A stretch of DNA of 64,000 nucleotides, taken from positions 1 through 64,000 of the forward strand of contig NZ_AZDV01000009.1 in the NCBI RefSeq assembly GCF_001434835.1. Reading direction: 5' to 3'. The notes beneath the pieces are model-generated. The model had not been told where the DNA came from. It worked only from the letters and a program-made list of their open reading frames with translations, and did no database searches. Below, piece by piece: positions 1 through 64,000 of the stretch; the stretch's first letter is position 1; each line of letters starts with the position of its first letter. Source of the stretch: Levilactobacillus acidifarinae DSM 19394 = JCM 15949. Lineage in GTDB: Bacteria; Bacillota; Bacilli; Lactobacillales; Lactobacillaceae. The position numbers were made by a program, and so were the translations under genes.

Positions 1-51
1 CGAGAATTTCCTTCCTGTTTTTCTATAGAACTCGAGTTATGTCCCGAACTC
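1..51 (-). repeat. Dispersed intergenic repeat C, copy 1 (cut by window edge)
   Basis: Read on the minus strand, this stretch matches 60432-60482 at 49 of 51 positions by eye. It runs from GAGTTCGGGACATAACTC to an AAAAACAGGAAGGAAATT segment. In the complete copy that segment is the left arm of a terminator hairpin, so here the right arm should lie just outside the window. It sits directly downstream of xfp and probably supplies that gene's terminator. Confidence 0.85.
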
Positions 52-85
52 CTTTTCTGAGTTAAGTTAAAAGGTCAAAGAAGAA

Positions 86-2545
86 TTACTTCTTCAGTGG
101 CGTCCATTGCCACTTCGTGAATTCTTCGATATCGTGACCTTCGTCACGGGTAACCTTAAAGTGCTTAGCCAAGATTTCATCCATCTTAGCATCGAAGGCC
201 TTAGCGGCAGCTTCGTCAATCACACCCTTGTTCACTAAGACGCTAACGGCGTCCTTAGCTTGGTGGAACCGGTCAAGTTCGGAGTAGACCCGCATGTCGT
301 AAGCGGTGGTGATATCACCATCTTCACGGTAACCATGCACGTGTAAGCCTAAGTGTTGACGTTCGTAGAACATGGATTCGATCAAGTCTTCGTAACCGTG
401 GAAGCCAAAGACAACTGGCGTCCCGGATTCACCGAATAATGAGCTGAACTTGTCATCAGACAAGGCACGTTCGGCGTTCAATTGACCGTTCTTGTTTTGC
501 AGACGGCCTAATTCAACAACGTTCACGTAACGCATCTTAACGGCTGGGAAGGCATCGTTGATCAAGTGAAGAGCAGCCAAAGTTTCGATGGTTGGTTCTA
601 CACCGGCAGAAGCAAAGACGATATCAGCATCTTCGCCTTCGGCAACCGTAGAAGCCCAGTCGATAACCTTGATTCCTTCAGTAGCCAATTCTTCAGCTTC
701 ATCAATGGAGAACCATTGTTGACGAGGTTGCTTGGAAGCAACGATGTGGTTAACCTTTTGACGGTCCTTGAAGGCGCGGTCAAAGACGGCTAACAAGCTG
801 TTCCCATCGGCTGGCAGGTATTGGCGAACGAAGTCAGACTTCTTTTCAGCCAAGTGAGTTAAGATACCTGGATCTTGGTGGGTGTAACCGTTGTGGTCTT
901 GTTGGAATACAGTGGAAGTGGAAACCAGGTTCAATGATGGGTAATCATTGCGCCAGTCTTCAGCAGCCGCTTGGCGGATCCACTTGAAGTGCTGAGTGAT
1001 CATGGAGTCGACAACGCGCAAGAATGATTCGTAAGAAGTGAAGACCCCTTGACGACCAGTCAACGTGTAGGCTTCTAACCAACCTTCAGCTTGGTGTTCG
1101 GATAATTGGGCATCCAAGATTCGACCTTCTGGGGCTTCGTATTGGTCATTTGGTTCCTTGACCTTACTTTCCCATTGACGGTTCGTAATCTTGAACATTT
1201 CCCAAAGACGGTTGGACATGGTTTCGTCAGGGCCAAAGATCCGGAATGAAGATGGGTTCTTGGTAGCCACACCGGCGAAGAACGTTGATAAGACGTTCAT
1301 ATCCATGTTCCGGTTGCCGTCTGGTAAGTTCGTCCCACGGTTGCTTTCGTTGATGTCGTTAGCGTAAGACTTCCAGTCAGGTAAGTCTAATAATTCTGGC
1401 TTTTCGCCACGTGCACGGCCACCGTTAGCTAATGGGTTAGCAGCCATCCGCTTGTCGCCCTTAGGAGCGAAGTCAGCGACTTCTGCCTTCAAAGTCCCAT
1501 CCGTGTTGAATAATTCAGCTGGCTTGTATGAGTTCATCCAAGCTTCGAATTCTGGTAATTCATCCAACTTGTTTTGTGCTAAGCCAAGTGGAACTTGGTG
1601 CGCACGGAAGGAGTTTTCGATTGGTTCGCCGGCTGGGTTGTGCGTAGGACCGCCCCAACCCTTTGGCAAACGAGCCAGAACAACTGGCCATGGTGCAATC
1701 GTGCCATCTTCGTACTTGCCGTTTTCACGCGCATCCTTTTGGATTTGCTTGATGTCAGCAATGGCTTGGTCAAAGACTGCAGCAGCCTTTTCGTGGTAAG
1801 TCATGTAGTCATGGATATCATCGTTTTCGATGAACCGAGGTGACCAGCCTAACCCTTCGAAGAACTTCGTCAAATGTTCGTCGTCCATCCGAGAGAACAG
1901 AGTTGGGTTAGAAATCTTGAAGCCGTTTAAGTCAAGGATTGGTAAAACAGCACCGTCGTTCTTAGGGTTCAAGAACTTGATGGAGTTCCACGCCGTCATG
2001 GCTGGACCAGTTTCAACTTCCCCATCACCAACAACCGTAAAGGCAATTTGGTCTGGGTTATCTAAAACGGCACCAGTAGCGTGGGAGAGGGAGTAACCTA
2101 ATTCCCCACCTTCGTGAAGGGAACCTGGGGTTTGGGCAGTCATGTGAGAGCCAATACCACCTGGGAAGGAGAACCGCTTGTACAAACGGGACATCCCTTC
2201 AAGGTCTTGGGTGATTTCTGGGAAGGCATCCGTGTAAGTTCCGTCCAAGTAGGAGTTAGTTACCATTACTTGGCCACCGTGACCTGGGCCACCGATGTAG
2301 AACATGTTCAAGCCGTACTTGTTGATCAGACGGTTAGCGTGCGCGTACAGGAACGTTTGTCCTGAGATCGTACCCCAGTGTCCGATAGGCTTGACCTTAA
2401 CGTCATCCTTTTGGATTGGTGTGTTAGTAACTGAGAACAGTGGGTTGCTCTTGAGGAAAATCATCCCACCGGAGAGATAAGTCGTTGCGCGCCACCAGGC
2501 GTCAACTTTTTCCAAGTAAGACTTGGAATCGAAATCTACTGCCAT
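86..2545 (-). CDS. xfp: Xylulose-5-phosphate/fructose-6-phosphate phosphoketolase
   Basis: The 819-residue product has the usual phosphoketolase length. This thiamine-diphosphate enzyme splits xylulose 5-phosphate (some members also fructose 6-phosphate) with phosphate into acetyl phosphate and glyceraldehyde 3-phosphate, the key cytosolic step of heterofermentation. Visible family motifs are GGPGHGG near residue 85 and the cofactor-binding GDGEVETGP motif near residue 173. The ATG at 2543-2545 follows an AAGGAG ribosome site. A strong promoter lies about 85-110 bases upstream, so the gene is probably monocistronic. Substrate preference cannot be read from sequence. Family assignment is very secure. 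Confidence 0.97.
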   Translation of the reverse strand: MAVDFDSKSYLEKVDAWWRATTYLSGGMIFLKSNPLFSVTNTPIQKDDVKVKPIGHWGTISGQTFLYAHANRLINKYGLNMFYIGGPGHGGQVMVTNSYLDGTYTDAFPEITQDLEGMSRLYKRFSFPGGIGSHMTAQTPGSLHEGGELGYSLSHATGAVLDNPDQIAFTVVGDGEVETGPAMTAWNSIKFLNPKNDGAVLPILDLNGFKISNPTLFSRMDDEHLTKFFEGLGWSPRFIENDDIHDYMTYHEKAAAVFDQAIADIKQIQKDARENGKYEDGTIAPWPVVLARLPKGWGGPTHNPAGEPIENSFRAHQVPLGLAQNKLDELPEFEAWMNSYKPAELFNTDGTLKAEVADFAPKGDKRMAANPLANGGRARGEKPELLDLPDWKSYANDINESNRGTNLPDGNRNMDMNVLSTFFAGVATKNPSSFRIFGPDETMSNRLWEMFKITNRQWESKVKEPNDQYEAPEGRILDAQLSEHQAEGWLEAYTLTGRQGVFTSYESFLRVVDSMITQHFKWIRQAAAEDWRNDYPSLNLVSTSTVFQQDHNGYTHQDPGILTHLAEKKSDFVRQYLPADGNSLLAVFDRAFKDRQKVNHIVASKQPRQQWFSIDEAEELATEGIKVIDWASTVAEGEDADIVFASAGVEPTIETLAALHLINDAFPAVKMRYVNVVELGRLQNKNGQLNAERALSDDKFSSLFGESGTPVVFGFHGYEDLIESMFYERQHLGLHVHGYREDGDITTAYDMRVYSELDRFHQAKDAVSVLVNKGVIDEAAAKAFDAKMDEILAKHFKVTRDEGHDIEEFTKWQWTPLKK

Positions 2546-2629
2546 GAATTTACACTCCTTCGTCTGCTAGTTAACATCAATGTCGTCATGTTATCCGTAA
2601 ATCACATAACTTCTAATTTACATTCTTTT

Positions 2630-2657
2630 ATCATACGGAATTTTTGAGAAAAGTCAA
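2630..2657 (-). promoter_or_regulatory. Sigma-A promoter of xfp
   Basis: On the minus strand a TTGACT -35 box (2652-2657) is separated by 16 bases from a TATGAT -10 box (2630-2635). It lies about 85 bases upstream of the xfp ATG. It is one of the best promoter matches in the window, in keeping with the high expression expected of phosphoketolase. Confidence 0.8.
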
Positions 2658-2950
2658 CTACTTTGCAAATTGATACGGTCCAATTTTAAATGATGGTGGC
2701 CCCCATTCAAAACTTGTCCTTTCCCGGACGGTCGCGTTAAACGGCCGTCCGGCGCCGCTTACTGGCCATTTAATTCGTCTTTTCTGGCGTCACTGGGCGC
2801 CCAATTTAGCGGTCGTTCCCCAGATTATTTTTTAGTTAAGGGGTGCCGCCAACCGTTTACAGTATCTTTATATCATAGTTCAATGATTAAACCAAAAGGA
2901 AGCGCTTAGAATTATCTTTATGACGCAAGTAATCCCGGCATTTCAACCCA

Positions 2951-2979
2951 AAAAGGACGCTCCCGTGAGCGTCCTTAAC
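2951..2979 (-). terminator. Rho-independent terminator after gntR
   Basis: On the minus strand the stem GGACGCTC / GAGCGTCC is followed by TTTTT, immediately after the gntR stop codon. It separates gntR from xfp. Confidence 0.9.
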
Positions 2980-2982
2980 TGG

Positions 2983-3711
2983 TTAGTCTTCGTTTAGGTC
3001 GACGAAGGTCCCATACTTTAAGTATTTATAGTGTAAGTGCATGTTTGAGACCTCAAACGGCGTCCCGTCATCCATGAAGAAGATTCCCTCCATCACACCA
3101 ACGGGTTCGGTCTCGGTCAGGTTTAACAATTGCTGATCCTCTTGACTCGATGGTTGGGCCCGAATCGACAGGAAAGATTTCGTCACGGACTGGTCCTGCG
3201 TCTCCTGCAGGTAGTTAAAAATCGACCGTTGAACCACTGCGGGCGTGAGGGCCGGCAAAATTTTGATGGGAATGTACCCCGTCTCAATAATGACGGGCTG
3301 GTCGTTAAACAGCCGCAGGCGCTTGATGCGATAAACAAACTCCGCATCGTTTAAAAATAGTTCCTGTTGAATTTCCGGACTCGCCGGCACCACCCGGTAA
3401 TCGAGTAGCCGGCTTTGCGGTTGCTCACCGTCTACCTGAAAACTATCCGTAATCCCCAGGTTCTTCCCCTCGTAACGAAAGGCCGATTGATCCTTTAAGT
3501 ATAACGGATTGATGAACGTCCCGGAGCCGCGCTTCTTGAAGATGATTCCTTGGTCTACCAGCACGCCCATGGCGCGTTTGATGGTACTCCGGCTCACCTG
3601 GTAACTCTCGCTCAGACTTCGCTCGTCCGGTAATTTCTTGGTGGTAAATTCCCCGCGGCGAATTCGTTTTTTGATATCGTGCATAACGTTTCGATAAACT
3701 AAATCTGGCAT
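2983..3711 (-). CDS. GntR/HutC-family transcriptional regulator
   Basis: The 242-residue protein has an N-terminal winged helix (about residues 1-70; LPDERSLSESYQVSRSTIKR recognition region) and a C-terminal UTRA-type effector domain (about 90-235). Relatives bind sugar phosphates or other small metabolites and repress neighbouring operons. The ATG follows a GGAGAG site, and its own promoter shows an extended -10 (TGGTATACT) near 3755. No transport or catabolic operon is adjacent; xfp downstream has its own promoter and is cut off by a terminator. The target is therefore unknown: it could regulate xfp or a distant operon. Confidence 0.88.
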   Translation of the reverse strand: MPDLVYRNVMHDIKKRIRRGEFTTKKLPDERSLSESYQVSRSTIKRAMGVLVDQGIIFKKRGSGTFINPLYLKDQSAFRYEGKNLGITDSFQVDGEQPQSRLLDYRVVPASPEIQQELFLNDAEFVYRIKRLRLFNDQPVIIETGYIPIKILPALTPAVVQRSIFNYLQETQDQSVTKSFLSIRAQPSSQEDQQLLNLTETEPVGVMEGIFFMDDGTPFEVSNMHLHYKYLKYGTFVDLNED

Positions 3712-3816
3712 TCGTGACTCTCCTCAGGGCTTTGCGTCAATTTCCATCCCGATAGTATACCAGAGTTTAGGGTCCCGGAGCATCTTTTTATTGGCCAACC
3801 TTTTCTTGTCCGCCAA

Positions 3817-4170
3817 CTAAACACCCCGCAGATACCCCCGCCAAATCCAGCCACTATGCTGACCATCCTGACTTTTGACGTGATAATAAATGGCCGTGGT
3901 GTGCCGATAGCGATCCGTCACCTTCTGGTGCGCATCCGTGACCCAAACGGTGCGTTGGGCCCGGCGATGCGTGGCGTAGCGGACCCGAAAGTGGCGGGAA
4001 TACCGTGCATCTCGGGTGACGTGATACCGGTGTGGCCCCATCTTCTGTCGCCAGACCACCTTAACTGAATGTGCGCGACGGGCCGAATAATGATCCGCCG
4101 AGGCCGTGGGCATGGTCAGACCGACGCCGACCATTAAAAGCCCGATGATCCCCATTTGGCTAACTTTCAT
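3817..4170 (-). CDS. Small secreted basic protein of unknown function
   Basis: The 117-residue product starts with a signal peptide (hydrophobic residues 7-22, cleavage likely near TASA-DHYS). The mature part is strongly basic and rich in Arg, His and Tyr. The C-terminus (YHVKSQDGQHSGWIWRGYL) resembles the GW/SH3-like tails of lactobacillar surface proteins, suggesting cell-wall association. The ATG is preceded by AGGAGG. No catalytic motif is seen. It may be a stand-alone wall-binding module. Function is not assignable. Confidence 0.7.
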   Translation of the reverse strand: MKVSQMGIIGLLMVGVGLTMPTASADHYSARRAHSVKVVWRQKMGPHRYHVTRDARYSRHFRVRYATHRRAQRTVWVTDAHQKVTDRYRHTTAIYYHVKSQDGQHSGWIWRGYLRGV

Positions 4171-4335
4171 CCGTTAGACCTCCTACTCCTCGTGCCAGTT
4201 TGCGGTCACTTCGTCCCCCGACGATTCCCAAACCAGCTCAACTGCTAAACAGTCCCCTCAGTTGATTCATGTCAACTCTGAACTGAGTGTATCACGAACA
4301 AGTTAAGTCGGGGTTAAGAAAACGCTCAACCAAAC

Positions 4336-4360
4336 AAAAAGGCGGCCCCATCAGACCACC
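4336..4360 (-). terminator. Terminator after the small membrane protein gene
   Basis: On the minus strand GGTGGTC pairs, with G-U pairs, with GGGGCCGCC and is followed by TTTTTG. It begins a few bases beyond the stop codon at 4366. Confidence 0.75.
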
Positions 4361-4365
4361 CTGAC

Positions 4366-4719
4366 CTAAAACAAGGTTAAAACAATGCCAACGATAATCA
4401 ACCCAAAACCCGTCAGAAAGCTGAACCGGGCACCGGGAGAGACTCGAATCGGCGAATTTTTCACCGTGGCGACGTCGTGCACGTCAACTTTTTCACCGGG
4501 CAAGGGGTCCTGCCCCTTCTTACGCCGGTGCCGCCACCCCGTAAATAGGTGTCCCCGTGCCAGGACCAGTACGGCACCAACCACCACTAGGGCTAACCCC
4601 AGCATAAAGAGTAAATTACCAATAACCATCAACTGCATCCCCAAAATATGGGCGACTAGGCCGATCAGCACACTCGCGCCAATGACGCCGGTTCCCCAGC
4701 GTTGCCAATTTTGTTGCAT
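4366..4719 (-). CDS. Small integral membrane protein, function unknown
   Basis: The 117-residue product has three predicted membrane segments: two close together near the N-terminus (about residues 10-55) and one at the C-terminus (about 95-117). Between them lies a charged loop with RHRRKKGQD. The architecture resembles DUF3899-type Firmicutes proteins, but that is only a suggestion. The start is the ATG at 4717-4719, which follows AAAGGAGG; an upstream in-frame ATG at 4767 would place the first codons inside a terminator hairpin. Function is unknown. Confidence 0.72.
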   Translation of the reverse strand: MQQNWQRWGTGVIGASVLIGLVAHILGMQLMVIGNLLFMLGLALVVVGAVLVLARGHLFTGWRHRRKKGQDPLPGEKVDVHDVATVKNSPIRVSPGARFSFLTGFGLIIVGIVLTLF

Positions 4720-4741
4720 GCCGCTCGCCTCCTTTTTTGAG

Positions 4742-4776
4742 AAAAAGAGCTTGGGAACGCGCCCCAAACTCTTTTT
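4742..4776. terminator. Bidirectional terminator hairpin
   Basis: AAAAAGAG-TTGGG / CCCAA-CTCTTTTT reads as a terminator on both strands. On the minus strand it ends transcription coming from prs and insulates the small membrane protein gene. Confidence 0.8.
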
Positions 4777-4800
4777 AATTTGAATTTTGTATTAATGGTG

Positions 4801-4853
4801 CTGTGTAACCCCAGCGATTGGGGCTACTACACGGTGTCTTTACTGTTACACAG
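4801..4853. repeat. Inverted repeat between prs and the membrane protein gene
   Basis: Nine-base arms CTGTGTAAC (4801-4809) and GTTACACAG (4845-4853) enclose a second small dyad (CCCCA / TGGGG). A further imperfect hairpin lies at about 4889-4935 (ATTAGCC / GGCTAAT core). No coding potential was seen between 4777 and 4981. The structures could be mRNA 3' structure or the remnant of a small mobile repeat. Confidence 0.5.
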
Positions 4854-4981
4854 TCGAAACGTGCTTACTAGGGGCACCGGGTTCCGCTTAACCCCATTTC
4901 AGCAATTAGCCAAGCCCAGGCTAATCACCGAAATGACGTTAATGCTCACCCGCTGACCGCCCCTGGACGCACTCTTTGCTA

Positions 4982-5962
4982 CTATTGTTCGCGGCTGCGG
5001 AAACGGTTCTTGAACAACGGACTGACCGGCCGGTTTTCGTTGATTCGCTTAATAGCTTGCCCAATCAGCGGTCCTACCGAAATCTGTTCGATCTTTTCAA
5101 TTTGCTTGTCTGCCGTCAATTGGATGGAATCCGTGACCACTAACTTCTTGATTGGCGATTGCTTGATCCGTTCGATCGCCGGACCCGACAGAACCGGGTG
5201 CGTACAACTAGCGTACACTTCCAGCGCGCCGGCCTCCATCAAGGCCTTTGAACCTAACGTAATCGTCCCGGCCGTATCGATCATGTCGTCGATCATGATA
5301 CAGCGCTTGCCCTTAACGTCCCCAATGATGTTCATGATTTCGGCCACGTTGGCCCGCGGCCGCCGCTTATCGATAATCGCAATTGGGGCCTTCAAGAATT
5401 CCGCCAAGGCCCGCGCCCGGGTAACCCCACCATGATCGGGGGAAACCACGACGGCGTCCTCGGCTAAACCATTACGCAAGAAGTAGTCCGCCAATAATGG
5501 CGCACCCATCAAGTGGTCCACGGGGACGTCGAAGAACCCTTGGATTTGTGCCGCGTGCAAGTCTAACGCTAAGACCCGCGTGACCCCCGCCGTTTGGAGC
5601 ATGTTCGCCACCAACTTGGCCGTGATGGGTTCGCGAGACCGGGCTTTCCGGTCTTGCCGCGCGTAACCGTAGTACGGAATGACCACGTTGATGGTGGCCG
5701 CACTGGCCCGTCGTAAGGCATCAATCATGATCAACAGTTCCATCAAGTTGTCATTTACCGGTGCCGACGTCGATTGAATCACGTACACGTGACATCCCCG
5801 GACACTTTGTTCAATGTTGATGCGAATTTCACCATCACTAAACCGGTCCACAGAAGTTTTTCCTAATTCGACACCCACTTCGTCAGCGATTTTTTGAGCC
5901 AACGGTTTGTTCGAATTTAACGCAAAAATCTTTAATTTAGGATCGAAATATTGCGTAGCCAT
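4982..5962 (-). CDS. prs: Ribose-phosphate pyrophosphokinase (PRPP synthase)
   Basis: This cytosolic enzyme transfers pyrophosphate from ATP to ribose 5-phosphate to make PRPP, the precursor of purines, pyrimidines, NAD, His and Trp. The 326-residue length is typical. Recognisable motifs are FSDGEIRI near residue 43, the catalytic/metal loop [11 protein letters not shown] near 130, and the PRPP-binding loop [10 protein letters not shown] near 220. The ATG at 5960-5962 follows GGAGG; a TTG four codons earlier overlaps that ribosome site and is rejected. It is last in purR-glmU-prs, about 84 bases after glmU. As PRPP is the effector of PurR, the linkage makes regulatory sense. Confidence 0.97.
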
Positions 5963-6046
5963 AATTTCCTCCAATAGCCAAAGCTGCCTGAATTACTACC
6001 ATAATTTTAGATTATCCCGTGCTAAAACACAAGAATATCTCCGCGG

Positions 6047-7426
6047 TTATTCTTCGCCGCGGTATGGAAGTTTTTGATAATAGTTCGGTTTGTTCGTTTG
6101 TCGTTGCCGAGCAATCGCCATGTCGTACTGGTTCACGGCGTCGGTAATCGTCGAACCCGCCGCGATGAAACTGTGGTCGGCCACGTCTAATGGGGCAACC
6201 AGGTTCGAGTTTGACCCGATGAAGGCATCGTCACCCACGACCGTTTCGTGCTTATTCTTACCATCGTAGTTAACGAAGACCACGCCGCAACCCACGTTGA
6301 TATGCTTACCTAATTTGGCGTTCCCCACGTAAGTCAGATGACCCACCTTGGTGCCTTCACCAATTGTCGCCTTCTTGACTTCCACAAAGTTCCCCAGGTG
6401 AACCTTAGGGCCGATGTGGGATTCTGGGCGTAAATGGCTGTTCGGGCCGATATTTGACCCACTGGCCATGTCGGAGTCTTCCAATAAGGAGGACGTAACC
6501 GTCACGTGGTCCGCTAAAGTGGCGTTGCGCAGTTCGGAGTGCGCCCCAATATAGCAATCATCGCCAATGACCGTCTTTCCCTTCAACAAGACTCCGGGTT
6601 CGATGATCGTGTCGGCCCCGATCTTCACGCCGGCATCAATGTAGGTGGTTTCTGGATCGATCAACGTCACACCGTCTTGCATGTGTTGCTTGTTGATCCG
6701 TTCGCGCATGATCTTGGTCGCAGCGGCCAAAGCCACGCGGTCGTTAACCCCCATGGATTCGTCAAAATTACTCATCCGGTAGGCGCCGACGATGTCCCCC
6801 TGTTGCTTCAAGATTTCGATCACGTCGGTCAGGTAATATTCCCCCTGAGCGTTGTCGTTAGAGATTTCGTGCAACGCCTTGAAGAGCTTTTGGTTATCAA
6901 ACACGTAAACTCCGGTGTTGATTTCGTGAATTTCTTGTTCCTCAGAGTTGGCGTCCTTTTGTTCCACAATCTTTTCAACGATGCCGATGTTGTTGCGGAC
7001 GATTCGCCCGTAACCGGTTGGGTCTGGCGCCTTGGACGTCAGAATCGTGGCCGCAGCGTGCTTAGCTTCGTGGTAGGCAAATAAATCTTCAAACGTTTGG
7101 GCTCGGAATAACGGCGTATCCCCACTAACGATTAACGTCGTGCCCTGTTCGTCCTTTAAGATGGGTTCGGTTTGTAAAACCGCGTGGCCCGTGCCCAATT
7201 GCTTGGCCTGTAAGACGTACTGGGTCCGGTCACCTAACGTGGCTTTAACCTCGTCGGCACCGTAACCGACCACCGTGACGACCTGGTCCATATGCGTCTT
7301 CTCCACTTGGGTCAGCACGTGATCGACCATGGCTTTCCCGCAAACGCGATGCAAGACCTTATACAACTTCGACTTCATCCGGGTCCCCTTGCCGGCTGCC
7401 AGAATGATTGTATTTCTCGTACTCAT
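6047..7426 (-). CDS. glmU: Bifunctional GlmU (GlcNAc-1-P uridyltransferase / GlcN-1-P acetyltransferase)
   Basis: The 459-residue protein makes UDP-GlcNAc for peptidoglycan and teichoic acids. The N-terminal nucleotidyltransferase (about residues 1-230) begins with the signature [11 protein letters not shown]. The C-terminal half (about 250-450) is a left-handed beta helix of hexapeptide repeats holding the acetyltransferase site. The ATG follows AGGAGA. It starts 12 bases after the purR stop and is co-transcribed with purR and prs, the same arrangement as in Bacillus subtilis without the intervening genes. Assignment is secure. Confidence 0.97.
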
Positions 7427-7438
7427 GTCTACTATCTC

Positions 7439-8278
7439 CTATTTTTGTGGATTATTTTCTTCGCCAAAGATCTGCGTGAGGTAGTTCCCCGGCGTGACGC
7501 GAATTTCATCATCTTGTGCTTGAACCTTAACCAACGACGTGTACTTCGACACTGGTCGTTGACCGTCAAAGTCACCTCCCGCAAACACGGCAACCCCGGC
7601 CAGTTGGGAGTCGAACTCATCGACCAAGGACCGTAGTCCCCCAACCGTGCCGCCGCCCTTCATGTAGTCGTCGACGATTAACACGCGCGATCCGGGCTTC
7701 ACACTGCGCTTGGAGAGCGCCATGCGTTCGATACGCTTGGTCGACCCAGAAACGTAGTTGACACTGACCGTGGAGCCTTCCGTAATTTGCGAATCATGCC
7801 GCACAATCACGAACGGGACGTTCAGGTAGTTGGCCACGCTTTGGGCTAACGGAATCCCCTTAGTGGCGACCGTGACCACCACGTCCACGGTTTGATTCAG
7901 GTATTGAGTGGCGAGAATCCGCCCAATTTGCCGAAGAGCGGCTGGCCGACCTAAGATGTCGGACATATAAACGTAACCCCCGGGTAAGTAACGGTCCGCA
8001 GCGGACAACTCATCAATCATGTCGCCCACGAACTGTTCGGCTTCTTCCCGTAAAATATAGGGAATGAACCGGGCCCCACCAGCGGCACCGGGCACCGTTT
8101 CCAGTAATCCCGTGCCACGCGTCTGGAAGGTCCGCTTTAAAATGGTTAAATCTTCACTGATAGAAGACTTCGCTGACTCATAACGCGACGCAAAAAACGT
8201 CAGGGAAACCAGTTGATGCGGGCGTTCCAATAAGTAGCGGGTCATATCGACCAACCGGTCACTTCTTCTGACTTTCAA
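7439..8278 (-). CDS. purR: Purine operon repressor PurR
   Basis: The 279-residue protein matches Bacillus-type PurR: an N-terminal winged helix (about 1-75) and a PRTase-fold effector domain (about 80-275). The PRPP-binding motif VLIVDDYMKGGGT lies near residue 200. The family represses purine biosynthesis and PRPP relieves repression. I chose the TTG at 8276-8278, because MKVRRSDRL then aligns with the conserved family N-terminus and GAGGTG lies six bases upstream; the in-frame GTG three codons earlier is inside that ribosome site. It leads purR-glmU-prs. PurBox-like sequences upstream suggest autoregulation. Confidence 0.95.
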   Translation of the reverse strand: MKVRRSDRLVDMTRYLLERPHQLVSLTFFASRYESAKSSISEDLTILKRTFQTRGTGLLETVPGAAGGARFIPYILREEAEQFVGDMIDELSAADRYLPGGYVYMSDILGRPAALRQIGRILATQYLNQTVDVVVTVATKGIPLAQSVANYLNVPFVIVRHDSQITEGSTVSVNYVSGSTKRIERMALSKRSVKPGSRVLIVDDYMKGGGTVGGLRSLVDEFDSQLAGVAVFAGGDFDGQRPVSKYTSLVKVQAQDDEIRVTPGNYLTQIFGEENNPQK

Positions 8279-8332
8279 CCTATTCACCTCAATTGTTTTC
8301 TTTAGGACTAATTGTATGCTTCATTTTAGCAT

Positions 8333-8347
8333 AAATGTTCGGGTTTT
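8333..8347 (-). promoter_or_regulatory. Candidate PurBox overlapping the purR promoter
   Basis: On the minus strand AAAACCCGAACATTT carries the CCGAAC core and one mismatch to the PurBox consensus AWWWCCGAACWWT. It lies directly upstream of the TGCTAAAAT extended -10. A second, weaker core (AAGCCCGAACACC, 8406-8418) lies in the opposite orientation about 70 bases away. PurR autoregulation is inferred. Confidence 0.5.
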
Positions 8348-8512
8348 TCGTGACATTTCCGTGAGAAATCCAACTTTGTGGGAGAACTTAGTGCAACTTT
8401 CAGTTAAGCCCGAACACCATTCCCCGTTTATTGGCGCAAATGGTAGCGCTTTGCTTAAATATGAAATATTTTATATACAGACGCTACCCGAAGTCCCCAG
8501 GTCATCGTTTTC

Positions 8513-8675
8513 AGCGCTTCCGGACCAGTCAGAAATGGGCTGGAACGGGGTGGGCACGGCTTCAAGCCTCCCAAACCGAGTCTTGAAGACCGACCTTTAT
8601 CTAGGCCGGTAAAAAACACCGACCAAGATAAATTTCACCCCTGAGCCCATTTCTGACTGCCCCTCCAGCTCACAC
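8513..8675 (-). repeat. Dispersed intergenic repeat A, copy 1 (inverted)
   Basis: This copy is the reverse complement of the repeats at 26612-26774 and 32686-32848. It carries terminal inverted repeats around CAGTCAGAAATGGGCT, a GTGTGAGCTGGAGGG outer motif and an internal GGCCGGT / ACCGACC hairpin. The element is non-coding and contains no transposase. Confidence 0.88.
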
Positions 8676-8768
8676 TAGTCTTAATGGCAACTCGGCCTGT
8701 TCTTAAAGTCGATAACCCTAACATAGTCGTTCCAACCAGTAAATTAGCGTAAACCCGGTCCTAACTAA

Positions 8769-8814
8769 AAAAACTGACCCCCACGTTGTCCAAAATCAGC
8801 GTGAGGATCAGTTT
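8769..8814 (-). terminator. Rho-independent terminator of pox
   Basis: On the minus strand AAACTGATCCTCACG pairs with CGTGGGGGTCAGTTT and is followed by a T-run. It lies downstream of pox. Confidence 0.88.
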
Positions 8815-8870
8815 AAAGTTTAAATGATGTATAACGTCTTTGCCGCTTAACCATTTTTTAGTTCAAACCA

Positions 8871-8900
8871 CCAGTGTACAACTTGGAGGCGACCTAGCCT
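8871..8900 (+). repeat. Short repeat B, copy 1
   Basis: CAGTGTACAACTTGGAGGCG followed by ACCTAG closely matches 23220-23240 and 51377-51399. All three lie in intergenic DNA beyond the 3' end of a minus-strand gene or operon. Confidence 0.65.
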
Positions 8901-8934
8901 ATTCCAACTAAAACGACGTGTATCTAAACTAAGC

Positions 8935-10698
8935 CTACAGATTATCACCCTTGGCCCGCAGAAGTTCCCCTAACGCGGGTTGTTGCGTCAAATCAATGTG
9001 GTTCTTCTTGGCGTAAGCGTCCACGGCATCTTGACCGTAAAGCTTCGGATCCAGTGGCATGAAGGCCGTTTCGATAGGATCGTCATCCTTGATGATGGCG
9101 TTGACCACGATTGGCTTGGTGTTGCCGTTAGCCTGCAAGTCCTTAATCTTGTTAAAGACGTTTTCGACGTCGACCTTGTTGGTGACCGTAAAGCCGATCC
9201 CGCCAAGACCTTCGGCGACCTTGGCCCAGTCGGCTTCCGTCAAGTCCACCCCGTACAGGTGTTGACCGGTTGCCACTTGTTCATTATAAATGAAGCCAAA
9301 GCGGTTGTTCGTAAAGACCACGTTGATGACCGGCAACTGGTAACGGGCTTCGGTAATCAGGTCTGGCGCAACCATGGCAAAGCCCCCGTCACCGGAGAAT
9401 GACCAAGCCTGGGCGCCCTTGTCGGCGTTCAACGCCCCGGCCAGTCCAGCCGGTAACCCGTAACCCATCGTCGCGAAAAGGCCGGATAAAGCGAACCGTT
9501 GGTGCTGGTTCATAGGTAGTCCCCGTACGGCCCATTCGGACACGTTTCCGGTGTCGACCCCGTAAATATCCTTGGGACCGACCATCGACGCCACCTTACG
9601 CATCACAGTTTCGGGAGCCAGGCCCGCACTGTCGTCTTGAGCCAGTTGGGCCAGGTAAGTGTTCCAGTTTTGTTTGTTTTGCCGGTTAGCCGTCAGCCAA
9701 TCCGTGGCCGGTAAGGTCTCTCCGGTGGCGATCATGGCCTGTAAGAATTGCTTGGCGTCACTAAGCACGGCGACGTCGACCGGCACCATCTTCCCGATAT
9801 CAAAGGAATTGTCGTTCACTTGGACGATCTTGATGTTCTTCGGCCAGAACTGGGCAAACGGGAACTCGGACCCCAGAAAGAGGATTAAGTCGGTGTGTTG
9901 TAAGGCTTCAAACCCGGACTTGGACCCCAACCGCCCAAACGTTCCGATGGCGTTGGGATGATCGGTCGGAATGACCCCGGTGGCTGGGACGGTATTTAAG
10001 ACCGGTAAATTGAATTGTTCACTGAATTTGACTAACTCGTCACGGGCGTTCAGTAAGCCCCGTCCCGCGTAGACCAACGGGTGCTTGGCGGCCTTCAAGA
10101 GTTTTAACGTTTCGTCAACGGCCTTAGGGTCGATCACTTGCTTGAAGGAATCAACCACCACGTTGGGTGTCTTGACCGGTTCGTAATCGATTTCCTTGGC
10201 CGAAAGGTCTTCGGGAATGATTACGACGGCCGGACCTTTTTGGCGGTAGGCTTCGCGAATCGCTTGGTTGACCACGTAGGGTAACTGTTCAGCCGTGGTG
10301 ACCGTGCGGTTATACACGGCGACGTCGCTAAACATTGGCGTTTCGTCCATTTCTTGGAAGTAGTTGGTATTCATGGTTGGCTGTGGGACTTGACCCACCA
10401 GTGCTAAGACGGGCACGTGGTCCATTTTGGCATCGTATAACCCGTTGAACAGGTGTGTGGCGCCGGGCCCCGCGGACCCAAAGGACACACCGACCTTGCC
10501 GGTGTACTTGGCATCGGCCGCAGCGGCTAACGCCCCGACCTCTTCGTGACGCACCTGAATATACTTAACCTGATCTTGTTCCAGATACAGACCTTCGACG
10601 GTATGGTTAATGGAGCCACCGGGAATCCCGTAAACGTGGTCCACACCCCAAGCTGCTAACACCTTGACCAATGCTTGTCCTGCAATCATCTTCGTCAT
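8935..10698 (-). CDS. pox: Pyruvate oxidase (acetyl-phosphate forming)
   Basis: The 587-residue protein belongs to the ThDP-dependent acetolactate synthase/POX family: N-terminal PYR domain (about 1-180), central FAD domain (about 190-340) and C-terminal PP domain (about 370-550) with the ThDP/Mg motif GDGGFAM...NN. Family members oxidise pyruvate with oxygen and phosphate to acetyl phosphate, CO2 and hydrogen peroxide. The ATG at 10696-10698 follows AAGGAG; an upstream GTG-type extension lacks a site. It is monocistronic between terminators. Acetolactate synthase is the main alternative, but length and overall similarity favour Pox. Confidence 0.88.
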   Translation of the reverse strand: MTKMIAGQALVKVLAAWGVDHVYGIPGGSINHTVEGLYLEQDQVKYIQVRHEEVGALAAAADAKYTGKVGVSFGSAGPGATHLFNGLYDAKMDHVPVLALVGQVPQPTMNTNYFQEMDETPMFSDVAVYNRTVTTAEQLPYVVNQAIREAYRQKGPAVVIIPEDLSAKEIDYEPVKTPNVVVDSFKQVIDPKAVDETLKLLKAAKHPLVYAGRGLLNARDELVKFSEQFNLPVLNTVPATGVIPTDHPNAIGTFGRLGSKSGFEALQHTDLILFLGSEFPFAQFWPKNIKIVQVNDNSFDIGKMVPVDVAVLSDAKQFLQAMIATGETLPATDWLTANRQNKQNWNTYLAQLAQDDSAGLAPETVMRKVASMVGPKDIYGVDTGNVSEWAVRGLPMNQHQRFALSGLFATMGYGLPAGLAGALNADKGAQAWSFSGDGGFAMVAPDLITEARYQLPVINVVFTNNRFGFIYNEQVATGQHLYGVDLTEADWAKVAEGLGGIGFTVTNKVDVENVFNKIKDLQANGNTKPIVVNAIIKDDDPIETAFMPLDPKLYGQDAVDAYAKKNHIDLTQQPALGELLRAKGDNL

Positions 10699-10844
10699 GT
10701 TAATCGCACTCCTTACCGAAATAGCGCCACGCGCCAAACAAAACTGGTTGGGCACCGAATTAAGTTTACAAGGTCATCATAGTGGTTTTGCCCCACAATT
10801 ACCAGCAGTTTTGCTTACTTTTTGTAAGTTAACGACTTCACAAC

Positions 10845-10887
10845 TCAAAAACGCCCAGCGACCGGCGTTAAGCCGCGTCACTGAGCG
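10845..10887 (-). terminator. Terminator of the metal ABC transporter operon
   Basis: On the minus strand CGCTCAGTGACGCGGC pairs with GCCGGTCGCTGGGCG and is followed by TTTTT, just after the permease gene. Confidence 0.88.
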
Positions 10888-10898
10888 CTTGGAACCGA

Positions 10899-11702
10899 TT
10901 AACTTTTAGCCGCCGTTTGGGTATGTTGCCAGCCCAAGGCGATGAAGTAGAAGACCGCTTCAATGGCTGCGATGAAAAACGAGACCGGATAATTGGTCAG
11001 GTAGCTGAGCATCAGCCCGCCCCAAACTCCGACCAGGGCTAACAGAATGGCTAGGCCCATCATCCGTCCGACGGAATGGGCAAAATATTTGGCCGTGGCC
11101 GCCGGTAGGGTCAACAGGATGAAGATTAGTAACGACCCCACGATTTGCGCCGCCACACTGACGCTTAACGCCAAGAGCACTAGAAAAGTCACGGAAAGCG
11201 TGTTGGTCCATAACCCTTTGACCAGGGCCCCGGTATGGTCGAACGAATCGAACTTCAGGAACCGGTAAATCACCAGTACCACGATGAGGACCAGAATCGA
11301 CAACACCAGCATCTGGTTCACGTCGCTCCGGCTGATGCCAATAACACTTCCGAACAGGATGTTGGTGGCGTAGCTGGCGTTGGTGTTGGCTAGCGATAAG
11401 AACAAGATTCCAAGACCGATGAACAGTGCCGAGATAGCACTGGTCGCGGCCTCTCGCCGTTCGGCCCGGACACTCAACTGACCCACGATCACCGAACTCA
11501 CCACCGTAAACAGCAACATACCGCTAAGGGGCGTCCACCCGGCAAAGATACCAAAGGCCGCGCCCGAGAACCCAATTTCCGATAACGTGTGGGTCAGAAA
11601 CGACATGTTCCGGGCAATCACGAAGACCCCCATGATGCCACAGATAATGGCGATAATCGTGCCGGCCGCAAACGCGTTGCGCATAAATTCGTAACTAAAC
11701 AT
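10899..11702 (-). CDS. znuB: Metal ABC transporter permease (ZnuB family)
   Basis: The 267-residue protein has seven to eight predicted membrane helices and the typical layout of ABC-3 family permeases for zinc or manganese import. Family features such as SEIGFSGAAFG near the N-terminus and the LTLPAATAKYFA segment are visible. Its start overlaps the 3' end of the ATPase gene by eight bases, implying translational coupling. It is the last gene of SBP-ATPase-permease. Metal specificity is inferred from the operator and operon, and manganese cannot be excluded. Confidence 0.88.
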   Translation of the reverse strand: MFSYEFMRNAFAAGTIIAIICGIMGVFVIARNMSFLTHTLSEIGFSGAAFGIFAGWTPLSGMLLFTVVSSVIVGQLSVRAERREAATSAISALFIGLGILFLSLANTNASYATNILFGSVIGISRSDVNQMLVLSILVLIVVLVIYRFLKFDSFDHTGALVKGLWTNTLSVTFLVLLALSVSVAAQIVGSLLIFILLTLPAATAKYFAHSVGRMMGLAILLALVGVWGGLMLSYLTNYPVSFFIAAIEAVFYFIALGWQHTQTAAKS

Positions 11703-12402
11703 GCTCGGCCTCCCCCCGCCAAACCTTCTGGTCAGTCAACTGGTCGATGGGTCCCTGTTCGGTCCCTTGCGGCGTGAGCATTAAGAATTGCCGCGTGTAG
11801 CGTCGAGCCAGTGGGATGTCGTGCGTCACAAACAGGACGGTCAAGTCTAACGTCTGGTTGATCTGTTGAACCAGATCCAGTAATTCGGTCTTAGTGACCG
11901 GGTCCAGGCTGGCCGTGGATTCGTCCAGAATTAATAAATTGGGCCGTTCGACCAACGCCTGGGCTAAGTATGCTTTCTGCTTTTCGCCCCCGGACGCCTG
12001 ACCAATTGGCCGACTGGCTAGTTTGGTCAGACCGGTCTGCTTTAATATGGCCTCGACCCGTTGCCGCTCGTCACGACTCAACCACGGTAATTTCCAACCG
12101 GTTAAGTTCAACCCAACGAAGTCCCGGATAGTTAAGGGGTATTCCGAATCGATGTTACGAAATTGAGGCACGTAACCGATCCGCACGGCGTTGGTACTGG
12201 GCAGGTAGTTCACCTTCCCGGTCGTGGGCCGCAGCTGGTGTAAAATCGTCCGCATCAGGGTGGTCTTCCCCACCCCATTTTCACCGACGATACTCCAGAA
12301 CTCCCCCCGGTTAACGGTGAGGTTTAAATCGTTAAAAACGGGGTGGCCCGGAAAGGTCATCCCCAGATGTTTAAGTTGTAAAATGGGTGTTTTCGCCGTC
12401 AC
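11695..12402 (-). CDS. znuC: Metal ABC transporter ATP-binding protein (ZnuC family)
   Basis: The 235-residue ATPase shows Walker A (GENGVGKTTL near residue 38), signature (ASGGEKQKAYLAQAL near 137) and Walker B (LLILDES near 157) with a following His switch region (VTHD). It powers import of Zn2+ or Mn2+ with the permease and lipoprotein encoded next to it. It overlaps the upstream binding-protein gene by four bases and the permease gene by eight, so the three form one translationally coupled operon. Confidence 0.9.
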   Translation of the reverse strand: MTAKTPILQLKHLGMTFPGHPVFNDLNLTVNRGEFWSIVGENGVGKTTLMRTILHQLRPTTGKVNYLPSTNAVRIGYVPQFRNIDSEYPLTIRDFVGLNLTGWKLPWLSRDERQRVEAILKQTGLTKLASRPIGQASGGEKQKAYLAQALVERPNLLILDESTASLDPVTKTELLDLVQQINQTLDLTVLFVTHDIPLARRYTRQFLMLTPQGTEQGPIDQLTDQKVWRGEAEHV

Positions 12403-13310
12403 GACTGACTCCTCGCTTCCTGTTGAATCCGTAGAACTTGCCGGTACTGGCTGGTCATCCAGGTTAGATAACTCTGGTTGACCGGCTTGGTTTCGGTCAC
12501 CTTAACCACCGGCACGTGGTACTTGTGCGCGAGGTTAACCATGGTGGTTACGTTCTTACTGGAATTTTGGGTATTCTCCACGAAAAACGCAATCCTGTGG
12601 TGCCGAATCTGTGCCGCCAGCTGGGTAATGTCGGCCGGCGTGGGATCGCTGTCCTCCTCGATAGCCTGGGCAAAGTGCCCGTCGCTGACCCGATACCCCA
12701 TCGCACTTAACGCGAGGTTAAAGACGGGTTCACTGACGGCCACCTGCTGATTGTTGGCGTGGCGTTTGATTTGCCGTGCTAGTCGGGGTAACGCCCGCAA
12801 CTGTTGTTCATAGGCCGCCCCGCGCCGTTGAAACGCCGTAGCGTGTTGCGGGTCCAGGCGACTAAACTGTCGGACCAGCTGACGAGTCATTCGGGTCATC
12901 AACTGCGGGTCGCTCCACAAATGGGGGTTCGCGCCCATCTTGCGGCCCACCAGGTTTCCCAGATTGAGCACTTGAATGTCGCTATGCCCATTAGCGGTCA
13001 CCAACCGTTGCATCCAGCTATCGTAACCCAAACCGTTTTGAATCACGACGTTGGCTTGGGCGACCTTTTTGGCCGTGGCAATGTCGGGCTCGAAACTTTC
13101 CGGGTCAACGCTAGGACTGTTGATCACCGTAGTGACCGTGCCGTGATTCCCCAGAATCTTCTGCGCCGCTTCACCATAGAAGTTCAATGAGGCCACCACG
13201 TGAATCCCCGTTTGTTTTGCCGGGGTCGTGGTTTTGGTCTGGCAACCACTAAGGCCCAAACCTAAAACGATCATTAAAATTAGGCCCGTCAGCCATCCAA
13301 AACGTCGCAC
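12399..13310 (-). CDS. znuA: Metal ABC transporter substrate-binding lipoprotein
   Basis: The 303-residue precursor carries a lipoprotein signal ending in a LSGC lipobox and a cluster A-I metal-binding domain. The conserved PHLWSDP keeps one His ligand. The usual first ligand region DPHxYEP reads DPESFEP, and the third reads SEPVF, like the Glu of manganese-binding PsaA rather than the His of ZnuA. I start at the GTG at 13308-13310, which follows AGGGAAG; the longer frame would run through the operator at 13341-13363. It is first in the operon. Zinc or manganese is the likely cargo. Confidence 0.85.
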   Translation of the reverse strand: MRRFGWLTGLILMIVLGLGLSGCQTKTTTPAKQTGIHVVASLNFYGEAAQKILGNHGTVTTVINSPSVDPESFEPDIATAKKVAQANVVIQNGLGYDSWMQRLVTANGHSDIQVLNLGNLVGRKMGANPHLWSDPQLMTRMTRQLVRQFSRLDPQHATAFQRRGAAYEQQLRALPRLARQIKRHANNQQVAVSEPVFNLALSAMGYRVSDGHFAQAIEEDSDPTPADITQLAAQIRHHRIAFFVENTQNSSKNVTTMVNLAHKYHVPVVKVTETKPVNQSYLTWMTSQYRQVLRIQQEARSQS

Positions 13311-13340
13311 AAACTTCCCTGCTTTCTGTCTACGAATTTG

Positions 13341-13363
13341 TAAATGATAACTATTACCATTTA
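13341..13363 (-). promoter_or_regulatory. Fur/Zur-type operator of the metal transporter operon
   Basis: A 23-bp dyad has arms TAAATGATAA and TTACCATTTA (one mismatch in ten) around a three-base centre. It lies about 30 bases upstream of the binding-protein start. The form resembles Zur and Fur boxes (TGATAAC-T-ATTACCA core), so repression by a Fur-family metalloregulator is likely. Which member binds is not visible. Confidence 0.82.
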
Positions 13364-13393
13364 CCAGTTTACCGAAAAATGAAAGCTTGTCAA

Positions 13394-14338
13394 TCACTTT
13401 TCGGTGGTCGGCACCACGTAAGGGGCGAGAAAGGCCGCCACGGTCTGATCATATTTAGTTGGATCGGCCGCCCGGGTCGCGATGTGCCCGGCGCTCGGAT
13501 GACGGTACCGCTGCTTGGGCCCGGCCGCCGCTTGATACAAAATATTCAGATTTTCGATTGGTACGGTCTGATCGGCCGCTCCTTGAATGAAGAGAATCGG
13601 TAAGGTGGTGTGCCGCAGTTGCTCGGCGATGTCCCCGTCCTGTAACCGATAACCCGCGTCTAAGCGGGAATACTGGTTAGCCAACGTCATGGTTGGCGTA
13701 GCGGGCACGTGATACTTGTGCCATAGCCGGTACCGCCCCTCGGACAGGACCGAGGCGTACCCGGAGTCGGCCACCACGGCTTTCACGTTGGCCGGCAGGT
13801 CTTCGCCCGCCGTGGCCAATACCGTGGCGGCCCCCATCGAAATCCCCATTAACACGATTTGCACGTCGGTCCCCTGACGGTCAATCACCTGACTGATCCA
13901 GCCCTGATAGTCGTGCCGGTCCAACCAGCCGTACCCGATGGTGGTGCCGTCGCTATCGCCGTGGGCCCGCGCATCGGGCATTAACACGTGGTAACCCCAG
14001 GCGTGAAAGACCTGTGCGTAGGGAATCATCTGTTCGCGGGAATGCCCCAAGCCGTGGGCCAGAATAGCGACACGCTTGCTGGGATGGTCGGCGGGAATAA
14101 AAGTCGCCCGTAGTGTCAGGCCGTCCTGACTGGTCTGGGTCCATTCTTGGAGGGGTTGCTGAAGGTACCAGGCGTTGTCTGCCGCCGTATTCTCCGCGAT
14201 CGACCGTTGTTTGGACTTCTGCTTACTCCGACTAAAGGATTTCATCCCCAGCTGATAAACCGCCAGGGTACTTCCCACCAGACTAACTAAGCTCGTTGCC
14301 GCTAACGCCGCCGTAATTCCTAACCACTTTTTCGCCAT
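13394..14338 (-). CDS. Membrane-anchored alpha/beta hydrolase
   Basis: The 314-residue protein has an N-terminal membrane anchor (about residues 6-30) and an extracytoplasmic alpha/beta hydrolase domain. The nucleophile elbow GISMGA (Ser near residue 166), the oxyanion-region HGLGHSREQ, a late Asp (GAADQTVP) and His (SAGHIA) complete a serine-hydrolase triad. Relatives are described as peptidases or esterases of the YqkD/ABHD type; the substrate is unknown. The ATG at 14336-14338 or the GTG one codon earlier could serve, both behind AAAGGAGTG. Confidence 0.85.
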   Translation of the reverse strand: MAKKWLGITAALAATSLVSLVGSTLAVYQLGMKSFSRSKQKSKQRSIAENTAADNAWYLQQPLQEWTQTSQDGLTLRATFIPADHPSKRVAILAHGLGHSREQMIPYAQVFHAWGYHVLMPDARAHGDSDGTTIGYGWLDRHDYQGWISQVIDRQGTDVQIVLMGISMGAATVLATAGEDLPANVKAVVADSGYASVLSEGRYRLWHKYHVPATPTMTLANQYSRLDAGYRLQDGDIAEQLRHTTLPILFIQGAADQTVPIENLNILYQAAAGPKQRYRHPSAGHIATRAADPTKYDQTVAAFLAPYVVPTTEK

Positions 14339-14430
14339 CACCGAACACTCCTTTTAATATGATTGATTACTTCCTACCATACCCGAAATTCGGCAGGGTT
14401 GCCAAGGGTTACCCCGGAAAATTTTCGTAG

Positions 14431-14452
14431 AAAAAAACGACCCTCAGGCCGT
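14431..14452 (-). terminator. Terminator after the nucleoside hydrolase/ECF operon
   Basis: On the minus strand ACGGCC-TGAG-GGTCGT is followed by seven T residues, about 40 bases after the nucleoside hydrolase stop. It marks the left edge of the AT-richer block. Confidence 0.72.
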
Positions 14453-14490
14453 CAGTTGACGCGTCTGCGAATCGTTGTCTAAAGATTGAA

Positions 14491-15426
14491 TTACCGATTA
14501 TCTAATCTTTGAATTGAATCCATAAGTATATCTCGATATTTCTTCCGATCAACATCTAATAAAACGTAAGTTGAATTCTTATTCTCCGGTAAAAGTCGTT
14601 TATCAGCAATCGTCATACCACGCGCTTCAGAATCGTCCGTCACAACATCCACCGAATAAGTTTCACCAGAAAACGCTTCTGGGAATAACAAATAGGTAAT
14701 CGTGCACAAATCATGAATTGGGCTATTCTTAAATCCGAATTGTTTCCCAGATTCATAATAAAAGCTCAACAATTCATACACAATATCACTAATTTTCCCT
14801 TGTTCCTTAAACGTTTGAATTTCGTCATAGGTCACATATGCTCGCTCTGTAACATCAAGCCCCGCCATCACCATTTCAACTCCAGAAGTAAAAACAATCT
14901 TAGCTGCCTCGGGATCCGTCCAGATATTAAATTCGGCCGCTTTCGTCATATTACCGTGGTCTAAGCCGCCCCCCATAATAACAATCTTTTCAATAGAATC
15001 CTTCACTTCCGGAAACGTCTTTAATAGTAACGCAATATTAGTCAATGGCCCCGTTGCCACAATAGTAACTAATTCTGAAGATAGTTGAATTTTTTTATGC
15101 AAAAACGTTACTGCATTCTGACTACTTAACGGATAGGTATCATCTTGAGAACTGAACTTAGGCCCGTCCATACCAGAATCGCCATGTGCGTTGGTCGCCG
15201 GATAAAACTCTTTTACTAGGGGCTGACTTTGTCCACTCGCTAGTTCAATATTAGAATGGGTAGCTGATAAGATGTGTTTAGCATTTTTAGTGACATTTTC
15301 AAGGGTTTGATTTCCCCCTACAGTTGTTACCCCCAGAATATTCAACTCATTGGGGTGTGCTATTGCTTCAAACAATGCTAAGGCATCATCATGCCCTGGA
15401 TCACAATCAAACAAAATATTTTTCAT
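14491..15426 (-). CDS. Inosine-uridine preferring nucleoside hydrolase
   Basis: The 311-residue protein is a clear IunH/Rih family member, beginning with the calcium-binding signature FDCDPGHDDALAL. The later NSPIHDL segment supplies the active-site His/Asp. The enzyme hydrolyses ribonucleosides to base plus ribose in the cytosol. It starts 21 bases after the upstream ATPase gene and ends the ECF transporter operon, which suggests that the transporter imports a nucleoside. Base preference cannot be read. Codon use is AT-rich compared with the flanking genes. Confidence 0.92.
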   Translation of the reverse strand: MKNILFDCDPGHDDALALFEAIAHPNELNILGVTTVGGNQTLENVTKNAKHILSATHSNIELASGQSQPLVKEFYPATNAHGDSGMDGPKFSSQDDTYPLSSQNAVTFLHKKIQLSSELVTIVATGPLTNIALLLKTFPEVKDSIEKIVIMGGGLDHGNMTKAAEFNIWTDPEAAKIVFTSGVEMVMAGLDVTERAYVTYDEIQTFKEQGKISDIVYELLSFYYESGKQFGFKNSPIHDLCTITYLLFPEAFSGETYSVDVVTDDSEARGMTIADKRLLPENKNSTYVLLDVDRKKYRDILMDSIQRLDNR

Positions 15427-15447
15427 GACGGAAAACCGCCTTTCCTC

Positions 15448-16251
15448 TTACTTAGACTTCAATGCATCAACCAACGTTGTCACCGTTAGTGGACGTGTTG
15501 CCATATGAACTCTTCGTGCAATTGATAAAGCTTCTGGTGGCTCAATGTTAGCACGGGTCATGAGCTTCGGCTGTGAGAAGATTGCTTGTGGTGTGTCATC
15601 TGCTAACACTTGATGTTCAGATAATACAATGACTCGATTAAAGTTCTCAGCAACAAAATTCATGTCATGAGTAATGACAATAACGCATTTCTGCTGGGCT
15701 ACAAGCTGAGTAATTATTTTACTCAATCGCTGGCGACTTAAATGGTCCTGCCCAGCCGTTGGTTCATCAAATATATAAGTCTCCGGATTCATTGCTAAAA
15801 TAGACGCAATCGTAATAAATTTTCGTAATGAGTACGGGAAATTATACGGATGTTCATCCAAATGTTCAGATAGTCCTGTCATTTTTGCGGCTACTTGAAC
15901 CCGTTTTTGAAGTTGATCCTGTGGTAAATTATCACGTTTTGGTCCAAACTCTATTTCTTTTTGAATACTATTATTAAAAATTTGATCATCGGGGTTTTGA
16001 AAGGCATATCCAACATGGTGTGCAACTTGCGCAGTGGTCCGATCATGGATATCTTCTCCATTCACCAATATTTGCCCCTGCGTTGGGACCAGAAGATGAT
16101 TCATCATCTTAACCGTTGTTGTTTTACCAGCACCATTTTGTCCAATGATAGCCGTTGCCGTTCCAGCAGTAAACGCCAAATTAATATCATGAACGATTTG
16201 TTTCTGGCCATCATAACTAAACGAAACATTTTTTAATTCTACCATTGTCAT
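15448..16251 (-). CDS. ECF transporter ATPase subunit (EcfA-type, second copy)
   Basis: The 267-residue ATPase has Walker A (GQNGAGKTTTVK), Q-loop (FQNPDDQIFNN, typical of Ecf/Cbi ATPases) and Walker B (TYIFDEPTAG), followed by a HD switch. The usual LSGGQ signature is degenerate (SYSLRKFITIASIL), so this copy may form the non-canonical site of a heterodimer. It lies six bases after the first ATPase gene. It is part of a dedicated group I ECF importer. Confidence 0.9.
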   Translation of the reverse strand: MTMVELKNVSFSYDGQKQIVHDINLAFTAGTATAIIGQNGAGKTTTVKMMNHLLVPTQGQILVNGEDIHDRTTAQVAHHVGYAFQNPDDQIFNNSIQKEIEFGPKRDNLPQDQLQKRVQVAAKMTGLSEHLDEHPYNFPYSLRKFITIASILAMNPETYIFDEPTAGQDHLSRQRLSKIITQLVAQQKCVIVITHDMNFVAENFNRVIVLSEHQVLADDTPQAIFSQPKLMTRANIEPPEALSIARRVHMATRPLTVTTLVDALKSK

Positions 16252-16257
16252 TAACGT

Positions 16258-17121
16258 TCACCTCGTCTCCTGGAAATTTTGAATAGTCTGGACAATTTCA
16301 TCCTGAGTTACAGGGACCTTATTCGTCGCTATCGGTATCAAATGTTGTGCTGCCATTCGTTGATAGACACGAGTAGCCGTTGGAAGTGCTATCGTCTGAT
16401 TCTCCGTAAACGATGCTAGTATTTCTTCCGGCTTTCCCCACGCAATCTGTTGCCCTTGCTCATCGAGAACCAATAACTGGTCGATATACTGCATCATCAA
16501 GTCCAGCTTATGTTCAACTAAGATAACCGTTTTCCCCTGAGATTTAAGTTGCTGTATAATTTTAAAAATTTTAGTTGTCCCTGCCGGATCTAATTGCGAA
16601 GTTGGTTCATCAAAAATGAATATTTCAGGATTAATAGCTAGAATAGCTGCAATTGCAACCATTTGTTTCTGTCCTCCAGATAAATCAAATGGATTTTTAT
16701 CTTTAATATCTGATAAATTTAATAAATCAATCATCTTAGCAACTCGTTTTTGAATTTTCTTAGATGACACACCTAAATTCTCTAACCCATAACCGATCTC
16801 TTCAGCCACTGTATCCTTAACTCCAGAAATTTGTGTGAATGGATTTTGAAAAATATAACCAACTAACTGACTCAATTCTGTTTCTGAGTATTGGTTAAGT
16901 GGTTTTCCCTTAAGCGTAACCGTTCCTTGTAAGTCTCCCTGATAAAAATTTGGAATAAATGATCGAATAACGTTACATAATGTTGTTTTACCTGATCCAT
17001 TAACGCCAATAATTCCCATAACCATTCCGCTAGTCACTTTAAATTGAATATGTCTTAATGCCGACTTACGAGTTAGCGGATACCGATATAACACATCGTT
17101 TAATTCAATTAGCGGATTCAT
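16258..17121 (-). CDS. ECF transporter ATPase subunit (EcfA-type, first copy)
   Basis: The 287-residue ATPase shows Walker A (GVNGSGKTTLCN), an FQNP Q-loop, a canonical LSGGQKQ signature and Walker B (IFIFDEPTSQLD). It therefore retains all catalytic motifs, in contrast to its neighbour. Its start overlaps the ecfT stop by four bases (ATGA-type coupling). With the second ATPase it should form the cytosolic heterodimer driving the EcfT/S module. Confidence 0.91.
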   Translation of the reverse strand: MNPLIELNDVLYRYPLTRKSALRHIQFKVTSGMVMGIIGVNGSGKTTLCNVIRSFIPNFYQGDLQGTVTLKGKPLNQYSETELSQLVGYIFQNPFTQISGVKDTVAEEIGYGLENLGVSSKKIQKRVAKMIDLLNLSDIKDKNPFDLSGGQKQMVAIAAILAINPEIFIFDEPTSQLDPAGTTKIFKIIQQLKSQGKTVILVEHKLDLMMQYIDQLLVLDEQGQQIAWGKPEEILASFTENQTIALPTATRVYQRMAAQHLIPIATNKVPVTQDEIVQTIQNFQETR

Positions 17122-17858
17122 TTAAAGACCCCCCAATAAAAGATTCCAAGCATAATTATAATGATTATCCAGCTCAACAAATAATCAGCTTTAGTTTTAT
17201 TTACCGGTACCATCAAAGTGGGACGCTGACGATTGGAAAATGCTCGTGATTCAAGTGTCAACACTCGCTCCTCATTTTGTTCAATGGAAGTTAATACTAC
17301 TGGACCTAACATAGGAACAAAAGATTTCATTCGCGTTATTAGATTTCCCTCCGTTTCAACACCTCGGGAGCGTTGTGCGTCCGCAATCGTGTTCATCATA
17401 GATGTCATTTGTGGAATAAGTTGCATCGTTGACAACATGACAAAAATCAACTTTTTGTTCCAACCCGCGTTTTGCATTGCAGCCGCGATATCTTTAACTT
17501 GTGTTACTTGGAAAAACCAAATCAGAATAGCTCCAATCGCGACAATTTTAGATGTCATCGTTAAGCTAGCCTGTAAGCCGGTACTTGATACTTTAAAGAT
17601 GTACCACGACCCAATAATGTGGTCATGATAAACTAGAAAGGTTTGAATGATGAAAATAAACAACGAGATAATAAATATCGATTTTAAAAATAGACTGGTA
17701 TACCTTTTAGCAACACCGCTTAGCATTGCCAATACTAAAGCTACTAAGAAAATACTATATTGAAACCAATATCCAGGAATAAATATTGAACATAAAATTA
17801 TCCCTAATACTAACCATGCCTTTGTTGTTGGATAAAGCCGCGGAATAAAATGAGTCAT
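17118..17858 (-). CDS. ecfT: ECF transporter transmembrane subunit EcfT
   Basis: The 246-residue protein has about five to six membrane helices and the coupling-helix motifs of EcfT: ADAQRSRGV near residue 160 and LTLESRAFSN near 203, corresponding to the two Ala-Arg-Gly-type motifs that contact the ATPases. It overlaps the S-component gene and the first ATPase gene by four bases each, so the four transporter genes are translationally coupled. Confidence 0.9.
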   Translation of the reverse strand: MTHFIPRLYPTTKAWLVLGIILCSIFIPGYWFQYSIFLVALVLAMLSGVAKRYTSLFLKSIFIISLFIFIIQTFLVYHDHIIGSWYIFKVSSTGLQASLTMTSKIVAIGAILIWFFQVTQVKDIAAAMQNAGWNKKLIFVMLSTMQLIPQMTSMMNTIADAQRSRGVETEGNLITRMKSFVPMLGPVVLTSIEQNEERVLTLESRAFSNRQRPTLMVPVNKTKADYLLSWIIIIIMLGIFYWGVFK

Positions 17859-18484
17859 GATAGAGATTCCTCCAAACGTCTGAGTTTCTTAGGAATATAG
17901 TTCCAACCATAATTTAATTTCACTAAGAACCGCGGTGGAATATTATGAATAATCAGCAGTGCTAATACCATGTTAATAATAGTGTTGATTGTTCCTGAAA
18001 TAAGATTCGTCGAAATAACCGATGTCCAAATTTGCTGCCCCGTGGCCAAAAAGGCAGCCGTGATAAAATCTGTTCCCGTACCAGTCACGCCGCCAAAAAG
18101 CAATACAGAGACAACAGCCGATGACGTTGCTGATACTACGTCAACCAATAGTCCGGCAATAACAATTCCCACAATATTGGTATACATCTTCCAACGGGAT
18201 AAGTAGCCAGTTGCTAACGCCGTACACAATGAAACAAATGCAAAGGGAATTGAAATTGGGTTTAACATCCCATTTACCAAATTACCTAGAATCCCTGTAG
18301 CAGCTCCCACCCATGGCCCTGCAATCATCGACACCATTACTGTTCCAATAAGATCAATAAAAATCGGCAATTTCAAAACGGTTGACAATTGATACCCTAC
18401 TACACTCAATGACACACCAATCGGAATTAACAGCAAAGCTAGTAAATTAAAATCGTATCTAATACCGATTTTCCGTTTACGCAT
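17855..18484 (-). CDS. ECF transporter substrate-binding (S) component
   Basis: The 209-residue protein has about six hydrophobic helices and fits an ECF S component. The cargo is not obvious from sequence; nucleosides are inferred from the nucleoside hydrolase at the end of the operon. The ATG at 18482-18484 follows GGAGGG; an upstream in-frame ATG at 18562 would put the promoter region inside the gene. It is first in S-T-A-A'-hydrolase, about 106 bases after the regulator gene. Confidence 0.82.
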   Translation of the reverse strand: MRKRKIGIRYDFNLLALLLIPIGVSLSVVGYQLSTVLKLPIFIDLIGTVMVSMIAGPWVGAATGILGNLVNGMLNPISIPFAFVSLCTALATGYLSRWKMYTNIVGIVIAGLLVDVVSATSSAVVSVLLFGGVTGTGTDFITAAFLATGQQIWTSVISTNLISGTINTIINMVLALLIIHNIPPRFLVKLNYGWNYIPKKLRRLEESLS

Positions 18485-18533
18485 AAGCCAACCCTCCAGT
18501 TTTCTCGTCGATGATTCCGGATTCATCATCACC

Positions 18534-18580
18534 AAGGTACACTGGTCTTGAATAGCCGTCAATAAGACAGAATTGTCTTA
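18534..18580 (-). promoter_or_regulatory. Candidate promoter with palindromic operator for the ECF operon
   Basis: A perfect palindrome TAAGACA-N4-TGTCTTA (18563-18580) abuts a TTGACG -35 box (18557-18562). Seventeen bases further is a weak -10, TACCTT (18534-18539). The dyad lies between the GntR gene and the S-component start, which is where a local GntR repressor would bind. It could also act as a weak hairpin, but no T-run follows. Confidence 0.55.
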
Positions 18581-18590
18581 CTTTTTCAAA

Positions 18591-19289
18591 CTAGCGTGTA
18601 TGTAATTTTAGATAGGCATTCTTCGTGGATAGGTAATATTCATTATATATAATGACATTTTGCTCCTTGTTATAGATATTTTCCGTAAGCTTATAAAAAA
18701 CATCTTGAGAATTCCCCTGAATCACATGTTTAAAATCATGTGATTTCGGAGTTAACGTATCAATTGTCACCGCCGCATTATAGCCTAGTCGATACACTTT
18801 CGTTTCAATCAGCTGCTGAACTGTTTTTTTATCATACATATCTATTCCTGCTTGCGAAACAACTTCTGCTGGAATTAAGCTTTGCTCATTAGCCACAATA
18901 GTATTTGCTGTTTGATACCATAAATTAGCAACAAAATAAGCACCAACATTTCGGCCAAATACCTTTTCGCTAAAGGGATTAGCCTGTTGAACGTCAATTT
19001 CCGTAATCACATTAGTAATCTCAGACGTTAACACAATAGGCATTAAGTTCTGAAAATAATCCAATGATTTAGCTTGCGTATTGTGTTGTTGACCAATAAG
19101 ACGTTTCCCAGAGTCTTTTACAACATATCCCTGATCAATCAATTCCTGAACCGCCTTACGAGCAGTTACCCGACTAACTGTGTAACGTTTCATTAATTGT
19201 TCATCTGTTGGTAGATTGCTTTCAGGGCGTAATATTTCTAGATCAATATCACGAATAATATTTCGAACAACTTTTTCGTATTTATACAT
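18591..19289 (-). CDS. GntR-family transcriptional regulator of the ECF/nucleoside block
   Basis: The 232-residue protein has a GntR winged helix at the N-terminus (about 1-72; LPTDEQLMKRYTVSRVTARK) and a UTRA-like C-terminal domain (about 90-225). The ATG at 19287-19289 follows GAGG; an upstream ATG at 19337 lacks a site. It lies immediately upstream of the ECF importer on the same strand and probably represses it in response to a nucleoside or its breakdown product. It shares the AT-rich codon use of the block. Confidence 0.87.
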   Translation of the reverse strand: MYKYEKVVRNIIRDIDLEILRPESNLPTDEQLMKRYTVSRVTARKAVQELIDQGYVVKDSGKRLIGQQHNTQAKSLDYFQNLMPIVLTSEITNVITEIDVQQANPFSEKVFGRNVGAYFVANLWYQTANTIVANEQSLIPAEVVSQAGIDMYDKKTVQQLIETKVYRLGYNAAVTIDTLTPKSHDFKHVIQGNSQDVFYKLTENIYNKEQNVIIYNEYYLSTKNAYLKLHTR

Positions 19290-19449
19290 TCCTATCGCCT
19301 CATTTTTAAATACTTTTATGTATTTTTGAATCCTCAAACTAGCTATATTTTCATTCTACTAAATTTTATAATTTGTATCAAATCCGAACTATTTTCGCAT
19401 GATTATTTGTTTTTATTAAATTGTTATCGCTTACTTTTTGACAAAAAAA

Positions 19450-19494
19450 GAAAAACTTGCTAATTCTTATTGGAATTAACAAGTTTTCTTTTTT
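19450..19494. terminator. Bidirectional terminator after ispE
   Basis: AAAAACTTGCTAATTC pairs with GAATTAACAAGTTTT; A-runs and T-runs flank both sides. On the minus strand it ends ispE transcription. It also marks the right edge of the AT-richer ECF block. Confidence 0.85.
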
Positions 19495-19504
19495 AGATTA
19501 CCTC

Positions 19505-20359
19505 TTATGGTAACGGCCGCACCAAGTACACCTCACGGCAGAATCCCTTCATCCCGTTAAACACCCGTTGGGCCCGAGATTGCTTGCTGCACAACCCAAA
19601 GACTGTGGGCCCGGTCCCACTCATCTGCGCCGCGTCCGCGCCAAACTTCATCATTTGGCGTTTCAACTGCGTAATCTCGGGGTGTCGTTTCGCCGTTAGC
19701 GGCTCCAAGGCGTTGCCCATCACCGCACACATGGCGTCGATATCCTGCTCGCGAATCCCCCGCAGCAACGCATCAATGTCCGGGTGCTCCAAATCATCGT
19801 AGCGAATCCGCTGCAAAATACTGGGCGTCGACACACTCACCTTGGGCTTGGCTAAGACCACCCAAGCCGCCGGTAATTTTGATAACGGCGTAATCCGTTC
19901 GCCACGACCGCGCACGTGGGCCGTCCGGCCGTACACGCAGTACGGCACGTCCGAATCGATCTGCAGGCCTAGCTTAGCCAGTTCCTGCCACGACAATCCC
20001 AAGTTCCAGAGCTGATTTAGCCCCCGTAAAACGGCGGCCGCGTCGGAGGACCCGCCGCCCAGTCCGGCCGCGACCGGAATATTTTTCTTAATCCGAATGT
20101 TGACCCCCTGCTTGACCCGAAATTGGGTTTGCAGCAAGTGGGCCGCTTGAAAGGCCAAGTTACGCTGATCGTTGGGTAAAAACCCGCTATCCGATGCCAC
20201 ACGGATTCGTTTATGGTGGGTCAACGTCTGGATTTCGACGTAGTCCGCCAGATCGACCGACGTCATCACCATGTTCCACTCCTCCATGCCATCCTGATGA
20301 TGGTATGGGGTATCGAGCCCGAGGTTTATCTTGGCCGGTGCCTTTTCAATCAGTTGCAT
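19505..20359 (-). CDS. ispE: 4-diphosphocytidyl-2-C-methyl-D-erythritol kinase homologue
   Basis: The 284-residue GHMP kinase begins APAKINLGL and has the ATP loop PVAAGLGGGSSDA (about residues 95-107), matching IspE. In the MEP pathway IspE phosphorylates CDP-methylerythritol. No other MEP gene is in the window, while mvaA of the mevalonate pathway lies at 28848-30116, so the present role is uncertain. A conserved linkage veg-ispE-purR is known in Firmicutes; here purR lies elsewhere. It sits about 100 bases after veg. Confidence 0.9.
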   Translation of the reverse strand: MQLIEKAPAKINLGLDTPYHHQDGMEEWNMVMTSVDLADYVEIQTLTHHKRIRVASDSGFLPNDQRNLAFQAAHLLQTQFRVKQGVNIRIKKNIPVAAGLGGGSSDAAAVLRGLNQLWNLGLSWQELAKLGLQIDSDVPYCVYGRTAHVRGRGERITPLSKLPAAWVVLAKPKVSVSTPSILQRIRYDDLEHPDIDALLRGIREQDIDAMCAVMGNALEPLTAKRHPEITQLKRQMMKFGADAAQMSGTGPTVFGLCSKQSRAQRVFNGMKGFCREVYLVRPLP

Positions 20360-20444
20360 GAGCTCACCTGAATTCCCTGGTAGGCTTACCGCCCTACCGT
20401 TGTTCTGAATGTAATTAAGCCCATTATACTATGGAAAAGTGCAA

Positions 20445-20468
20445 AATAAAAAGGCCTTATCCGGCCCA
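20445..20468 (-). terminator. Terminator after veg
   Basis: On the minus strand GGCC-GGATAA-GGCC is followed by TTTTTATTTT. The stem is short but GC-rich and placed right after the veg stop. Confidence 0.7.
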
Positions 20469-20472
20469 ATTA

Positions 20473-20709
20473 TTATTCATCAAAGTCGACTTCGATGTTT
20501 TTGGTTAAAATATCGGTATAGCTATAAGAAACGCGCTCGAATGAATTTTCGTTCTGGTCAAGATCTACCACGAAAACGGCCGGGTAGGTCTCTCGGAGAA
20601 TTCCATGCCGTTCGGTTGTTTTCTTTCGACCGGCTTGAGCGATGACCATCAATTTTTCGCCAATACGCCCATCCAGTTTGTTCTTAATGTTCGCTAAACT
20701 TGTTGGCAT
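20473..20709 (-). CDS. veg: Veg protein
   Basis: The 78-residue protein matches the small Veg family of Firmicutes (N-terminal SLANIKNKLDGRIGEKL, then QAGRKKTTERHGIL). In Bacillus subtilis Veg stimulates biofilm matrix genes through SinR; in lactobacilli its role is unclear. The ATG at 20707-20709 follows GAGGTG; the longer in-frame extension to 20787 has no site. It lies between rsmA and ispE, the conserved context of this gene. Confidence 0.92.
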   Translation of the reverse strand: MPTSLANIKNKLDGRIGEKLMVIAQAGRKKTTERHGILRETYPAVFVVDLDQNENSFERVSYSYTDILTKNIEVDFDE

Positions 20710-20807
20710 GCACTTCACCTCTGTGAAACATGATACCATAGTTTCACAAGAAATGCAAATTATACCACAACCGGTCCGCAAGCGCAAGAATTAGCCAATG
20801 GTAAGGG

Positions 20808-21698
20808 TTACATTAAGCCTTCAGCGTGAAAAGCATTCACTAATTCAATAAAATTCAGCAACGTTAAGCGTTCCGGCCGCAGTTGCCGGGAAATGTCGAC
20901 CTTATCCAGGACGGTTTCGATTCGTTCCCGGACCTCCGGCTGCTTCCCAAAAATCCCCTGCAGGTTGTTCCACAACGACTTCCGGCGGTGCGCGAAACAC
21001 CCCTTTACGAACCCGTATAACGCCTGATCGCTGTACGGTTCGACGGGTAAGGCCTCACGCGGCGTTAAGCGAATAATCGCCGAATCCACGTTGGGTTGCG
21101 GGATAAACGCGGTCCGGGGCACGTTAAAGGCCACCTCGACGTGGGCCCGGTACTGCATGACCACGGATAACGATCCGTAGGCCTTGGTTCCGGGGACCGC
21201 CACTAGCCGGTCGGCCACCTCGGCCTGCATCATCACCACAATTTGGTCGAAGGTCACGTTACTTTGTAGGACCCCCATCAGAATCGGCGTCGTGATGTAA
21301 TACGGTAAGTTCGCCACCAGCTTAATGGGGTGACCCGCTTCAAATTCATTTTCGATGACCTCGGGCAGGTTGGCCTTTAGAATATCTTGATTGATGATTT
21401 TCACGTTATCGTAAGGCATCAAGGTATCGTCGAGGACCGGCAATAGGTTTTCGTCGATTTCAAAGGCCACAACACGGCGGGCTTTGCGCGCCAACTGTTC
21501 GGTCAACGCCCCAATCCCGGGGCCGATTTCGATCACGTTATCGTCGGCCGTCACGTCGGCCGCACTGACGATATTTCGTAAAATATTCAGGTCCGACAAG
21601 AAGTTCTGCCCTAGACTCTTCTTAGCCACCAACCGGTAGCGGTTCAGGATGGCCTTTGTCCGGGCCGGGGAGCCAATTTCTGGCACGTCGTTATTCAT
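20808..21698 (-). CDS. rsmA: 16S rRNA dimethyladenosine transferase RsmA (KsgA)
   Basis: This cytosolic enzyme dimethylates two adjacent adenosines near the 3' end of 16S rRNA during 30S maturation. The 296-residue protein has the SAM-binding [10 protein letters not shown] motif near residue 58 and the catalytic NLPYYITTP motif near 128. It overlaps rnmV by eight bases. The order tatD-rnmV-rsmA-veg-ispE follows the conserved Firmicutes arrangement. Assignment is secure. Confidence 0.97.
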
Positions 21699-22266
21699 GG
21701 AATTCCTCCTTCGATGTTGCGTTCATCTGCCTGATGGCTTGCGCAAAGGTCGCCGGTTGGATACCAAACATCCGTAACCGTTTTTCCAGCTGCTTGCCGT
21801 TGACGTAGCCAATCTGTAACAGTTCACCCAATTGTTCACGCCGGCGCTTGGCCCCCGCGCCCCCGATCAAGCCCGCCGCCATCAAATCGGCATGGGTGAT
21901 CAGTTCCGGAGCGGCGTCGGTTTCGGTGTACACGTGATTCAGCGCCGCCCGAATGGCATCTGGTGTGGCGTGTTCCACGCCCAGTGAACCGCCCGCCTTA
22001 TCCGGTCGGCCTTCCTTTTTCGGCAGGAAGGCATGTTTGGCGTTAGGCACGGCTTCGGCGACGATCTTGCGAATCTTCTCACCGGAAAAGTCCGGGTCGG
22101 TAAAAATGATGACGCCGCGCTGGTCCGCCAACTTTTCAATCAAGGCCAGCGTGTCCTCGTCGATCGCGGACCCCCGGGTTTCGATGGTGTCGGCGTTAAC
22201 CGCCCGGTTGATGGCTTTGGTATCGTCCTTACCTTCGACCACCAGCACTTCTTTAAACTTCTTCAA
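21691..22266 (-). CDS. rnmV: Ribonuclease M5
   Basis: RNase M5 cuts the 5S rRNA precursor at both ends. The 191-residue product has an N-terminal Toprim domain with VVEGKDDT near residue 10 and the IFTDPDFSG acidic motif near 60. The TTG at 22264-22266 is chosen because the family begins at this point and AGGAG lies ten bases upstream. Longer extensions to 22386 run through tatD in another frame. It overlaps tatD by 14 bases and rsmA by eight. Confidence 0.93.
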
Positions 22267-23029
22267 TGTGGTAAAACTCCTCTGCGTTGTGGTAAGTGGC
22301 CGCCGCAATCTCGTCCGGCGTGGTGTCGCGTTCCTTGGCGATGGCCTCGACCGTGTAACGGGTAAAGCCCGGCTCGTTCTGTTCACCCCGGTGCGGTTCC
22401 GGGGTCAGGTACGGCGCGTCGGTCTCGACCATCATCACGTCGAGTGGTGTGGCCCGGACGGAATCGTGCACCTCGTGGGCGTTCTTGAAGCTCGCCACCC
22501 CGGAATAGGAGATGTGCATCCCCAGGTCCAGGAACTTCTTCAACCATTCGGGATCACCGTTAAAGCTGTGCATCACCCCACCAATGTCTTGAATCCCGGC
22601 TTCCTTAATGATGCGGTAGGTGTCGTCGAAGGCGTCACGGTTATGGACCACGATGGGTTTGCCGACTTCCTTAGCAATCGCAATCTGGCGGGCAAAGACC
22701 TTACGTTGGGTGTCCTGGGGTGAGGTATCCCAATGATAGTCCAACCCGATTTCACCAAGGGCGCGCACGCGGTCATCGGCCAACTGGATTTCCAGTTCGG
22801 CCTCTTTTTCCGGCGTGTAGTTCTTAGAGTCTTCGGGGTGCCAGCCCACCGCGGCCACCAATTCGGGATACTGGTGGGCTAACTTGATGGCGTCGGTGTT
22901 GAGTTGGGTGTTGGACCCGACGATGGTCATCTTGGTGACGCCCAACTCGGCGGCGCGCTTGAGGTACTTGGGCACGTCGGTGATAAATTCTTCACTGTTT
23001 AAATGGGTATGTGAATCATAGATTTGCAT
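22253..23029 (-). CDS. tatD: TatD-family deoxyribonuclease/hydrolase
   Basis: The 258-residue protein belongs to the metal-dependent TatD hydrolases. Visible ligands are DSHTHLN at the N-terminus, GEIGLDYHW near residue 90, VVHNRDA near 125 and METDAPYL near 205. Relatives act as 3'-5' exonucleases or in DNA repair; the precise substrate here is unknown. The ATG at 23027-23029 follows AAAGGAG. It is first in the tatD-rnmV-rsmA overlap group. Confidence 0.93.
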   Translation of the reverse strand: MQIYDSHTHLNSEEFITDVPKYLKRAAELGVTKMTIVGSNTQLNTDAIKLAHQYPELVAAVGWHPEDSKNYTPEKEAELEIQLADDRVRALGEIGLDYHWDTSPQDTQRKVFARQIAIAKEVGKPIVVHNRDAFDDTYRIIKEAGIQDIGGVMHSFNGDPEWLKKFLDLGMHISYSGVASFKNAHEVHDSVRATPLDVMMVETDAPYLTPEPHRGEQNEPGFTRYTVEAIAKERDTTPDEIAAATYHNAEEFYHIEEV

Positions 23030-23219
23030 GGATACTCTCCTTTGCATGAAATGTTCGTGAAACGCTGGCATAGCCTTACCAAAGTCGTGGAAACGTTATG
23101 ACATGAACACATAGCAAAAAACATTATATTCGTCGCGACAGTCACTGCCTTACTAATTAATCTAGCGGAACTCAGTAAGGTAGCCCTACCGCCATCACAT
23201 CAATTATCGATTGAATCTA

Positions 23220-23400
23220 CCAGTGTACAGCCTGGAGGCGAGCAGGGGCTCAGCCAGCGAAATTATCCTTAGTCGACGTTTCTTGTCGGCTTAGGATAAG
23301 GCCGAGTTTGAAGACCCGCGGTTTTTGCGGGGCTTCAAATCGTGCCCGCAGGCGGTCCAAATGTTCACCTTGAGCGCCGGAGGGCGAACAACCCTATCTA
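23220..23400 (+). repeat. Repeat B copy 2 within a structured intergenic element
   Basis: The 427-base gap between tatD and metG (23030-23456) contains no gene. It begins with CAGTGTACAGCCTGGAGGCG and continues with two stacked hairpins: TTATCCTTAGTCGAC / GTCGGCTTAGGATAA and TTTGAAGACCCGC / GCGGGGCTTCAAA. The second and the following CGTGCCCGC resemble the core of repeat A, so the families may share an origin. The metG terminator lies just beyond. Confidence 0.65.
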
Positions 23401-23406
23401 ACACTC

Positions 23407-23448
23407 AAAAAACGCGGGCCGGCGTCTTTCGATTCGCCGCCCGCGTTT
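23407..23448 (-). terminator. Rho-independent terminator of metG
   Basis: On the minus strand AACGCGGGCGGCG pairs with CGCCGGCCCGCGTT and is followed by TTTTTT, immediately after the metG stop. Confidence 0.92.
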
Positions 23449-23456
23449 GCTTGACG

Positions 23457-25556
<2,100 letters not shown>

Positions 25557-25562
25557 TCATTT

Positions 25563-25608
25563 AGTATAGCATAATCCCCGGTCAAGCCATAGCTGGGGCC
25601 GGGGATTT
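25563..25608 (-). promoter_or_regulatory. metG promoter and preceding hairpin
   Basis: An extended -10 TGCTATACT (25563-25571, minus strand) lies about 75 bases upstream of metG. Immediately before it is a hairpin, AATCCCCGG / CCGGGGATT (25572-25608), which probably ends transcription from the DUF72 gene. No T-box or SAM riboswitch signature was seen in this leader. Confidence 0.6.
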
Positions 25609-25623
25609 CTTAACGGGATGACC

Positions 25624-26472
25624 TTAAAACAGGTCCAATTGCTGTGGGGCCAAATTGGTCCAGTGTAAGTGTAAAATTTCCTTCAGCCGTAACGCGTTCG
25701 GCGCGGCGTCTCTGCCAGAGTTGTTGTTAAAAATCACACTGACATTTTGGGCCTGCATGGCCAACTGCCGGACCAGCGTCGCAATCGACTGCAATTCGTC
25801 TTCGCTGTACTTATACAACGTCCGCGTCTTGCGCCAATTAGCGCCCTGGTTGAACCAGCCCTGCGCGTTACGCCCGTGTAGCCGCACCACTGCTAGCTCC
25901 GGCGTGGTCACCGTAGCCACCAACGGAATCCCATCATTTAAGTTATGGGGTTCGTCGGTCACCACGTTCGTCAGTTTAAGTGATTGCAAATACGCCATCA
26001 CGTCGGTGGTCAATCCCGGCGTGGCAAACCAGCTGGGACTACGAAATTCCACGGCCAGTGGCAAATTGCCTAACGCTAGGCGGACCTGTCGCAGGTACTC
26101 GATATTGGCCGTCGTACGGTTAAAGTACGGCGGAAACTGCAACAGAATTGTCTGTAATTTCTGCTTGGCGACCAGCGGCGCCACCATCTCGCGGTAGTGT
26201 GCAAAGGTAGTTTGCACTTCTTCGGCGGTCACCGGGTGTTGACGCTGGCCGTGCGTGGTCATGACCTGGTTAGCCTTCAAGATAAATTGAAAGCCGTCCG
26301 GAACCGTGGCCTGCCAATTAGCGACCGTGCTGGTCCGGGGAATCCCGTAAAACGGGGTGTCCAGTTCGACCAAGGGCAAGTTTCCTGCATATTCGGTGAG
26401 GGTCACCGGCCGGTCTTCCCCCCCAATCAAGGCGGGATGTTCCGTCCAGGTCGTTAAACCGATACTAATCAT
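25624..26472 (-). CDS. DUF72 family protein
   Basis: The 282-residue protein belongs to the DUF72 (YecE/YunF) family, a TIM-barrel-like fold of unknown activity. Family features seen are SIGLTTWTEHP at the N-terminus, ELDTPFYGIP near 40, FILKANQVMTTH near 70, AVEFRSPSW near 140 and VRLHGRNAQGW near 200. The ATG at 26470-26472 follows GGAGGG; codons further upstream lack a site. It is monocistronic. Confidence 0.88.
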   Translation of the reverse strand: MISIGLTTWTEHPALIGGEDRPVTLTEYAGNLPLVELDTPFYGIPRTSTVANWQATVPDGFQFILKANQVMTTHGQRQHPVTAEEVQTTFAHYREMVAPLVAKQKLQTILLQFPPYFNRTTANIEYLRQVRLALGNLPLAVEFRSPSWFATPGLTTDVMAYLQSLKLTNVVTDEPHNLNDGIPLVATVTTPELAVVRLHGRNAQGWFNQGANWRKTRTLYKYSEDELQSIATLVRQLAMQAQNVSVIFNNNSGRDAAPNALRLKEILHLHWTNLAPQQLDLF

Positions 26473-26611
26473 TGTTCGCCCTCCAATCGTAGGTTTCCTA
26501 GATTTTTCCTCCAAACTAGATCCTGACTAAAACCCGTCCTAAAACTCAACCGCTAATCAGAACAACTATTCAGGGCCGCTTAACCAAAAATCCATTTGAG
26601 TTACCCGATCA

Positions 26612-26774
26612 GTGTGAGCTGGAGGGCCAGGCAGAAATGGGATCAGGGGTGAAATTTGACTTGGCCGGTGTTTTTTACCGGCCTAGACAAAGGTCGGTCT
26701 TCAAGACCCGAGCTTTGGGGCTTGAAGCCGTGCCCACCCCGCTCCAGCTCGTTTCTGTCTGGCCCGGAAGCGCT
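26612..26774 (+). repeat. Dispersed intergenic repeat A, copy 2
   Basis: This element occupies most of the 339-base gap 26473-26811, in which no gene was found. It starts GTGTGAGCTGGAGGGCCAG and ends GGCCCGGAAGCGCT. Terminal arms around CAGAAATGGG are less perfect than in the other copies. The internal GGCCGGT-TTTTTT-ACCGGCC hairpin is conserved with compensating changes relative to copy 3 (GGTCGGT / ACCGACC), which hints at conserved RNA or DNA structure. Confidence 0.88.
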
Positions 26775-26811
26775 AAACTCAACAAACTTATCTTTTAAGA
26801 TAGACTCTAGC

Positions 26812-27138
26812 CTACTTAAATTTCTCAAACTGCTTGATCAACGCAGATTCCGACTCATCGAGATGGCCTTTAAGCTGGCCAATCAAGCGGCGTCCCGCCA
26901 TCCGGTCGTTGTACCGAATTCCCGTCACACATAAATCAATCAGGACGAACAGGATCACCACCAGGCCAGCCTTTTGCCGCGTGAACCCCACGTTAAATAG
27001 GGGCACCACGCCTTGACTAAATCCTAGTTGTAAAATCCCGTAAATCACTAACGTATCGGGGAGTAGTTGGAGAACGCTCAGCCAGCGTAACCGTTGCACC
27101 AGCTTCCGCAGTTGGGTCATAATCTCTGTGCGACTCAT
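26812..27138 (-). CDS. Small membrane protein, function unknown
   Basis: The 108-residue protein has two predicted membrane helices (about residues 20-42 and 58-76) and a charged C-terminal tail rich in Glu and Lys. The ATG at 27136-27138 follows GGTGAG and overlaps the end of the sirtuin gene, so the two are co-translated. No family was recognised. It is the last gene of the run Ppx/GppA-mvaA-EvcA-sirtuin. Confidence 0.65.
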   Translation of the reverse strand: MSRTEIMTQLRKLVQRLRWLSVLQLLPDTLVIYGILQLGFSQGVVPLFNVGFTRQKAGLVVILFVLIDLCVTGIRYNDRMAGRRLIGQLKGHLDESESALIKQFEKFK

Positions 27139-27148
27139 CGACTCACCT

Positions 27149-27847
27149 TCAAACTTGAAGCTCCGTAAAGAACTGGGTCGCATCGGCCTGAACCATGTCG
27201 ATGGGCATTCCCAGTTCCAGCTTCTCTTGATTGATCACCACGACGGGTGCCTGAGCATTGCGGTAGTCCAGGAGTCCGGCAAACGGATAAACCCGCATGG
27301 AGGTCCCCACGATGACGACCAGATCGGCCGCCCCCATGGCCGCCACGGCCCGTTGGACGTTGAGGGTGTTCAACCCCTCATCGTATAAGACCACGTCCGG
27401 CCGTAACCAGCCACCGTCAACGTCGTGGTGCGGATCTTTAAGGTAGTCGTGCCAATCGACGGTCGCCCCACAGACCTGACAATACACGTTGTACAGGTTC
27501 CCGTGAAATTCTACCAGGTGCTGACAGCCCGCCTCGCGGTACAAATTATCAATATTTTGGGTGATCACCGTCGCACGGTTCTGCTGCGTCAGCGCCGCTT
27601 GCTTTTGGTGAATCACGTTGGGTTGTGCCTCCGGATAATACAAATTCTGTTTGACGTAGTCGTAAAAGGTGTCGGGTTCCTGAGCCAAGCACTGGTGACT
27701 CAGGTAATATTCCGCGTTCCGGTGACCGGTATATAACCCGTTTTTCGACCGGTAATCCGGAATCCCCGACGGCGTCGAGACGCCCGCCCCCGTCAAGAAG
27801 ACGATGTGGGTCGCGTCATCAAATAGCTTTTGTAAGCGTGCTTCCAT
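27149..27847 (-). CDS. SIR2-family NAD-dependent protein deacylase
   Basis: The 232-residue sirtuin has the NAD-binding motif LTGAGVSTPSGIPDYRS (about 18-34), TQNID near 97, the catalytic His in EFHGN (His115) and GTS near the C-terminal NAD site. Only one zinc Cys pair is present (CQVCG, Cys123/126). The second pair, expected about 20 residues later, is replaced by DPHHDVDGGW. I start at the ATG at 27845-27847, nine bases after GGGGG; the ATG three codons earlier abuts that site. Protein lysine deacylation is the family function. Confidence 0.88.
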   Translation of the reverse strand: MEARLQKLFDDATHIVFLTGAGVSTPSGIPDYRSKNGLYTGHRNAEYYLSHQCLAQEPDTFYDYVKQNLYYPEAQPNVIHQKQAALTQQNRATVITQNIDNLYREAGCQHLVEFHGNLYNVYCQVCGATVDWHDYLKDPHHDVDGGWLRPDVVLYDEGLNTLNVQRAVAAMGAADLVVIVGTSMRVYPFAGLLDYRNAQAPVVVINQEKLELGMPIDMVQADATQFFTELQV

Positions 27848-27874
27848 CGAATACATCCCCCTTACTCAAACCCG

Positions 27875-28840
27875 TTACCGTAAAATATACGGCATCTTCA
27901 ATAACTTAAATAAGTCCTCGACGGTCATGTCGTAGATTTTGGTGTAATAATCCGGCGTGTCCTCGCTCGGCTTGGGTGCCGACAACACGAAGGCGTTCTG
28001 GTTGTCCGCCCGGTTAAAGCCGACGTACGCCCGCCGTTGCGTGGTCTTGTCGTGCATATCGGAGTGGTAGAGTTCAAACATCTGCCGTACCTGCAAACTT
28101 AATTGCCGCTTAGACACCACACTGGTCAGCGTGGTGAATTCGGTGTTGTGCAGGGCCGGTAAGTGCCAGGCTTCCAACTGTTCATCGAAGGCCTTGAACA
28201 ACTTGACCACGTTGCGCCGGAAGGTAAATGGCGACGTGACCGGTTTAGCCATGATCAACGCGTACAACTTTTGAGCGGCCGCCAAACTGATCGGGTAATC
28301 CTGCTTAAACTGCTTTAAAATATCGTCGTGCCCGTCACCGAAGAAGACCAATGCGTCGAGAAGCGTCAGGGTCCGCAACGTCATTTCGTCGTCGACCGGC
28401 GTGGGTTCCGGCTTAATCGTGGCCTGAACGCCCTTAAGGTACAGGTCTTCGATGGCCGGCGTAATCAGATTGTGCTTGCGTTGTTCGCTAACGACCACCA
28501 CGTGACTGACGATGTCGTAGAGTTCGGTCCCCATGATCATCAGCTGTTCGTCGAGTTGATCGTTGCCCGTGGTCAACGAGAAGAAGACCTGTGGGAAGCC
28601 GGAGAGAATCATCAACAGGTGTAAGAGTTCGTGAGACGCCGTGTAGTTAGGCGCCGTTAAGTCCGCCACCTGAATTTGAATATTCTTGCCGTCTTGAACC
28701 TGTTGGGCTTGGTCGTGCCGTACGTAACCGGCCTGGAGTTGACCGATAAACTGAACCTCCACCTTACCGGGATAGATCTCGTTAACTTTATTGATTAAAT
28801 CTTGAACTTCTGGCGAAATTTGAACGTCTTTTGCTTCCAT
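27875..28840 (-). CDS. IpaB/EvcA-type family protein with HELLH motif
   Basis: The 321-residue cytosolic protein resembles a lactobacillar family annotated 'IpaB/EvcA family', a label without firm functional basis. An ASHELLHLLM segment (HELLH at about residues 70-74) fits the HExxH pattern of zinc metallopeptidases. No signal peptide or membrane segment is seen. I place the start at the ATG at 28838-28840; a GTG at 28853-28855 overlapping the mvaA stop is an alternative. It lies directly downstream of mvaA. Function is unknown. Confidence 0.7.
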   Translation of the reverse strand: MEAKDVQISPEVQDLINKVNEIYPGKVEVQFIGQLQAGYVRHDQAQQVQDGKNIQIQVADLTAPNYTASHELLHLLMILSGFPQVFFSLTTGNDQLDEQLMIMGTELYDIVSHVVVVSEQRKHNLITPAIEDLYLKGVQATIKPEPTPVDDEMTLRTLTLLDALVFFGDGHDDILKQFKQDYPISLAAAQKLYALIMAKPVTSPFTFRRNVVKLFKAFDEQLEAWHLPALHNTEFTTLTSVVSKRQLSLQVRQMFELYHSDMHDKTTQRRAYVGFNRADNQNAFVLSAPKPSEDTPDYYTKIYDMTVEDLFKLLKMPYILR

Positions 28841-28847
28841 AATTAAG

Positions 28848-30116
28848 TTAGTCACCCGTTTTCTTTGAATTTACCTGCCGAACCGCCCGTAACGCGGATC
28901 GGGCCTGCGCGGTGGTGGGTTGCGTCGCCGTTAAGCGCTGAACCACCGCCGGCACCTCGGCGGGCGTGGCGCCCACCGAAAGCGCTAAGGATTTAAGTTG
29001 TAAATGCATGTGCCCCTGTTGGATGCCGTCCGTGACTAGAGCGCGTAAGGCGGCCAAATTTTGGGCCAACCCCACAGCGACCGTCAAGCGCATCAGGTGC
29101 CGCGCATCGGTCACGTGAGCCAACTGCTGGTTAATCGCCACCAACGGAAAGACCCGCGTGGCGCCCCCCACGAAGCCCAGGGCCAGGGGCAGGGTTAATT
29201 CCCCGTGTAACGTTTGCCCGTCGAGCCACCACCGACTCAACCCGCGGTAATGACCATCGCGACTCGCGTAGACGTGCGCACCGCTTTCCACGGCGCGCCA
29301 ATCGTTGCCCATCGCCAGCACCACGGCATCGATACCGTTCATGATGCCCTTGTTGTGCGTCGCCGCACGGTAGGGGTCGACCTGGGCAAAGTCACTGGCG
29401 GCGCATAGCCGTTGGGCCACGGTCAACCCCTCGAGCGTTTTAGTCTTGAGGTTAGCGACGGGCACCGCACACCGCGCCGTTGCTAGACTATGCGTGGCGT
29501 AGTTACTTAAAATACTCATTAAAATATCCGTGGCGTGGTGGGACCGTAAATAGTGGGCCACGGCCTCGGCCATGGTATTGACCAGGTTAGCCCCCATGGC
29601 CTCCCCCACGTCGATAAACAGGTCGAGTGACACCCAATCCGGCGGTAATACCCGCACCCGAATCGACCGGGCACCACCCCCGTGCGTCACTAATGACGGG
29701 TGGGCCGCGTCGGCCACCGCCAATAACTCGGCCTGGTGGTTTAAAATCCAGCCCTTCAGTTCGGCCGGATCGGTCACCTTTTGACAAACAATCTGGCCCA
29801 TCAATTCACGCTGAGTCACCTGCGTCGTGATGCCTTGCTGGCCATCATCGAGCATTCGGCCCCCGTTACTAGCCGCCGCGATCACCGAGGGCTCCTCGGT
29901 GACCATGGGGACCGCCACGGTCTGGCCGTCGACGTGCAGGTTCACCGCCACGCCCTCCGGTAATCCGTAGGTGGTCAGGTAGTTTTCAATCAGTTCTTCG
30001 TCGGTCGCTTGGCGTTTCTGCGCCACCGTGGCCAGCTGACTCAGCGTTAAGTGACTCGCTTGGGCCAGTTGGTCGCGCCGCTGCCCGTAAGGCAAGCGGT
30101 AAAAGGGAACGGTCAT
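28848..30116 (-). CDS. mvaA: Hydroxymethylglutaryl-CoA reductase (class II)
   Basis: This enzyme reduces HMG-CoA to mevalonate, committing carbon to isoprenoids through the mevalonate pathway used by lactobacilli. The 422-residue protein shows the class II motifs EEPSVIAAASNGG near residue 80, GEAMGANLVNTMAE near 180 and ATHNKGIMNGIDAV near 255. The ATG at 30114-30116 follows AGGAGG and overlaps the end of the Ppx/GppA gene. It is in the operon with Ppx/GppA, the EvcA-type gene and the sirtuin. Confidence 0.95.
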   Translation of the reverse strand: MTVPFYRLPYGQRRDQLAQASHLTLSQLATVAQKRQATDEELIENYLTTYGLPEGVAVNLHVDGQTVAVPMVTEEPSVIAAASNGGRMLDDGQQGITTQVTQRELMGQIVCQKVTDPAELKGWILNHQAELLAVADAAHPSLVTHGGGARSIRVRVLPPDWVSLDLFIDVGEAMGANLVNTMAEAVAHYLRSHHATDILMSILSNYATHSLATARCAVPVANLKTKTLEGLTVAQRLCAASDFAQVDPYRAATHNKGIMNGIDAVVLAMGNDWRAVESGAHVYASRDGHYRGLSRWWLDGQTLHGELTLPLALGFVGGATRVFPLVAINQQLAHVTDARHLMRLTVAVGLAQNLAALRALVTDGIQQGHMHLQLKSLALSVGATPAEVPAVVQRLTATQPTTAQARSALRAVRQVNSKKTGD

Positions 30117-30126
30117 GTTGGGCCTC

Positions 30127-31047
30127 CTAACGTTGACTAAGGTACTCGGAAATGATGCCCTCACGCACACCGCTTTCGGAAAAGACCACGCGATCGGAAT
30201 CTAACATCTGTAGGAGCGTCACCAGCGGTAACATACCGCCTAGAATAATGTCGGCGCGTTCCGGTTCGAGACCAGAAATGCGTTTACGTTCCTTTAAAGA
30301 CACCCGAATCAAGCGTTCGAAGGTCCGCATCACTTGGTCGGTGGTCAGGCGGTACCCGTGGATGTTTTCCACGTGCAGAATCTTTTGCTGCTGCCGGTTC
30401 ATCCGGGCCAGCGTCCGGTTCGCCCCACCCAACAACACCAGCGGAAGATGTTTGGCGTCGTTCAACCACCAAATATCTCGCAGGCGTTCGCGTAAAAAGA
30501 CCTGGGCGGAAAAGAGATCGACGGCCGTGACCCGGTCGTCTAGACGAAACTGTTCGGAGAGGTTGACCGCGCCAAACGGCACGCTGATCAGGTTAGCATC
30601 CCGGCCGTCCTTCACGTGCACCAGCTCGCAACTGGCCCCCCCGGTGTCGAGCAATAAACAGTCCTTGACCTTCAGCCGGTTGACCGCGCCCAAATAATCG
30701 TAATAGGCTTCCTGATCGCCGGAGAGCACCTCCAAGTCGATGTGGGTCGCCGCTTTGACCTGTGACAGAAAATCAGCACGGTTGCGGGCCTGCCGCACAG
30801 CCGCCGTGGCAATGCCCCGGACAATCAGGTTGGGCAGGTGCTCGTAATACGGCCGAAACGACCGCAGCGCCGAGATGGTCCGCGCCATCGCCTTGGGCTG
30901 TAAAATCTTTTCCGGGCCCATCCCTTCGGACAGGCGGCTATCGACCTTGACCCGGTTCACTTCCCGGTAAGTGCCATCATTGCGCAATTCATTGACCGCT
31001 AAGCGCACCGAATTCGACCCTAAATCCACAATCGCTAAATTCTGCAT
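30127..31047 (-). CDS. Ppx/GppA-family exopolyphosphatase/phosphatase
   Basis: The 306-residue protein has the ASKHA fold of Ppx/GppA enzymes with the phosphate loops DLGSNSVRLAV (about 8-18) and LLDTGGASCELV (about 137-148). Members hydrolyse polyphosphate or pppGpp. The single two-lobed domain without a C-terminal HD extension is the short Ppx form. The ATG follows GGGGGA. It starts 17 bases after trpS and leads the mvaA group, with no terminator between, so some transcription may come from the trpS T-box. Confidence 0.9.
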   Translation of the reverse strand: MQNLAIVDLGSNSVRLAVNELRNDGTYREVNRVKVDSRLSEGMGPEKILQPKAMARTISALRSFRPYYEHLPNLIVRGIATAAVRQARNRADFLSQVKAATHIDLEVLSGDQEAYYDYLGAVNRLKVKDCLLLDTGGASCELVHVKDGRDANLISVPFGAVNLSEQFRLDDRVTAVDLFSAQVFLRERLRDIWWLNDAKHLPLVLLGGANRTLARMNRQQQKILHVENIHGYRLTTDQVMRTFERLIRVSLKERKRISGLEPERADIILGGMLPLVTLLQMLDSDRVVFSESGVREGIISEYLSQR

Positions 31048-31064
31048 GGTCAGTCCCCCGTTTT

Positions 31065-32084
31065 TTAACCGAAGTAGTCGATTCCAACGGCGTGCCGGAC
31101 TTCACGTAGCGTCTGGGCCGCCACTTGGTTGGCCTTTTCACTACCTTGTTTCAGGATGTCGTAAACGCCGGCGGGATCGGCCGCAAAGTGTTCGCGCCGT
31201 TCCCGAATCGGCTTTAGTTCGGCCTGCAACACGTCGTTTAGATACCGTTTAATTTTAACATCCCCTAAGCCACCGTGCTGGTATTGTGCCTTCAAGTCGG
31301 CGACTTTAGCCTTGTCATCGGCAAAAATGTCCAGGTAGGTGAAGACCGTGTTGCCTTCAATGTGACCGGGATCTTCCACGTGGATGTGTTCGGGATCGGT
31401 GTACATCGACATGACCTTCTTTTGAATCGTGTCGGCGTCGTCGCCCAAGTAAATGGCGTTGTTTAATGACTTACTCATCTTGGCGTTCCCGTCTAAACCG
31501 GGAATTCGGCCGAGGCCCTTAGCTGGGAAGTAGCCTTCAGGTTCCACCAGGATTTCTTGACCGTAAACGTTGTTGAAGCTCCGCACGATTTCACGCGTTT
31601 GTTCTAGCATCGGTTCTTGGTCATCACCAACGGGTACCGTGTCGGCCTTAAACGCCGTGATGTCGGCGGCTTGGCTGACCGGGTAGATGAAGAACCCCGC
31701 GGGCACACTTTCCCCAAAGGCCTTTTGCTTAATTTCGGTCTTAACGGTTGGATTCCGGTTTAACCGGGCAACGGAGACCAGGTTCAGGTAAGTCATGGTC
31801 AATTCGCTTAACGCTGGAATCTGCGATTGCACCAGAATCGTCGACTTGGCTGGGTCAATGCCCACGGCCAAATAGTCGAGTGCCACTTGTAATAAGCTAT
31901 GGCGAATCTTTTCGGGATCACGCGCGTTATCGGTCAGCGCCTGGGTGTCGGCAATCATGATGAAGGTGTCGTAATCCCCGGTGTTTTGGAGCATCACCCG
32001 GTTTTTCAGGGAGCCAACGTAATGGCCGATGTGGAGCTTACCAGTGGGGCGATCGCCCGTTAAAATCACGTGTTTGTTTGTCAT
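31065..32084 (-). CDS. trpS: Tryptophanyl-tRNA synthetase
   Basis: The 339-residue class I synthetase charges tRNA-Trp. It shows [17 protein letters not shown] (HIGH motif, about 8-24) and [10 protein letters not shown] (KMSKS motif near 198). The ATG at 32082-32084 follows AAAGGAAG. A T-box leader directly upstream (32104-32320) shows that expression is induced when tRNA-Trp is uncharged. Length is typical. Assignment is secure. Confidence 0.98.
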
Positions 32085-32103
32085 GAGAATCTTCCTTTCT
32101 ACT

Positions 32104-32320
32104 AAAAAGCGCCCCATTGACGACTGTCAATAGGACGCTTGTGCGCGGTACCACCTAACTTGTGACCACTTGGGATCACCACTTTCAGCCGTTAACGGGG
32201 CCACCGCGAGTTCATCGTCGTTTAAACCGTCTCGACCCACTTCGACCGTGACACCGTTGCAGCAAATCGGCGTCTCTCTGAGATTAGTCTACTCCATCGA
32301 AACTCATGCCTACAGTTTAG
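32104..32320 (-). promoter_or_regulatory. T-box riboswitch of trpS
   Basis: On the minus strand the invariant AGGTGGTACCGCG (32143-32155) is followed by a terminator, AAGCGTCCTATTGAC / GTCAATGGGGCGCTT plus TTTTT (32104-32140). Upstream, Stem I features include GGAGTAGAC and AGAGAG...GCAACGGTG segments. A TGG triplet at 32237-32239 in GAAGTGGGTC is placed to be the Trp specifier codon, matching trpS. The class is certain; the exact 5' end and specifier pairing are inferred. Confidence 0.93.
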
Positions 32321-32972
32321 TGGATTTGGGGGCGAAAGTAAACCGAAATCATGACGGAAATCTTAGCAGACTAAACTGGCGTCTTAGTTAGGAAGAAGCT
32401 GGTCGCTCTCCGCCGCAATTGATTTAATATGACAATCGTCATTAACTACTACCACAGACGATGTTGCTGATTTCACACCGGTAAAGATGTCCGTTACCTA
32501 ACTGTTTCCCAGAATGTAATTATCCTCATTAGCCACGGTCATCCATTTAATTACACATTTAGTTAAACCCCATCCGAGAGTTACCGTTACTGCTAGGGTC
32601 TGTCTTAAAACTCTAGCACAGATTTAAATGGCCATTCTTTACCTCTCAGTTGAAAAAGGATCTGATTTAGTCGTCGTTATAACCCGTGTAAGCTGGAGGG
32701 CCAGTCAGAAATGGGCTCAGGGGTGAAATTTGTGTTGGTCGGTGTTTTTTACCGACCTAGACAAAGGTCGGTCTTCAAGACCTGGTTTGTGGGCTTGAAG
32801 CCGTGCCCACCCCGTTCCAGCCCATTTCTGACTGACCCGGAAGCGTTTAATCCGCCAAGCTAATCTCTTAAAGTCCCCACAATTTCACCAACGGTCTTTG
32901 ATTGACAGCGCCCCAAAATGTGACTAAACTTGTTAAGCAATTTAGCCAATTCTAATGAAGGAGGCGGTCATC
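32321..32972. other. Gene-free region between trpS T-box and helD
   Basis: No coding sequence was recognised. The left 360 bases show nothing distinctive apart from moderately AT-rich DNA that may hold the trpS promoter. Repeat A copy 3 occupies 32686-32848, and the remaining 120 bases hold the helD promoter region and an AAGGAGG ribosome site. Confidence 0.6.
32686..32848 (+). repeat. Dispersed intergenic repeat A, copy 3
   Basis: This is the clearest copy. Terminal arms CAGTCAGAAATGGGCT and AGCCCATTTCTGACTG are perfect inverted repeats of 16 bases. Inside are GGTCGGT-N6-ACCGACC and then GGTCGGTCTTCAAGACC, giving mutually exclusive hairpins, and a GGGCTTGAAGCC dyad. No open reading frame or transposase is present, so it looks like a MITE or a structured repeat. 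Confidence 0.9.
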
Positions 32973-35279
32973 TTGACCACCAGCGAACAAGCCAACGAGC
33001 AACACCGCGTGGACGACGTGGTTCAACAAATCGGCACCCGTATCGACCGCACCACGAGCGAGTATAATGACGCCCACAAAGAGTTGCGCAACGTGTTAAA
33101 AAACTATACCGAAAACACGTCGGTCAACTGGTTTGAAGTCGATGACCGAATCGAAACCAGTGCCGAACTCCAGCAACAACGGGCCCTGGTTTCCCGTTTA
33201 ACCGAAAACCAAAATATCATTCAAGATCAGTTAACCACCTTTCAAGAACTCAAAAAGTCGCCCTACTTTGGGCGCATCGACATTCAAGATCCCGATGAAC
33301 CGACACCCGAATCACTGTATATCGGAACAGCGTCGTTCGTTGACGATGACGAGAACTTCTTAGTCTATGACTGGCGTGCCCCCATCTCTAGTATCTACTA
33401 CAACGGGGTCCTGGGTCAGGTAGCCTACGACACGCCGGCCGGTCAGCAACAAACCGACCTCCTCAAAAAACGTCAATTTCTCATTCAAGACAGCCAAATC
33501 CAAAGTATGTTCGACACCAACGAAACCGTGGGCGACGAAATGCTCCAACACGTCTTGGGCGAACAAAACGACGCGACCATGCAAAACATCGTGGCCACCA
33601 TTCAGCGTGAACAAAACGACATCATCCGCGACGTCCACAGCGACTTGCTGGTGGTTCAAGGCGTCGCCGGCTCCGGGAAGACCTCCGCAATTTTACAACG
33701 CATCGCTTTTCTGTTGTACCACAGCCGCCGCGACCTTGAGGCCGACCAAATCGTGTTGTTCTCCCCCAACCGCCTGTTCAGTCACTACATTAGTGACGTC
33801 TTACCCAGCCTCGGGGAACGGAACATGCGCCAGGTAACCCTGGCCGAGTTTTTGACCCAACGGTTCCAGGGGCTCAAGGTCCAGACCCAGTTCGAACGGT
33901 ACGAAAGCGACCAACAACACCCCGTTCATCTGGCCCTACGCAACTTTCAGGAAAGCGCGGCGATGATGAGTGCCGTGGCCGATTACTGTAAAAAATGTCC
34001 GGCCAACGACCTACAATTCACCGACATTCGCTTCAACGGCCGGGTCTTCTTCGATCACCAGGAGATTCGCGACATCTACCGCCAGTTTCCGGTGGGCTTA
34101 CCCGCGGCGGAACGGTTCTTAAAGACCAAGAACGTTCTCGAAAAACGGCTCCGCAAACAAATTGCTGAGGAAGCCAAAGCCGACTGGGTCCGCGACACCA
34201 TCGACCAACTCAGCGACGAAGACTATCACAACCTGCTGGGGGCCAAGCACCTCGGCCAATTTGAACAACTCGACGACGAGATCGACTTCATTGCCCGGCA
34301 AATCGTGCGCCGCCGCTTACGGCAGGTCGACGACGCCATCTACAACGGGTACTTTTTGGACGTTTACAGCCAATACACCGCCTTTCTAAAGCAGTGTCCC
34401 TTACCGGCTGACGTGACGGCCGACCAGTGGCAGGCCGTCATCGACCGTTACCAACACGACATCGAATTCCACCGGTTGGCGTTGACCGATGCCGCCCCGC
34501 TACTTTACCTACGCGACCTCTTGATCGGTGGCGGGATGAATCACCAGATGCAGCACCTGTTCGTCGACGAAATGCAGGACTATTCGATTGCTCAGTTAAT
34601 TTACCTGCAACACGCCTTTCCTCGCGCTAAACTCACGCTTCTGGGCGACAGCGAACAGGCCCTCTTCAAGGCCGTTGAGTCACCCGAGTCCATCTTGAAG
34701 AAGTTAGGCGCGGCCTTACACGCCAAGCGTTCACGTTTGATCACCCTGCGGCGCTCGTACCGGTCAACGCTCCCCATCACCACCTTTGCCAAGGCGCTTC
34801 TGCCCGATGGCGACCAGATTGAGGCCTTCAACCGACCAGGGGATCTGCCCAAGGTCGTGATCCGCTACGACGACGCGTCAGCGTTTAAGGCCCTGACCCA
34901 CGAAGTCCAAACGGAGCTGGCGACTAGTGGGACCGTGGCGATCCTCACCAAGAACACCGCCGAAGCTAAGTACGTTTACCAGGAACTGCACGCCACCGTT
35001 GACCTGACCCGGTTAACCGATACCGACCGGTCATTGCCCAAGGGCGTGGTGGTCTTGCCGATTTACCTGGCCAAAGGACTGGAATTTGACAGCGTGATCG
35101 CCTATAACGTTTCGGCGGAAAATTATCCGGATCAACAATTGACCGGCACGCTCTACACGATTGCCTCTAGGGCCATGCACCACCTGACCCTGTTGAGCAT
35201 CGGGCCGGTATCGCCACTCATCGCCTCCGAGAATATTCCGCAAAGCGATCTACAAATTGAACACGAACTCTTAAACTAG
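32973..35279 (+). CDS. helD: HelD-like UvrD-family ATPase (RNA polymerase recycling type)
   Basis: The 768-residue protein is a superfamily 1 ATPase of the HelD/helicase IV type. The N-terminal part is a charged helical region (about 1-75) as in HelD. Walker A VVQGVAGSGKTS lies near 230, Walker B VDEMQDYS near 530 and a later LRRSYRST motif near 593. HelD binds RNA polymerase and releases it from stalled complexes. I choose the TTG at 32973-32975 because AAGGAGG lies eight bases before it, whereas the upstream ATG sits within that site. DNA-repair helicase is the alternative. Confidence 0.85.
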   Translation: MTTSEQANEQHRVDDVVQQIGTRIDRTTSEYNDAHKELRNVLKNYTENTSVNWFEVDDRIETSAELQQQRALVSRLTENQNIIQDQLTTFQELKKSPYFGRIDIQDPDEPTPESLYIGTASFVDDDENFLVYDWRAPISSIYYNGVLGQVAYDTPAGQQQTDLLKKRQFLIQDSQIQSMFDTNETVGDEMLQHVLGEQNDATMQNIVATIQREQNDIIRDVHSDLLVVQGVAGSGKTSAILQRIAFLLYHSRRDLEADQIVLFSPNRLFSHYISDVLPSLGERNMRQVTLAEFLTQRFQGLKVQTQFERYESDQQHPVHLALRNFQESAAMMSAVADYCKKCPANDLQFTDIRFNGRVFFDHQEIRDIYRQFPVGLPAAERFLKTKNVLEKRLRKQIAEEAKADWVRDTIDQLSDEDYHNLLGAKHLGQFEQLDDEIDFIARQIVRRRLRQVDDAIYNGYFLDVYSQYTAFLKQCPLPADVTADQWQAVIDRYQHDIEFHRLALTDAAPLLYLRDLLIGGGMNHQMQHLFVDEMQDYSIAQLIYLQHAFPRAKLTLLGDSEQALFKAVESPESILKKLGAALHAKRSRLITLRRSYRSTLPITTFAKALLPDGDQIEAFNRPGDLPKVVIRYDDASAFKALTHEVQTELATSGTVAILTKNTAEAKYVYQELHATVDLTRLTDTDRSLPKGVVVLPIYLAKGLEFDSVIAYNVSAENYPDQQLTGTLYTIASRAMHHLTLLSIGPVSPLIASENIPQSDLQIEHELLN

Positions 35280-35310
35280 CTGATTATTTAATCCATACTA
35301 GGTCCCATCA

Positions 35311-35356
35311 AAACAGAGTCCCCCAAGTTAACGACTTGGTGGACTCTGTTTTTTTA
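35311..35356. terminator. Bidirectional terminator between helD and pucR
   Basis: AAACAGAGTCC...AAG / CTTGGTGGACTCTGTTT with an A-run before and a T-run after serves convergent helD (plus) and pucR (minus). Confidence 0.93.
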
Positions 35357-35357
35357 G

Positions 35358-37007
35358 CTACTCACTAAGTTTAGGGACGTTTTCACCCTTGGACAGCTCT
35401 AACGCCAACCGTAAGTTCAAGCTGTTTTGGGGTTGCTTCACCGAAATTCCTAGCAATTTTTCGCACTGCTTAATCCGGTATTTAATGGTGTTGCGGTGCA
35501 GATACAAGGTATTTGCCGTCTTGGTGATCTCGCAATTATAATCCAGATAATATTGCAAGGTCTTCCGGAGATCCACGGTCGCCGTATCTTCCGGATAGGC
35601 CAACTCACCCAAGATTTTCTCACAGAAGTAGTGAATATCTTCCTCGTCGGTTCCCTCAAATAACCCGATTAACCCCTTGGGCCGGTAGTAGTTGATCGTT
35701 TCGATCTCGGTGCGCTGCTTAATCTCCGTCAAGGCCGATTTGGCCTCGATGTAGGAATTAGAGATATCTTCGATGGTTTCACACGCATTCCCAAACGAGA
35801 AACTCAAGCGAATACCTAAGGCGTCCTCCAATTCCTTAACCAGATTCGTCAGCGTCCGTTCCAAATCGGGTTCTTCCGATTGAAACAGTAACGCGATGTC
35901 GTTACTATTCTTGACCTTAAAGACTACGACGTCTCGAATCTTCAACGGCAACTGATCTTGCATCCAGTTGTTCGCGATTTGCGATTCATCCTTGCGGTAA
36001 AAGACCTGGTTTTGGCTCTGCTCGTCGGGCACGCAATAGACTAAGGCAATCCGGTAATGGTTACTCTGGACCAACCCGTAGTTGCTGCCCAAATCAACCC
36101 AGTTACGGTGCTCTTCCGTTTGTAGGCTCTTGGCTTCGACCAATTGTGATAAGAAGTCACTCTTTAACAGGTCAAAGAAGTCTTGGACCTTGTGGTTCTT
36201 ATACAGAATAAACATCAGCGTCAACACCGCCTGCTCAATGGCAAACTCCGAGATGGGATACGGGATCTGTTCCGGGCGCAAGATCAACAGGTAGTACGGA
36301 AAATTATCGATGACGTTGACCGGATAACCCAAAACTTGCAACTTCTCACCGTTGATGTTGTTAATCACCAGGTTCGCCTTGCCTTCACTGATGCGGCGGT
36401 AGTTCTGCGCGGATAACTGTTCCGCGTAGAACGAAGCCGGGTAACTGGACCCCGAGAAGTACTGCGAGTTTCCAATGACCTTATGCCAGGGGTTCAACAG
36501 AATCACCGGGGCGTTAATAATTTTCCCGAGTTCCGCAATGAAGCGCCCGTTGCTCACGTCGTGCATCAATAAACTCGAAAACTTTTTTTGAATGTCCAAC
36601 GCGTAGGTCAGTTGTTCCGTCTTGGTATCCCACAGGTAACTCTGCATACGGTAGAGCAGCCCCCCCAGTGGTTGGGTGCTGGGAATCTTAATCAACGGAA
36701 TATTCAGTTCCGTGGCGTACGCCACCACTGCCGGATCAATATCTTCAATGAACCGCCCCACCTTAATCCCCAAAGCGGCGACTTTTTTCGTCACTAAAGA
36801 AGCTAAAAACGGCTTTAACTGTTGCTGGTCATCCTTAAAGATCATGGCCGTGGTCAGGATGATGACGTTCTCGGGAATGAAGCCCGCGATGTCCGGCGTT
36901 TCCGTAATTTCAACACTCTCGACGGGCCGGTCAAGGTCCCGATGGGTGGATAAAACCTCCAGGTCCGAAAACCGAGGTAATTTCAATAAATCATTTAAGC
37001 TACTCAC
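35358..37007 (-). CDS. pucR: PucR-family transcriptional regulator
   Basis: The 549-residue protein has an N-terminal PucR domain (about 5-125, LLKLPRFSDLEVLS), a central CdaR GGDEF-like region and a C-terminal HTH_30 (YCEITKTANTLYLHRNTIKYRI-type, about 490-545). PucR of Bacillus subtilis activates purine and allantoin catabolism, so this is the probable activator of the nearby ureide cluster. The GTG at 37005-37007 follows GAAGGGGG; an upstream TTG lies inside a cre site. It is transcribed away from the MFS gene, with cre sites in the shared 175-base gap. Confidence 0.9.
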   Translation of the reverse strand: MSSLNDLLKLPRFSDLEVLSTHRDLDRPVESVEITETPDIAGFIPENVIILTTAMIFKDDQQQLKPFLASLVTKKVAALGIKVGRFIEDIDPAVVAYATELNIPLIKIPSTQPLGGLLYRMQSYLWDTKTEQLTYALDIQKKFSSLLMHDVSNGRFIAELGKIINAPVILLNPWHKVIGNSQYFSGSSYPASFYAEQLSAQNYRRISEGKANLVINNINGEKLQVLGYPVNVIDNFPYYLLILRPEQIPYPISEFAIEQAVLTLMFILYKNHKVQDFFDLLKSDFLSQLVEAKSLQTEEHRNWVDLGSNYGLVQSNHYRIALVYCVPDEQSQNQVFYRKDESQIANNWMQDQLPLKIRDVVVFKVKNSNDIALLFQSEEPDLERTLTNLVKELEDALGIRLSFSFGNACETIEDISNSYIEAKSALTEIKQRTEIETINYYRPKGLIGLFEGTDEEDIHYFCEKILGELAYPEDTATVDLRKTLQYYLDYNCEITKTANTLYLHRNTIKYRIKQCEKLLGISVKQPQNSLNLRLALELSKGENVPKLSE

Positions 37008-37028
37008 GCTGTGACCCCCTTCATTTTG

Positions 37029-37042
37029 TGTTAGCGCTTTCA
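37029..37042 (-). promoter_or_regulatory. cre site upstream of pucR
   Basis: On the minus strand TGAAAGCGCTAACA fits the CcpA consensus TGNAARCGNWWWCA at every position. It lies 22 bases upstream of the pucR start, just after a TTGACC -35 (near 37072), and so is in position to block transcription. A small dyad ACCATATTTGGT at 37055-37066 lies between and might be a local operator. Confidence 0.8.
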
Positions 37043-37130
37043 ATTAACGATTTAACCATATTTGGTCAAAATAAACAAACTTGTTTTTTTTATGGTGCAG
37101 AACACGCAATGAAATTCTCTTAAATCTCCT

Positions 37131-37156
37131 TATAATTGGTCTTGTAAGCGTTTACA
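37131..37156 (+). promoter_or_regulatory. Promoter and cre site of the MFS transporter gene
   Basis: A TATAAT -10 (37131-37136) is followed seven bases later by TGTAAGCGTTTACA (37143-37156), a perfect cre. The site would cover the start of transcription, the usual place for CcpA repression. No good -35 is visible (AATGAA). Confidence 0.85.
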
Positions 37157-37182
37157 TATGAAAGATTTTTGGAGGGTCTATT

Positions 37183-38439
37183 ATGGACAAAGTCACAGAA
37201 AAAACGGGCATGGCCTATTGGAAAAAAATCGTTATTCTCCTGTGCGCGGGGTGGATTACCATCTGGATCTACCGGTCAGCATTAGCACCGGTCTACCCGC
37301 AAATTCGGTCTTCATTAGGTGGCGGCGTCTCCGACACGGCCCTAGGATCGATTTCTAGTTTTTATTTCTTAGGTTACGTTATTATGCAAATTCCGGCGGG
37401 GTTCTTAGTCGATAAGATTGGGAAAAAACGGGTCCTAATCCCCGGATTTCTCTTATTCGCCGTCGCCGCTCTCGTGGTGGCTCTCTCCCACTCCATTCAA
37501 ATGATCTACGTGGGGAGTCTGCTAGCCGGGTTAGGTTGTGGGTCCTTCTACGGCTCCGCCTACTCGTTGACGGCCCAAAACATTCCGGCCGACAAGAAGA
37601 GCTTCTCCACGGCCATCGTAAACAGTGGGTCCGCCGTGGGGTCTGGACTCGGGATGATTTTATCTAGTTTCTTGGTTGCCCAGCAGGGAATGCCGTGGCA
37701 AACCATGATGTACATTGCCGTCGTCATGATTATCTGCATGGTCATCGCGTTCCAAGCCATTATTCGGAGTCACAAAGACGACGTCGCCGCCCTGGCCGCA
37801 CAACCAACGGCAGCCGAAATCAAGGCCGACACGCCCAAGGTTAAAGAAAAAGTGTCTATCGGGACCCTCTTTGCCCCGAAGATGCTGTTCTCCTACATTC
37901 TCTACTTCGCCACCTGCTACGCCTACTACATGATTGTGACCTGGCTGCCGAACTTCTTGGCCACGGAACGGGGCTTCCACGGCGCCGCCATCGGTTTTTC
38001 ATCATCCCTGGTTGCCTTTGCCTCCATTCCCGGCGCCCTTTTCTTCAGTAAGTTAGCTGATAAATACATGGCCCATAAGATCAAGTTCATCGTGATCTTA
38101 GAACTGCTCTCAGCCGCCATGTTACTCCTGACGGTGCAAGCTACCAGCGCTACCTTCCTCCTGACTGCCCTGATTCTCTACGGGTTCTTAGGCAAACTGG
38201 CGGTTGAACCCATCATCATCTCTTGGCTGGGTGAAAATGCGCCCCAAGTCGGGGTCGGCACAACCTTAGGGGTCTTCAACTTCTTCGGCATGATGTCGTC
38301 GATCATTGCACCAGCTCTGACCGGGAACATCTCCGACGCCACGGGGTCCAAGGTCTTAGGTTTCTACATCGCCATCTTGTTGCTGGTGGTTGGGACCATC
38401 CTCTTCCTCTTTGCCAACTTGAAAAAGAAACGCGCTTAA
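37183..38439 (+). CDS. Major facilitator superfamily transporter
   Basis: The 418-residue protein has 12 predicted helices and the MFS signature GFLVDKIGKKRVL in the loop after helix 2. The overall look is that of the anion/organic-acid MFS branch. The ATG follows GGAGG. It is divergent from pucR and carries a perfect cre, so it is likely part of the ureide regulon. Cargo is unknown; a dedicated permease exists at 52877-54385, so this one could move another ureide or export an end product such as oxamate. Confidence 0.88.
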   Translation: MDKVTEKTGMAYWKKIVILLCAGWITIWIYRSALAPVYPQIRSSLGGGVSDTALGSISSFYFLGYVIMQIPAGFLVDKIGKKRVLIPGFLLFAVAALVVALSHSIQMIYVGSLLAGLGCGSFYGSAYSLTAQNIPADKKSFSTAIVNSGSAVGSGLGMILSSFLVAQQGMPWQTMMYIAVVMIICMVIAFQAIIRSHKDDVAALAAQPTAAEIKADTPKVKEKVSIGTLFAPKMLFSYILYFATCYAYYMIVTWLPNFLATERGFHGAAIGFSSSLVAFASIPGALFFSKLADKYMAHKIKFIVILELLSAAMLLLTVQATSATFLLTALILYGFLGKLAVEPIIISWLGENAPQVGVGTTLGVFNFFGMMSSIIAPALTGNISDATGSKVLGFYIAILLLVVGTILFLFANLKKKRA

Positions 38440-38461
38440 TCGCGCCAAATCACTTATCGAG

Positions 38462-38504
38462 ACGACCAAGCGCTTACCTTTAGGTAACTTTGCTTGGTCG
38501 TTTC
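38462..38504 (+). terminator. Terminator after the MFS gene
   Basis: ACGACCAAGC...TTACC / GGTAA...GCTTGGTCGT forms a long stem followed by a short T-rich TTTCT. The U-tract is weak. Confidence 0.65.
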
Positions 38505-38536
38505 TGCCTTGGTAACCATCTCGGGAGGTCCTAGCC

Positions 38537-38917
38537 GTGTTCAAAAAGATTTTAGCCATTCTCTTATTTGGGTTCTGCGGCAGTTTTCTGCGTACCGAAC
38601 TCACTTTGGTTGGTCAGCATTATCTCGTTATTTTAACGATCAACGTCTTGGGATCATTTCTCCTGGCCTTTATCGCCCAAACCCTTCCCGCCCTGATTTC
38701 CTTATCCGAGGCCACGATGACCGGTCTTTCCGTCGGGCTCGTCGGCAGCTTCACCACCTTTTCCACGTTCACCATGGACGTGGTGACCCTGTTCACGCAA
38801 GGGGCCTTTGGGTTAGCCTTCGCTTATCTGGCGGGGAGCCTCATCTTGAGTAGCGGCGCCGTGATTTTAGGCTTTCGTACCAGTCTCTGGGTCACGGCGG
38901 GAGTTCCGTCAAAATGA
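38537..38917 (+). CDS. crcB: Fluoride efflux protein CrcB/Fluc, subunit 1
   Basis: The 126-residue protein has four membrane helices and the Fluc signature SFTTFSTFTMD (about 71-81). CrcB forms fluoride-selective channels as dual-topology dimers, in lactobacilli usually from two genes. The GTG at 38537-38539 follows GGGAGG. It overlaps the second crcB by four bases. No fluoride riboswitch was recognised in the 97-base leader. Confidence 0.92.
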   Translation: MFKKILAILLFGFCGSFLRTELTLVGQHYLVILTINVLGSFLLAFIAQTLPALISLSEATMTGLSVGLVGSFTTFSTFTMDVVTLFTQGAFGLAFAYLAGSLILSSGAVILGFRTSLWVTAGVPSK

Positions 38918-39267
38918 GCGCCGTTTTTTGGATCAGCCTAGCCGGGGCTGGCGGCGCTTTAACGCGCTTTACCGTGACTACCCTCATCAACCGGCGCATT
39001 CGTCCCACCCATTTTCCGGTTGCCACGTTCACCATCAACCTCCTGGGTTCCGGCTGTTTAGGCCTCGTCACCGGACTACTAGCGCCGAGTTGGTTGCTCT
39101 TTCAGTTGGCCGGGGGCTTTCTAGGCGGTTTTTCAACCTTTTCCACCTTTACCAACGACTTCGTCAAGCTCAGTCAGGCCCACCCCTGGACCGCCGTGAC
39201 CTACCTCACGACGTCCGTCTCGTTAAGCATTGGGAGTGCCTTTCTCGGTTACGTCTTGATTCGCTGA
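38914..39267 (+). CDS. crcB: Fluoride efflux protein CrcB/Fluc, subunit 2
   Basis: The 117-residue protein has four membrane helices with GGALTRF near the N-terminus and GGFSTFSTFTND near residue 72, the Fluc pore motifs. The ATGA overlap with the first copy implies that both subunits are made together and form a heterodimeric fluoride channel. It is followed by a strong terminator. Confidence 0.93.
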   Translation: MSAVFWISLAGAGGALTRFTVTTLINRRIRPTHFPVATFTINLLGSGCLGLVTGLLAPSWLLFQLAGGFLGGFSTFSTFTNDFVKLSQAHPWTAVTYLTTSVSLSIGSAFLGYVLIR

Positions 39268-39271
39268 CCCG

Positions 39272-39304
39272 GTCCCCACACGAACTTAGTCTGGGGACTT
39301 TTTT
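39272..39304 (+). terminator. Terminator after the crcB pair
   Basis: GTCCCCA / TGGGGAC with a 13-base loop is followed by TTTTTT. Confidence 0.9.
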
Positions 39305-39376
39305 CACTTAACGCCCTACTCACTGCCAGCACTCCCGTTAGCCCCCGTCACCTAGTTAGAAAGCGAGGTCCTTAGC

Positions 39377-41227
39377 ATGCGACACCTCAACACCGCCATG
39401 CAACTTTACCTAAGCGGACTCCTCCTCTTCGGGATCAGTCTGTTTCTACCCGCCCCATTATCGGCGATTGGGTTGCTTCTGGCCACCGGCCTTGCCGGTT
39501 ATCACGTCACCTTTGAAGGTCTCCAGGATACCCGATCTGCCAGTCGCCAGCACCACCGTTTCACCCCCAACATCCACCTCTTAATGTTTCTTGCCGCCGC
39601 GGGAGCCATCCTCATCGGTAGCTTTCGCGAAGCCGCCTTACTGATGCTGATCTTTGCCGGGGCGCACTTTCTCGAAGAGTACGCCGAAGGCAAAAGTAAC
39701 CGTGAGATTACCGCGTTACTGGACCTCAACCCCCTTGAAGCCCGCCGGCTAACGCCCCAGCACACCGTTGAATTAGTTGCCGTGAGTGACCTGGCGGTGG
39801 GGGATCAACTCCAGGTCCTTAACGGCGATCAGGTGCCCACTGACGGCACCATCACCCGGGGCACCGCCGTAATCAACGAGGCCACCATTACCGGCGAAAG
39901 CCTTCCCCGCGAAAAACGAGTGGGGGACCCCGTTTACGGTAGCACCCTCAACGGCGACTCCAGCTTTCAAATGGTGGTCACCAAAACTAGTGAGGAAACC
40001 ACCTTCGCCCAAATCGTGGCCCTAGTTCAACACTCCCAGACGTCTTTGGGCCACACCGCCACCTGGATTGAGCGCTTCGAACCCCGCTACGTCAAGGTCG
40101 TCCTCGCCCTGATTCCGTTCGTCTTTTTAAGCAATCGTTGGCTGCTCGGCTGGACCCTAGCGACCAGTCTTTACCGCACCATCGTCTTCCTGATTGCCGC
40201 TTCTCCCTGTGCGTTGGCCGCGGCCGCCGTTCCCGCCACCCTTGCCGGGTTGTCCAACCTGGCGAAACAGGGCGTTTTGTTTAAGGGCGGCCACACCTTA
40301 ACCGAACTCACCGAGCTACGCGCCATTGCCTTTGACAAGACGGGCACGCTGACCCAGGGCCACCCCCAGGTCACGGACGTGAACTTGGCCCCCACGGCCG
40401 ATCCGCAGCTGGTCGTGAACCTCCTGGTCGCCATGGAGCGGCAGAGTAATCACCCCCTCGCCACGGCCATCACGGCCCATTTCACACCGACGCACACCCT
40501 GCCGCTAACCGTCACCAATACGGTAGGAATTGGCCTGCAAGCGACCTACCACGGCCAGTCGATCGTGATCGGAAAACCCACGGCGTTTCCCGCTTTACCG
40601 GCGGACGTGGCCCAAATCATCCACGACCTGACAACCCAGGGAAAAACGATTGTGTTACTCGCCATTGACCAACAGATTCAACTCTTAATCGCCCTCATGG
40701 ACCAGCCCGCCGAACACGCGGCCGCCACCGTGGCGTACTTTAACCGGCACCAGATTCACACGGAGCTGATCACGGGGGACACCCTGCTCACGGGCCAAGC
40801 CATCGGCCGCCAACTACACGTCCAACACGTCAGTGCCAATACGCTCCCCACCTCTAAGGCCGCCCTGATTGCGGCCCAACAACGGCGCTTTAAGTCCGTG
40901 GCCATGGTGGGCGACGGGGTCAACGACGCCCCCGCTCTCGCCCAAGCCACCATTGGTATCGCCATGGGCGCCGGCACGGACGTGGCCATCGACGTCGCCG
41001 ACATGGTGCTCATGACCAACGATTTGACCAAACTCACGACCGCCCACCGCTTGTCGGCGCGCCTTCAACACATCGTCCGGGAGAACCTCTGCTTGGCGTT
41101 GGCCGTGGTGGTTCTCCTGATGATCCTTAACGTTTTACAACTGACCGACATCGCCTGGGGCGTCGTCCTTCACGAGGGTAAGTACGCTGGTGGTCATCTT
41201 AAACGGCCTACGGCTCCTGTTAGCTAA
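39377..41227 (+). CDS. Heavy-metal P1B-type ATPase with C-terminal frameshift
   Basis: The 616-residue product is a metal-exporting P-type ATPase without an N-terminal metal-binding domain. Motifs: TGES near residue 175, the metal-site SPCAL in helix 6, phosphorylation DKTGTLT near 318, SNHP near 353 and GDGVNDAP near 516. SPC suggests Zn2+, Cd2+ or Co2+ as cargo. The family ending HEGSTLVVILNGLRLL is lost: after HEG the frame reads KYAGGHLKRPTAPVS. One extra base near 41177-41181 explains this; removing it restores the family tail, ending at 41231. It may be inactivating or a sequence error. Confidence 0.88.
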   Translation: MRHLNTAMQLYLSGLLLFGISLFLPAPLSAIGLLLATGLAGYHVTFEGLQDTRSASRQHHRFTPNIHLLMFLAAAGAILIGSFREAALLMLIFAGAHFLEEYAEGKSNREITALLDLNPLEARRLTPQHTVELVAVSDLAVGDQLQVLNGDQVPTDGTITRGTAVINEATITGESLPREKRVGDPVYGSTLNGDSSFQMVVTKTSEETTFAQIVALVQHSQTSLGHTATWIERFEPRYVKVVLALIPFVFLSNRWLLGWTLATSLYRTIVFLIAASPCALAAAAVPATLAGLSNLAKQGVLFKGGHTLTELTELRAIAFDKTGTLTQGHPQVTDVNLAPTADPQLVVNLLVAMERQSNHPLATAITAHFTPTHTLPLTVTNTVGIGLQATYHGQSIVIGKPTAFPALPADVAQIIHDLTTQGKTIVLLAIDQQIQLLIALMDQPAEHAAATVAYFNRHQIHTELITGDTLLTGQAIGRQLHVQHVSANTLPTSKAALIAAQQRRFKSVAMVGDGVNDAPALAQATIGIAMGAGTDVAIDVADMVLMTNDLTKLTTAHRLSARLQHIVRENLCLALAVVVLLMILNVLQLTDIAWGVVLHEGKYAGGHLKRPTAPVS

Positions 41228-41280
41228 ATGATGCATGGGTTGTCGTTCCCCAAACCAGGGCACTTCTAAGCCCAACGTAA

Positions 41281-41322
41281 AATAGAGGAGGTTCGCGTAA
41301 TTCGCGAACTTCCTCTATTTTT
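41281..41322. terminator. Bidirectional terminator at the end of the ureide operon
   Basis: AATAGAGGAGGTTCGCG pairs with CGCGAACTTCCTCTATT; T-runs on both strands serve the P-type ATPase gene and the minus-strand ureide operon. Confidence 0.92.
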
Positions 41323-41365
41323 ATCAGTATGAAGGATTTAAAGCTAAGTTAGATTGGTTGAATTG

Positions 41366-42325
41366 CTAGTTCACAATGAACTTTGGTGCTTGTTGTTGGT
41401 CGACTCGAACCACGTTCTTGGCCACGATAGCCGCCATGGCATCCCGCGCTTCCACGGTCGCGTTCCCAACGTGCGGGGTCAAAATTACATTGTCGAGTTG
41501 TTTGAACCCATCGTCCACGTGCGGTTCCGCTTCGTAAACGTCTAACGCTGCACCAGCGATTTCCCCGTCCTTTAAGGCGGTTAAAAGTGCGGCCTCGTCA
41601 ATCACGGGTCCCCGTGCGGCGTTGATTAAGTAGGCGGAGGATTTCATTTGCCGGTACTCCGCAGCCCCTAACATGTGGTGGGTGGCGTCGTTCAACGGAC
41701 AATGAAGACTGATCACGTCACTTTGGGCCACTAAGTCATCCAAGGACACAAACTTAGCGCCTAATTTAGCTTCCGTGGCGGCGTCTAACTGGTTCCGCTG
41801 GGTGTAGATGATCGACATGTCGAAGGCCTTCATCCGTTTCGCCACGGCCTGGCCAATGTCGCCCAAGCCTACGATGCCCAGCGTCTTACCGGCCAATTCG
41901 TGGCCTAAGAAGAACAACGGTGCCCAGCCATCAAAGCCCTTGGTCCGCATGAGCTTATCGCCTTCAACCATCCGGTGGGCTAAGGTAATGATTAACCCGG
42001 TCGTCACTTCGGCCGTCGAAACGGTCGAGGCGCCCGGCGTATTTGTCACCGGAATGCCCTTCTCCCGGGCATACGCCGCATCAATGTTATTGAAGCCGGC
42101 ACCGTAGTTCGCAATGATCTTCAATTGCGGATCTGCATCGATCACGTCACGATCCACCTTAGTTGATAAGGGGGTAATGAGGTAATCTTTGCCGACAATT
42201 CGTTTCAACAAGTCGTCTTTCGTGATTAATCCACTGCCGGTATAAATCTCAACGTCTAATCCCGCCGTCTTTAAAATTTCCAAAGCCGATTGCGGAATCG
42301 CTGCAGTTACTAAAACACTAGTCAT
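41366..42325 (-). CDS. D-2-hydroxyacid dehydrogenase
   Basis: The 319-residue protein is a D-isomer-specific 2-hydroxyacid dehydrogenase with Rossmann motif GIVGLGDIGQAVA near residue 150 and the catalytic Arg (NAARG), Glu (YEAEP) and His (TPHVG). Members reduce glyoxylate, hydroxypyruvate or other 2-oxoacids. It is the last gene before the terminator, 63 bases after the alcohol dehydrogenase. Because no glyoxylate-producing ureidoglycolate lyase is present, its substrate is open; it might act as an electron sink. A weak cre-like TGATAGCGCTTTTA lies upstream. Confidence 0.88.
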   Translation of the reverse strand: MTSVLVTAAIPQSALEILKTAGLDVEIYTGSGLITKDDLLKRIVGKDYLITPLSTKVDRDVIDADPQLKIIANYGAGFNNIDAAYAREKGIPVTNTPGASTVSTAEVTTGLIITLAHRMVEGDKLMRTKGFDGWAPLFFLGHELAGKTLGIVGLGDIGQAVAKRMKAFDMSIIYTQRNQLDAATEAKLGAKFVSLDDLVAQSDVISLHCPLNDATHHMLGAAEYRQMKSSAYLINAARGPVIDEAALLTALKDGEIAGAALDVYEAEPHVDDGFKQLDNVILTPHVGNATVEARDAMAAIVAKNVVRVDQQQAPKFIVN

Positions 42326-42388
42326 GAAATGTCACTCCTTCTACAATTTTCAGATCATTCCGTTGGTTCTTCTTTAATGATAGCGCTT

Positions 42389-43147
42389 TTATTGGGCGGT
42401 GTAACCACCATCCACCACAAATTCGGATCCGGTGGCGAATTTCGCTTCATTAGAGGCTAAGTAAACACAGATGTAGGCAATATCGTTCGGTTCCCCGATG
42501 TGGCCCATTGGCGTCTTGGTCCGCGCAGACATCGCGGCTTCGGCCCCTGGTAAATCATCGACTAACGGCGTCTTGATGTAACCCGGGTGCACGGTGTTGA
42601 CCCGCACGTCGTAGTCCTTTAAGGCACAATCTAAGGCTGCCGACTTGGACATGATCCGCACGGCCCCCTTGGTCGCGTTGTAAGCGCCCAGGTTCGGATC
42701 GCCCACAAAACCTTCGATCGACGACATGTTGATGATGGAGGCGCCCAGGTGTTTGTTCTTCATCCGTTGAATCCCTAAGCGCGTGCCGTAGAAGACCCCG
42801 TCCAGGTTTACGGCCAATTGTTGCTTCCATTCGGCGGTCGTGGTGTTTTCGATACTCTTGTTCACGGCCATCCCCGCGTTGTTCACGATCGTTGTGACCG
42901 GTCCGAAGGCCTTTTCCGTGGCGTCAAATAACTTGAGCCAACCGTCTTCGTCCGTCGCATCGTGTTGGAAGAACTGAATTACGTCGGGACCCCCAACGCT
43001 CTTAGCGGCCTTTTCCCCGACGTCGGCGTGCCGACCCGTGATCATGACTTTGGCCCCTTCGGCCACGAATTTATCCGCAACGGCTAAGCCGATTCCTAAG
43101 GTACCGCCCGTGACGATGGCGACCTTTCCTGCTAAACGATCTGTCAT
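42389..43147 (-). CDS. R-specific alcohol dehydrogenase-like SDR
   Basis: The 252-residue short-chain dehydrogenase is, from memory, very close to the NADP-dependent R-specific alcohol dehydrogenase of Lactobacillus brevis/kefir. It shares GGTLGIGLA, TGRHADVGEKAAKSVG, NNAG, the Ser-Tyr-Lys triad (NMSSIEG, YNATK) and the terminal GGYTAQ with the Mg-binding C-terminal Gln. That enzyme reduces bulky ketones; its natural substrate is unclear. A TTGGAGG site precedes the ATG. It lies 65 bases after carbamate kinase in the same direction with no terminator, so it is probably co-expressed with the ureide genes. Confidence 0.9.
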   Translation of the reverse strand: MTDRLAGKVAIVTGGTLGIGLAVADKFVAEGAKVMITGRHADVGEKAAKSVGGPDVIQFFQHDATDEDGWLKLFDATEKAFGPVTTIVNNAGMAVNKSIENTTTAEWKQQLAVNLDGVFYGTRLGIQRMKNKHLGASIINMSSIEGFVGDPNLGAYNATKGAVRIMSKSAALDCALKDYDVRVNTVHPGYIKTPLVDDLPGAEAAMSARTKTPMGHIGEPNDIAYICVYLASNEAKFATGSEFVVDGGYTAQ

Positions 43148-43212
43148 TTTCTCGTACCTCCAATGATTTTTTAAAATTCGCTACCCATTCCCAATCAATC
43201 TTTCAGTGTTGA

Positions 43213-44154
43213 TTAAGTATAGCTAATTCGAGTGCCCGCCTTGCCCTGCAACGCGAGATCCGCTTCTTCTAGTGAGCAAATGATGGCCGTTCGCCCGGTT
43301 TTGGCGAACTCAATGCCGGCCTCAATCTTCGGCCCCATACTCCCCGCGGCAAATTGCCCTTCATCCAGGTACCGTTGGGCTTCTTTGACACAAACCTCTT
43401 CCAATTTCTGTTGATCGGGTTGGCCGTAGTTAATGTATACGTTGCTGACGTCCGTCAAGATCACCAGGATCTCGGCATTCACCTGTTCCGCTAATTTACG
43501 ACCCGTGCGATCCTTATCAATCACCGCTTCTAGGCCGCGGAGGTACCCGTCTTCAGTTTTGTAAACCGGGATGCCCCCACCACCGCCCGCGATGACGATG
43601 ATGTTTTGTTCGAGTAAGTGATTAATGGCGTCAATACCGTGGATCAGTAAGGGCATCGGGGAAGGCACGACGCGCCGGTAGCCGCGGCCACCGTCTTCGA
43701 CCATGTCCCACCCCTTCGTCGCCTTAAGTTCCTTGGCTTCGGCTTCCGTGTAGAAGACCCCCACCGGTTTCGTCGGGTGGTCGAACGCGGGATCGTGTCG
43801 ATCCACTTCGACTTCCGTGACCAGGGTGGCCACGTTAGCTGAGGACTGATTCTTCCGTAAGGTATTCTTCAGCGCTTGTTCTAACATATAGCCAATGAAG
43901 CCCTGTGATTCACCGTTACAAGCATCTAACGGTAGTGGTGGGACCACCTGCTTGGCCATGTCATTTTGCTGTAAGATATTACCGACCTGTGGCCCGTTAC
44001 CGTGGGTCAAAACGATTTCATAATCCATCGCTTCGATCTTAGCAATCTGTTCGGCACTCTTTTTCACGTTTTCCATTTGTGTTTCAAAACTCGGTTCCTG
44101 TTTGGGTTGCAGAATCGCGTTACCGCCAACTGCAATGACCACTCGTTTGGCCAT
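43213..44154 (-). CDS. arcC: Carbamate kinase (catabolic)
   Basis: The 313-residue enzyme converts carbamoyl phosphate and ADP to ATP, NH3 and CO2. Motifs: VVIAVGGNAILQP at the N-terminus, LTHGNGPQVG near 49, and the IAGGGGGIPV loop near 206. There is no arginine deiminase gene nearby; it lies 15 bases after the DUF2877 gene. Its role here should be that of AllK/YbcF, conserving energy from carbamoyl phosphate released by the AllFGH enzyme. It follows an AAGGGGGG site. Confidence 0.95.
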   Translation of the reverse strand: MAKRVVIAVGGNAILQPKQEPSFETQMENVKKSAEQIAKIEAMDYEIVLTHGNGPQVGNILQQNDMAKQVVPPLPLDACNGESQGFIGYMLEQALKNTLRKNQSSANVATLVTEVEVDRHDPAFDHPTKPVGVFYTEAEAKELKATKGWDMVEDGGRGYRRVVPSPMPLLIHGIDAINHLLEQNIIVIAGGGGGIPVYKTEDGYLRGLEAVIDKDRTGRKLAEQVNAEILVILTDVSNVYINYGQPDQQKLEEVCVKEAQRYLDEGQFAAGSMGPKIEAGIEFAKTGRTAIICSLEEADLALQGKAGTRISYT

Positions 44155-44169
44155 TTGGAGACCCCCCTT

Positions 44170-45015
44170 TCAATGTTGTGGGTTAAACGCTAGTGCGGAC
44201 ATGATGCCCGCCAAGCAATCGATTCCCGACGTATTGCCGTAATGAATGACTGCCGCCAGCAGCGCGGTCACCGGTTGGGTGACGGGCGCGCCTTGTAAGT
44301 ACGCCATCAAAGCTAATAACGCACTGCTAAACTTGTGCTGCAAACCGTAAGCCAAGTAACTCCGGCCCACCGCGGTCGTGTAACGTTCCGATTGAATCCG
44401 ACAGGCAATGGCGTCTCGAAGCCGCTGATCTTGCGTGGTTAAGTCGGCGACCAACAACCAGCCCAGGAGAAAATCATCGCCGGAAGGGGTCAAGCCCCGG
44501 CCCCGGCCGATGAAGAAGTCCACGCCCCACTGCACCGTGACCGGGGTGGTCAACCACAGCAGTTCCTTAGGATAAGGCGTCGTGGCCAGGTCGAGGAACT
44601 GTCGAAACGGGTGATCGAACCCCGTCAGTTGCATGACTTGACCACAGGCAGTTTGCAGGGTTTGAATCCGTTGAGCCACCAGTGGTGCTGGGTCTAACGT
44701 CGCGTTAAACGTTGCCGTTAAGTTAAGCGACCACCGGGTCTGGTACGTATCCAAGTAAAACGTCCGTTGTCGAAACGTAATTCGTTGCACGTCGCGAATC
44801 TGTCGGTGTAACGCGGTAAATTCCGCTGGAGGAAGGTAGAGTCCACCTGGTAACAGCTTGGTGCGATCACCAGTCACAATCACCAGGGTGGTCTGCTGTT
44901 GATTTGTTAAATTAAAGGTATGTTCAAAGACACTATGAACATACCAAGTTCCTTCCTCTAGCGTTAGAAAATCTTGGTCGCCGTAAACGGCAACGTTATG
45001 CTGGCTGCGTAACAA
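44170..45015 (-). CDS. allH: DUF2877 protein, AllH (YlbF) component of oxamate carbamoyltransferase
   Basis: The 281-residue protein is a DUF2877 member with the hallmark GRGRGLTPSGDDFLLGW near residue 165. In Escherichia coli, AllH acts with AllF and AllG as a three-component enzyme that converts oxalurate and phosphate to oxamate and carbamoyl phosphate. A TTG at 45013-45015 overlapping the allG stop by 20 bases is the only plausible start, behind an AGG-containing stretch. The overlap supports coupled translation with allG. Confidence 0.87.
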   Translation of the reverse strand: MLRSQHNVAVYGDQDFLTLEEGTWYVHSVFEHTFNLTNQQQTTLVIVTGDRTKLLPGGLYLPPAEFTALHRQIRDVQRITFRQRTFYLDTYQTRWSLNLTATFNATLDPAPLVAQRIQTLQTACGQVMQLTGFDHPFRQFLDLATTPYPKELLWLTTPVTVQWGVDFFIGRGRGLTPSGDDFLLGWLLVADLTTQDQRLRDAIACRIQSERYTTAVGRSYLAYGLQHKFSSALLALMAYLQGAPVTQPVTALLAAVIHYGNTSGIDCLAGIMSALAFNPQH

Positions 45016-46267
45016 ACCCTAGCTTCTTGGCGTAGGCTAAGACCGCCTTTTCGAAGCAGGCCATCGGTGGATTAACAGTCCCTGCCCCAATCTGTCCTAG
45101 TCCCGCTTTCTTGTTCGCAATCCCGGTGTTGATTACCGGTAAAATGCCGGTTTCAACCACTTTACGGGCATCGATCCCGATGGAGATTCCCCGGAAGTCC
45201 CAGGTTGGGATGGGGAAGTTCGGGTTAGCGGCCGTGGTAATTTCGGTCATGTCCTCACTGGTATGCAGGGCATCGAAGAACCCACCCGTCCCCACGAACC
45301 GGGTAACGGCAGGGGCGGCGATCATGGCAAAGCCCCCGACCCCAAAGGTTTCGGTAATGGCACTATCCCCCATGTCCGGCGAGGCGTCGTCTTCGGAGAA
45401 TCCGGAGAAGTACAGCCCCTTCGGCGTGTTTACGGGACCGGTAAACCATTCGTCCCCCATGCCGGCGATCCGAATACCAAATTCATACCCGTTCCGGCAC
45501 ATGGCCGTCACGATGGTACCTTCTTGAATCTGCCGGGCGCCATCCATGACGGCCTTCGCGGAGGCCATCATGATGTTTAAGAAAAATTGATCCGTATCCG
45601 CGAGAAACTGGATCACGTCTTGTTTTTCCTGTTGGTCGATGTCTAAGCTGACAATGCTGGGCGCCATTTCCTTCAAGAAGGCTAACGACGCGGCAATGTT
45701 GCGTTGGTGGAATTCATCCCCCATGGCCACCGCTTTGGCAATTAAAACGTTTACATTCAACGGTTCGCGAATCTGTAACGCTTTGCTCAGAGTTGGGCCT
45801 AAGACGTCACGCATCCACCGTAACCGGTTGATGACTTCCGGACCGTTGGCACCGAACCGCAGCACGGCCCCAATCCCTTCGTTCATGGTGCAGTAAGCGC
45901 GGTTCCCGTCCGTGCGGTTTTCCACGATCACAACGGGCATGTGCGCGGAGGTAATCCCGCCCATCGGGCCCACGGCGTCCACATGGTGACACGGAATCAG
46001 CGTCACTTCACCGCTTTCCATCAGCCGGCGGGCGTCGTCTTCGTTAGCGGCCCAGCCTTCGAATAGGGCGGCGCCAATGCAGGCCCCCTGCACCGGATCA
46101 ATCATGTGATCGTAGGTGATGGGTGGTCCCGCGTGTAGTAAGACCTTACCGTGTTTGAATTCATCAATCACGTCCATTGCCGGAACAACGTCTAAGAGGA
46201 ATGGTGAACCGGCGATAATTTTAGAAACGACGGCTTGGTTCGCCTCGTCAATCGTTTTATAAGCCAT
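44996..46267 (-). CDS. allG: DUF1116 protein, AllG (YlbE) component of oxamate carbamoyltransferase
   Basis: The 423-residue protein is a full-length DUF1116 member (AYKTIDEANQAVVSKII start; GMGDEWFTGPVNTP near 275). With AllF and AllH it forms the oxalurate-phosphorolysing enzyme described in Escherichia coli. The ATG lies three bases after the allF stop, and its GGAGG is inside the allF coding end, so the two are tightly coupled. The cytosolic role is inferred from family and context. Confidence 0.9.
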   Translation of the reverse strand: MAYKTIDEANQAVVSKIIAGSPFLLDVVPAMDVIDEFKHGKVLLHAGPPITYDHMIDPVQGACIGAALFEGWAANEDDARRLMESGEVTLIPCHHVDAVGPMGGITSAHMPVVIVENRTDGNRAYCTMNEGIGAVLRFGANGPEVINRLRWMRDVLGPTLSKALQIREPLNVNVLIAKAVAMGDEFHQRNIAASLAFLKEMAPSIVSLDIDQQEKQDVIQFLADTDQFFLNIMMASAKAVMDGARQIQEGTIVTAMCRNGYEFGIRIAGMGDEWFTGPVNTPKGLYFSGFSEDDASPDMGDSAITETFGVGGFAMIAAPAVTRFVGTGGFFDALHTSEDMTEITTAANPNFPIPTWDFRGISIGIDARKVVETGILPVINTGIANKKAGLGQIGAGTVNPPMACFEKAVLAYAKKLGFVTQPA

Positions 46268-46270
46268 TCA

Positions 46271-48037
46271 TTACACCTCCATTGGTTGTTCTAATGAGAC
46301 CTTGTTTAAGAACAGCAGGGCCCTTTGCAACTCGACGTTCCCACCAGCAATCGGGTGCCAATCGAATTGAATGGCGTGGCCCCCGTTTTCGTTAATGGCG
46401 TCGGCGAAACTATCTAACCCAACGTTGATAAAGTCCGTCACGTCCAGGAGTTTCCGCATGGTGTCCGTCACCACGGGCATCGTCACGTGAGAAGCCTGTT
46501 CTGGTAACACGGCTAACGGTTGTTCGTCGATCGATTGTCCCACAATGGCCAGCGCCGTCTTCACGGCCTGGGCGTTGTTCTGGCACAGAATCACTCCGGC
46601 GTCCGTCAACGTCTTCTGTTGTTGGGCGTAGTCTTGCGGGTCGATATCCGTGCCAACGATGGTCCCAATCACGGGCAATTGTCGACCCTGAGCACGCGCG
46701 TCACTGATAACCTTCTTAATGGCCCCTTCTAATTCACCGGCCATGTTATCGTGCGCTCCGTACCCCAACACGATGTCGATCAGAATGGCGGCCGTTTCCG
46801 GGTCATTCCCCGCTTCAACCATCATTTCCTTACGCTTCGTCGCGTCGATCATCGGGTGCGGCCGTCCCTGCGTAAAGACGTCGTCGCCTAAATCAATGAC
46901 TTCGTAACCGTCTTGCTTCAGGATGTAACCGTCGACCCCGTTTTCGGCGTGCAGGTCTAACGCGTCGTTCATCAGTGTGGCTGCTTCGTAAGCTAACGTC
47001 CCACCGGAGTAGTACCCCTTGATGTACTTTTGTTGGGGTTCCAATTGAACGTCCGGCACCGTCAACGGCGCTTCGTCGATCTGCGGTCCCTTCCCGTTCA
47101 ACAAGTTCACGGCAATCTTCGCCGTTTCTTCTAGCGTGTACGCCCGGTAGAGACCCTCTTCGTGGGCTTCTGGCTTTTCGCCCAAGAAGATAGCCACCAC
47201 GGGTTTGTGGGCGGCCCGTAACAGGTCAACCACGTCATCGCGAACTTCCTTTGCCGGCGGCTTGGAGATCGCCACGATCACCTTAACGCTATCGTCTTGA
47301 TCTAACAGCGCGATGCCGTCCTTAAAGGTCGTGCCCTGAACCGCGGCCTTTAAATCCCGGCCCCCGGTCCCGATGGCGTTGGTCACGCCCGCACCCAACT
47401 TATGGATGATGGTCGTCACTTCTTGAATCCCGGTCCCAGAAGCCCCGACGATGCCGATACCGCCCTTGCGCACGCGGTTGGCGAAGGCTAACGGTAACCC
47501 GTTCGCAATCCCCGTTCCACAGTCTGGTCCCATCAGCAGCAGGCCCTTTTCGTGTGCCAGCTTCTTTAGCCGGGCTTCGTCTTCAATCGTCACGTTATCA
47601 CTGAAGCAAAAGACGTGTTTGCCCGCATCCAACGCTTTTTCAACTTCGTTAGCGGCGTAGACCCCCGGTACCGAAATCAGGGCCACGGGTGCGTCCTTGC
47701 CCAGCTCTAACGCCTTATCCCAGGTCTTGACGCGTTCGTTGCCCGCGTCTTCGTCGTTGCCTTTACCCTGTTCGTCCAGGTAGACCTGAGCCTTCTCCAT
47801 CAGATCATCAATTTGATCCGCATCGTCCACGTCCAGGACAATCACCATGTCGTTAGGCGTCGCGTCCTCTAATTCTGTGGTCGCTAAGCCCCCCGTCTTG
47901 AAGATGTCCTTGTTAGCAGGCGTGCCCATCATGACCTGAACGTTGTTGACGCCGTCTAAAGTTTCTAGATAGTTCGTCAGCAGCATGAGGACGATGGAGT
48001 CCTGATAACTGTTTTTTTCAATAATCGTATGCAGCAT
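46271..48037 (-). CDS. allF: FdrA/AllF, acyl-CoA-synthetase-like component of oxamate carbamoyltransferase
   Basis: The 588-residue protein belongs to the FdrA family, related to succinyl-CoA synthetase alpha: a CoA-binding-like N-terminal part (about 1-300; GPDCGTGIANG near 178, VGASGTGIQEVTTI near 205) and a ligase-like C-terminal part with DIVLGYGAHDN near 423. It belongs with AllG and AllH encoded next. The FdrA label has older links to suppression of FtsH; the present context supports oxalurate metabolism. The ribosome site (GAGAG) is weaker than its neighbours'. Confidence 0.9.
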   Translation of the reverse strand: MLHTIIEKNSYQDSIVLMLLTNYLETLDGVNNVQVMMGTPANKDIFKTGGLATTELEDATPNDMVIVLDVDDADQIDDLMEKAQVYLDEQGKGNDEDAGNERVKTWDKALELGKDAPVALISVPGVYAANEVEKALDAGKHVFCFSDNVTIEDEARLKKLAHEKGLLLMGPDCGTGIANGLPLAFANRVRKGGIGIVGASGTGIQEVTTIIHKLGAGVTNAIGTGGRDLKAAVQGTTFKDGIALLDQDDSVKVIVAISKPPAKEVRDDVVDLLRAAHKPVVAIFLGEKPEAHEEGLYRAYTLEETAKIAVNLLNGKGPQIDEAPLTVPDVQLEPQQKYIKGYYSGGTLAYEAATLMNDALDLHAENGVDGYILKQDGYEVIDLGDDVFTQGRPHPMIDATKRKEMMVEAGNDPETAAILIDIVLGYGAHDNMAGELEGAIKKVISDARAQGRQLPVIGTIVGTDIDPQDYAQQQKTLTDAGVILCQNNAQAVKTALAIVGQSIDEQPLAVLPEQASHVTMPVVTDTMRKLLDVTDFINVGLDSFADAINENGGHAIQFDWHPIAGGNVELQRALLFLNKVSLEQPMEV

Positions 48038-48065
48038 TTAGTGATCAACTCTCTTTCGAAAAAAT

Positions 48066-49130
48066 TTATTCGGCGAAAGCGCCTTGACCATCGTACTTAT
48101 CGAAGTGCACCGTGTCGCTCTTCAGATAGTCGTAAATTTCGGTCGCCACTTCAATTCCGTTCGCCATAGCCTCTTTCCGTCGAATCTGGCTCCGTTCACC
48201 TGGCAGGTAAACCTGGTCAAACCCTTTAGCCGGTGGCATCTGGTGGAGTTCTTCGGTCATCTGTTGAACCCGTTCCTTGAAGGCCTTAAGGTCGGTAAAC
48301 TTCTTCGGATCCATCAAGATGTAGAATTGACCGAGGTTCCGTTTTTGCGTCAAGTCGGCGTACATCGAGGAGACGTGCTTCCCGAATGGTAAGCCCAACA
48401 TGGAGCCGGCCATAACATCGACTAACATCATCAACCCGTAACCCTTAGGCCCGGCAATCGGTAACAGGCCCCGGACCGCGTGAGGATTGGTGGTTGGGTT
48501 CCCGTCGCCGTCAACGGCCCAGGTATCCGGAATGGCGCGATCCTTAGACCGGGCATCGAGGACTTTCCCCCAGGCTTGAACCGTGGTGGCCATATCGAAG
48601 ACCAAGGCTTCACCACTGGACCGGGGAGCGGAAAACGCAATCGGGTTAGTCCCGAAGTAGTTTTCACTGCCCCCAAACGGGACTACCATTGGATCGGATT
48701 GGCACATTGCCAACGCCACTAGATTTTCTTCGGCCGCCCGTTTCACGTAGTAGGACAGCATCCCACTGTGACCGGTCTTTTCCACGCCGACCGCGGCTAA
48801 ACCGGTATCTTTAGCCATCTCAATCGCGTAGTCTAACCCGCGGTTGCAGACGTACTGGCCCATCCCGTTATCTCCGTGCACGATCCCGGTCGAGGTCCCC
48901 GTCTTTTCAAACGTAATCTGGGGATCTAAATTGACGCCGCCCTTGGCGATTCGTTCGGCGTAGTAGGCCACCCGCACCGTCCCGTGGGAGTGAATTCCAC
49001 AAGCGTCCGCATAGGTTAAGTGCCGGGCCGTTTCTTCGGCGTGTTCTTTCTTCAGTCCCGCCGCAATAAACTTGTTCATCATTAAGTCTTGTAATTCTTG
49101 CGCATCTACTAAGGTAACTCCGTCTGCCAT
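48066..49130 (-). CDS. allD: Ureidoglycolate dehydrogenase AllD
   Basis: The 354-residue protein belongs to the malate/L-lactate dehydrogenase (Ldh_2) family and has AllD length. It would oxidise ureidoglycolate to oxalurate with NAD+. Visible family features are ACGIHSHGTVRV near residue 46, GHSGMLSYYVKRA near 118 and GPKGYGLMMLVDVM near 230. The ATG at 49128-49130 follows TGGAGGG; a TTG five codons earlier lies in that site. It starts 24 bases after allE and leads into allF. Confidence 0.9.
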   Translation of the reverse strand: MADGVTLVDAQELQDLMMNKFIAAGLKKEHAEETARHLTYADACGIHSHGTVRVAYYAERIAKGGVNLDPQITFEKTGTSTGIVHGDNGMGQYVCNRGLDYAIEMAKDTGLAAVGVEKTGHSGMLSYYVKRAAEENLVALAMCQSDPMVVPFGGSENYFGTNPIAFSAPRSSGEALVFDMATTVQAWGKVLDARSKDRAIPDTWAVDGDGNPTTNPHAVRGLLPIAGPKGYGLMMLVDVMAGSMLGLPFGKHVSSMYADLTQKRNLGQFYILMDPKKFTDLKAFKERVQQMTEELHQMPPAKGFDQVYLPGERSQIRRKEAMANGIEVATEIYDYLKSDTVHFDKYDGQGAFAE

Positions 49131-49154
49131 CGTATTTCCCTCCAAGCGGTTGGT

Positions 49155-49940
49155 TTAGATTTCTGGGTCGCGGTTCGCATCCTTCGAGTAAACGTAAGCC
49201 AGTGGTTCGTCGCGGCCAACGGCGTAAGCGGCTTGTGGTGAGTAGGAACCCATGTAGAGGTAATCGCCCTTTTCAACGGGGTACCAGCCGTTATCCAGGT
49301 TGTACATCCCTTCACCGCTGATCAGGTAAGCGCCGTGTTCTTGGTAATGCGTTTCGATGTAAGCGTGGCTAGCCCCTGGTTCGAAGGACAGGATGTGCAT
49401 GTTCATGTCGAAGCCCAAGTCATCGGTTGGTAAGAAGTCCCACAGTAAGACGTCGGTCATGCCTTCGTACGGTACCGGCTTGTGGTCGTGAATGTTACCC
49501 ACGATCTTGTAAGCCTTGTGACCGGCTAATGGTTGGTAACGCTTCTTGTACAGGAAGACTTCGGTTGGCTCGTCTTGGGCGTTTTCCATCTTCATGATGA
49601 CGCTTTCAGGGAAGTAAGCGTAACCGCCGGCTTCCAGCACGTTGTCTTCTTGGCCGTCGGAAACTTTCAGCTTCCCACTGACCACGTAAGCGACCGTTTC
49701 GATGCCTTCGCCACCAAAGCCGGTGTGCTTGCCACCCTTTTGGAAGGACGCAATGTAGTCAACGAAGTGCGCGCCCAACCGTGGCGTGCCCATGATGGAA
49801 ACGTCCACGTTTTCAAAACCAGGAACCGTGTTCTTCACTAAGCCGTCGTGGGGAATCAACGCAAAGTTGCCTTGCTTAACCACTGACCGTGACCCTAATA
49901 ACGTTTTTTGGTAACCAGTACGATTGTTTTTGTAACCCAT
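49155..49940 (-). CDS. allE: (S)-ureidoglycine aminohydrolase AllE
   Basis: The 261-residue bicupin releases ammonia from (S)-ureidoglycine to give ureidoglycolate, using manganese. Typical AllE features are the start [14 protein letters not shown] and two cupin halves (about 70-120 and 190-245; [15 protein letters not shown] near 205 supplies metal ligands). It lies between allC and allD, matching the pathway order. It has a GGGAGTC site before the ATG, and a partial cre (TGTAAACGCTACTT) in the 40-base gap upstream. Confidence 0.94.
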
Positions 49941-49980
49941 TTTAAAGACTCCCTTTTTTAGTTGAATGTGTGTGTAAACG

Positions 49981-51204
49981 CTACTTGTAAGCTAATTCGT
50001 ATAACGTATCGGCCATTAACTTCACGCCTTCGACCAGGTCTTCAAACTTGGTATTTTCGGCGGGGTTGTGACTAATGCCCCCGATACTTGGGACGAAGAT
50101 CATGGCCGTTGGGTAAACCGGCGCGATAATTTGTGAATCGTGCCCCGCGCCACTGTGCATCACGCGGTACTTGTACTTGCCAGCTTTGGCCTTGTCTTCG
50201 ATGGTCTTGACGATCTGGTCACTCATTGGTACGGGCTTTTCGTCCATCCATAAGTCGATCGAAATGTCTAAGCCCATTTCCGCAGCAACCTGCGTCATCA
50301 TATCCGTAATTTCTTTGGTAAATTGAACTAAGTATTCGGCGTCCGTGTGCCGGCAATCCATGGTGAAGAGGACTTCCCCCGGAACCACGTTTACGGTGTT
50401 AGGCTTCGGCACCACTTTCCCGAAGGTCAGAACCAATGGGTCGCCAACCTGATGGGCCTTATCCAAGGCGTTGTTGATCATCTTGGCCATGCCGTAAACC
50501 GCATCGTGCCGGTAGCTTAACGGCGTGGTTCCCGCGTGGTTAGCTTCACCCTTCAACACGATGTCGTAGCGCCGTTGACCAGCAATGCTGTTCACAATCC
50601 CGATCTGTTCGTGTTCTTGTTCCAGGATGCTGCCTTGTTCGATATGTTCTTCCACGAAGGCCTTGATGTCGTCGCGCCGCGTCTGCTTAGGGCTAAAATC
50701 GAAGCCCTGGCGCCGCATCTCGTCCACAAACTTCTTGCCGTCGGCGTCCGTCGCATCCTGCACTTCGTCGTTGTTGGCCACGCCCACGAAGTTCTTGCTG
50801 CCCCAGAAGGCGAACGGAAACCGACTGCCTTCTTCTTCGGCCATCGAAATGACTTCTAAGGAACGCTTAGGTTGGCCGTACTTGGCAACCAAGTATTCTG
50901 CCGCCGTCAACGACGCACAAACCCCAAACTGACCGTCGAGCTTCCCACCGTTGACCACCGTGTCAATGTGCGAACCAGTCATGATGGTTTCATCCGGATT
51001 TTCAGCGCCTTCGATGCGGCCGAATAAATTCCCCACGTCGTCAAACGTCGTGGTCATCCCGAAGGATTCCATCTGTTGTTTGACGTACTTCTGGGCTTCC
51101 AACCACGAATCCGTGTACAATAACCGGGTCATCCCACCAGTGGGATCACTCCCGATTGAAGAAACTGCTTTAAGTCGTTCATCAAGTTTCGTTGCGAGTT
51201 CCAT
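49981..51204 (-). CDS. allC: Allantoate amidohydrolase AllC
   Basis: The 407-residue M20-family metallohydrolase converts allantoate to ureidoglycine, CO2 and ammonia. Metal-site motifs are [16 protein letters not shown] (about 76-91), [10 protein letters not shown] near 125 and HSGAGHDSQ near 352, all typical of AllC/N-carbamoyl amidase enzymes. It begins a second transcription unit, with a cre at 51242-51255 and a GAAGGAGG site. N-carbamoyl-amino-acid hydrolase is the alternative by fold, excluded by context. Confidence 0.93.
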
Positions 51205-51241
51205 TGTTCCGAACCTCCTTCATACTTTGTTACAACCCAAT

Positions 51242-51255
51242 TGTATGCGCTTTCA
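51242..51255 (-). promoter_or_regulatory. cre site upstream of allC
   Basis: On the minus strand TGAAAGCGCATACA, flanked by A on both sides, meets the extended cre consensus WTGNAARCGNWWWCAW fully. It lies 38 bases upstream of the allC start, where it could block the promoter of the allC-allE-allD-allFGH-arcC unit. Confidence 0.8.
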
Positions 51256-51377
51256 TAATTGCTATCATTGGACGCTTTAGCCAAAGATAATCCTTTTTTT
51301 GTCCACTATAACCTATACTGAATTAGATTAGAGGAGTCAGCGTTTCCGGCTAATCAATCATCATTTTAATGATTCCA

Positions 51378-51400
51378 TGTACAGCCTGGAGGCGACCTAT
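51378..51400 (+). repeat. Short repeat B, copy 3
   Basis: TGTACAGCCTGGAGGCGACC matches 23223-23240 and 8875-8893. It sits between allC and allB beside the allB terminator. No gene is present in 51205-51484. Confidence 0.65.
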
Positions 51401-51424
51401 TTTAGCGCGTATTCTTCCCCAACT

Positions 51425-51460
51425 AAAAGGTGCTTGGCGGTCACCCACCAAGCACCCTTC
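51425..51460 (-). terminator. Terminator of the permease-allB unit
   Basis: On the minus strand GGTGCTTGGTGG pairs with CCGCCAAGCACC and is followed by TTTTAG. It splits the ureide cluster into two transcription units. Confidence 0.82.
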
Positions 51461-51484
51461 GACTGTATTAATTGGTTAATCAGA

Positions 51485-52873
51485 TTATTCGGTCACGGCC
51501 GTTTGGGCCCCAGCTTTTTCGATAAATTGGCCAGGGAAGCCACTCACAACCCCTTGGTCCTGGCTGTAGATCGTTTGCCCCCGTAAGATGGTCTGGGCCA
51601 CTTGGGCGCCAATCTGACGGCCAATGTATGGGCTGATTTGGTTACGGTATTCCAAGTCTTCGGCCTTCAGCGTGTACGGTGCGTTGGGCTTGATCAACAC
51701 GAAGTCCGCGTCTTTACCGACACTGATGCGACCCTTTTGGTCCAGGTTGTACCGGTCGGCCGGATTAGCCGCGATAATTTCAGCAAAGTGCTTCAACGAC
51801 ATCCCCCGCTTTTGAACGGCTTCGTCGTACATCACGTCCACGTCGTTTTGCACGCCCGGAATTCCCCCCCAGGCTTCAAACGCGTTATCCGTGTCCTTTA
51901 AGTCCGGCGTACATGGGGAATGGTCGGACGTCACGAAACTAATCGCGCCGGCTTCGACCCGGTCCCACAGCGCGTCTTTTTGCGCTTGTTCCCGGATTGG
52001 TGGGGAACACTTAACCACTGGTCCAATGGCGTCCAATTCATCCTTGGTAAAGTACAGGTAGTGAACACAGGTTTCACAGGTAACGTCCACACCCTCGGCT
52101 CTCGCCTTGATGACTTCGTCGACACCTTCCTTGCAGGCCACGTGACAAATGTGAATCCGGCAACCCGTTTGCTTGGCCATGAAGATGGCCTTCTTGATGG
52201 CCATGACTTCGGTAAAGGCCGGTCGGGTATCCACGTAGTCCGCTAAGGTCGTCTTCCCCTCGGCCTTGGCAATCTCGCCTAAGCGGTCGGTAATCGCGGC
52301 ATCTTCGGCGTGAATCGCTAAGACTTTCCCGGTCTTGGCAATCTGCTTCATCCCTTCGTACAGGGAGTAGTCGTCGACGTTTTCAAAGTCCCCGTCGATG
52401 GACCGATCCCCACAAGTGGCTAAGAAACACTTGTAGCCGGCAACACCACCGTCGTCCAGTTCTTGAATGCCCCCCTTTAAGTTGGTGGGCACCAAGCCCC
52501 CGAACGAGGCCACGTCGACCTTTAACTCGTCCTTATGGGAATACTTTTCTTCCAGGGTCTTGCCGTCAACCGTTGCCGGAACCTGGTTTAATGGCATTTC
52601 CATGAAGGACGTGACCCCACCTTTGGCACAAGCGGCCGTCCCGGTGACGTATCCTTCCCATTGATCCCGGTAGCCGCCACCCATTGGTGTGATGTGCACG
52701 TGGGCGTCCACCATGCCGGGACTCACAACGAGACCTTGGGCATCGATAACCCGCTGACCATCCAAGTTCTCGCCGATGGCCGTAATCTTACCACCATCTA
52801 CGGCAACGTCCGTGTTGACCCCACCGTCTTCGAGAATCACTAACCCATTTTTAATGACTAATTCATGACTCAT
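51485..52873 (-). CDS. allB: Allantoinase AllB
   Basis: The 462-residue cyclic amidohydrolase opens the hydantoin ring of allantoin to allantoate. It has the metal motif VDAHVHITP near residue 60, the carbamylated-Lys site GYKCFLATCGD near 148 and the conserved VTSDHSPCTP near 313. Length is slightly above the usual ~450. It lies three bases after the permease gene. Dihydropyrimidinase is a relative, but neighbours make allantoinase clear. Confidence 0.94.
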   Translation of the reverse strand: MSHELVIKNGLVILEDGGVNTDVAVDGGKITAIGENLDGQRVIDAQGLVVSPGMVDAHVHITPMGGGYRDQWEGYVTGTAACAKGGVTSFMEMPLNQVPATVDGKTLEEKYSHKDELKVDVASFGGLVPTNLKGGIQELDDGGVAGYKCFLATCGDRSIDGDFENVDDYSLYEGMKQIAKTGKVLAIHAEDAAITDRLGEIAKAEGKTTLADYVDTRPAFTEVMAIKKAIFMAKQTGCRIHICHVACKEGVDEVIKARAEGVDVTCETCVHYLYFTKDELDAIGPVVKCSPPIREQAQKDALWDRVEAGAISFVTSDHSPCTPDLKDTDNAFEAWGGIPGVQNDVDVMYDEAVQKRGMSLKHFAEIIAANPADRYNLDQKGRISVGKDADFVLIKPNAPYTLKAEDLEYRNQISPYIGRQIGAQVAQTILRGQTIYSQDQGVVSGFPGQFIEKAGAQTAVTE

Positions 52874-52876
52874 GTC

Positions 52877-54385
52877 TTATTCCTCCTTTATTTCTTGGTT
52901 TACATTCTGGTCGATTGGGGCTACGTCGCGTTTGGCCACGAGCCACTTGAGACCCAGATAAATCAGAAATGCCGAGATAAATCCAACAAACCATGATAAA
53001 TCAGACACGACTTTCAGACCGGAAATAAATTGACCGCTCAGCGATAACAGCAAGGCTAAAATGGTCGCAATGTAGGCCGATTTATTCACACCGTGATATA
53101 AAACGTCTTTGTCCTTGTTCAAATCCATGTAAAGCTCATCTAAATTTTCGTGTCGCTTATGAATAAAGAAGTAGTTGGCAATCATCACCCCAGCAACCGG
53201 TCCTAAGACCGCCCCGATACCGTTCAAGAAAATAAAAATACTATCAGAATTTTCCATTAATTTCCAGGGCATAATCAGGAAACTGATGAGACTGGCAATG
53301 ATGACCCCACTTCGATAAGTCAGGTGTTTCGGGAACAACGCCGTTAACTGGTACCCGGCGGGAATAATGTTCCCCGTGGCATTCGTTGAGATTGTCGTTA
53401 GTAAGAAAACCGCCATTGAAATAATAATTGCGGGAAAGCTGTCCCACCGCTCAACAATATTTAAAACGTTCCATTCTTGGATGTTATAGTGAATCGACCC
53501 ACCGATTAAGATAACAACACTAGAAAACGCGAAGATTAAGTACCCTACCGACAATCCTAAGGTCTGCCCGACGACTTGCGCCTTGGTGGACTTGGCATTT
53601 TGCGTAAAATCCGCAATACTCGTCCCCGGCGCCGCCCACACGGCAATCACTGAGTTAAAAATAATGAAGTAGACCAACAACGGGTTCACATGAGTCGTGG
53701 CGGTAATGTGATACGCCAGGATCGGACCTAAGCCACCGGCCCCCCAGATTGCCCAAATTGCCATCCCCCCAAAAACCACGTAGATGAGTGGACTGAGAAT
53801 AGCGGTAAACTTGTTTAGAATATCGCCACCCCCGAAACCGACTAACACGTTTAAAATCCAGAAAATCGTAAACGAAATTAAGCCGGGGATGCTAATCCCC
53901 AAAATTTTGGTCGAGCCACCAATTTGGAGAAACCCGGGCCAGATCTTGCCCAGCATAATCAGCAAAGCCAAAGATCCGGTATAGGTTTGAAGGCCAAACC
54001 ACGCGATTGCGGCAACGCAACCCCGCAGAAAGCCTGGTAGCTTCGCCCCGAGATTTCCATAGGCTGAACGAAGATGCATGGCGAAGGGGATGCCGTACTT
54101 GGAGCCCACGATTCCGTTACAAGCCATGAAGGCTGAGACGAAAAAGGCACTCAAGAAGATGGCGAGCATCACGTTAAGGGGCGATAACCCCAGAAACAGA
54201 AAGCCCCCGACTGCCGCGTAATTGGGAATGTTATGGATGGAGCCCATCCACAACGTAAAGAAATTACCGGTACCCATGTTCCGCTTTTCTTTGGTCTTGG
54301 GTAACAAATCCTCGTTATACCCGCGGGCTTTAAAAACCGCAACTTGTTGTTCGGTGATGTTTTCATACTGGTCGTCCGTTTTCAC
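52877..54385 (-). CDS. NCS1-family allantoin permease
   Basis: The 502-residue protein has about 12 membrane helices and belongs to the nucleobase:cation symporter-1 family (MGTGNFFTLWMGSIHNIPNY near the start, then GLSPLNVMLAIFLSAF). Members import allantoin, cytosine, uracil, hydantoins or thiamine. Coupling to allB strongly suggests allantoin, as for PucI of Bacillus subtilis or AllP of enterobacteria. It is the first gene of its unit; upstream is a near-consensus cre (54559-54572). Confidence 0.9.
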   Translation of the reverse strand: MKTDDQYENITEQQVAVFKARGYNEDLLPKTKEKRNMGTGNFFTLWMGSIHNIPNYAAVGGFLFLGLSPLNVMLAIFLSAFFVSAFMACNGIVGSKYGIPFAMHLRSAYGNLGAKLPGFLRGCVAAIAWFGLQTYTGSLALLIMLGKIWPGFLQIGGSTKILGISIPGLISFTIFWILNVLVGFGGGDILNKFTAILSPLIYVVFGGMAIWAIWGAGGLGPILAYHITATTHVNPLLVYFIIFNSVIAVWAAPGTSIADFTQNAKSTKAQVVGQTLGLSVGYLIFAFSSVVILIGGSIHYNIQEWNVLNIVERWDSFPAIIISMAVFLLTTISTNATGNIIPAGYQLTALFPKHLTYRSGVIIASLISFLIMPWKLMENSDSIFIFLNGIGAVLGPVAGVMIANYFFIHKRHENLDELYMDLNKDKDVLYHGVNKSAYIATILALLLSLSGQFISGLKVVSDLSWFVGFISAFLIYLGLKWLVAKRDVAPIDQNVNQEIKEE

Positions 54386-54686
54386 CGCGAAACCCCCTTA
54401 GTACATTTAAAACTCACCTTCATTACAGGAAGATCTCGATAAATAGCCTGACCGACTAACTCAAATGCAACCGTCCGCGCGAACTAAACTTCATTTGATC
54501 ATAATCTGATAACCGTTAGTTTCATTCAATTAAACTTGTGCTATTTACCAGTTCCAATTGTAAGCGGTTTCTTTTTGCGGGGCATTGTCCACTTTGACCA
54601 GAAAAAAATTTGCTTTTGTCATTTTAAAAAATTCTGATTTGCTAAAATGTAAGCGTATACACTTAAAGGAAGGAGTGCTCGTTACC
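54386..54686. promoter_or_regulatory. Divergent promoter region with two cre-like sites
   Basis: The 301-base gap between the divergent permease and esterase genes contains no other gene. TGTAAGCGGTTTCT at 54559-54572 misses the cre consensus at the last base only. TGTAAGCGTATACA at 54648-54661 fits it fully and lies 25 bases before the esterase start. Both genes are thus probably under CcpA. Confidence 0.72.
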
Positions 54687-55529
54687 ATGGAAGCGCAAAT
54701 TATTTCATTGAATCACCACGCCAACGTCTCGCTTAAAGCGACCCACTACGAAAGTCCCCGCCCGCTAAAGGGAACCATTCTGTACCTTCACGGTGGGGGG
54801 CTAGAATTCGGCCAACGTGACGATCTGCCCCGGCCCTACCTCCAACAATTCGTGGACGCCGGTTACCAGGTCATCACGCTCGATTACTTACTGGCACCCG
54901 AAAGTAAACTGGACGTCATTTTAGCTGTCCTTAAGGAAAGTATCGCCACGTTACAAACCAAGCTCACCCTAACCAGCAACCTCTACTTGATGGGACGTTC
55001 CGCCGGCGCCTATCTGGGTTACCTGCTCCTGCGAGATGGTCTGCCTGCCCACGCCTTTCTCGATCTCTACGGGTATGCCGGGCTCAACCACCCCGAGTTC
55101 CGCCGGCCGGCCGAGTTCTACACCGCCTTTCCCGCGGTCCCGCCCATGCAGGCTCAAGCCCTGGTACAAGACCAACCGTTGGTCACGGGCGCCCTCAAGG
55201 ACCGTTACCCCCTCTACGTTTCCAGTCGTCAATTTGGCACCTGGTTAAGTCAGATTCTGCCCAGTATCCGTGATGCGGACCAGTATTCACTGACCACCGC
55301 CGAACTGGCGCAGTTGCCGCCCACCCTGTCGTTCCATAGTCGTCACGATCCCGATATCCCGTTTGCCGCCGCTCAACTCGCCACGCAAGCCATTCCCGCG
55401 GCCCAGCTCATCCCCGTTGCGGGCCACGAGCACGACTTCGACCGCACCGTGACCCCGACGACCCAGGCGTACTATCAAACCATGATTGACTTCTTGGCGG
55501 ACCCGCAAGCCCAAGCATTGGTCTCCTAA
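54687..55529 (+). CDS. Alpha/beta hydrolase (esterase/lipase family)
   Basis: The 280-residue protein has the HSL-like oxyanion motif LYLHGGGLEFG near residue 35, the nucleophile GRSAGAYLG near 98, a late Asp (HDPDIPF) and the His of GHEHDF near 252. It is cytosolic, with no signal peptide. The ATG at 54687-54689 follows AAGGAAGGAG; a longer in-frame extension would include the cre. It diverges from the allantoin permease and carries a perfect cre, but a role in ureide metabolism is not evident. Confidence 0.85.
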   Translation: MEAQIISLNHHANVSLKATHYESPRPLKGTILYLHGGGLEFGQRDDLPRPYLQQFVDAGYQVITLDYLLAPESKLDVILAVLKESIATLQTKLTLTSNLYLMGRSAGAYLGYLLLRDGLPAHAFLDLYGYAGLNHPEFRRPAEFYTAFPAVPPMQAQALVQDQPLVTGALKDRYPLYVSSRQFGTWLSQILPSIRDADQYSLTTAELAQLPPTLSFHSRHDPDIPFAAAQLATQAIPAAQLIPVAGHEHDFDRTVTPTTQAYYQTMIDFLADPQAQALVS

Positions 55530-55532
55530 ATC

Positions 55533-55594
55533 AAACGACTTCCCCGGTTACGACGGTGTTTGAGGCACCGCCGCAACCGGGGAAGTCGTTTAGT
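55533..55594. terminator. Long hairpin between convergent esterase and GH8 genes
   Basis: AAACGACTTCCCCGGTT pairs with AACCGGGGAAGTCGTTT around an inner CGGTG / CACCG stem. U-tracts are short on both strands, so termination strength is uncertain. Its position between convergent genes fits a shared terminator. Confidence 0.65.
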
Positions 55595-55615
55595 TAATCA
55601 TCAAAGTTAACTGGA

Positions 55616-56779
55616 TCATCGTTTTAGCCGCCCACTCTGGACCAACATTAGCGTCTGGAGAGTTGCCGGGTAATAGTCCTTTGTCGGCAAAGCCGCCGTC
55701 AACGTCTGGACGTATTGGCGACTCAGGTTCTGATCCCCTATCGTTTGCGCCGCGTAGGCTAGTGGCGCGGTAAAGGCCTGGTTGGTGTAAGCGACCGTGG
55801 CCTTGCCCGTCAAAGTATAACCGGCCTTAATCGACCGTTGTTTGGCAAAGAACCGCAACATTTTCTGCACGATTTGGCGGCTCACCTGGCTGTGTGAGCG
55901 CTGGTAGTCGAGCGCCACCCGCCACGGAATTCGGCAGGCGTTGAACCCGTACTGGTTATCGCGGACTGAGGAGACCTGGCGCGCTCGCACCGTCCCGATT
56001 CGCCGACTGGTCCCGCTGACCGTCACAAAGTCAGCCATCAAGCCCGTCGCGTGTTGGCGACTCAAGACCTGTAAGGTACTCTGACTATTCTGTGCGACCC
56101 GCGTCCAACTCCCATCACCGGTATAGCTCGCAAACTTACGGAAGTACGCCGTAATCAAGTCGGACGGTCGGACCAGGTTAGCCGTATTAGCGGCCGTGGC
56201 CCAGTTGCCGACCTTGGGTAAATGCGTGACCGAGTTGAGCTCCTGACGTTTAATGGCGCGCAGTAACTGCTTAGCCAGTTGCCCATAATTCAGACTGCCC
56301 CGACCATGCCAGTGCTCATCGGCGAGAATCAGCGCGTAAGCGATATCCAAGTCCCCGTCGGTCGCACTGGTCTTTTCGGCCGTGGTACTGACCATCTTCC
56401 CCTGACGTTGTGTCTGGCGCCAGGCCATCAGTGGATTGGTCCGACTAATGCGATGGGCCAGATAATAGCGGGTCAGTTGATCAAACGTTGCTCGGGAGGC
56501 CAGACCTTGACGCGCCGCCTGCACCGTGATTAACATCCCGTAGCCCTGCGCCTCCGACAAAGTCTGTACCGCCCCCGTACTAGTGGTCTGCACGAAGCGT
56601 TGTCGTCCTTGTCCTTTCAGGTAGGTCTTTTGCCAGGCCTGATAGTGGGTTTTAATCGTCGTGGTTTTGACCATCGCCGTGGCTTGGGGCCGCTGCGTTT
56701 TATAGATCGCCGTCCCGACCGCTAACGCAACCAAGATAATCAGGGCCCCTAAAAGCCATTGATACTTATGTCGTCTCAC
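55616..56779 (-). CDS. Membrane-anchored glycoside hydrolase family 8
   Basis: The 387-residue protein has an N-terminal membrane anchor (about 8-24) and a GH8 (cellulase/BcsZ-like) domain outside the cell. The general acid Glu is in LSEAQGYGML (near residue 76) and the Asp of ATDGDLDIAYAL (about 141-143) follows. Such enzymes trim the polymer made by a linked synthase. The GTG at 56777-56779 is eight bases after AGGAGG; a TTG just before is the alternative. It is last in the exopolysaccharide-type operon. Confidence 0.87.
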   Translation of the reverse strand: MRRHKYQWLLGALIILVALAVGTAIYKTQRPQATAMVKTTTIKTHYQAWQKTYLKGQGRQRFVQTTSTGAVQTLSEAQGYGMLITVQAARQGLASRATFDQLTRYYLAHRISRTNPLMAWRQTQRQGKMVSTTAEKTSATDGDLDIAYALILADEHWHGRGSLNYGQLAKQLLRAIKRQELNSVTHLPKVGNWATAANTANLVRPSDLITAYFRKFASYTGDGSWTRVAQNSQSTLQVLSRQHATGLMADFVTVSGTSRRIGTVRARQVSSVRDNQYGFNACRIPWRVALDYQRSHSQVSRQIVQKMLRFFAKQRSIKAGYTLTGKATVAYTNQAFTAPLAYAAQTIGDQNLSRQYVQTLTAALPTKDYYPATLQTLMLVQSGRLKR

Positions 56780-56791
56780 CAACTCCGCCTC

Positions 56792-58090
56792 CTAAAATCG
56801 TTGGGTCTTGTACCAGTGCGTGTGCCGTTGCCCGGTCACCTTGTCGCGCGCCATGTCGGCCATTGCCGCCACCGACACCACGATGAACAACTGGGCATAG
56901 GTGAAGTACGACGCCAGCGTGTATAGAAAATTGGTGACCGTCGCCTGCCCGTAATCACTAGCCAAGGCGATGTTCATCTGAACTAGGTACAGGTAAAACA
57001 TCAGCACCCAGTTGATCAAGAAGAGGGTCGCCAGTGGCCCACCCAAGGACACTAACTGGTGTACACCCGGAATCGCGAGCTGGGCAGTCCCCAGTAACAC
57101 GTTAATCAGAAAAATCCCGTTGGAAATCACGATAGCGGCGTTGAACCAGAAAAAAGTGCACACGTAATAGAACACCTCTAACTTGATCCGCCAAGGGGTG
57201 CGATCGAACAGGTGCTTGACGTTTGCCATGATGACCTCGTAATTGCCCCGCGCCCAGCGTTTCCGCTGATTGTAGTAAGCAAATAACGTCTCCGGTTCCT
57301 GTTGAAAGGCCTCGGCGCGGTGGGCCAAAGCAATCAGCTTTCCCGCGCGCATTAGGCTAAACGAAATGGCGGTGTCCTCGGTCAACGCGCCGTCGTTCCA
57401 GCCACCGATGCTTTGCACGATTTTCTTATTGATGATGAAGTTAGTTCCGGGAATCCGACCAATCTTAAAGAGTTGCCACAACCCCGTATGCTGGATGCGT
57501 TGAGTATTCACGATCTCTAAGTTAATGCACCGGGTCAAAAAATTCTGTTGATAGTTCCGGGTCTTATTGCGGCCAAACGCCGCCGCATACCGTTCGGGAT
57601 CTTCCAGGACCTTTTGCACCAGAAAATACAGCGCATTAGTCTCCGGTGCCGCATCCGCGTCGTACACCCCCAGGTATTCGCCCTGGGCAATTTTTAACGC
57701 GTCGTTGAGGACCCCGGCCTTGCCCCCGCTCCCGGTTCGTTCAATCACGGTCAGTTGGTGATCGGCAAACTCGGGCCGCTGGGCTAACGCCCGAACCCGC
57801 GCGGCCGTCTGATCCTGACAGTTATCGGCGTAAACCAGTAGTTCGAAGCGCGTCACCGGGTAGTTTAAGGTCAAAATCGCCCGGACCGTCTCTTGAATCA
57901 CCAGCTCTTCGTTATGGGCCGGGACAACCAACGTCACCATGGGATACCGGGCAAGCGGTGGCAAATGCTCGACGTCCGTGTGGTGGAGGTGTTTAAAGAT
58001 AAAAATGACGCCCCCACTGAGAGTCACGATGGTCATCACTAAGGACAACCAGATGGTAATAATGGCAATGACGTATAAATAATCGAGCAC
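56792..58090 (-). CDS. Processive glycosyltransferase family 2 (BcsA-like synthase)
   Basis: The 432-residue membrane protein has one N-terminal helix, a GT2 catalytic domain (about 50-290) and four or so C-terminal helices. Catalytic motifs: VPAHNEE near 55, DADAAPETN near 140, TEDTAISF near 240 and QRKRWARG near 275, the Q-x-x-R-W signature of processive beta-glycan synthases. No PilZ domain is seen. The GTG at 58088-58090 follows AAGGAAA. The polymer is unknown: a beta-glucan or poly-N-acetylglucosamine type is likely. Confidence 0.9.
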   Translation of the reverse strand: MLDYLYVIAIITIWLSLVMTIVTLSGGVIFIFKHLHHTDVEHLPPLARYPMVTLVVPAHNEELVIQETVRAILTLNYPVTRFELLVYADNCQDQTAARVRALAQRPEFADHQLTVIERTGSGGKAGVLNDALKIAQGEYLGVYDADAAPETNALYFLVQKVLEDPERYAAAFGRNKTRNYQQNFLTRCINLEIVNTQRIQHTGLWQLFKIGRIPGTNFIINKKIVQSIGGWNDGALTEDTAISFSLMRAGKLIALAHRAEAFQQEPETLFAYYNQRKRWARGNYEVIMANVKHLFDRTPWRIKLEVFYYVCTFFWFNAAIVISNGIFLINVLLGTAQLAIPGVHQLVSLGGPLATLFLINWVLMFYLYLVQMNIALASDYGQATVTNFLYTLASYFTYAQLFIVVSVAAMADMARDKVTGQRHTHWYKTQRF

Positions 58091-58091
58091 G

Positions 58092-58229
58092 TTATTTTCC
58101 TTCCGTATTGAAGTGGCGCACCGTCCGTTTGAAGATCAGCCACCAGCAGACCGCTAACACCCCGACCGCCACGCCGAATAGGACGGTGACCGTCAAGCTC
58201 ACGGGGAGCAACCAAGCAAAATTTCCCAT
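58092..58229 (-). CDS. 45-residue single-span membrane protein in the EPS operon
   Basis: This short frame begins ATG at 58227-58229 behind a strong AGGAGG and ends TAA one base before the synthase GTG. The peptide has one hydrophobic helix (LLPVSLTVTVLFGVAVGVLA) followed by a basic tail (FKRTVRHFNTEGK). Perfect spacing to both neighbours argues that it is real. It may be an accessory subunit of the synthase, as small membrane peptides are in some glycan synthase systems. No homologue is known to me. Confidence 0.75.
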   Translation of the reverse strand: MGNFAWLLPVSLTVTVLFGVAVGVLAVCWWLIFKRTVRHFNTEGK

Positions 58230-58240
58230 TGTCTTTCCTC

Positions 58241-59107
58241 CTAAAGGTATTCCTTCACGATATCCGTTTCCGCACTCCGTTCCAATTGAGCGAGCGCGTC
58301 TTCCACGCTACGATTGGCCACCGTGTCTTGGGTGGCGTAAGAAACCTGTCCAATCCGTAAGACCAAGGCATCGCGCGCCAAGCCAAACCGCTCGGCCATA
58401 TCGTCGATGTTCGTTTTGAGTTTGGTCTTCATGATTGGCGCGGTCGCTTCCCCTAGCATCGGGGATAGGATCACGAACTTTCCCAACCCGATGTAATAGA
58501 GGTGATCGACCGTAAACAACATGGGTTCCAGGTGTTGGGCCGTGGCCCGCAGCAATTCGTTAAACCGTGCATTTCCCAGATAGTTCACTAAACTTTCTAA
58601 AAAGTCAATTTTAACCATGGTGAGGGTGAACCGGTAATCCTGGTCGTGATAAAAGACCAGCTTCAGTTCCTGTTGCACGTCCTGCCGTAAGGCGCGGTCG
58701 TTCAGGACCCCGGTAATCACCTCGTAATCCGGTTTTTCTTGCTGAAGCTGGGCCAATTGATCGGCTAGCGCCTTTCGTTTTAATAATTGATGGTCCAGAA
58801 GATACATCAAATACGTCGTGAGTGGCGTGATGGTGAGCAGCGCAATGGCCGCCCAAAAATACATGTCACGGGTATAGGGCATCAGGAGCATCAGGCCCCC
58901 GGCACTCATACTGACAAACGATAGAACGCTCCCCAGAATAATGTAGGTCGTCCGTCCTAATAATAACCCGAGGCCAAAAGCGCCCGCTACCAGCAGGAAA
59001 TTGAGCCATGACCCGTTGATCACGCTAAGGTACAGCAAGGCATACTGGTAGACCAAGATTAGCAGCATCCCCACGAAAACTAGATTATCAACGGTTTTTA
59101 ATTTCAT
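58241..59107 (-). CDS. Membrane protein with degenerate GGDEF domain
   Basis: The 288-residue protein has about five to six membrane helices (1-130) and a cytosolic GGDEF-like domain (about 140-288). The active-site loop that should read GG(D/E)EF is GLGKFVIL, so diguanylate cyclase activity is not expected. It may instead sense c-di-GMP or another ligand, as degenerate GGDEF proteins do beside Listeria Pss-type synthases. It leads the operon. The ATG at 59105-59107 is chosen; AAGGAG lies 14 bases upstream, and a GTG one codon earlier is possible. Confidence 0.8.
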   Translation of the reverse strand: MKLKTVDNLVFVGMLLILVYQYALLYLSVINGSWLNFLLVAGAFGLGLLLGRTTYIILGSVLSFVSMSAGGLMLLMPYTRDMYFWAAIALLTITPLTTYLMYLLDHQLLKRKALADQLAQLQQEKPDYEVITGVLNDRALRQDVQQELKLVFYHDQDYRFTLTMVKIDFLESLVNYLGNARFNELLRATAQHLEPMLFTVDHLYYIGLGKFVILSPMLGEATAPIMKTKLKTNIDDMAERFGLARDALVLRIGQVSYATQDTVANRSVEDALAQLERSAETDIVKEYL

Positions 59108-59381
59108 CACGCAATTTCCAACTCCTTTTTTTCGCAATTTCTTACCAGACTACCACGGAACGCTTAAAACGTCACTAGTTTACAAATTATTTATAGAATA
59201 AATTAATCGCTTAAGACGTAAAACGTTTAAACAATTCGCGGATGGCCTCGCAAAATTAATTGGTCAGCCTTCCAAAACCGCCTTAATTACCCGCTCCAGA
59301 GACCTTTTACACAATCAACATCAATTCTTTACATCCCCCTGGTATCCTCAGCTAATCACCCATTTTGAGGAGGAAATTTTC

Positions 59382-60272
59382 ATGAAAAAACCTGTACGAC
59401 TGCTTCTTTCTACGCTGTTGGTCACGACCAGTCTTGGCTGGGCGCAACCCCTCGCCAGCGTTCACGCGGCCAAAACCACTGGTGTGGTCCAACCTGCTAA
59501 GACCGGCCGGCAAATTAAACTAGCCAGTGCCGAAAACGTCCGGGACTTGGGCGGTTACGTTAACCGTGACGGTAAACATATCCGGGCGCACAAGCTTTTA
59601 CGTTCCGCTTCTCTCGCTAAGCTCTCGGCGAAAGACGGCCAAAAACTGATGCAGACTTACCACGTCAAGACGGCCGTCGATTTACGTTCGATTGAAGAAG
59701 TGGCCAAACAGCCGGACGCCAAAGTTAAGGGCCTGACGACCGTCTTAAACCCGGTCGTTCCACACCTGAACACCGCCGCTTTCATGCAAGGAAATGGTAG
59801 CCAAAATATGGAAACGGCCTACCAAAACTTTGTCCTGAGCAAGGACGGTAAAAAGGCCTACCGCCAAATGTTCAAGCTCCTTTTAAAGGCGCCTAAGAAT
59901 CAAGCAACGTTGTACCACTGTTCTGCGGGAAAGGACCGGACCGGTGTCGCCACTGCGCTTATTCTATCCGCCCTCAAAGTCGATCGGGCCACGATCATGA
60001 ACGACTACCTGCTCTCGAACCGTTACCTAGCCCAGAGTAACCACCAAATTCTCGCTCAGGCCACGGCAGCCGGGGCCCAGGCCGACACCCTTGCCACGTT
60101 AACGGCCGTGTTAGGCGTGCAATCCTCTTACCTCAATACCAGTTTCCAAGCCATCAACGCCAAGTACGGCAACGTGACGACCTACCTGCACAAAGGACTT
60201 GGTCTGACGAATCACGACTTAGCCCAATTACAAAAGGCCTACTTAGCCACCCCTAAAGCTCAAACACGTTAA
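59382..60272 (+). CDS. Secreted tyrosine-phosphatase-like protein, copy 1
   Basis: The 296-residue precursor has a signal peptide (cleavage near VHA-AKT, residue 29). The mature domain resembles the bacterial Tyr/Ser phosphatases related to PtpB/IphP: NVRDLGGYV near 52, and the P-loop HCSAGKDRTG with nucleophile Cys180 and Arg186. Such enzymes act on phosphotyrosine or phosphoinositides. An AGGAGG site precedes the ATG. The 274-base upstream gap is AT-rich and shared with the divergent EPS operon. A paralogue follows at 60642. Confidence 0.88.
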   Translation: MKKPVRLLLSTLLVTTSLGWAQPLASVHAAKTTGVVQPAKTGRQIKLASAENVRDLGGYVNRDGKHIRAHKLLRSASLAKLSAKDGQKLMQTYHVKTAVDLRSIEEVAKQPDAKVKGLTTVLNPVVPHLNTAAFMQGNGSQNMETAYQNFVLSKDGKKAYRQMFKLLLKAPKNQATLYHCSAGKDRTGVATALILSALKVDRATIMNDYLLSNRYLAQSNHQILAQATAAGAQADTLATLTAVLGVQSSYLNTSFQAINAKYGNVTTYLHKGLGLTNHDLAQLQKAYLATPKAQTR

Positions 60273-60302
60273 ACGATGAAGAGAGTGGGACAGAAGGCGG
60301 TT

Positions 60303-60386
60303 AGCTGGTGAGCATGAACGACGGTTCGTAAGACGGACAATCCTGAACTTGGATTGTTTGGCTTACGGGGTTAATGCTCACCAGCT
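60303..60386 (+). repeat. Large palindromic element between the phosphatase genes
   Basis: Perfect 13-base arms AGCTGGTGAGCAT (60303-60315) and ATGCTCACCAGCT (60374-60386) enclose GTAAG / CTTAC and ACAATCC / GGATTGT inner stems. Flanking AAGGC / GCCTT extends the outer stem. The transcript would fold into one long hairpin, possibly also a terminator (CCTTTTGG follows). Together with repeat C it fills the 369-base gene-free gap 60273-60641. Confidence 0.75.
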
Positions 60387-60431
60387 GCCTTTTGGCGCAC
60401 GTTTCGACACCAAATATCCGGAGATACTAAT

Positions 60432-60482
60432 GAGTTCGGGACATAACTCGAATTCTATAAAAAAACAGGAAGGAAATTCTCG
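60432..60482 (+). repeat. Dispersed intergenic repeat C, copy 2
   Basis: This 51-base stretch matches the reverse complement of 1-51 with two differences. It runs into a terminator hairpin (60461-60509). Confidence 0.85.
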
Positions 60483-60509
60483 ATTTGTGAAAATTTCCTT
60501 CCTGTTTTT
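60461..60509. terminator. Bidirectional terminator inside repeat C
   Basis: AAAAACAGGAAGGAAATT pairs perfectly with AATTTCCTTCCTGTTTTT, giving an 18-base stem with T-runs on both strands. Confidence 0.92.
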
Positions 60510-60641
60510 GTTCATGCCTCTTTATTAGTATAATTTTAACAACCTGCAGCAGTTGCCCCTTATCTTTACATAACCAACATCGTTTCATTACATTAGCTTG
60601 CTATCCTTGCACTGTACCCAAACAAGAGGAGGAGTTAATTT

Positions 60642-61610
60642 ATGAATAAACGCGTTAGTACCTTAGTCTCTGCCCTGTTGGTCACCACGGCGCTCGGGTG
60701 GCAACAACCCGTCATGAACGTCGCTGCGGCAACGCACAGTACCTCAACGACCAAGGTCGCCAAGGCCAAGACCGGTAAACATGCTAAAAAGGGCAAGGCC
60801 ACGCACGCCAAAGTGACGTCCACGTCCACGCACATCAAGTTACAAGGTGCTTCAAATGCCCGGGATCTTGGCGGCTACGTCAACCAGAAGGGGCAGAAGA
60901 TTAAGGCTCACCGTTTAATTCGTTCTAACAGTTTATCCAAACTCACGAAATCCGACCAACAAAAGTTAACCAAGACCTACCACGTGGCGACTGACGTTGA
61001 TTTACGGACGCTCGCCGAACAAAAGAGTAGTCCCGATGTCGCTATGAAGGGCGTTAAGTTAGTCAAGGCCAACGTCTTCAAGAACTTTGCCGCCTTCCCC
61101 GACTTTTCTAAGAAAAACGCCGGGGTCAAGATGATGGAAAAATCCTACCACGACGCCATCACCACGGCCCAAGGCCGAAAGGCTTACAAGAGTCTCTTCC
61201 ACCAACTCCTGAACAACCCGAAGAACAAGGCCGTCCTTTGGCACTGTTCCGCGGGTAAGGACCGGGCTGGTATGGGAACGGTCTTCGTGCTCTCCGCCTT
61301 GAACTTCAACAAAAAGGCCATCGCTAAGGACTACCTGAAATCTAACACTTACTTAGCTAACGACAACAAAGCCAGCCTCGCTAAGCAATTAGCCGGCTGG
61401 AAGGCGAGTGGCAAGCCCGTCACCGCGACCGTTAAGGGGAACTTCGAAGCTATGAACGGCGTCCAAATGGCTTACTTAAACACCATGTACAAGGCCATCG
61501 ATGCCAAGTATGGTAACATGCAAAACTTCCTGCACAAGGGTCTAGGCTTATCCAACACCCAACTCAAACAACTACAAGCAAACTACTTAACCACCGCAGC
61601 TAAAAAATAA
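60642..61610 (+). CDS. Secreted tyrosine-phosphatase-like protein, copy 2
   Basis: The 322-residue precursor is a paralogue of the preceding gene: same signal-peptide pattern (cleavage near VAA-ATH), NARDLGGYV near 72 and P-loop HCSAGKDRAG with Cys202 and Arg208. It differs in having a Lys-rich linker (about 38-60, KAKTGKHAKKGKATHAK) after the signal, which may bind the wall or teichoic acids. GAGGAGG precedes the ATG. It has its own promoter region after repeat C. The substrate is unknown. Confidence 0.88.
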   Translation: MNKRVSTLVSALLVTTALGWQQPVMNVAAATHSTSTTKVAKAKTGKHAKKGKATHAKVTSTSTHIKLQGASNARDLGGYVNQKGQKIKAHRLIRSNSLSKLTKSDQQKLTKTYHVATDVDLRTLAEQKSSPDVAMKGVKLVKANVFKNFAAFPDFSKKNAGVKMMEKSYHDAITTAQGRKAYKSLFHQLLNNPKNKAVLWHCSAGKDRAGMGTVFVLSALNFNKKAIAKDYLKSNTYLANDNKASLAKQLAGWKASGKPVTATVKGNFEAMNGVQMAYLNTMYKAIDAKYGNMQNFLHKGLGLSNTQLKQLQANYLTTAAKK

Positions 61611-61622
61611 AGTCACTCACCC

Positions 61623-61660
61623 TAGCGTTTCTCCTAATCTTTGGAGAAACGCTATTTTTT
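61623..61660 (+). terminator. Terminator after the second phosphatase gene
   Basis: TAGCGTTTCTCC pairs with GGAGAAACGCTA and is followed by TTTTTTT. Confidence 0.93.
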
Positions 61661-61665
61661 TGCCT

Positions 61666-61703
61666 AAAAAACCGTGTCAGGCCGGTGGCCCCACACGGTT
61701 ACG
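61666..61703 (-). terminator. Terminator after the antiporter gene
   Basis: On the minus strand AACCGTGTGGGGCC pairs with GGCCTGACACGGTT and is followed by TTTTTT. Confidence 0.9.
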
Positions 61704-61713
61704 TTCGTTTGAG

Positions 61714-62886
61714 TTAAACTTTAGCCGCTACCGGCAGTCGTTTTAAGGCGGGTTTCAAGAATAGTGGCGCTAAAATCGTTGCCAGAATGATGATCAGAAT
61801 CATCGCCGAGTAACTGGTATTACTCATCAGACCGGCCTGATGGCCAATCTGTGCGGTAATCAAGCCCATCTCACCCCGAGCAATCATTCCCGTCCCAATC
61901 ACGGTACTACTAGTCCAGGAGAACTGACTTAACCGGGCCCCTAGCCCGCAACCAATCAACTTGGTCAAACAAGCCAGAACGGTCAACGCGACAATCAGAC
62001 CCACATTTTCACTCAAATGAGCCAACGTCATGTTTAACCCCACGCTCACAAAGAAGACCGGGATAAAGACGGCGTTGCCCAGCGGCTCCACGTGATCGGC
62101 CAAGGTATTGCGGTACGGCGTGTTGGCCACCGCGATACCGGCAAAGAACGCCCCGATGGCCCCGCTCAAGCCGACGATGTTCGCCAACCAAGCCATTCCC
62201 AGACAGATCACCATCGACATGATGGTGACACTCGACGCCATCACCAGGCGCTCACTCAAGTGCATGAGGTATGGCGCAATCCATTTGACCAGGAGATAAG
62301 TCCCCCCGAAAAAGGCCACCTGCTCGACCAAAACCAATCCCAGCGCCGGCTGACTGCCCGTCGTTTGAATGCCCTGACTCGCGAGTAAACTGATCATCAA
62401 CGATAACAGGATCACCCCAATAATGTCATCGGCGACCGCCGCTCCCAAGATGGTGGCCCCTTCACGGGTGCTTAGCGCGTGATACTCCTTCAGAACAGCC
62501 ACGGAAATGGACACCGACGTCGCCGAAAAAATCACCCCAATGAATAGGGCCTCGAGTGGCGAAAACCCCCACCACCAGGACACGGCCCCCATAATGGTGA
62601 CCGGGAAAACCACCCCGGAGGTGGCCACAATAATGGCCGGTTTCAGGTACTTGACCAAGAGTTTCAGGTCGCTTTCTAAGCCCCCCAGAAACATCAGGAT
62701 GACCACCCCAATATCGGAGAATAACGACACCAGACTATTCAGCTGCACCCAATTTAACATCGCTGGGCCAATCACGATACCAATCACTAATTCCCCAATT
62801 ACCGCGGGGACGCCCAGCCGGTTCGCAAAGTTACCGGCTAAGGTCGTTAACACTAAGATCAAACACAGAGTTCCCAAAAAGGCCAC
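61714..62886 (-). CDS. CPA2-family cation/proton antiporter
   Basis: The 390-residue membrane protein has about 12 helices and belongs to the monovalent cation:proton antiporter-2 family (NapA/KefB-like membrane part). Characteristic are GELVIGIVIGP near residue 30, GLESDLKLLVK near 70 and the ion-site AAVADDIIGVI near 148 with adjacent Asp residues. No cytosolic TrkA-N domain is present, as in NapA. It probably exports Na+ or K+ for pH and salt homeostasis. The GTG at 62884-62886 follows AGGAGGGG. Confidence 0.9.
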   Translation of the reverse strand: MAFLGTLCLILVLTTLAGNFANRLGVPAVIGELVIGIVIGPAMLNWVQLNSLVSLFSDIGVVILMFLGGLESDLKLLVKYLKPAIIVATSGVVFPVTIMGAVSWWWGFSPLEALFIGVIFSATSVSISVAVLKEYHALSTREGATILGAAVADDIIGVILLSLMISLLASQGIQTTGSQPALGLVLVEQVAFFGGTYLLVKWIAPYLMHLSERLVMASSVTIMSMVICLGMAWLANIVGLSGAIGAFFAGIAVANTPYRNTLADHVEPLGNAVFIPVFFVSVGLNMTLAHLSENVGLIVALTVLACLTKLIGCGLGARLSQFSWTSSTVIGTGMIARGEMGLITAQIGHQAGLMSNTSYSAMILIIILATILAPLFLKPALKRLPVAAKV

Positions 62887-62945
62887 GGGCAGCCCCTCCT
62901 CATTTTTTTAGTTAGTGTTTATGATACGCCTCTTTGCGGCCACGC

Positions 62946-62974
62946 AAAAGGGCGTGCCGTCACCGCGACACGTC
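62946..62974 (-). terminator. Terminator after the flavin oxidoreductase gene
   Basis: On the minus strand GGACGTGTCG pairs with CGGCACGCCC and is followed by TTTTG. The U-tract is short. Confidence 0.65.
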
Positions 62975-63033
62975 CTCAACTGGTCTGTTTAATTAAGACT
63001 GACCGAATTGGTGGGGTTCACGAAACCCCGTCG

Positions 63034-64000
63034 TTAATTGAAGTACGTCAAGTCTGACGCTAACGTTGGGTACGCCAGGATACTCTGGTTGATGGCCACT
63101 GGGCCGAGCTTTTGTTGAATGACGAAATCCAGGTAATTAATGACCTGTTCCGCCTCCATACTCAGCACAGCCGCACCCACGATACGGCCACTTGACCGTT
63201 CAATCACGACTTTGATTCGGGCACGCGGGTCCTCAATCCGTTGGTAACTATACCAATGGGTAATGTCCAAATCATTAACTCGGTAGGTTGTTGGTTCTTG
63301 CTTAGCTTGGGTCGGGGTCACGCCCACTTGGGCCAACTGACTCTTCCCGTAAACCACCGACGGAATGACGGGATAGTGGATGGGCGCCGCCGTTGGGTTA
63401 GTTAACGCCGTCACCAGGTACTGCCCTTCGTAACTGGCAACCGGTGTCAACTTAGGCTGCGGCCGATCCACAACGTCACCAATGGCAAAGATGTGCGGGT
63501 TAGTGGTCTGTAAATGACCGTTGACCGTAATTCCGTGAGCCGTGGTGGCCACATCGACCCGGTCGAGACCCAAATCTTGGTCAACCGGGATCCGCCCGGC
63601 CGAGGCAAAGACCAATCCCGTGGTCCAGCTCTCACCTAGCTTGGTCGTCACCTGATACTGGTCCCCATCGGGTGCGACCTTCACGATATCGGTGTCCAAG
63701 CGCACATCGATGCCCGCCGCAGTCAGACGGTCCAGCAAATCGTGGACCAAGTCCGCATCAAAGGCCCTCAATGGTCGATCGCTGTGGTGCACCAAGTGAA
63801 CCCGTCGACCGGCCGCATTGGCAATGGTCGCCAGTTCGACGCCCACGTACCCGGCACCCATGAAGGTTACGTCTTCCGGCAAGGTGTCCAGGTCCAAAAA
63901 GTCGGTACTGGTCCGCAACCACTCTTGACCGTCAATTTGTGGTAACCGCGGCGTTTGGCCGGTCGCAATAATCACGTTAGTGGCGTTGAGCTGCGTGTCA
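63034..64000 (-). CDS. Pyridine nucleotide-disulfide oxidoreductase (5' part beyond window)
   Basis: The frame is open to the right edge, so the N-terminal FAD-binding motif and redox-active Cys pair are outside the window. The visible 322 residues hold ATGQTPRLP, the NAD(P)-binding fold FMGAGYVGVELA, the second FAD motif NPHIFAIGDVVD and a C-terminal dimerisation domain. This fits the glutathione reductase/class I disulfide reductase family. The dimerisation end lacks the usual HPTxxE-type signature: it reads ILAYPTLASDL. Glutathione reductase-like or a coenzyme reductase are both possible. Confidence 0.85.
   Translation of the reverse strand, partial: DTQLNATNVIIATGQTPRLPQIDGQEWLRTSTDFLDLDTLPEDVTFMGAGYVGVELATIANAAGRRVHLVHHSDRPLRAFDADLVHDLLDRLTAAGIDVRLDTDIVKVAPDGDQYQVTTKLGESWTTGLVFASAGRIPVDQDLGLDRVDVATTAHGITVNGHLQTTNPHIFAIGDVVDRPQPKLTPVASYEGQYLVTALTNPTAAPIHYPVIPSVVYGKSQLAQVGVTPTQAKQEPTTYRVNDLDITHWYSYQRIEDPRARIKVVIERSSGRIVGAAVLSMEAEQVINYLDFVIQQKLGPVAINQSILAYPTLASDLTYFN

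Follow-up and report, generated by a model that had tools for sequence, protein, structure and literature searches.

Which route could carry allantoin through a lactic acid bacterium, and where the oxamate at its end could go, are the questions raised by a locus of Levilactobacillus acidifarinae DSM 19394 = JCM 15949. In the window that was analysed, a stretch of 64,000 nucleotides at the start of contig NZ_AZDV01000009.1, genes for an allantoin permease, AllB, AllC, AllE, AllD, AllF, AllG, AllH and a carbamate kinase occupy positions 43213-54385 of the minus strand (Table 1). In profile searches, the permease, AllB, AllC, AllE, AllD, AllF and the kinase exceed curated NCBIfam cut-offs, and AllG and AllH, which match no NCBIfam model, exceed the Pfam cut-offs of PF06545 and PF11392. 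These are the nine proteins, with the same coordinates, that a preliminary description made from the sequence alone had named, and the same gene set is found in loci of Levilactobacillus, Lentilactobacillus and Enterococcus. We consider it highly probable that this is a PucR-controlled, probably CcpA-repressed locus, by which external allantoin is fermented to oxamate with formation of NADH, ATP and NH3.

Table 1. Features in and around the locus (positions in the window)
Feature	Position	Strand	Evidence or remark
PucR-family regulator	35358..37043	-	Pfam PucR 93 bits, HTH_30 70 bits
cre-like site, second exact	37029..37042	.	at pucR start
cre-like palindrome, exact	37143..37156	.	between pucR and MFS
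MFS transporter	37183..38439	+	divergent from pucR; copies in split-type genomes
D-2-hydroxyacid dehydrogenase	41366..42325	-	best model glyoxylate reductase PRK13243, 320 bits, below cut-off 455
R-specific alcohol dehydrogenase (SDR)	42389..43147	-	NF052562, 460 bits/cut-off 400
Catabolic carbamate kinase	43213..44154	-	TIGR00746, 409/358 bits
AllH, oxamate carbamoyltransferase subunit	44170..45015	-	PF11392, 82/25 bits
AllG, oxamate carbamoyltransferase subunit	44996..46267	-	PF06545, 332/27 bits
AllF (FdrA), oxamate carbamoyltransferase subunit	46271..48037	-	NF004760, 678/433 bits
AllD, ureidoglycolate dehydrogenase	48066..49145	-	TIGR03175, 584/496 bits
AllE, (S)-ureidoglycine aminohydrolase	49155..49940	-	TIGR03214, 326/200 bits
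AllC, allantoate deiminase	49981..51204	-	TIGR03176, 689/598 bits
cre-like site, 1 mismatch	51242..51255	.	AllB-AllC gap; recurs in Levilactobacillus-type loci and L. rapi
AllB, allantoinase	51485..52873	-	PRK08044, 730/688 bits; also TIGR03178
NCS1 allantoin permease	52877..54385	-	PRK11375, 792 bits/cut-off 620
cre-like site, 1 mismatch	54559..54572	.	upstream of permease; recurs in Levilactobacillus-type loci and L. rapi
Alpha/beta hydrolase	54585..55529	+	true start probably ATG 54687, where the profile match starts
cre-like site, 1 mismatch	54648..54661	.	upstream of hydrolase if start is 54687

The span 41366-54385 proposed at first does include the pathway genes, but it starts with two dehydrogenases that had been left unnamed, and the locus extends past it at both ends with pucR, the MFS transporter and the alpha/beta hydrolase. 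Likewise, the gene order of the proposed head-to-tail array holds, but 280 bp with a cre-like site separate AllB from AllC, so that permease-allB may be transcribed apart from allC-arcC. Where Enterococcus loci show AllB as well as AllC, other genes intervene between the two.

Proposed route and its setting in the genome

For the chemistry of the pathway we follow E. coli. The permease would take up allantoin and AllB would open its ring to give allantoate, which AllC would convert to ureidoglycine, NH3 and CO2; AllE would then release a further NH3 to form ureidoglycolate, and AllD would oxidize this to oxalurate with formation of NADH. From oxalurate and phosphate AllFGH would produce oxamate and carbamoyl phosphate, and from the latter the kinase would obtain ATP, with NH3 and CO2. 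Oxamate, a well-known inhibitor of lactate dehydrogenase, would create a difficulty in a lactic acid bacterium if it stayed inside the cell; it is predicted to leave, most likely via the MFS transporter. The flux through these steps, like the exporter and the regulation discussed below, we infer. The predicted yield of oxamate, NADH, ATP and ammonia from allantoin rests on enzymes that have been demonstrated in E. coli (PMC11326118, PMC9843812). Every step has a characterised-enzyme relative, and the balance of the E. coli oxamate branch in the accessible text of PMC12535856 (3 NH3, 1 oxamate and 1 ATP per allantoin) agrees with the products, among them one ATP per allantoin, that had been predicted for this locus.

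AllA (PF04115) was not found in the whole 2.92-Mb genome, with E. coli detected as positive control, and neither was the urease alpha subunit, whose control was detected in 4 of 14 genomes; the lack of AllA and urease that had been noted before is thus borne out. The superfamily of the oxamate amidohydrolase HpxW (PF01019), which we take to be a gamma-glutamyltranspeptidase-type protein, was not found in the genome either (control detected in 8 of 14 genomes), so the sequence checks that had been suggested for allA and for hpxW were negative. A genome search for uricase also found none, and together these absences fit the use of external allantoin through a single branch. The search for a PucG-type aminotransferase found none in the genome but was made without a positive control, so the genome probably, but no more than probably, lacks another route to oxalurate.

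The E. coli ALL cluster (allB, allECD, allFGHK) holds the same seven enzymes and the catabolic carbamate kinase, but E. coli alone has AllA, the glycerate branch and control by AllS, AllR and ArcA, as described in the available part of PMC12535856, whereas PucR, no detectable AllA, and the added MFS transporter and hydrolase characterise the window. Clusters of E. gilvus pCR1A and E. ureasiticus (L106, L018) share AllC, AllE, AllD, AllF, AllG, AllH, kinase, PucR, MFS transporter, hydrolase, permease and AllB with it, but differ in an extra PucG-like aminotransferase, a second AllD and another gene order. In the E. faecalis record examined, AllF and AllG are fused, one AllD and two amidohydrolases are present, and the 20.6 kb shown contain no AllB or AllC. 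Among the loci compared, L101 likely repeats L006 and L104 likely repeats L003, as their contigs are equally long, and L045 and L051 cover overlapping parts of the same contig.

An activity that converts oxalurate to oxamate and carbamoyl phosphate, as proposed here, was reportedly described in a lactic streptococcus in enzyme work from 1964 to 1986. As this activity has long been known and the genes are widespread in Firmicutes, the surprise is small. Through this locus a complete fermentation of allantoin, apparently with a single branch, is assigned to one genus of lactobacilli, and genes for an activity that biochemistry had revealed in lactic streptococci become testable in harmless strains, for example Levilactobacillus parabrevis ATCC 53295 and L. 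hammesii DSM 16381, relatives with the locus (L004 and L008); the gene for oxamate carbamoyltransferase had not been found in any strain before, according to the accessible text of PMC11326118. The literature matches listed for allantoin in lactobacilli and enterococci contain nothing on the all operon. A plasmid search listed two replicons from enterococci; most of the other matches listed were enterobacterial.

Regulation and the purpose of the pathway

Judged from its sequence and position, the PucR-family regulator likely controls the locus; its 57-76% relatives adjoin all genes in Levilactobacillus, Lentilactobacillus and Enterococcus alishanensis, and remoter ones are found in other Enterococcus loci. 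The scan for cre-like sites used what we take to be the cre consensus, and its sites are consensus matches only. It gave three exact matches in the window, at two sites, against 0.16 expected, and 12 sites with at most one mismatch, including some inside operon genes (44007, 45742, 49595) and some far from the locus (8500, 13641, 19422). In the cross-locus comparison, which used whichever AllC-like gene comes first in a locus (in some staphylococcal loci a distant paralogue), no such site lies upstream of AllC in the four printed Enterococcus loci L007, L013, L015 and L018, none upstream of the permease in L013 and none upstream of the MFS gene in L007. A comparison of 11-mers shared between the promoters gave no lead beyond the cre-like sites. 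CcpA is encoded in the genome, over its cut-off, and with the cre-like sites at the promoters of pucR/MFS, AllC and the permease this fits an energy-linked, glucose-repressed use of allantoin.

That the locus serves mainly as a nitrogen supply, with carbamoyl phosphate passing into pyrimidines and arginine and ATP as a side effect, is unlikely, if by no means negligible. In E. coli the deletion of the kinase barely altered allantoin use, for which the authors, in the available part of PMC9843812, invoke a biosynthetic use of carbamoyl phosphate; however, the kinase gene of the window comes directly after allFGH, and the cre-like sites suggest control by carbon and not by nitrogen.

The fate of oxamate and the alpha/beta hydrolase

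The preliminary description went too far in stating that the locus does not encode the fate of oxamate, as the MFS transporter and the hydrolase, both conserved, belong to it. When the best four candidates per genome are scored, copies of the transporter with 82-100% identity occur in exactly 7 of 397 Lactobacillaceae genomes, those with separate AllF and AllG, and loci of Listeria and Vagococcus carry 56-59% relatives in the interval from AllC to AllE. It is a candidate oxamate exporter or ureide carrier.

The hydrolase, absent from the earlier account, is the real puzzle of the locus. It comprises about 280 amino acids with HGGG and GxSxG motifs, and in 43 aligned members S139, D255, D257, H283 and arginine 215 are invariant and arginine 207 nearly so. 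The profile searches at family and class level scored at most the six best candidates per genome, on which the following absences rest: among 397 Lactobacillaceae genomes the hydrolase occurs in 15 of the 15 with AllG, and the remaining 382 yielded four matches, all weak and partial; among 398 genomes of the class both occur in 20, only the hydrolase in 5 and only AllG in 20. Wherever both are present at class level (20 of 20 genomes), they lie 2-10 kb apart. The link between AllG and the hydrolase across the class is strong, not strict. Among folds of known function, those closest to the hydrolase belong to carboxylesterases rather than amidases, and the literature matches listed (12 of 18) for its context contain nothing on it.

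We tentatively suggest, as a possibility short of an even chance, that the hydrolase is an unrecognised dedicated part of oxalurate and oxamate metabolism in Lactobacillales and Staphylococcus, which hydrolyses a small carboxylate (oxamate, oxalurate or a cyclic ureide) to give a further product or an inducer of PucR. That it specifically cleaves oxamate to oxalate and ammonia, which would make oxamate an intermediate and allow recovery of all four nitrogens, we regard as quite improbable. The co-occurrence and proximity within Lactobacillaceae and the class would agree with such a cleavage, as would the conserved nucleophile, acids and histidine and the two arginines, which could hold a carboxylate; but no such gene stands beside allFGHK in the E. 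coli stretch examined, oxamate is termed a dead end in E. coli in the available parts of PMC9843812 and PMC12535856, the related folds are those of esterases, and 20 of 40 AllG genomes of the class have no hydrolase match. If the suggested dedicated role is true, a function would also be assigned to the solved structure 2qru and perhaps to 3h04. The hydrolase, which tracks AllFGH, is a concrete and cheap target for a missing function, with structures of relatives already solved.

Relation of AllFGH and the kinase to the E. coli proteins

In E. coli, the loss of allF or allG abolished oxamate formation, the loss of allH lowered it from 17.7 to 1.2 mM, and a triple mutant given all three genes regained wild-type oxamate (PMC11326118, available part), in keeping with the earlier statement that AllFGH of E. 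coli together form oxamate carbamoyltransferase. No assay of cloned firmicute AllFGH was met in the literature consulted on the pathway. Identities between E. coli and the window, over most of the length for each of these seven enzymes, are 53% for AllB, 57% for AllC, 55% for AllE, 53% for AllD, 58% for AllG, 39% for AllF (578 columns) and 28% for AllH, the weakest; the kinase is 43% identical to AllK, 46% to YahI and 50% to its counterpart in the fused cluster of E. faecalis. That AllFGH has a ureide substrate different from oxalurate, as may be the case for the YahEFG paralogues of E. coli, is very improbable: the families do hold paralogues, E. coli yahEFG sits with kinase-like and amidohydrolase genes, and AllF is about as near to YahF (41%, over a shorter alignment of 497 columns) as to AllF, but AllG is nearer to AllG than to YahG (46%), AllH is nearer to AllH than to YahE (23%), and the allFGH genes come after those of AllB, AllC, AllE and AllD, the makers of oxalurate. 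The low identity of AllH, the kinase being closer to YahI and the nearly equal position of AllF are among the points that we counted against the oxamate pathway.

In a tree of AllG, E. coli AllG and YahG stand on long branches at open forks, and the five split-type sequences of Lactobacillaceae used nest among Enterococcus; this nesting, from the AllG tree by itself, suggests transfer, but we set a horizontal gain aside.

The neighbouring dehydrogenases

The SDR was set aside as a pathway enzyme on its match to the R-specific alcohol dehydrogenase model and on a copy near a fused-type cluster in another genome (L096), and it is probably not a pathway step. The D-2-hydroxyacid dehydrogenase was also set aside, as it scores below its family cut-off and its close neighbours are confined to Levilactobacillus-type loci, where 83-84% copies are adjacent; the L. 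rapi locus has no such adjacent copy. It may nevertheless act as an NADH sink. Counted against setting it aside are a cre-like site upstream of its gene, 53% relatives beyond the kinase and on the opposite strand in the staphylococcal loci L070, L073 and L079, and 31-38% relatives in Trichococcus and other loci.

The allantoin operon and its setting

The preliminary description had placed the genes from an allantoin permease to a carbamate kinase in one head-to-tail series, which is borne out by family cut-offs and by alignments with E. coli proteins. Seven of the nine products pass NCBIfam cut-offs, AllG and AllH are above Pfam cut-offs, and the E. coli counterpart of every core enzyme can be aligned over most of its length, AllH being the weakest (28%). 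A chance origin of such a series is excluded and the observation is confirmed. In Lentilactobacillus rapi and many Enterococcus loci, too, the all genes have relatives of the flanking PucR-family regulator, MFS transporter and alpha/beta hydrolase as neighbours. Two dehydrogenases (41366-43147) are not supported as members of the locus, yet relatives of the first (53%) occur in three staphylococcal loci on the far side of the kinase. In the interval from the MFS gene to the operon's end (38537-41227) lie two small genes, the second weakly similar to CrcB fluoride channels but below the cut-off, and a heavy-metal P-type ATPase.

Coordinates and orientation of the genes of the allantoin locus
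Feature	Position	Strand or orientation	Place
PucR-family regulator	35358-37043	faces MFS gene	low end of locus
MFS transporter	37183-38439	faces pucR	low end of locus
NCS1 allantoin permease, AllB, AllC, AllE, AllD, AllF, AllG, AllH, carbamate kinase, in order	54385 down to 43213	-	
Alpha/beta hydrolase	54585-55529 as open frame, probably 54687-55529	faces permease	high end of locus

The L. acidifarinae genome (2.92 Mb, 30 contigs) is rated 100% complete with 1.14% contamination. The locus itself had been described as without AllA and urease; in the genome, AllA, urease alpha, the HpxW superfamily and uricase were not found by searches that were positive in at least one control genome, nor was a PucG-type aminotransferase in a search run without a positive control. 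As none of these was found, ureidoglycolate seems to have a single exit, to oxalurate, and the allantoin would be made by other organisms and taken up by the cell. Very probably the locus ferments external allantoin to oxamate with energy recovery. It is hardly probable that AllFGH acts on a ureide other than oxalurate; comparisons of the kinase and AllF with proteins of the E. coli yah cluster, which holds paralogues of AllFGH and the kinase, were weighed slightly toward this alternative and slightly against allantoin fermentation, and the resulting shift is small.

The E. coli carbamate kinase and a balance of 3 NH3, 1 oxamate and 1 ATP are described in PMC9843812 and PMC12535856, and the locus is a further example of this known oxamate pathway. 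Among the literature matches listed, from a coverage outside which most subscription journals lie, none deals with the operon in lactobacilli.

Distribution and cluster types

AllG relatives are encoded in 415 stretches of the genome collection, the best 80 of which were kept and read; among these, the nearest named relatives by AllG (94-95%) are Levilactobacillus tujiorum, parabrevis and hammesii and Lactobacillus sp. HBUAS51381. AllG was present in 15 of 397 Lactobacillaceae genomes and in 40 of 398 genomes drawn from the class, and the pathway genes are therefore patchy but common. pCR1A of E. gilvus (L106), an enterococcal replicon of 919 kb that is registered as a plasmid, carries an all cluster running from AllC to AllB, so the pathway can reside on large secondary replicons. 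Two AllD genes in tandem, sharing about 54-68% identity with the copy in the window, occur in clusters of Enterococcus, Listeria, Mammaliicoccus and Staphylococcus (L018-L025, L032-L037, L047, L049, L057, L058).

AllG is separate in seven of the 15 Lactobacillaceae genomes (in one of them the frame has just 323 aa), and in the other eight it is fused to AllF in a frame of 1017-1192 aa, the domains being shown for one. This second cluster type was read in the Lactobacillaceae loci L093-L100 and in L105 of E. faecalis, in most of them with a fused frame of about 1000-1050 aa. PucR and the hydrolase accompany the fused gene in L105 and in all eight loci L093-L100; of these eight, AllH and the kinase are seen in seven (not in L098 at the threshold used), and an amidohydrolase with a DUF1097 protein in six (not in L094 and L098). 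Such clusters are reminiscent of E. coli yahC-yahJ; between the DUF1097 protein and E. coli YahC no match was obtained, and the amidohydrolase shares only 25% identity with YahJ. The AllG part stands at 60-62% to E. coli AllG versus 40-41% to YahG, the AllF part at 38-39% to E. coli AllF versus 39-42% to YahF, values that favour neither. Fused-type clusters probably encode oxalurate pathways with another ureide as the source, which agrees with the oxalurate work reportedly done on S. faecalis. At 7064-11106 of L097, the AllF-AllG region was called as two frames that overlap (505 and 844 aa), and for this reason a disruption of the gene is possible there.

The alpha/beta hydrolase

A frame of the hydrolase family occurs in 76 of the 92 loci read, once as a 102-aa fragment (L016); of the 16 loci without one, L030, L034, L101, L103 and L104 end near the expected position, and L039 has a match in a DNA search. 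All 11 named Staphylococcus loci contain it. A profile of 27 members, some from the 397 Lactobacillaceae genomes searched (limit 1e-20, at most six candidates scored per genome), matches in all 15 AllG genomes, although the gene of G372 is fragmented, with stops, across contig ends, and in G199 a stop lies inside the match. From the 382 genomes without AllG no more than four matches were obtained, all of them weak and partial (E about 1e-21 to 1e-22), and with these counted the association has a Fisher p of 7e-24. Drawing members from the searched genomes can raise scores; it does not explain absences.

Of the 398 genomes in the class draw, 20 have both genes, always 2-10 kb apart; the hydrolase stands alone in five and AllG alone in 20, and 353 lack both. 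Twelve of the AllG-only genomes, with AllG frames of 482-593 aa, are from a single genus (g70). The E. coli allFGHK stretch is likewise without the hydrolase. Wherever AllG occurs in the Lactobacillaceae draw the hydrolase is thus present as well, but given the AllG-only genomes AllFGH in general does not require it. Its structure model is confident (pLDDT 91.9), and the top matches, followed by carboxylesterases, are the function-unassigned structures 3h04 (Staphylococcus aureus) and 2qru (Enterococcus faecalis). The latter is nearly identical to the hydrolase adjoining a fused AllFG gene in an E. faecalis record; the S. aureus genome behind 3h04 could be a counter-example to the link with AllG.

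The MFS transporter

Copies of at least 82% identity occur in exactly the seven Lactobacillaceae genomes (of 397) with separate AllG, on another contig than the cluster in G305 and in two pieces in G372. Copies at 35-41% occur in fifteen further genomes, including five of the fused type with the gene within the cluster; in the remaining three of that type no copy was found at 1e-60. The simplest role of the transporter would be oxamate export, though it may instead take up a ureide.

Putative carbon control

The window was scanned with TGWAANCGNTNWCA, which we take to be the catabolite-response element (cre) pattern. Counting palindromes on both strands, there are three exact matches at two sites (0.16 matches expected) and, with at most one mismatch, 19 matches at 12 sites (4.5 matches expected; 0 of 100 shuffles reach 19). 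Six sites lie near promoters: one at the pucR start, one between pucR and the MFS gene, and one each upstream of the hydroxyacid dehydrogenase, AllC, permease and hydrolase. Of the other six, three fall within genes of the operon and three lie far from it. CcpA is above its cut-off in the genome, and carbon control would fit an energy pathway.

Sites placed much like those of AllC and the permease also occur in L. rapi and in the Levilactobacillus-type loci printed; upstream of AllC, none was found in the four Enterococcus loci printed. Across the loci examined, a cre-like site lies within 250 bp upstream of 21 of 77 AllC genes (1.3 expected from mononucleotide shuffles, as for the following), 1 of 5 AllF genes (0.1), 19 of 44 MFS genes (0.6) and 19 of 31 permease genes (0.3).
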